Shown here one piece after another: positions 1-23,801 of a DNA stretch of 23,801 bases. Where the stretch lies: the IMG/VR virus record IMGVR_UViG_3300028414_000060, positions 1-23,801 of that record; one strand, written 5' to 3'. The stretch comes from a virus. The translations under genes and the position numbers were made by a program. Under the pieces are notes generated by a model, which ran no database searches, was not told where the DNA came from, and was given only the letters and a program-made list of their open reading frames with translations. The number at the start of each line of letters is the position of its first letter. Position 1 is the stretch's first letter.

Positions 1-594
1 ACCACCTGAATTTGGATTAAAAGACATACTTATAACAGGAACTCTTGTCGTTGGAGTAGCACTCTCGTTGGAAGCCCAGTAGTTTTTTACTATAGCCCAA
101 GTATGGTTTTTTCTTAATGGACTACCTTCGTTATCAATGATCACAGGATCTAATACAGAGATTAAATGATACAAAGTACTTAACTCACTACTTGTAGGTA
201 AATACCAATCTGTATAAGTAACACCACTTACAGTTCTAGAAATATCTGATGCTATCTTAGCGGCTGAACTTGTATGCCCTGATTGACTTATTATTTTATT
301 AGTGTTAAACGCACCATCACTTGTATTAGCCCCCGCATAATAATTCTCATTAGTTTCCCAAGCACCATCTACATAAGTACCATGAATATTACTCCACTTA
401 GTATTTTGTGATTTAATTGTTTGATAATCACTGCTTTGAATATTTTCTTCTGCTATAGTATGAGGAGTACCTTCTTGCAAATCAACAATATATACTGTTT
501 TATCTGCGGTAGCAGGAACCTCATTACTAATATCAAAAACTATCTTGATTTCATCTCCTATTTTAAAGCCTGTATTTATAGTAAAATTGCTCAT
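1..594 (-). CDS. Partial DUF1566/C-type-lectin-like phage surface protein (N-terminal 198 residues)
   Basis: The gene starts at ATG 594-592 and stays open to the window edge, so the C-terminus is missing. It begins MSNFTINTGFKIGDEIKIVF. From about residue 85 the pattern matches the DUF1566 (Lcl C-terminal) family: YYAGANTSDGAFNT, then HTSSAAKIASDI, then the hallmark TDWYLPTSSELSTLYHLI, then YWASNES near residue 178. In this family the segment forms a C-type-lectin-like fold, often on surface-exposed proteins. Its start lies five bases beyond the stop of the 1745-residue tail protein, so it is probably in the same operon and encodes a tail-tip or adsorption protein. No Shine-Dalgarno is visible. 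The family call rests on motif recognition. The window ends just where the last strands of the fold, the usual ligand-binding face, would begin. Confidence 0.75.
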   Translation of the reverse strand, partial: MSNFTINTGFKIGDEIKIVFDISNEVPATADKTVYIVDLQEGTPHTIAEENIQSSDYQTIKSQNTKWSNIHGTYVDGAWETNENYYAGANTSDGAFNTNKIISQSGHTSSAAKIASDISRTVSGVTYTDWYLPTSSELSTLYHLISVLDPVIIDNEGSPLRKNHTWAIVKNYWASNESATPTTRVPVISMSFNPNSGG

Positions 595-599
595 ATTTG

Positions 600-3500
600 T
601 TATTCGAAATTATTTGATGACTGTTGAGAAACTCTACCCGATATACTCACTGGTGTATCTTGACCTGTAATGTTTGATATTCCAGTAAATGAACTCACTT
701 TAAAATTTAAATACCTTGTGCTACCACCAAGAAAATTACCGGGAATATAAACCTGAACAGAGTCTATAGTTTGAGTATTTGTAAATCCAACGTCTACTGT
801 TTCTGATTCTATAATAGAATTATTTGAATCTATTGTCACTGTTATTGATCCTGATGCAACCCCTGTTGGTGCACTTTTGCTGACATCTATTTGTACATAT
901 CCTCCGTTAGAATTAACAGAGTTACTTTGGAGTGTAAACCCACCTATTCCAAGTGTTGTACTAGATGTTGTAAATGAACTAACATCTCCATAAGCAGTTC
1001 CAATATCGTTTTTAGCATATGCTCTAAAATAATATGTAGCACCAGATGCTAATACATTATTACTAACAGAGTATTTATAAGGAAAAGATGAAATTGCCGA
1101 CTGTGAAGCCTGTATTTTTATTACACCACTTTCACCTATTGTTGGGGTTTGGTCGGTTGTGGAGTAAACAAAACCTCTTTCAGTAATACCATTAGTTCCT
1201 GAAGTTGAACCTCCATTACCATCTATTCTTCCGCTTAATGTATTCCCAATAACCAGATAACTTTGAGTGGTCACTGTAGGTACTGAATTACTTGATGACC
1301 CTGTTGACTGGCTGCTTACTGAACTATATCTTGTCCCAAAATTAGAGATTAAATATGCTTTAGCGTAAACCGTTGTTTCTGCACTAAGACTAGTGACATT
1401 ATAAGACATACTTGTAATATCGCCTGTTACAACTTGCTTGGTCACCCCAGACCCTCCTATAATAGGGTTATTATTTGTAGTAGAATAAACAAAACCAAAT
1501 TCACTCGCTGTCTCTTTATTTAGAATTATAGAAGTATTTAATCCTAATGCTGATGTTGTAATGTCATCAAAAATTAAATTTGAAATACTTGCTCTTTTTA
1601 AAGGTCTTGAATCTATAACAATAGAATCAATATCTTCTTGAAAACCTGTGATAGTGATATTAAAACTACCAGGCTGATATCCGATAGTCGAACCTGAAGC
1701 AGTTATTGCTGTAGCATTTGTAGTTATTCTATTCGATGCTATATCCGAGCAAACACCTAATTCACATTCTGTAAAATTAGTGGAGTTATTATTTAATGCT
1801 CCAAACTGCCATGGAACACTTGATGTGCATGGTATTGTTAATGTTCCATTAGAAGGGGTTAAAGTTTTTTCTTCAAACATTGGATTTGTACCTGAAGACG
1901 CACCTGTAACTCTAATAGGAGTGTTTCCGCTTGATTGATAACCAAACAAATAAGATCTATCATTTGTGTATTCTGTAAAGTTTGATACAACAATGTTGCT
2001 TGAAGCAGGAAGAATATACCTTGTTAATTGTAATTCTATATTTTCAACATCTCCAAAAACATTATTTATAGTTAGTGACTTTGTTCCCATTTCAAAAAAC
2101 CCGTTAGAGTTTTGAACAAATCCTCCACTAACAGCATTTGTTACCGTAATACTAGAGCCTGTAGGTAATGACACAACACCAGAAGGTATTGTAAACCCAT
2201 ATGGTGATGTAAAAGTTAAATTACCCTTACCATCGATTATGGTAACATCAGTTGTTATATTCCATGGTTTTTTTATAGTTACACTAACTATCTTTGTAGA
2301 AGGTGTTGAGCCATCATTTGTAATATCAATTACTGGTTCCTCTGGATAGTAAGGATCTTCTTGAAGAACTGTTGTTACTTCTCCAGTTTTTGGAAGAGTT
2401 AATATGTACTCTGAATTATAATCATCGTAAGTTGCTGTTATAAAATGAGGGGTAGAATCACTAGAGATTATGCTAGACTTTTCTTTAAAGAAAGTTTTCA
2501 TCTTAACATCTCCAATAGGAGTTAAACCATTATTATCATATCTTATAACTGTCTCGTTTTTTACATCAAACCAATATGCTGTTCCTTCATTGACAGCAAC
2601 TGACTCTGGATGTTTAGTTCCGTAAGAACCTTTTAAAGTATTTATTGTACCTATTACACCAGATGAAACTGCTAAAAACTGTCCGCCACTTGAGGACTGT
2701 TGAAGTTGTTGTTCTCCTAAATAAATACCAGAGGTTTCATTTTCTGATATCGCTAACATTATTGAACCAGTAGACTGAGTTTTGCTCGTAACTTTTAAAG
2801 ATCTTAATGGTCCTGTAGCATCATCTAACCTCTTTTCATCTAATGCACTAAACTTAGATAGTCCATTTATTTTACTTCCTGGTATTTTAGTTTCACTAAA
2901 TACTATACCAGTTGTCTTTTTTTGACTACTAACTTCTGATGGTACTAAGTTTGGTTTACCTGTTATCTGAATCCAATTTAGAAAATAATCATTACTCGGA
3001 TTCATCGATTCTGCTGCATAAGAAAATTGGTCAGCCATATCAACAGTAATATTGTTTCTTGAGTAAACAGATCTACCCCAGTCGCCATTTTGTCTCATAG
3101 TTCCCTCATAAATCATATGTATGGAAGTCCCATCGCTGTTACTTACTGTATTTCCTGAACCCGCAGCACTATTTAAAATATTTAAGCACGCCATACCTCC
3201 GTTTGAGTTATCTACTGTTCCTCTCCTAAACGCAAATTTATTTGTACCACCTTGGGCTTGTGCAATTACATCTGTTCCGAAACTAGTTTCCCAAAACAAC
3301 TCTTCTAGATTTGCATATGTTTGATCAACCCCATCAAAATTAATTTCCCATACATTTTCTACATGAGAATTAATTGCAGTTCCATTTTTTTGTTCTTTGA
3401 AATACAATCTAACTTCTGACCCTTCTATAATTGATCCATTTGGAGGTGAGGGGAATATACCATAAGCCCTTCGTGTTTCCTCATCCATGGCAGAATTATC

Positions 3501-5837
3501 TGCTATTTTTGCATTAACAACCCACCTGTCATTAACTGTATGACCAGTTACAGAGCCAAAGTTTACTTTAACTCCATGAGATAAGAATTGATCGGAACCT
3601 GTGATATTTATTTCACTACTATAAGGCTCGTTAACTCCAATTAAACTTCTACCCCTCTTTCTCCATTTAAACTTGTCTGGTGATCCTGTTGAACTAATTT
3701 TAATATCGTATCTGTAATCAAAAGAATGAGTTCCATTATTCGAGCCAGTATTACAAGTCATATCATTATTTCCTTCACCATAAAAAATTGGGAAGTCTAT
3801 GTATTTTATTTCGCCTTTTATTTCATGGTCTTGAGCATTTTTAGTGGTTGACTCACCTTCAAAGAAAAAGTTTTCTACACTACTTGTGTCTGCTTCTAAT
3901 GATCTTAAATAAACATCTCCAATTAAATTACCTGTTAAGTTAGAAAATGATGCAGTGCCACCATCCCTTATAATTCTACCATTAAAACATTCGTAATAAA
4001 ATTCATTTGGTTGTATTTTATGAGGGCTATATATCTCATAAATTATATTATAATCAGAGTTCGATAATGAGTTTGTGTTAAAATAATTAGTACTATTAAG
4101 GTTGTATAAATTTGTTTTAACATACTTACCTTCTTGCCCTGTAATAACTGCTTCAAATATATCGTCACCTTTTATTAATTTTATTCGGTCACCCTCTTGA
4201 TAACTGTATCCTTGTTTGTAAGACACAAGATCTCCTAAACCTACTGCAACTCCTTCATGTTCTGCGGAAAACGTAACAAGTTCCGCTTCAGAAAAAGTTC
4301 CATTGGGAGTTCCAGAAATTCCTTTATCATCGTTTTCATCGTTTGTTGGATAGTTTTTCTCTACATTAACCGTAAATCCTCCGGTTGAGTCAGTTTTATG
4401 ATATCTTACTTTATCTGAAAGATTTGATATTGTAAAATCTTTAGTCAAGTTTTTAGTTCTAACTATAGCATAATATTCAGCCCAGTCTGGTATCTTATTT
4501 TTTAAAGAATCATTTAAGGTGAATTTTATTGAGGAATTGTAAGTACTTAAATAAAAACCTCTTTCAGGTGTTATAACCTTTAAACTATCGTCAGTTAAAA
4601 CCCCACCAGTTCTTCCTGCAAAATCAAAAAAAGCAATACCTATTTGGTATGCTGATGAATGGGCAAAACCAACTTTACCACCTCTGTTTCTATCATATTG
4701 AGAAAAACTGTCGCTGAAGTTTTGCGTAATTATATCTAAACTTATGTCACTAGAATCTATCTGACGTGGATTTAATCTTCCTTCCTTTATATTACCTAAA
4801 AACAATCGGTTTCTTGCGATACTTAATGCCTCAGCCTCATAAGGAACTGTATCGTATAATTTTACAGAATTAGTGTCGTCTACAGAAAAACCTAAAACAT
4901 CATTATAAAAGTCTGCTGTGATTATTCCCTCTGTACTTTCTTTTTGTCCTAAAAATTCAGTAGCATGTGAAATACTATCGAATTCTTTCCAAATAAAATA
5001 TGATGTGTCTTTATCAAACTTAACCGCAAATTGTATCTTATGAACATCTTGTGATATACCATTTGAATCTGCTTCATAAAATGGAAATTCAACTTTAATT
5101 TTTTTAGATGTTTTATGATTATCATCGTCCATATCTTGGTTAGGATAATGGTGTGATGTAGGTGAAAAAACACTAGTCTCACCGTCTTTATACACATATC
5201 TGTATGCAAACGTATGTGCTCTAGATTTTAAAAATGAGGTGTCTCTTGTGCTATCTTCTTGAACTGTTATTTTTAAAGGTAACATCGGAGGTTTACGTAT
5301 CAAAGTAATTACCGGTTTTAAAATCGGTTGTTGATAAGGTTGGTCTGCGGATGAGTAGAGGGAATTATTTGTAGATATACCTCTTTCAACATTTATCCTA
5401 AATGGCTCTCTACCTTCAACACCAGTCCAATACAATATATCATCAATATATGCTATCCCTGTTATTGGTTTATCTTTATCAAAGTTTAATCTATAACCAG
5501 ATTCTAAGTTACTGTCAGACAAGACTTTGTATATGTTCTCGAATTCAGGCTTATAACAATATATAGCACACCCTGATGTGGATGTGTTAATTAAAAAATA
5601 AAATATATTGTTAGTGGTAGGATCTTCATAAGACCCTATAACCTTTGTGTCTGTGGAAAAACTCTGACTATTAGGTATTTTAGTCGTTCCATTTACATTA
5701 GAAAGCGAACCAGATTTACCCTCTGATGAAGATATAACTCTTGCGTTTAACGCATCTAAATTATCTTCGCCAGTATGGGCAAAAAAAGAATCATCAGTAT
5801 TAATACCTGCTATAAATGTTTTCTTTGAATTCTCCAT
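600..5837 (-). CDS. Large tail structural protein, crAss-like muzzle/stabilization type, with FN3-like repeats
   Basis: This 1745-residue protein probably forms the distal part of a short tail. The N-terminal third has motifs I associate with large muzzle or stabilization proteins of crAss-like and related Bacteroidota phages: ALNARVISSSEG (29-40), DILYWTGVEGREPFRINV (133-150), ARNRLFLGNIKEG (341-353), AYQIGIAFFDFAGRTGGV (396-413) and IPDWAEYYAIVRTKN (449-463). Near residue 1070 comes a YGTKHPESVAVNEGTAYWFD segment. The C-terminal 550 residues are Ser/Thr/Asn-rich beta structure, with two FN3-like repeats near 1443-1520 and 1548-1625. There is no signal peptide or membrane segment. Its start lies two bases after the stop of the 251-residue gene, and three ring-like genes precede it. 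The alternative is a generic tail fiber or baseplate protein. It is clearly a virion protein; the muzzle assignment is from memory of the family, not a search. Confidence 0.6.
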   Translation of the reverse strand: MENSKKTFIAGINTDDSFFAHTGEDNLDALNARVISSSEGKSGSLSNVNGTTKIPNSQSFSTDTKVIGSYEDPTTNNIFYFLINTSTSGCAIYCYKPEFENIYKVLSDSNLESGYRLNFDKDKPITGIAYIDDILYWTGVEGREPFRINVERGISTNNSLYSSADQPYQQPILKPVITLIRKPPMLPLKITVQEDSTRDTSFLKSRAHTFAYRYVYKDGETSVFSPTSHHYPNQDMDDDNHKTSKKIKVEFPFYEADSNGISQDVHKIQFAVKFDKDTSYFIWKEFDSISHATEFLGQKESTEGIITADFYNDVLGFSVDDTNSVKLYDTVPYEAEALSIARNRLFLGNIKEGRLNPRQIDSSDISLDIITQNFSDSFSQYDRNRGGKVGFAHSSAYQIGIAFFDFAGRTGGVLTDDSLKVITPERGFYLSTYNSSIKFTLNDSLKNKIPDWAEYYAIVRTKNLTKDFTISNLSDKVRYHKTDSTGGFTVNVEKNYPTNDENDDKGISGTPNGTFSEAELVTFSAEHEGVAVGLGDLVSYKQGYSYQEGDRIKLIKGDDIFEAVITGQEGKYVKTNLYNLNSTNYFNTNSLSNSDYNIIYEIYSPHKIQPNEFYYECFNGRIIRDGGTASFSNLTGNLIGDVYLRSLEADTSSVENFFFEGESTTKNAQDHEIKGEIKYIDFPIFYGEGNNDMTCNTGSNNGTHSFDYRYDIKISSTGSPDKFKWRKRGRSLIGVNEPYSSEINITGSDQFLSHGVKVNFGSVTGHTVNDRWVVNAKIADNSAMDEETRRAYGIFPSPPNGSIIEGSEVRLYFKEQKNGTAINSHVENVWEINFDGVDQTYANLEELFWETSFGTDVIAQAQGGTNKFAFRRGTVDNSNGGMACLNILNSAAGSGNTVSNSDGTSIHMIYEGTMRQNGDWGRSVYSRNNITVDMADQFSYAAESMNPSNDYFLNWIQITGKPNLVPSEVSSQKKTTGIVFSETKIPGSKINGLSKFSALDEKRLDDATGPLRSLKVTSKTQSTGSIMLAISENETSGIYLGEQQLQQSSSGGQFLAVSSGVIGTINTLKGSYGTKHPESVAVNEGTAYWFDVKNETVIRYDNNGLTPIGDVKMKTFFKEKSSIISSDSTPHFITATYDDYNSEYILTLPKTGEVTTVLQEDPYYPEEPVIDITNDGSTPSTKIVSVTIKKPWNITTDVTIIDGKGNLTFTSPYGFTIPSGVVSLPTGSSITVTNAVSGGFVQNSNGFFEMGTKSLTINNVFGDVENIELQLTRYILPASSNIVVSNFTEYTNDRSYLFGYQSSGNTPIRVTGASSGTNPMFEEKTLTPSNGTLTIPCTSSVPWQFGALNNNSTNFTECELGVCSDIASNRITTNATAITASGSTIGYQPGSFNITITGFQEDIDSIVIDSRPLKRASISNLIFDDITTSALGLNTSIILNKETASEFGFVYSTTNNNPIIGGSGVTKQVVTGDITSMSYNVTSLSAETTVYAKAYLISNFGTRYSSVSSQSTGSSSNSVPTVTTQSYLVIGNTLSGRIDGNGGSTSGTNGITERGFVYSTTDQTPTIGESGVIKIQASQSAISSFPYKYSVSNNVLASGATYYFRAYAKNDIGTAYGDVSSFTTSSTTLGIGGFTLQSNSVNSNGGYVQIDVSKSAPTGVASGSITVTIDSNNSIIESETVDVGFTNTQTIDSVQVYIPGNFLGGSTRYLNFKVSSFTGISNITGQDTPVSISGRVSQQSSNNFE
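960..1196 (-). repeat. FN3-like repeat 2 in the tail protein
   Basis: This encodes residues of about 1548-1625 of the 1745-residue protein. It starts TERGFVYSTTDQTPTIG and ends YYFRAYAKNDIGTAYGDVS then FTTSS. This is the fibronectin-III-like repeat common in secreted Bacteroidota proteins, which is why it matters for host assignment. Confidence 0.75.
1278..1511 (-). repeat. FN3-like repeat 1 in the tail protein
   Basis: This encodes residues of about 1443-1520. It contains FGFVYSTTNNNPIIGGSGV and ends TTVYAKAYLISNFGTRYS. It aligns with the following copy at the GFVYSTT start, the PxIGxSGV turn and the AKAY/RAYAKN-to-GT-Y end. Confidence 0.7.
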
Positions 5838-5839
5838 TC

Positions 5840-6595
5840 TTAAGATTTAACAGCCGCATACGTATGAGATCTTAATGACTTAAGAACATCATCTAATGAC
5901 AACTGATAGTTTCTACTTCTATATCTTTTGTGTGCTTGAAGCCACTCTTCTTTAGCCATCATCTTACCATTCATTGGCACGTTTCTATCGTGTTCTGTAT
6001 ATCTCCAAAGTATATACCTCTCTACAGCATCTGCTGCATAGGCAGGTATTGTTGTGGCATCTGAAGCCGATTCTGTTGTAGATGTAGTTATATAATCTAT
6101 AACAATATGTTTTGCCTTGTGTAAAGACGGATCCAACATTATTTTATTTCTTTCTGGTATTACCATAAAAGAATTCTTATATGTTGCTTTATGACCAAAG
6201 TGTCTTCCTACATGCTCTCCATGATCGTTTGTATGTGTGTCATTACTGTCAGAATAAATCAAACCCTGATCTGTTTCTACATCCGGATATGCAATTTGAT
6301 TACCGTCAGAATCTAAATTCATTAATCTATTGTATGAATTCTTTTCTATTAGATTTATAACAAACTGCCCATTTTCCCATCCTACTCTTGTATAATCTAC
6401 ATAGTCATTAGGTATGGTTACTTCTCTATTAGCGTCAACTGTTAGTTTAGTTGATTTAATTTTAAAAGGTGAATCAAATCCAATTTCTCTTACAGCCTTA
6501 AGACCATAATGCAAATACTGCATATAATAATGTATAGGTCGCCCTGAAGTAAGTAAAGCAGACCTTATTATTTCATCTAAATTATATACTCTCAT
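5840..6595 (-). CDS. Tail ring/connector-like structural protein (251 residues)
   Basis: This is a probable tail-tube or ring subunit. The N-terminus is helical (NLDEIIRSALLTSG, then HYYMQYLHYGLKAVREIGFD). A beta segment follows with IPNDYVDYTRVGWENGQFV (61-79), a pattern I know from small phage structural proteins of tail-tubular or connector type. A His-rich stretch (H121, H125, H128, H132, H135) is unusual and could bind metal or form a loop. The C-terminal helices include AVERYILWRYTEHD and EEWLQAHKRYRSRNY. Its ATG overlaps the upstream stop by four bases (ATGA), which implies translational coupling, and the large tail protein starts two bases downstream. There is no Shine-Dalgarno. The exact ring position is unknown. 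Confidence 0.5.
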   Translation of the reverse strand: MRVYNLDEIIRSALLTSGRPIHYYMQYLHYGLKAVREIGFDSPFKIKSTKLTVDANREVTIPNDYVDYTRVGWENGQFVINLIEKNSYNRLMNLDSDGNQIAYPDVETDQGLIYSDSNDTHTNDHGEHVGRHFGHKATYKNSFMVIPERNKIMLDPSLHKAKHIVIDYITTSTTESASDATTIPAYAADAVERYILWRYTEHDRNVPMNGKMMAKEEWLQAHKRYRSRNYQLSLDDVLKSLRSHTYAAVKS

Positions 6596-7254
6596 ATCTG
6601 ATTATTTGAATCTGATGCTTTATCTACCACTTTAGGCAGTGCACCAATTAACGTTAAAACTTCTTTTACAACCGTTTCTTCCATTTCAATAGGTATCTGT
6701 AAGTAATCATACTCACCTTGTATTGAAGGGTCTACAACTAGTAACTTTATTTTTACTTTATTAGCATTATAAGGTGATTCTGTAATATCAGTTAAAAAAT
6801 TTATGACATTACCTTCCGCCCAATATCCTACTTGAGTTTCTAAGTATTTTAATGACGATTGACGATCTATTAAATTATGCTGTCCAGTTTGCAATGGAAT
6901 ATATTCAGTGTTATCTTTAGCAGTAGCACTAGAATCTATATTTGTACCTGTTACGCTCCAGACTCCCATGTTTCTAGGTAGGGATATTGGAAAGACAGGT
7001 AAAACTGCATGAACATAAGGGTTACTAGTAGTGTTGCTAATTAGATTTACTATATATGTTGTAACCAATGTGTGTGGAGGAAATAAGTCACCTGACTGCA
7101 TATTTACAGCCATATGTTCTGTTTTAAGCAATCTATTTATTACTTGACTAACCAGTAAATTTATATCATCTCTTGAGAATTCCTTTTCATCGTTTACACC
7201 CCCTCCAGAGTATAACCTTAATATTTGATCTGTTAATTTTCCTTTTGTTATCAT
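6592..7254 (-). CDS. Tail ring-like structural protein (220 residues)
   Basis: I do not recognise this protein by a diagnostic motif. It begins with a helical segment (KLTDQILRLYSGGG, then FSRDDINLLVSQVINRLLKTEHMA), continues as mixed beta sequence with many Asn and Thr, and ends with an acidic helix (IEMEETVVKEVLTLIG). No transmembrane or signal segment is visible. It is joined to both neighbours by four-base ATGA overlaps, so it is translated in a fixed ratio with them. The position between two similar-sized proteins and immediately ahead of the muzzle-like gene suggests a tail-barrel or ring subunit. That role is inferred from gene order and size only. Confidence 0.45.
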   Translation of the reverse strand: MITKGKLTDQILRLYSGGGVNDEKEFSRDDINLLVSQVINRLLKTEHMAVNMQSGDLFPPHTLVTTYIVNLISNTTSNPYVHAVLPVFPISLPRNMGVWSVTGTNIDSSATAKDNTEYIPLQTGQHNLIDRQSSLKYLETQVGYWAEGNVINFLTDITESPYNANKVKIKLLVVDPSIQGEYDYLQIPIEMEETVVKEVLTLIGALPKVVDKASDSNNQI

Positions 7255-8126
7255 AGCCCTGTTTGATTTTTACCTTCTGTGTACTGAACAACATTAATGT
7301 CTTCTAAGTAAACTCCTAGAGAGTTCAAGGCTTTGTTTATAACATCATTTATGCAATCATCCGCCCAATTTAAACCTATAGACGGAACCAATGAATAAGT
7401 CGCACCTGCCGCAACAGCAGTACCGTTTGGAAGAGTCAGAGCGTTATTTGCTGTAAAAGTGGCTGCCGATGTAGTTGAACTATTATGTACAATTTTTCTA
7501 CCATCCACTACATGACTAAATCTAGGTTTTTGAGGTCTAGTTAAATACATTATATAGCCTGAGTGTTGAATTTCAGGAAACAATTGAATTTTACCTCCTC
7601 CATCTCCTAGTATACCTATTGGTGATATATTGCTAGGAGCCGAGACCTGAGATACAAGTCTGTCTGCTAACTGATCTTCACTAACAATCTTTACAGGTTT
7701 AGAATACGATCTATTTGATGATCCTTGTGCAAAAGCAATTGTTCCATCTGTAATTGTATACGTATTGTTTGGCGTATTATTTAAAGTACCTACAACATAC
7801 AATCCTAATAGATGTAAATATTTTGGATTCTGACCACCACCAGTATTAGTGAAATTAACTAAATCTAATACACCATTACTGTTTGTGGTAAACTGCTTAC
7901 GCATTTTAAAATATCTAAGGTCATCAGATATTTTTTGTGTTTGACCATATGCAATAGGCGGTATAGGTCTACCGGGCTGATATTGTTTAGGGTTGCCATA
8001 CAACTCCATAAACTTAGACATTTGACCTCTGTCAATAGCCGCATCAATATCACCATGTGATATATACCCGGTAGTTTCCTTGTTAAGTATGAATACTATG
8101 TAATCATGAATCTCCTTTATCGTCAT
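7251..8126 (-). CDS. Tail ring/hub-like structural protein (291 residues)
   Basis: The N-terminal helical segment (MTIKEIHDYIVFILNKETTG, then SHGDIDAAIDRGQMSKFMEL) resembles the start of several small phage connector proteins that are followed by a beta-rich body. The middle carries a Pro-rich loop (QYQPGRPIPPIAYGQTQKI) and a beta-rich body with IMYLTRPQKPRFSHVVDGR. The C-terminus is helical (WADDCINDVINKALNSLGVY). No enzyme motif is seen. The ATG lies 23 bases inside the end of the upstream 94-residue gene, and the stop overlaps the next start as ATGA. It heads the three-gene ring-like block. A connector or ring role is inference. Confidence 0.45.
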   Translation of the reverse strand: MTIKEIHDYIVFILNKETTGYISHGDIDAAIDRGQMSKFMELYGNPKQYQPGRPIPPIAYGQTQKISDDLRYFKMRKQFTTNSNGVLDLVNFTNTGGGQNPKYLHLLGLYVVGTLNNTPNNTYTITDGTIAFAQGSSNRSYSKPVKIVSEDQLADRLVSQVSAPSNISPIGILGDGGGKIQLFPEIQHSGYIMYLTRPQKPRFSHVVDGRKIVHNSSTTSAATFTANNALTLPNGTAVAAGATYSLVPSIGLNWADDCINDVINKALNSLGVYLEDINVVQYTEGKNQTGL

Positions 8127-8388
8127 CTTGCTCTACATTTGCAGGAGCAGGCTCTATAATTTCACCTGATTGGATATCAATAGTAACCTCTCCATAAGAC
8201 TCTTTTAAGTCGTCTTGGAGTTTCTTTTGTTCCTCAGATACTTCTGACCAAGAACTAAACAATGATTGCTTTCTTTGATCAAATGATTCTGATGCGATTA
8301 CTAAATCAGCCAAAGCGATTTTAATTTCAAACTGCTTCTGGTTGTTTTTTTGAACTAACTCTAGTTCTTCTTTTGTTAAATTTGCCAT
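8104..8388 (-). CDS. Small coiled-coil structural or chaperone-like protein (94 residues)
   Basis: This short acidic protein is predicted to be mostly helical over residues 1-65 (NLTKEELELVQKNNQKQFEI, then SEEQKKLQDDLKESYG). A short beta stretch (EVTIDIQSGEII) and a disordered acidic tail (EQDDDKGDS) follow. Small proteins starting MANLTKEELE and ending with a YGEV-I-I-TGEI-like segment occur beside tail genes in other phages, but I know no function. It is first in the coupled block that runs down to the large tail protein. Its leader is A-rich with two AAACAAAC copies and no Shine-Dalgarno. Confidence 0.55.
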   Translation of the reverse strand: MANLTKEELELVQKNNQKQFEIKIALADLVIASESFDQRKQSLFSSWSEVSEEQKKLQDDLKESYGEVTIDIQSGEIIEPAPANVEQDDDKGDS

Positions 8389-8481
8389 AATAAACGTTTG
8401 TTTTAATGTTTGTTTAAATTATTATCAATACAAATAAAGCGAAATAATATAACCGCCTTGCTTTTTTTTACTATCCAGTTT
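8389..8481 (-). promoter_or_regulatory. 93-bp intergenic leader with repeated AAACAAAC
   Basis: This is the longest gap among the supported genes of the window, between the glycosyltransferase stop and the 94-residue gene start. On the minus strand it has an eight-A run, then an AT-rich stretch, then TTTAAACAAAC and TTAAAACAAAC just ahead of the ATG. A similar TTAAAACAAAC precedes the glycosyltransferase. It may hold a promoter or act as an A-rich translation leader. No clear -33 TTTG / -7 TAnnTTTG pair and no convincing hairpin were found. Confidence 0.3.
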
Positions 8482-9147
8482 TTATATGAAGATGAAGGTT
8501 TTTTCATGACCTAACTTTACAGACGTATCGAAGTTGACATCGTAACCTGCTGCTTTAATTTTTCTAAAGAATACAACGTCTTCTCCGTAGTTTTTATCTG
8601 CTTGATCATCAAACCATAAAGGAGGTGTAAGTTTATCAAATACCTCTTTTTTAATTAAGCAAAAACCCAAACCACCAAAGTCTCCTTGGATCATTTTATC
8701 TTTATGTTTTTCTATATACTCATCATTAATCCAGTCGCCACCTTCAGATTGTTTTCCTCCTACCCAAGCAGACCAAGCGTTATCTGGTTTTATTCTGTAG
8801 ATACCTGAAACAACAGGAACATTTCTCGATATTAAGTTTTCTAAATCTGTAGGGTGAAATGTCATATCAGAATCAATAAGCAACATATAGTCAAAATCAA
8901 ACTCTCCATTAAAAGGTTTTGCCGAGTTATGAGATGTGCCCATAACCTTATCTCTTGAAGTCTGTATAAGTGAACTGTAATCAATATTAGACGTAAACAC
9001 ATAACCGTTGTTTACTATCCACATAATTAAGTTTGTCCAAGAATTTAAAAAGTTGTTTGAAAATCTGTTACCTGGTGAGGCTATAAAAATTCTTGGTTTA
9101 TTTTCATCTTTACACTCCACACAAGGTGTTTCTTTGTTTTTTTTCAT
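8482..9147 (-). CDS. GT-A-fold (family 2-like) glycosyltransferase
   Basis: This is a predicted cytoplasmic nucleotide-sugar transferase of 221 residues. Residues 18-24 (PRIFIAS) form the first strand. QTSRDKVM (62-69) and DFDYMLLIDSDMTFHP (84-99) follow, with D92-S93-D94 in the place of the metal-binding DxD motif. The VVSGIYRIK segment (112-120) and the acceptor-side GEDVVFFRKIKAAGYD (188-203) with the Glu-Asp pair are typical. His214 near the C-terminus fits the late metal-ligand histidine of such enzymes. An N-terminal Cys9-x2-Cys12 is unusual. It sits alone between virion genes, with a 22-base A-rich leader and a 93-base gap after it. The substrate is unknown; it could decorate a fiber or a host surface glycan. 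A dedicated transmembrane segment is absent. Confidence 0.8.
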   Translation of the reverse strand: MKKNKETPCVECKDENKPRIFIASPGNRFSNNFLNSWTNLIMWIVNNGYVFTSNIDYSSLIQTSRDKVMGTSHNSAKPFNGEFDFDYMLLIDSDMTFHPTDLENLISRNVPVVSGIYRIKPDNAWSAWVGGKQSEGGDWINDEYIEKHKDKMIQGDFGGLGFCLIKKEVFDKLTPPLWFDDQADKNYGEDVVFFRKIKAAGYDVNFDTSVKLGHEKTFIFI

Positions 9148-9169
9148 TGTTGTTTGTTTTAATTAATAT

Positions 9170-10243
9170 TTAAAGCCCTGGGTCATAATAAGTATTTTCA
9201 ATATTTCCAGTCGCATGAAAGGCATTGTAAAAAGCAATAACATTAGTTATTCCACCTCCTGGATAACCATTATTTGTATATGTTGTAGACGGAAAACTTC
9301 CACATCTCCACCCAGTACCTGCGAAAGCAACTTCTGATCCTGAAGTGCCATTTGTTTGATATATTGTATTCCCTACCGTCCAAGAACTACCTGCACATTG
9401 GTGAATATAGGCAGTACTCCAAGATGAAGAATTATACCTTTGTTGGTAACCTGCGGTTAAAGCACTAGAGCCACTACTGTATTGATAAGCAGTTGAACTA
9501 CCGCTTCCCAATATTGGTACAGCGTACATTGTTCCATTATAACTACAAGTAGAACCATGGTAATATAAGTTACTTATACTACATATGTCCTGCTCGCCAT
9601 TGCACGAATTATTGTTTGAAAACTCAAACACTATTAACAACTCGTCATCGTCAGAAATAGTACCTGTATAAGTAGTGTATCCTGTAGTGCTTTTTGTGTG
9701 AACAAGAGTAAATCCTGAAGTGGTGTATCCGTAGGATGAACCATGATATCCCTTGTAAACCTTTAAGGTTGCACAGGTTGTGCTTTCCCTGTAAAGTCGT
9801 ATGTTGTAGTTCTTAGAAGAACCTGTTACATTTCTGTATCTAACATACCTAATAAGAAATGCTAATGCATCTCCACTTGTAAAACCTACTATGCCAGAAT
9901 TTGCTGTTATTGCGTTAGAGGAATTACATCCAGATGTGCTGTATTGATTTGATCCTACAAAATTTGAGTGAACAACTTGAATACACGCACCACTTGATGC
10001 TGTTGCATCGTGATCATAACCGTACCATTCAGACATCTTATATGGTGCAGCATTATCTGGTCTAGAAGCAGAATTGGTATTCGTAACATCATATGAAACA
10101 CCACTACCATTAGAGTCCCCACTTACTGCAAGGTCTTTCGAACTATAAGGAGCAGCAGGAAGTTGTGCTTGGTTATAGTTGTCAAAATGCTTTTCATTAG
10201 CAATTTTTGTTAGATGTAATGTTCCTGAAGTGGGTACAGCCAT
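9170..10243 (-). CDS. Cys/Tyr/Ser-rich receptor-binding-like tail protein (357 residues)
   Basis: The N-terminus (MAVPTSGTLHLTKIANE) and the segment SRPDNAAPYKMSEWYGYDHD (60-79) are a module I associate with short tail-fiber or receptor-contact proteins of Bacteroidota phages. From residue 80 the sequence is rich in Ser, Thr, Gly, Tyr and Asn and looks beta-structured. It has eight cysteines (87, 106, 157, 214, 221, 233, 283, 314), an even number and far more than neighbouring proteins. No enzyme motif is seen. The ATG abuts the stop of the 128-residue gene, and both follow the giant fiber. The role in adsorption is inferred from composition, module and context. Confidence 0.5.
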   Translation of the reverse strand: MAVPTSGTLHLTKIANEKHFDNYNQAQLPAAPYSSKDLAVSGDSNGSGVSYDVTNTNSASRPDNAAPYKMSEWYGYDHDATASSGACIQVVHSNFVGSNQYSTSGCNSSNAITANSGIVGFTSGDALAFLIRYVRYRNVTGSSKNYNIRLYRESTTCATLKVYKGYHGSSYGYTTSGFTLVHTKSTTGYTTYTGTISDDDELLIVFEFSNNNSCNGEQDICSISNLYYHGSTCSYNGTMYAVPILGSGSSTAYQYSSGSSALTAGYQQRYNSSSWSTAYIHQCAGSSWTVGNTIYQTNGTSGSEVAFAGTGWRCGSFPSTTYTNNGYPGGGITNVIAFYNAFHATGNIENTYYDPGL

Positions 10244-10630
10244 TTACTCTTCGTTTTGTGCATTTATTTCATCTTCTCCTGGAGGTAAAATTTCCCAAGG
10301 CATAACATCAGGTTTAACAAACCTAGGTGATTCAATATCTTTTATTTGATCATCAAGTATTTTATAAACGTCTGACTCTTCAGGTTCAGTATGTCTAATC
10401 CAGTCTTGAGCCATTTCGTAAGTCACATCTTCATATTTTGTGAAACTGTCTGAACTTGGTGAAGGCATATTTTTTGTCGATTTAAAGTTTACTACAGTTC
10501 CAAACTCTGAAGTACCCTCATATCGATAATCAATTGCTGTTACAACATTAATTAATTCATTATCTGCTCCTATATTTTGAACAGGCTGAACATAAATTTG
10601 ATCTATTAATAATAAATAAGTGTTTTCCAT
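10244..10630 (-). CDS. Small fiber-associated protein (128 residues), function unknown
   Basis: This is an acidic protein with an N-terminal beta region (TYLLLIDQIYVQPV, then VVTAIDYRYEGTSEFGTVVN) and a helical middle (YEDVTYEMAQDWIRHTEPEE). It ends in a Pro-rich, acidic tail (KPDVMPWEILPPGEDE). Similar small proteins occur next to fiber genes in environmental phages, but I cannot name a family. It starts four bases after the stop of the 3205-residue fiber, and its stop touches the next start. A fiber-assembly or tip-accessory role is plausible from position only. Confidence 0.5.
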   Translation of the reverse strand: MENTYLLLIDQIYVQPVQNIGADNELINVVTAIDYRYEGTSEFGTVVNFKSTKNMPSPSSDSFTKYEDVTYEMAQDWIRHTEPEESDVYKILDDQIKDIESPRFVKPDVMPWEILPPGEDEINAQNEE

Positions 10631-10634
10631 AATT

Positions 10635-10955
10635 TTATTTTTTGCAGTTACAGGCTCTTTTATTACATACAGCCATTTGTGATTTAAGTTCGTCTATTTG
10701 TTTTTGTTGCTCTTTCATAGCCTCTAGTAAAACAGGAATAAGACCTTGATATCTTAAAGACAAATTACCATCCTCGTTTTCTCGTACAAGTTCTGGTACA
10801 ACCTTTTGTACATCTTGTGCTATAAAACCAATATCTTCTTTTATATCTAGAAGACTATCGCTTTCTTTCCAATCAAAAGAAACACCCTCTAAATCCATTA
10901 CTTTATCTAAAGCATTTTCAATAGGTTTTATGTTTTCTTTATAATTTTTATCTGA
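10635..10955 (-). other. Peptidase_S74 autocleaving chaperone domain
   Basis: This encodes residues 3100-3205 of the giant fiber. The catalytic-type Ser3100 and Lys3105, the GFIAQDVQ core and the final helix (LIPVLLEAMKEQQKQIDELK) are all present, so the domain looks active. In studied members the domain trimerises the fiber and is then released. Confidence 0.9.
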
Positions 10956-13900
10956 TGGAGATCCGTAGGCTACAACATCGCCTTTCACAGTTAAAGTACC
11001 TGAAGAACTTAACCCCAGTTTATTTACTATAGTTTCTTGGGACTTTTGATCCGCTGATCCAGTTCCTATATAAAAACCAGTTGAAGCACCTCCACCACCT
11101 GCTTGTAGTCTCCAAGGATAATTAAAAGTTCCAGTACCTGTTGGTCTGTAGAACATTATTCTAGGATTTTGGTCTGTAGTTGCAGGTATTACTACTTCTG
11201 AATTTGCAAAAGTAGAATCTAAAGCAAAATTTGCTGCACCTGTGAAAGTGTAAACTCCAGAAGCAGTATCATTTGCGTTAGATGTTAGATAATTAGAGTG
11301 AGTATGTAATGAAGCAGCAGCACCTATTTCTGTATAGGTAGGTTTATGACCTTCGTGATATATTTCTCTAGGAATACTATTGTCTATAACATAGTTCCCC
11401 TCTTCTAATGTTGAAGTATCTAACTCTACAGTACCGCCTGATACTGGTGCAGGTTCTGAAGTAACACTTGGTTTTGTTGTGTAAAAAGAATTACCACCAC
11501 CTGATTTAATTAAATGTATATCTGCTTGTGTATATCTTGATGTTCTTATATACACATCCCAGTAATGCCAACTAGCACTAGTAGTTGTATCAGATTTAAC
11601 AACTCTAATACCTACCTTATCTGTGCCTGAGCCTGTAGCATTATGTAAAACATCAACGCTACCAGTTATTTCTATTTCAGTATTAGTTTCACGACCTTGT
11701 ATTGCTATGTCAAATTTTTGCGTTCCGAAAGTTTCAACATGGTTACTTAAAAATCCTTTTATTTGTAAGCCTCCATGACCTTGATTCACCTGAGCAACCT
11801 TATACCACTTGTTGCCAGTCATATTACCTTCATCCCCTAATTTAAACTTCCACTCGTTACCATTACCATCAGTTGATGTAAACTTTGCATCTATTTCAGT
11901 TTCGGTGTAGTAAATATCGTTATGGTTGTGAGCACTTGGTGTAAACGTTGATGGTTTAGATTCAATCTCAGACCAGGTTGGTTTATGACCTTCGTGATAA
12001 ACTTGCTTTGTTCCATCAGAGCCTATATATAGTTCACCGTTACCTTTTAAATTTAAAACTTTTGCCCAACTAGTTGTGGCTGTTTTATGTGCAATACCAA
12101 ATAAACCATCTTGATCTCCTGCATCAACATCACCTAAAACCAAAGCCTGATTTGTGCTTCCTTGTTCGTTTACAAGTACAGTAGCGTTAGAGTGTTGGAA
12201 GTTAAAACCGTAACCATTTGCTTGAGCGTGTAGTATTCTTGTCCAACTATCTCCACTTGTATCGCCAACATGAACCTCACTATCCTCTGCAACTATGTTA
12301 CCTGAAAAAGTTGCGTTTTTAGATGTATCTATAACAACAGCATCTTGGTTATTTTGGATTATCTTAACCGTAGTATTTGAATCCGAACCTATTCTAGTAT
12401 CGTTACCTTCCTGTTGAAATAAAGCAGCACCTGCGTCTGTGTCGTTTAAATATATATAAGGGTTTGTTACATTTTCTACCGTTACATTAGTGCCTTTTAC
12501 CTTTACATTACCATAAAAATTTGAAGTTTTATCACTCTTTATTTCAAACGCTTTTTCATGTCCACTTCCTGCGGTATCTGAATCAGCATTAACAAAAAAG
12601 TAATGGCTCTGGATTCCTGCGAATGAGGCATCAGCACTACCATAATAAATGGCATTAGAATTATTCTGTTGGAATGTTTGAATAATACTAACATTATTTC
12701 CTTCGTAATTCTCTGTTACAATACCTGATTGTTTATTTGTATTTGCGGTAAGATTACTTGCTATTTTTAATTGATTATATCCAGTGCCTCTTATATCAAG
12801 TGCCCCTGCAAAAGTTGTGTTACCTGCACCATTAATAGTTTGTCTAACAACGCCATTCGTGGCAAATTCTAAATTATAATTACCTTGAACTGCTAAAATT
12901 CCCGCATAAGCAGTATTGCCGGTTGCAAAATTACCACCTGTAGAACCTTCTCTTGCTACATAAAAACTTTGACCATTATTCTGTAAATCCAAGGCAACAT
13001 ATCCAGTGCTACCCAGCATTCTAATTCTACCATTGTTATTATGTATATCTATATCATATGTAGGAGCAGTTGTACCAGTTCCAATCCCTATTTTACCTCC
13101 AAAAGTTGTGTTACCTGCACCATCTACTTTAATGTCCCATCTACTATCAGTATCATTATATAGACCAAAATAATTAGCAGTATTGCTAAAAAAGAAATCA
13201 TCTCCAGAACCATTGAAAATTAATCTTGGAATATCGTCTGATGAATTTAATGTTAAATAACCGCCAGTAGAAACTGCTCCTGCAAAAGTTGCGTTTTGTG
13301 ATGTACCTATTGTTAAGGCAGTAGTTCCACCTGTTTTTAACAATAAAGGAATAGAGGTAATTGAGCCAATATTCATTTCAGTTGTACGAGTTTGAATACG
13401 ACCCAATAAAGTAGTTCCATCATTTTCATACATATTGATTTCTGCAATATCATCTGAAGAACGACCATTTACCCTTAATCCTATTGCATTAGAATCTGAA
13501 TTAACAGTAATATTTCCTGCAAAAACCGCTGAGGTTGCAGTATCATTACCCAATCGTAGTATTTCTGCTCCTAAGTGTAGAAACTTAAAACCATCTCCTA
13601 CCGTACTGTGATCTTCCAGAACCGCTGTTGTACCTGAAGACCCCATCCTAAACCTTTGGTTATATATATCAATATTTCTGACATATAAAGTTCTAAAATC
13701 TTTAGAATCCGTAGTTCCTAAATCTTGAGTGTTGTCTGTTGTAGGTATTATATGACCTGCAAAAGTTGAATTACCCGCTGCATCTATAGTCAACCTTGTT
13801 GAAGGTGAAGTAGCACCATCAGCAGTAGTTTTAAATACTAATTTTCCAGGCATATCATTTTCCCCTGGAGTACCGTCTACATAAGCGTCTATACTCGCTA

Positions 13901-16900
13901 GTCTTTCATAGGCAGTGCCATCATAACCATAGAAACCTACAACTGCAATTCTTTCATTTTCTTGTACTATTGTAGGTGATGCTCCTGTACCGCTAGATTT
14001 TCCTAATCCTAAAAATGAAAAGTTTCCTGCTGTATCATTATGTGTAAAGATTTGAGCAGAAGCAAAAAGATCATTTTCAACATTTAAATCTCCTGTTCCA
14101 TAATTAGAATTATAAGAAGGAGTTGTGGTTCCAATACAAACCTCCTTTGAATCTTTTATAAATACATAACCGCTGTTGCTGTCGTTACCTAATTTAAGAC
14201 CTGCTGAAGTTCGTGCTTGTATTTGATTCACATATTGTGCACCGTCAATTGATACATCTTTTTTAAATGTTACATCCCCTTCAAAAAATGCGTCTTGTGA
14301 AGAATCAAGAGTTAGGGCAGTTGTACCACTTGTAGTTGTTGCAAATACCAAAGCACTACCCTCTGTTGCGTATACTTGACCTAAAATACCTGTAGTTGCG
14401 TTTGAAAGATTAACTGATGGTCTTGATGCACCTACTCCTTTTACTTCTAATCCTGTATAATTTGAAACACCATCAATAAGCAATGTTCCGTCAATCGTTG
14501 CATCATCGTCTACTTGCAATTTACCCTTGACCTGTACATCATCTTGGAATATTCTATCACCTACGCTATCTACTCTTATAACTTTCCATCCTGATATCCA
14601 ACACGCCCTTGTTCCAGATGTGTAAGAATAATTAAACAATGCTAATGGTGAAAAGTATGCGGCATCTGTTTCAAAAAAACCTGTATTTGATGCGTGATGT
14701 CCTGTAATGTAACCAGAAACTTTTGTCCAATTATTACCTGGGTTTTGATTTGACATTGTCCAATACCCATAAGAACCAGGGTTACCTGCTCCAGAATCAG
14801 GATAAGAAAAATCTGATTCATGATCCGTAGAACCCATATAGTGCCCCAATGTTGTTGTATCAGCATTTTTTATCCAACATTCTTGATAGTATGTAGCGTC
14901 TTGATCAATTGGAATCATAGGGAATCCTGAGCCATAAGGAGCACCCACACCAATATTACTATTTATGTAAATAGAATATCCTCCTGGTGCGTTTTCCTCA
15001 GTAGCCCAAGTAACATTATTACTGTTAAAAAAGGATTTTAATTCAGTATCATTCCAAGTTGGATCAATTTCAAAAACAGTATCACCTGGAGTATAGTGAC
15101 CTAAAGGATATTCAGATGTTATTCCTGATGCATACCTTGAGTTCTTTTTTGATAAACCACTAGTAAAAATAGGGTTTGCTTCGTCTTTTCTTGCAAATGA
15201 AGAAGATGAATAAGTATCTAATGTGTCTGCGTCTAATCCTGAACCCGATCCATCTACAGTCTTAATTGCTGTTAAAAGTTCGGCAGCAGTTGAGTAAACA
15301 TTTGCTTCAGCGTCTGTAGGTGCAAAAGATGTTGGTAAGCCTGATATGTCAACACCATCAACAGTAGCATTTGCCGCCATTACAATATTACCTGAAAAAG
15401 TTACGTTACCTGTGTCTAACGCTACACTTAAAGGTGTAATACTAGATGTAGAAATAGTAAAATTAGTACCGCTTGCTGTTAATATTGGATCTAAACCGCC
15501 ACCTGCTAGATTATCAAACTTTAGCGTTGGTGTAGATTTTGATATTGTTATGTCCCCTACAAAAGTTGCGTTACCACCTTCAGACATATCTAAGGTTAGT
15601 GCTGTTATCGTAGACGCACCATCTTTACCTCTAAAATAAATGTCTTTATCACTTGCTAAGTTGTCAACATACAAATGCCCTGTACTATTTCTAATAACAC
15701 CGTCCGACCCATCGTGGAAAAGTTTTAAACTTGTCCCACTAAAATTAAGAGTCTTCGAAGATTCTAAACTTACATCTCCTGCAAAAATTGCATTACCATT
15801 ACCACCGTCTAATCTTAAAGAAGTTATACTAGAACTTTCATCTTTAAACCATAAATCACCATTTGAAACAAATTGACCCCATTTACGTGTAGAATCTTGC
15901 ATGTATATTACAGGATTACCACCTCCTGAAGAATTAATAAAAAGAATATTATTTCCTGAGGATTGTGTCATTGTAACATCTCCACCAAATGTTGCGTTAC
16001 CAGATGTACTAATAGTCCCTACATTTGATAGATCATATACTGCCTCTGAAGCGGACGTATTACGAGCAGCAAAATTTAACCAACCGCTACCTGCTTTATT
16101 TAAAATTTGAATAGATTCTCTAAGATATAATCTACTAAAAGCCTGAATATGACCTGTTGCATCAATAGCACCACCAACTTTTAAATTATTTGTTAAATCC
16201 CAAGTATCATCACCCTCATCAAATATTAAACTTGCTTGGGTTATAGTGTCATTTCCGTTAGTGTCAAGACCCCTAAAGACAGATATACCAGAGGTAGATG
16301 CTGTCATTGTATTTGGTGTACCTTGTGTTGTGTTAAGTTGTAGTATATTATCTTTAACTTCTACAGTTGCTGTGTTTAAAGTTGTTGTAGTACCATTGAC
16401 AATTAGGTCACCCGCAACTGTTACATTATTTGTAAAACTTGCGTCACCAGAATTATTAATAATTAATCTATCAGTTGTGTTTGTTCTTAAAGCAACTCCA
16501 GTAGCGGCATTTCTAACCAAACCACTTGCAGATGCTGCTGTAAGCATAAATCCACCTGTGTTTGATACGTTTGCTCTAATATTACCTGCAACCTCTAGTT
16601 GATCTGTTGGATCCATACCTACACCAACTTTCCCTGCAAAAGTTGCGTTTGCGTCACCTTTGATTCTAAGTGCTTCTAATGGGGTTCCTGCGGTTTTAAC
16701 CCTAAATATAGTATCTCCTTGAGCAGCGTTAAATCTATTATCAATATAAGAATCACCTGTTGAAGCATTATGCCATAAATCTAATCCCGAAGAATTATCT
16801 GAACTTCTAAGTAAAACAGCAGTATCACCTGTATTTCCACTTACTCCTGTTAATTGCAAAACTTTACTAGCAGTTTCAGAGTCTGTAGGTAGAGTAGATC

Positions 16901-19900
16901 CAGGATTTGGAGTTCCTATGCCAACATCACCTTTTTTAGTAATACGCATTTTCTCAGTATTACCAACCCCTGCTTCGTAAGTTTTAATTGCTATATCTCT
17001 ACCAACAGTACCAGTATTATTGTAGTGAACTCCTATACCTCCGTCTCCATTGTTGAAAGTTAACAAGGAGTCATTACCACCTCTAATATCAATATTACCA
17101 TTTACAGTAAACTTTTGATAAAGTGTATCATGTCCAATACCCACCTTCCCATCAGAAAGTATTTTTAAATATGTATTTGTTCCTTTTGTAAAAGTATATT
17201 CGCTATTTGTTTTAAATGTTATTCCAGTACCTTCACCTTGTATAAAGTTATTTACATTACCTCCTAATGTAACTCTTCCTTCTAATCTAGAAGTTCCTGT
17301 ATTGTGTAGTTTATAACTAGGATCAGCAGTACCCACACCTAATTGACCGTCTTTATCTAGTACCATTTTAGTGGTACCCGCTATCTGCCAATGATGTTCA
17401 CCTGCCGCTTCAGCATCTTGGGCGTCATACAAGACTGTACCATCGTTTTGTCCATATGGCACACTAGTGGTTGATATTTTCAATCCTCTATTTGCAGTTC
17501 CTGTAAAGGTTGCGTGTGCGTGTTCACCTGTTCCAGAACCACCTCTAACTTCAAGTTTTGTGTTAGGCTCACTTACCCCGATACCTATTCTACCAGTGTC
17601 AGGAACTATTGTTAATGCTTCTAAAGTGTTTCCTCCATCAGTAACTCTAGTGAAAAACTTGTGACCTAAAGTGGAATTATATTTTATAAAAGAGTTACTA
17701 CCAGTAACCTCTATTGAACTTCCAGTATAAGTTCCTGCTTGTGTTGTAATTTCAAGATTACCAAACCTTGCTACTCTACCGTTTGTACCACTTGGTACTG
17801 TTAATTTATGACTTGGATCTACTGTTCCAACACCTAAATTACCCCCTGTAAACCAAGAACTACCATTTGAAGATAATCTTATTGATTCAGTAGTACCATC
17901 GGCTTGAAACATTGACATCCTTGAAGCGTTTCCACTTGCACCTACATAAAAATCAAATCTATTCTCGTTATTGTCTGCCTTAAATCTTACAAATTTACTT
18001 GTAGTAGTTGTTAATACTTCAAACTTACTACTAGGACTTGTTGTATTAACACCCACATCACCATCCGCATCTATATTGAAATAAGTTGTTCCGTTATTTA
18101 ATACTCTAAAGTTTCTACCACCATAATCATTATTAGCATTTACATCTATATAAAGAGAACCTGTTGAATCTATAGTAGATACTAAACCATTATTAAGCCA
18201 AGCATCTCCAGTTACCTTGATACCTGTGTCTATAGTTGATATTTTTAAATTGCTATTATAAAATAAATGTGCTCCACCGCCTGTAGAAAATTGAGCAGAT
18301 TGATTACCGTCTGCTCTTTGTATGTACAAATTATCTGATGGGCGAATGTATAAATTTCCTGCTCCGTTCTCGTCTATGTAACTATGTGATCCACTGTGAA
18401 ATATTTGAAGATCTTGTGAAGCACCAAATTTAAGTTTACCACCATTCCCATCATTAAACATCAACAAGTCCTTATTGACCATTAATGAGGATATGCTACC
18501 GTCTAGGTATAAGAAGGTTTCTAAACCGTTAGGTGTGGTAGTCTTTAAATAAAGATCCGATGCACCTGTTGTTTGGTTTCTTATTTCTAATGTACCAGTA
18601 TTGTTTCTTAGATAACTATTAGAGCCATTATGGTAAAGTTGAAAGTCATTACCAGAGCCAATATTTAATTGTACATTATCCCATAAATTTATGTTTTTTG
18701 CAAACTGAACATTTTCATATTCACCATCTACTCTAAAATACTCAGTGTCTCCTCCAGAACCGTTATCTGATTTAAACGAGATGCGTTTATTATCTGCCTC
18801 TTGTCTAAATACTAAGTCCCCAAGTTTGTTTTCAAAATAAGTATTAGATCCATCGTGAAAAATATTTAAATCTGCTGAACCACCGAATTGTGCTTTTATA
18901 CCGTCATTTAATCGTATATGTTTATTAAATAACGTTCTTCCCTCACTACCATCAATTTGTATATAGTTTTCAACTCCGCCAGAACCGTTATCAGATTGAA
19001 ATATAATATCCCCATCATCAGCACCATTAACAATTTTTAAATTACCTGTTTCGTTTACAATAAATGAATCTGTTGCGTTATGAAATATTTTAAGATCACT
19101 ACTACTTCCATATAAAGACTTTACATTATCAGGTAAGAAAATATCTTTAGAAAATACATTTAAACTTGCTCCACCATCAATTCTATAATATTGAGTAATA
19201 CCCCCTGAGCCATCGTCACTTTGAAATAAGATATCCCCATCATCTGCGTAGTTTCTTATATCTAAATGACCAACGTAGTTGTTTATGTGAGTATTTGCAC
19301 CACTGTGATATATTTGAGCACCATCAGACCAACCACTACCAGAGCCTAATAGTATTATAGACTGATCAGGAAATCTAGTACCAGTGTTTGTACCGTCAGC
19401 AACACTACCATCTAAATGAAAATATGTAGTTGATCCACCAGAACCATCGTCTGACTGAAACTTTATATCATGATTATCTGTATGGTTTATAAAGTTTAAA
19501 TCTCCTGTAGCATTTGTAACAAAAGCATTTGTTCCATTATGGTATATCTGCATGTCAGACGATGAACCAAAATTCCCTTTAACATTATCTAAATGTTGTG
19601 TTCCTTTTTCAAATTCTGTTCTTCCTTGACCACCATCTATTCTAATATATGTATCAATACCGCCTGAACCATTATCACTTTGAAAGATAATATCTCCATC
19701 ATCTTGTGAAACTTTAATTATAAGATCTCCTGTTTGGTTATCTACAATACCTGTAGTTCCTGTATGCTGTAGTTGTAGGTTTCCGGCACTACCAAGTTTA
19801 ACCCTTTTACCATCTTGCCATTGGGCACTTTCAGAAAATATTGTTTGTGTCTGACTCCCATCTAACCTAAAATATGTAGTAACTCCACCTGAACCATCAT

Positions 19901-20252
19901 CACCGCCAAATATAATATCTTTATCATCGGCTCCATGATAAAAATATAAGTTACCTTTTAGTGTTTGAATATAAGCATCATTCCCATCTGAATAAATAGA
20001 AGTATCATCTCCAAGCCTTAACAAAACACCATCACTAAGCGTAAGATTACCAGTCATTGTACCTCCTGCAAGTGGTAAGAAAGACCCAGTAGTAAAATCA
20101 GTGGTGTCAGCAAACGCAGCAGTTCCTAAAGTTCTCTTTTGAACCTCATTACCTGACATAACCAACGCAATGGCTGAAGATGTATTTGTGCTAAGTGTTT
20201 TTAATTCTAACTTTCCAGTTAGATCAATTCCATTTAAGAATTCTATTGCCAT
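10635..20252 (-). CDS. Giant tail fiber with C-terminal Peptidase_S74 intramolecular chaperone (3205 residues)
   Basis: This is the main adsorption fiber. The N-terminus MAIEFLNGIDLTGKLELKTL resembles that of the upstream fiber and probably docks to the virion. Next come about eight repeats near residues 75-660, seven G-[VI]-G-T-x2-P-type repeats (about 730-1220), and about a dozen ATFAG-type repeats (about 1208-2650). Between them lies a VNGTTTTLNTATVEVKDNIL module and a jelly-roll-like insert (about 1690-1897). Two YHEGHKPT motifs (about 2751 and 2964) flank a compact domain. The C-terminal 106 residues are the S74 domain: S3100-D-K-N-Y-K3105 has the Ser/Lys pair at the five-residue spacing of endosialidase-type chaperones, followed by IGFIAQDVQKVVPEL and a terminal coiled coil. 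Self-cleavage before S3100 is predicted after trimer folding. It ends CNKRACNCKK. It is very long for a fiber but has no frameshift. Confidence 0.92.
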   Translation of the reverse strand: MAIEFLNGIDLTGKLELKTLSTNTSSAIALVMSGNEVQKRTLGTAAFADTTDFTTGSFLPLAGGTMTGNLTLSDGVLLRLGDDTSIYSDGNDAYIQTLKGNLYFYHGADDKDIIFGGDDGSGGVTTYFRLDGSQTQTIFSESAQWQDGKRVKLGSAGNLQLQHTGTTGIVDNQTGDLIIKVSQDDGDIIFQSDNGSGGIDTYIRIDGGQGRTEFEKGTQHLDNVKGNFGSSSDMQIYHNGTNAFVTNATGDLNFINHTDNHDIKFQSDDGSGGSTTYFHLDGSVADGTNTGTRFPDQSIILLGSGSGWSDGAQIYHSGANTHINNYVGHLDIRNYADDGDILFQSDDGSGGITQYYRIDGGASLNVFSKDIFLPDNVKSLYGSSSDLKIFHNATDSFIVNETGNLKIVNGADDGDIIFQSDNGSGGVENYIQIDGSEGRTLFNKHIRLNDGIKAQFGGSADLNIFHDGSNTYFENKLGDLVFRQEADNKRISFKSDNGSGGDTEYFRVDGEYENVQFAKNINLWDNVQLNIGSGNDFQLYHNGSNSYLRNNTGTLEIRNQTTGASDLYLKTTTPNGLETFLYLDGSISSLMVNKDLLMFNDGNGGKLKFGASQDLQIFHSGSHSYIDENGAGNLYIRPSDNLYIQRADGNQSAQFSTGGGAHLFYNSNLKISTIDTGIKVTGDAWLNNGLVSTIDSTGSLYIDVNANNDYGGRNFRVLNNGTTYFNIDADGDVGVNTTSPSSKFEVLTTTTSKFVRFKADNNENRFDFYVGASGNASRMSMFQADGTTESIRLSSNGSSWFTGGNLGVGTVDPSHKLTVPSGTNGRVARFGNLEITTQAGTYTGSSIEVTGSNSFIKYNSTLGHKFFTRVTDGGNTLEALTIVPDTGRIGIGVSEPNTKLEVRGGSGTGEHAHATFTGTANRGLKISTTSVPYGQNDGTVLYDAQDAEAAGEHHWQIAGTTKMVLDKDGQLGVGTADPSYKLHNTGTSRLEGRVTLGGNVNNFIQGEGTGITFKTNSEYTFTKGTNTYLKILSDGKVGIGHDTLYQKFTVNGNIDIRGGNDSLLTFNNGDGGIGVHYNNTGTVGRDIAIKTYEAGVGNTEKMRITKKGDVGIGTPNPGSTLPTDSETASKVLQLTGVSGNTGDTAVLLRSSDNSSGLDLWHNASTGDSYIDNRFNAAQGDTIFRVKTAGTPLEALRIKGDANATFAGKVGVGMDPTDQLEVAGNIRANVSNTGGFMLTAASASGLVRNAATGVALRTNTTDRLIINNSGDASFTNNVTVAGDLIVNGTTTTLNTATVEVKDNILQLNTTQGTPNTMTASTSGISVFRGLDTNGNDTITQASLIFDEGDDTWDLTNNLKVGGAIDATGHIQAFSRLYLRESIQILNKAGSGWLNFAARNTSASEAVYDLSNVGTISTSGNATFGGDVTMTQSSGNNILFINSSGGGNPVIYMQDSTRKWGQFVSNGDLWFKDESSSITSLRLDGGNGNAIFAGDVSLESSKTLNFSGTSLKLFHDGSDGVIRNSTGHLYVDNLASDKDIYFRGKDGASTITALTLDMSEGGNATFVGDITISKSTPTLKFDNLAGGGLDPILTASGTNFTISTSSITPLSVALDTGNVTFSGNIVMAANATVDGVDISGLPTSFAPTDAEANVYSTAAELLTAIKTVDGSGSGLDADTLDTYSSSSFARKDEANPIFTSGLSKKNSRYASGITSEYPLGHYTPGDTVFEIDPTWNDTELKSFFNSNNVTWATEENAPGGYSIYINSNIGVGAPYGSGFPMIPIDQDATYYQECWIKNADTTTLGHYMGSTDHESDFSYPDSGAGNPGSYGYWTMSNQNPGNNWTKVSGYITGHHASNTGFFETDAAYFSPLALFNYSYTSGTRACWISGWKVIRVDSVGDRIFQDDVQVKGKLQVDDDATIDGTLLIDGVSNYTGLEVKGVGASRPSVNLSNATTGILGQVYATEGSALVFATTTSGTTALTLDSSQDAFFEGDVTFKKDVSIDGAQYVNQIQARTSAGLKLGNDSNSGYVFIKDSKEVCIGTTTPSYNSNYGTGDLNVENDLFASAQIFTHNDTAGNFSFLGLGKSSGTGASPTIVQENERIAVVGFYGYDGTAYERLASIDAYVDGTPGENDMPGKLVFKTTADGATSPSTRLTIDAAGNSTFAGHIIPTTDNTQDLGTTDSKDFRTLYVRNIDIYNQRFRMGSSGTTAVLEDHSTVGDGFKFLHLGAEILRLGNDTATSAVFAGNITVNSDSNAIGLRVNGRSSDDIAEINMYENDGTTLLGRIQTRTTEMNIGSITSIPLLLKTGGTTALTIGTSQNATFAGAVSTGGYLTLNSSDDIPRLIFNGSGDDFFFSNTANYFGLYNDTDSRWDIKVDGAGNTTFGGKIGIGTGTTAPTYDIDIHNNNGRIRMLGSTGYVALDLQNNGQSFYVAREGSTGGNFATGNTAYAGILAVQGNYNLEFATNGVVRQTINGAGNTTFAGALDIRGTGYNQLKIASNLTANTNKQSGIVTENYEGNNVSIIQTFQQNNSNAIYYGSADASFAGIQSHYFFVNADSDTAGSGHEKAFEIKSDKTSNFYGNVKVKGTNVTVENVTNPYIYLNDTDAGAALFQQEGNDTRIGSDSNTTVKIIQNNQDAVVIDTSKNATFSGNIVAEDSEVHVGDTSGDSWTRILHAQANGYGFNFQHSNATVLVNEQGSTNQALVLGDVDAGDQDGLFGIAHKTATTSWAKVLNLKGNGELYIGSDGTKQVYHEGHKPTWSEIESKPSTFTPSAHNHNDIYYTETEIDAKFTSTDGNGNEWKFKLGDEGNMTGNKWYKVAQVNQGHGGLQIKGFLSNHVETFGTQKFDIAIQGRETNTEIEITGSVDVLHNATGSGTDKVGIRVVKSDTTTSASWHYWDVYIRTSRYTQADIHLIKSGGGNSFYTTKPSVTSEPAPVSGGTVELDTSTLEEGNYVIDNSIPREIYHEGHKPTYTEIGAAASLHTHSNYLTSNANDTASGVYTFTGAANFALDSTFANSEVVIPATTDQNPRIMFYRPTGTGTFNYPWRLQAGGGGASTGFYIGTGSADQKSQETIVNKLGLSSSGTLTVKGDVVAYGSPSDKNYKENIKPIENALDKVMDLEGVSFDWKESDSLLDIKEDIGFIAQDVQKVVPELVRENEDGNLSLRYQGLIPVLLEAMKEQQKQIDELKSQMAVCNKRACNCKK
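11360..12005 (-). other. Fiber distal domain between two YHEGHKPT motifs, with HxH pairs
   Basis: Two YHEGHKPT[WY][ST]EI motifs lie about 213 residues apart. Each is followed by an H-x-H: HNH near residue 2774 (inside this span) and HTH near residue 2983 (just beyond it). The H-x-H motif recalls metal-coordinating histidines in trimeric phage fibers such as T4 gp37. Between the motifs is a non-repetitive segment (about 2795-2955) containing KWYKVAQVNQGHGG and WHYWDVYIRTSRYTQADIHL, which looks like a beta-sandwich. It is a candidate receptor-binding or spacer domain; the role is inference. Confidence 0.5.
12290..16650 (-). repeat. Dispersed ATFAG-type fiber repeats
   Basis: About a dozen copies of a short unit, roughly L-x-[IL]-D-x-[SA]-x-[NA]-[AST]-[TVF]-F-x-G-[DNAK]-[VIL], end successive blocks: NATFVGDI, NVTFSGNI, DAFFEGDV, NSTFAGHI, SAVFAGNI, NATFAGAV, NTTFGGKI, NTTFAGAL, NATFSGNI. 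On the plus strand they show as variants of cctgcaaaagttgcgtt, for example near 12300, 12810, 13280, 13760, 15555 and 16635. Confidence 0.85.
14565..15180 (-). other. Jelly-roll/carbohydrate-binding-like insert in the giant fiber
   Basis: Residues of about 1690-1897 break the repeat pattern. The segment has a higher content of Trp, Tyr and His, with YYQECWIKNAD, GHYMGSTDHESDF, GYWTMSNQNPGNNWTKVSGY and ACWISGWKVIRVD. The spacing resembles carbohydrate-binding beta-sandwich modules inserted in other phage fibers. Sugar binding is inferred; the exact family is not assigned. Confidence 0.5.
16600..18060 (-). repeat. G-[VI]-G-T-x2-P fiber repeats
   Basis: Seven copies of a turn-and-strand unit lie in residues of about 731-1218: VGVNTTSPSSKFEV, LGVGTVDPSHKLTV, IGIGVSEPNTKLEV, LGVGTADPSYKLHN, VGIGHDTLYQKFTV, VGIGTPNPGS and VGVGMDPTDQLEV. 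This is the common triple-beta-helix-like shaft repeat upstream of S74 domains. Confidence 0.85.
18273..20030 (-). repeat. Tandem 75-residue (225-bp) repeats in the fiber shaft
   Basis: About eight units cover residues of about 75-660. Each has [FI]G-x3-D-[LM]-x-[IL]-[YF]-H-x-G-[ST]-N, then a TG-[DN]-L-x-[IF] strand, then D-[IL]-x-F-x-S-D-[DN]-G-S-G-G, then a Y-[FIY]-x-[ILV]-D-G end. The GSGG motif starts at residues 120, 195, 270, 348, 423 and 498, giving spacings of 75, 75, 78, 75 and 75. A seventh unit keeps the register but has lost GSGG, and an eighth is partial. Confidence 0.93.
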
Positions 20253-20266
20253 GTTCCGCTATTTTT

Positions 20267-21472
20267 TTATGATGCAGCAGAAATAACGTTTACGGTTATA
20301 CTGTCTGCGGTTTGTCCCTGTGCAAACACAAGTTTTACATTATTAGAATCTACAATCTCAACATCGCACATTACCATCTTACTTGATTTAAATGCTTGTA
20401 CAATAATATTAGAAGTTGCTAAACTATGCTGAAAAGTAAAATCAGTGTCATTATCTGCCGCAGGTCCTGTTCCATTAGCAGCCTTGTTTTTTACTGTGTC
20501 TAATGCAATAGATACATTCCCAAGATTAGTCATGGTACCAGTACCAGTAACATCTCCTGTGAGTGTTATTGTTGGATCCGCTACATTAAAATCTAAATTT
20601 TTGTTAGTAGTATCATATGTAACTGAAATACCACTTTCAGTATTGTTAGAAACCATTCCGCCAACAATACCTTTGATTTGATCATCAGTTCTAATACCAC
20701 TTGTCAATGCAATTGTACCAGTGGCATCAGGAAGGGTTATTGTTCTATCACCAGTTGGTTCTGCTATTGTAAGAGTTGTTTCATGTGCATCTGCTGATGC
20801 TCCTTCAAACACAAAAGCATTTGTAACATTAATCTCTGTTTGATTAACAGAAACTGTTGACCCCTCTACATTAAGATTACCTTTAATTGTTACTGTATCA
20901 CTAGTTGCATTACCTAAAGTAACGTTACCATTTACCCCTAGTGTTCCATCAATGATGGCATTACCATCAATCTGTATATCATTAAATTGTACATCTGCAT
21001 TGTCAGATACATCTTGACCAATAGAAATTTGTCCAGAATTAGAAAGAGTAACTCCAGTACCAGTACTTAAATAAGACTGTACGTCTGCATCTGTGTATTG
21101 TGTGATAGTGGTAGCAATCTGACCATTAGAGATTGTAATCCCAGTACCTTGTGAAAAGTGTGCCCTTACCTCTGCTGCACTTGGTCCTGTATAGGTAAAT
21201 TGACCTGTTGAACTATTGTAAGCAAAACTTCCATCGCCTCCTGCATCTGAATGAGAAAACATTGCTCTTACTTCAGAAGCAACTAATTCATCCTGTAGGT
21301 TTAACCAATCAGATCCATCATAAAACTGAAACTTACTTAAAGTAGTGTTAAAGATTACATGACCTGCCGCTTTGGTCATTGCATTTCTTTGAGTCGTAGT
21401 TTTATTATCTAACTTAACGTTTTGTATCTCGTTATTGCCAAGATTTATATGATGTAGATATTCTATTGCCAT
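20267..21472 (-). CDS. Tail fiber protein with repeat shaft (401 residues)
   Basis: This is a probable fiber or fiber-base protein. It begins MAIEYLHHINLGNNEIQNVK, similar to the giant fiber next to it. Two related segments follow: SEVRAMFSHSDAGGDGSFAY with FTYTGPSAAEVRAHF (66-106) and the TGTGVTLSNSGQISIG stretch (137-152). The shaft includes DGTLGVNGNVTLGNATSD (175-192) and TLTIAEPTGDRTITLPDATG (233-252), a unit frequent in marine-phage fibers. The C-terminal module (about 343-400; FTFQHSLATSNIIVQ, then NNVKLVFAQGQ) resembles the end of the preceding 407-residue protein. It lacks an S74 domain. It lies 14 bases upstream of the giant fiber in the same operon and may form the fiber's connector. 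Confidence 0.8.
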   Translation of the reverse strand: MAIEYLHHINLGNNEIQNVKLDNKTTTQRNAMTKAAGHVIFNTTLSKFQFYDGSDWLNLQDELVASEVRAMFSHSDAGGDGSFAYNSSTGQFTYTGPSAAEVRAHFSQGTGITISNGQIATTITQYTDADVQSYLSTGTGVTLSNSGQISIGQDVSDNADVQFNDIQIDGNAIIDGTLGVNGNVTLGNATSDTVTIKGNLNVEGSTVSVNQTEINVTNAFVFEGASADAHETTLTIAEPTGDRTITLPDATGTIALTSGIRTDDQIKGIVGGMVSNNTESGISVTYDTTNKNLDFNVADPTITLTGDVTGTGTMTNLGNVSIALDTVKNKAANGTGPAADNDTDFTFQHSLATSNIIVQAFKSSKMVMCDVEIVDSNNVKLVFAQGQTADSITVNVISAAS

Positions 21473-21478
21473 AGTCTT

Positions 21479-22702
21479 TTAATTTAAATATACTTTACCT
21501 TTTGAGAGGGTGTTAAATGTGATTTTTATAACGTTCAAATTTACGTATTCTACAGCACCATATACAATATTATCATACTCGTCAACGAGTGTAACCGAAG
21601 GCTTCTTATTCAAACTATGTGTTACATCCCATTGTTTAGAGGCTGATGCAAATGTTTTTTCATATGTTGCAAACGGATTATATGTTGGTACATTTTGAAT
21701 AGAAGTCCAAGAAACACTAAATCCGGTAGAATAAATATTTAAAGAGACAGCGGTTAATTCATCTCCTGTATGCTCCCTTGGTACATCATTTCTTAAAACT
21801 TCTAATATGTCTCTTAAAATATCTGTGTTTTCATCATCACTTATTCCCGCATCTAACCTTCTTTCTAAAAGATCAAAACCAGTTATAACAAACTCATAGT
21901 TTTTTGTGTACTTATCAAATAATGATTTATTATAACCATCATATGTTTCTATTAAATTTCTTAAAGTATTAAAATAAGATATCATCTCTATCTTAGTTGG
22001 GACCGTATGTGTTTTTACAATATCTCGCTTTGTGCTTTTAGACTTTACACTAAACCAACTAAATGATTTATGTGTGTAATTTAAGGTCACCTCTAAATCT
22101 ACAGTGTATTTGTTGTCGTATAATTTAGAATTTGCGTCTGCTAAAGAAAATTCTCTTGCTGCTGTTGTGTTTGCTGTAGTTGTTTGATCAGTTATAGTTG
22201 AGTTACTTACGTTATTCTGTCCTTTAAATAATCTACTAATACTACTTAAGGTGTAGTTCGTTACATCATAACTAGGAGTCGTGTCTTTTACCTTTACTAA
22301 AGGTGTAAATTCATTTATATCTTGAAAAGTAGTAAGTTGTATTTTTTGAAAATCGTATGAAATAGTTTTCGTTTTTTTAACAACTGTAGCGTCACCAACT
22401 GTAAAACTATATTCTACTTTATAATCACCTTTACTTACTTGACCATCTGTAGGTGATAACGGTAAAACGTAAGAATCAAAAACAGGTAAACTACCAGAGT
22501 TTCCTGCAATGTCAACTTTCCCCTCTTCTGGATTTCTTACAATGCCATCAGGTCTTGTTATTTTTATATAAACCTTTACTCCTGTTTGTGCTTTTGAAAA
22601 AGTAGAAGCGTCTGTAACCTTCAACTTTGGTGTTGAGGTTAAATCGAATTGAATTAAAAAATCTATTGATACACTCCCTGCATCATTTGTGAATGTGCTC
22701 AT
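21479..22702 (-). CDS. Virion structural protein, fiber-base-like (407 residues)
   Basis: No enzymatic motif is present. The first 120 residues are beta-rich (VKVYIKITRPDG, GDYKVEYSFTVGD), like an immunoglobulin-like or carboxypeptidase-regulatory-like sandwich. Residues 235-307 are helical (KIEMISYFNTLRNLIETYDG, then NTDILRDILEVLRND). The last 60 residues (QWDVTHSLNKKPSVTLVDEY, then NLNVIKITFNTLSKGKVYLN) form a C-terminal module seen in other phage tail and fiber proteins. It is the first gene after the terminator at 22716-22756 and lies six bases before the 401-residue fiber. Its leader is A/T-rich without Shine-Dalgarno. It probably links fibers to the tail or head. Confidence 0.6.
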   Translation of the reverse strand: MSTFTNDAGSVSIDFLIQFDLTSTPKLKVTDASTFSKAQTGVKVYIKITRPDGIVRNPEEGKVDIAGNSGSLPVFDSYVLPLSPTDGQVSKGDYKVEYSFTVGDATVVKKTKTISYDFQKIQLTTFQDINEFTPLVKVKDTTPSYDVTNYTLSSISRLFKGQNNVSNSTITDQTTTANTTAAREFSLADANSKLYDNKYTVDLEVTLNYTHKSFSWFSVKSKSTKRDIVKTHTVPTKIEMISYFNTLRNLIETYDGYNKSLFDKYTKNYEFVITGFDLLERRLDAGISDDENTDILRDILEVLRNDVPREHTGDELTAVSLNIYSTGFSVSWTSIQNVPTYNPFATYEKTFASASKQWDVTHSLNKKPSVTLVDEYDNIVYGAVEYVNLNVIKITFNTLSKGKVYLN

Positions 22703-22715
22703 ACATATTAATAAT

Positions 22716-22756
22716 AAAAAAAGCCGGTCTCAGTACTTAATTTCCTGCGACCGACC
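22716..22756 (-). terminator. Intrinsic terminator after the 273-residue gene
   Basis: On the minus strand GGTCGGTCGCAG pairs with CTGAGACCGGCT across an 11-base loop. The 12-position stem has one G-A mismatch and two G-T pairs, and seven Ts follow. It lies 22 bases past the stop at 22778 and 14 bases before the next ATG. Confidence 0.88.
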
Positions 22757-22777
22757 TTTAAACAAACCAACAACAAA

Positions 22778-23599
22778 TTATTTAAGCAATTTTACGATTT
22801 CTTCGTAAACTAATTCCCCATTTTTGTTACTCAAAACGAAGTTAGTAAAGCCTTGTAGGTAACTTGTTTTTGATGATCTTGGAACCTGTACAATAGTCTC
22901 TCCAGTTGACACCCATAAAAAGGTGCTAGAAGCCTTGTCAAACCTGATCAATTTTTTATCTATTGCAGTCTTGCAATTTGCTTGTATAGATTTATTCTTG
23001 TCTTTACTTAACGTAATGAATTCTTGTGGAGTTTTTTCAGCCATAATCTCCAACTCATCTCGTAGAATAGAAATATCTCTTTTTTCATCTTTATTCATTG
23101 AAGCAATAAATTCTCTTACCTCAGCAGCAGAAAGTTCAGCAGCGACATTCATTGCGTCTCTACGTAAGTTTCTTAATTTTCTACTGTCAGCAGCCTCTTT
23201 TTTAGGTTCTACTAACTTAAATAAAGGAACAATACTTGTGTCCCTATTTGGATTTGATGCGTTGTAATTTGACAGCATTAAATATTGAAAAATTTCTCTA
23301 TCTCCAGTCTTACTTCCTCTTAAAGCCATTAGACCTTTATCTTGTTTAGTAAACTGTATTGTATTAAACGTTGGTTTACCTCCAATACCTAAAGATGCGA
23401 TAGATGCAATATCTATATAATCATCAGACTCTTTGTCGTAAACCCTGTCCACTTGTGGAATCATATGAATAGATGGCATTACCACTTTACCAGGGTTTTG
23501 CTTATCGTCTTTCATATTTAAATACTGAAACACCTTTACCTCATTTCTTTTTAGTTGAGGAGGTGTTTTTACGTTGTTGTACTCTTTTGTTTTTATCAT
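22778..23599 (-). CDS. Uncharacterised probable virion protein (273 residues)
   Basis: I do not recognise this family. The protein is charged and Lys-rich. The N-terminal half has a conserved-looking KVFQYLNMKDDKQNPGKVVM and a stretch DYIDIASIASLGIGG. A helical, Ala/Glu-rich middle (AMNVAAELSAAEVREFIASM, then EKRDISILRDELEIM) follows, and the C-terminus is compact (FDKASSTFLWVSTGETIVQV). No membrane or signal segment is seen. It sits alone between two strong intrinsic terminators, directly after the probable capsid gene. This placement suits a capsid-associated or internal virion protein whose level is set separately, but function is not shown by sequence. Confidence 0.55.
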   Translation of the reverse strand: MIKTKEYNNVKTPPQLKRNEVKVFQYLNMKDDKQNPGKVVMPSIHMIPQVDRVYDKESDDYIDIASIASLGIGGKPTFNTIQFTKQDKGLMALRGSKTGDREIFQYLMLSNYNASNPNRDTSIVPLFKLVEPKKEAADSRKLRNLRRDAMNVAAELSAAEVREFIASMNKDEKRDISILRDELEIMAEKTPQEFITLSKDKNKSIQANCKTAIDKKLIRFDKASSTFLWVSTGETIVQVPRSSKTSYLQGFTNFVLSNKNGELVYEEIVKLLK

Positions 23600-23612
23600 A
23601 ACTGTTGGTTTT

Positions 23613-23649
23613 AAAAAAAAAGAAGGGAGGGATTTCCTCCCCTCTTCTT
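23613..23649 (-). terminator. Strong intrinsic terminator after the probable capsid gene
   Basis: On the minus strand AAGAAGAGGGGAGG pairs with CCTCCCTTCTTTTT around a five-base loop. The 14-bp stem has two G-T pairs, and the T run is nine bases long. It starts 14 bases after the TAG stop of the upstream gene. Confidence 0.92.
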
Positions 23650-23663
23650 AAGGTTTATTATTA

Positions 23664-23801
23664 CTAAAATCCTGTTACAAGTGCACAGTGTTCTTTTCCT
23701 AATACTTCTAGACCCATAATAGCCTGGTAGTTTACGTCAAGAATTGAATCAGCACTAGTTGGAGTTGGAGCAAGTCCACCTGTCAAAGTTTCTCTGAAAG
23801 A
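23664..23801 (-). CDS. Partial C-terminus of a virion protein, probably major capsid
   Basis: Forty-five codons plus a TAG stop are in the window; the N-terminus is beyond the edge. The visible end includes SFRETLTGGLAPTPTS, LDVNYQAIMGLEVLGKEHCA and LVTGF. A C-terminal 'YQAIMG-x4-G-x-E-x2-A' segment recalls phage capsid proteins, and the strong terminator directly downstream, at the head side of a tail-gene run, fits the usual major capsid setting. The reading frame is certain; the capsid identity is inferred from position and a short motif, and another abundant virion protein is possible. Confidence 0.55.
   Translation of the reverse strand, partial: SFRETLTGGLAPTPTSADSILDVNYQAIMGLEVLGKEHCALVTGF

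Follow-up and report, generated by a model that had tools for sequence, protein, structure and literature searches.

In the human gut, crassviruses rank with the most abundant phages. As to how their tail tip senses the cell, the published structure only suggests that surface contact triggers the gate. The window analyzed here, i.e. the whole 23,801-nt stretch of the IMG/VR record IMGVR_UViG_3300028414_000060, comes from an uncultured phage group related to gut crAss-like phages. One of its ORFs (positions 600–5837, minus strand, read from 5837 to 600; 1745 aa, ATG start; hereafter muzzle-A) raises the question of how a tail protein comes to end in domains of a bacterial type. An earlier note on this DNA had read the first two thirds as a muzzle-like tail protein and the last third as an extension made of Bacteroidota-style FN3-like repeats. 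We favor, with some reserve, a different arrangement, in which the ORF encodes the leading half of a crassvirus-type muzzle that is split, and the domains at the break act as host-binding arms.

The hexameric muzzle of crAss001, gp44, consists of a ring-joining domain, a seven-bladed propeller with a gate loop, two Ig-like domains, and a crass domain, and its tip is presumed to make contact with the cell surface and so to gate ejection (PMC10172136). Residues 1–1155 of muzzle-A (2373–5837, minus strand), and not those beyond, align with unsplit muzzles of marine phages when a profile of 13 close relatives is compared by hhalign. Profile–profile comparison with an alignment led by gp44 (PDB 7qok/7qol; PF25731 and PF25729) gives a probability of 100% (E = 4e-49), and shows that the homologous N-terminal and propeller core of the crassvirus muzzle is present in muzzle-A, reaching one strand of a predicted propeller blade. 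The muzzle-like nature of the first two thirds is thus borne out, and so is a border between core and C-terminal third, although it lies nearer residues 1150–1160 than the proposed 1130; residues ~1161–1745 fall outside the unsplit-muzzle family in the profile–profile comparison. The start of the chain also matches a virion structural family, phrog_14478 (E = 7e-41). By HMMER, PF25731 alone does not reach muzzle-A, and PDB sequence searches with profiles of the clade and of its unsplit relatives gave no match even though gp44 is deposited there, so that the link to the muzzle needs profile–profile comparison.

In crAss001, the ring protein gp43 precedes gp44 (PMC10172136). Muzzle-A likewise follows tail structural genes: the three genes upstream, all on the minus strand, match virion structural PHROGs, namely 5840–6595, which adjoins the muzzle (phrog_13977, E = 3e-23), 6592–7254 (phrog_17190, a weak match at E = 0.06), and 7251–8126 (phrog_14543, E = 5e-6), and by position they are candidates for ring proteins. 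Farther along the same strand, a glycosyltransferase-like protein is encoded among the tail genes (8482–9147; phrog_34859, E = 3e-9; phrog_1574, E = 1e-35), and 10635–20252 encodes a repetitive tail fiber of 3205 aa with a C-terminal Peptidase_S74 intramolecular chaperone domain (E = 3e-19).

In unsplit muzzles, the core continues directly into a conserved C-terminal part (Pfam crAss_MUZ_C, PF25729). The unsplit proteins of phi38:1, Gundel, elemoF, and contigs L064–L073 match the core of muzzle-A only, and then run into the conserved ...SFYSYxPDxxGxxNxxFxSFKxGxLYxHN...FYGxxYxS..., while a Pfam profile search did not find crAss_MUZ_C in the 1745-aa chain. A strand-by-strand comparison of unsplit and split muzzles places the break after ...YNSEYILTLP (residue 1149; 2388–2391, minus strand), equivalent to residues 1198/1199 of gp44. 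Specifically, the homology of muzzle-A ends with the strand that corresponds to gp44 as far as residue 1198, and the profile of the downstream ORF (muzzle-B) matches the unsplit muzzles (E = 2e-14) from gp44 residue 1199 onward, where muzzle-A stops. A profile of the unsplit C-terminal tail matches the ORF directly downstream of muzzle-A in every relative, and crAss_MUZ_C is found in that ORF in all 14 full-length relatives. In a whole-record search, the frames carrying crAss_MUZ_C measure 288–519 aa in the window clade vs 1328–2070 aa in unsplit phages (crAss001, phi38:1, Gundel, elemoF, and other unsplit contigs; the 378-aa frame of Maribacter phage Panino reflects a frameshift). As the core stops at gp44 residue 1198 and the C-terminal tail resumes at 1199 in the next ORF, the sequences indicate that the muzzle is one protein in two chains, broken in one hairpin of a predicted beta-propeller. 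Taken as two chains together, it belongs to the crassvirus muzzles; as a single chain it does not. For comparison, gp44 is one chain of 1371 aa that lacks FN3 or Lcl_C arms.

An ordinary C-terminal extension would make the 1745-aa chain a whole muzzle plus added domains, and the gene after it an unrelated tail fiber or lectin. This would account for two ORFs that each have their own start and stop, and for the fiber-like, lectin-like domain in muzzle-B. We nevertheless consider it highly improbable and reject it, because the core ends short of the conserved C-terminal part of unsplit muzzles and three methods place that part in the next ORF. What the earlier note took for an extension is instead one half of an insertion by which the muzzle gene is split. 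The ORF at 1–594, which that note had passed over, belongs with muzzle-A and carries a second, lectin-like adhesion module.

Muzzle-B starts 5 nt after the stop of muzzle-A in the window, where its first 198 aa are encoded (1–594, minus strand, cut by the window end). This fragment is 73% identical to muzzle-B of contig L055, and the muzzle C-terminus of the window phage itself, which would lie past the point where the window ends inside muzzle-B, is placed there from its relatives. Complete copies occur in 19 related contigs (285–519 aa) and continue into the muzzle C-terminus. The distance from stop to start is 1–11 nt in most relatives and 56 nt in L059 and L063. This adjacency might suggest that programmed frameshifting or readthrough joins both ORFs into one long muzzle, but the gaps (1, 3, 5, 6, 8, 9, 11, or 56 nt) break any constant frame and muzzle-B begins with a start of its own (MSNF- or a similar sequence). 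Without a conserved frame relation, separate translation is the likelier course; we reject such joining and give it hardly any credence.

The first part of muzzle-B is an Ig-like domain into which, in most relatives, a lectin insert of ~160–220 aa is placed. In the window, the insert contains a putative C-type-lectin-like Lcl_C domain (25–273, minus strand; PF07603, E = 6e-4), scoring 20.5 bits against a curated cut-off of 34.9; Pfam finds Lcl_C in muzzle-B of 10 of 14 relatives, with a best E of 7e-6. Foldseek returned no match for muzzle-B at E ≤ 0.001, and VIA-align, a second look at the same Foldseek list, gave the Ig-like and Lcl_C matches, the latter to structure 8q4e (Z 6.5, 3.1 Å, 24% identity). 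The insert is alike in fold to the C-terminal domain of Legionella Lcl (PF07603, PDB 8q4e), although the Pfam match is weak; the Legionella domain sits at a collagen-like stalk, whereas that of muzzle-B is inserted in an Ig-like domain. In L059 and L063 the insert is cleanly absent. The lectin-less L059 is not at the base of the clade in the tree (87/100, not starred), and gain and loss of the insert both fit. Diversification of the lectin by a DGR was also considered, but finds no backing in the 16 related records, all fragments, in which no reverse transcriptase (PF00078) is found. Modeled alone, the C-terminus of muzzle-B reaches a pLDDT of only ~27, a value that would fit a half propeller needing its partner and, equally, a shallow alignment.

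The other module at the break is the adhesin-like arm of muzzle-A (residues 1161–1745; 600–2357, minus strand), predicted by AlphaFold to hold ~5 beta-domains; residues 1100–1745 were modeled as a string of such domains with a mean pLDDT of 76.8. Two of these, FN3-1 (residues 1414–1515; 1293–1598, minus strand) and FN3-2 (residues 1516–1627; 957–1292, minus strand), are FN3 folds by comparison of structures (~1415–1515 and ~1515–1627 in the model; VIA-align Z ~11, single-domain fits of 2.2–2.9 Å), and are followed by a terminal beta-domain (residues 1628–1745; 603–956, minus strand). Pfam fn3 (PF00041) matches nothing in the window record at E ≤ 0.001, nor any of 13 family members; the profile does match certain cellular proteins related to the repeat. 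By sequence, the repeats are 37% identical over 199 aa to a protein of a Bacteroidales MAG (E = 1e-15), and 16 genome loci, mostly in Bacteroidales, resemble them as well. They have the pattern GFVYS...PTIG...TYYFRAYAKN..GTAYG in common with the FN3-like repeats of Bacteroidota secreted proteins; the latter often form long arrays on secreted or surface proteins, whereas the muzzle arm has two copies on a phage tail protein. The proposed similarity to cellular FN3-like domains is therefore found and the repeat type is as claimed, but only 2 of the ~5 domains of the last third are FN3-like.

We find the arm to be an old, fixed trait of the clade. A total of 19 IMG/VR contigs, several of them near-identical to one another, encode the whole of muzzle-A at ~46–82% identity, and all 19 have the same C-terminal third. 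The arm is absent from the unsplit muzzles of phi38:1, Gundel, elemoF, crAss001, and L064–L073, and the C-terminal third gave no match among 50,697 deposited phage records. The repeats are accordingly not a feature of the whole phage family, a point on which the capture from a host suggested in the earlier note depended. Of that suggestion, exchangeable Bacteroidota-type domains stand, and an origin of the arm domains in a bacterial host may be supposed; a recent capture unique to the window phage is rejected, given an arm in all 19 relatives. L018 and L050 are one contig, in which a frameshift at the border of FN3-1 and FN3-2 interrupts muzzle-A (L018:8103–8131; 1507 + 245 aa), while the frame stays open in the near-identical L052; the frameshift is either real or an assembly error. 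Elsewhere in the window, the ORF at 9170–10243 (minus strand) has its first ~95 aa in common with a short ORF of contig L022 (L022:417–980, E = 6e-11). The C-terminus of that L022 ORF is the FN3-like repeat known from the muzzle arm (40% over 77 aa), so that near the tail cluster the repeat is not limited to a single gene.

Exchange of domains, also foreseen in the earlier note, is evident in the last one or two domains of the arm, which are replaced between near-identical phages. In the pair L048/L049 (also L019/L007), for example, identity is ~95% from the core across the first domains of the arm and FN3-1, falls to 57–61% over FN3-2 and the last domain, and returns to ~96% beyond. In this pair pS rises from 0.11–0.17 to 0.51–0.53 in the last domains; in L056/L047 (L008/L003) it rises from 0.01–0.05 to 0.30 in the last domain only, the segment most exchanged. 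Such ~3- to 11-fold jumps in synonymous divergence are not expected from selection on the protein alone, and point to replacement of arm-end alleles by recombination between related phages.

These replacements bear on what the added domains do. Ig-, FN3-, and lectin-type domains also act as spacers or assembly parts, and the split may be structural, with the added domains serving as spacers or assembly elements that stabilize the tail barrel or dock fibers. Virions often use Ig- and FN3-like domains as structural modules, and divergence is uneven in the core too, where L011 and L018 fall to 50–58% in the middle module. The IG domains of gp44 are themselves structural (PMC10172136). Against this role stand the arm ends, which are replaced between phages whose core and flanks are 95–99% identical, as happens in specificity parts, and the lectin-like insert, which is present in some members and missing in others. 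We regard the structural role as rather unlikely, though deserving of some weight, and domain type together with allele replacement leads us to infer host binding by the arms.

Under the reading we lean toward, two complementing chains would form one tail-tip muzzle that displays exchangeable host-binding arms. In an ancestor, adhesion-type domains would have been inserted in one hairpin of the beta-propeller, where the gene became two cistrons. The first chain would end in the beta-domain arm with its two FN3 repeats; the second would open with the Ig-like domain, usually with the Lcl_C insert, and close with the final strands of the propeller and the C-terminal domain of the muzzle. Both chains, made side by side, would co-assemble and complete one propeller, and both arms would be displayed near the tail tip and bind the host surface before the gate opens. 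Recombination that swaps arm domains between related phages could then alter specificity. The IG1 domain of gp44 is located between blades 2 and 3 (PMC10172136), and from the published topology, to which we owe the putative blade and strand of the break, the arms would hang on the tip side, since in a four-stranded propeller an IG1-type loop shares a face with the split hairpin if that hairpin joins strands b and c.

The split is not confined to the window clade. A search of deposited phages with the muzzle C-terminal tail retrieved the Cellulophaga phages phi13:2 and phi19:3 (Baltivirus, Pachyviridae), in which gp120 (1613 aa) and gp121 (241 aa) are both deposited as structural proteins and, in the annotation shown, are not named a split muzzle. 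The break falls in the same hairpin: the core of gp120 ends ...GGYDPYHKKYVLST, and gp121 begins MPKTITYSEKNKGWTSFF. A Big_9 bacterial Ig domain lies within the last 500 aa of gp120 (E = 2e-20), and gp121 is the muzzle C-terminus (crAss_MUZ_C, E = 6e-20). These phages resemble the window clade in the hairpin split, in the beta-domains added at the end of the first chain, and in a second chain that is the muzzle C-terminus, but they differ in domain types, lack a lectin, start the second chain right at the break, and have a separate origin. Specifically, a tree of the C-terminal tail places them among unsplit flavophages, one of which, Gundel, belongs to their own family (97/94), and a single clade of all split forms is rejected (p-AU 0.018). 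This alignment is short and several branches are long, which leaves the exact number of split events uncertain. Contig L095 is also split at this hairpin (1351 + 314 aa), and may share its origin with the split of the window clade (branch support 86/69, weak). Panino (L042) was rejected as a split muzzle: between its two ORFs, a different frame still encodes the core segment that they lack, and as read by eye the apparent split is a frameshift or sequencing error. This frameshift (L042:14320–14470) interrupts the deposited muzzle gene, and the remainder is annotated as a separate hypothetical gene.

We consider it an evenly balanced proposition that the hairpin of the muzzle propeller is a recurrent point of gene fission and docking, at which at least two lineages independently cut the muzzle into complementing chains and added bacterial-type adhesion domains to the broken ends, making the ejection gate a changeable organ of host recognition. 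A muzzle that has tolerated, on at least two independent occasions, being cut at one hairpin and given adhesin-like arms there pinpoints where recognition and gating may couple, and such coupling is directly testable in the cultured Cellulophaga phages. The muzzle, its Pfam families, and phage-borne domains of bacterial type are already known; in the open-licence literature, neither a split muzzle nor adhesion arms built into a muzzle turned up. One parallel is the BACON-domain tail proteins of p-crAssphage, where Bacteroidota-type domains are likewise found in fast-evolving crassvirus tail proteins (review PMC10136315); these BACON domains are reported in tail spike or fiber proteins, and not built into the muzzle. 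For annotation, the C-terminus of the muzzle is hidden in a short downstream "hypothetical" gene of split-muzzle phages, and the lectin-like start of muzzle-B could pass for a tail fiber.

Sequence exchange extends beyond the arm. Comparison of L011 with L018 shows a second such cassette halfway along the muzzle core (residues ~650–950), with 50–58% DNA identity between flanks of 80–95%; judging by the profile alignment, this region probably corresponds to the published crass domain. L058 and L060, otherwise near-identical, differ ~2.8 kb upstream of the muzzle start by tightly clustered substitutions and a gap of 3 bases, and in the lectin region by four changes within 10 bases, i.e. micro-exchange occurs elsewhere too.
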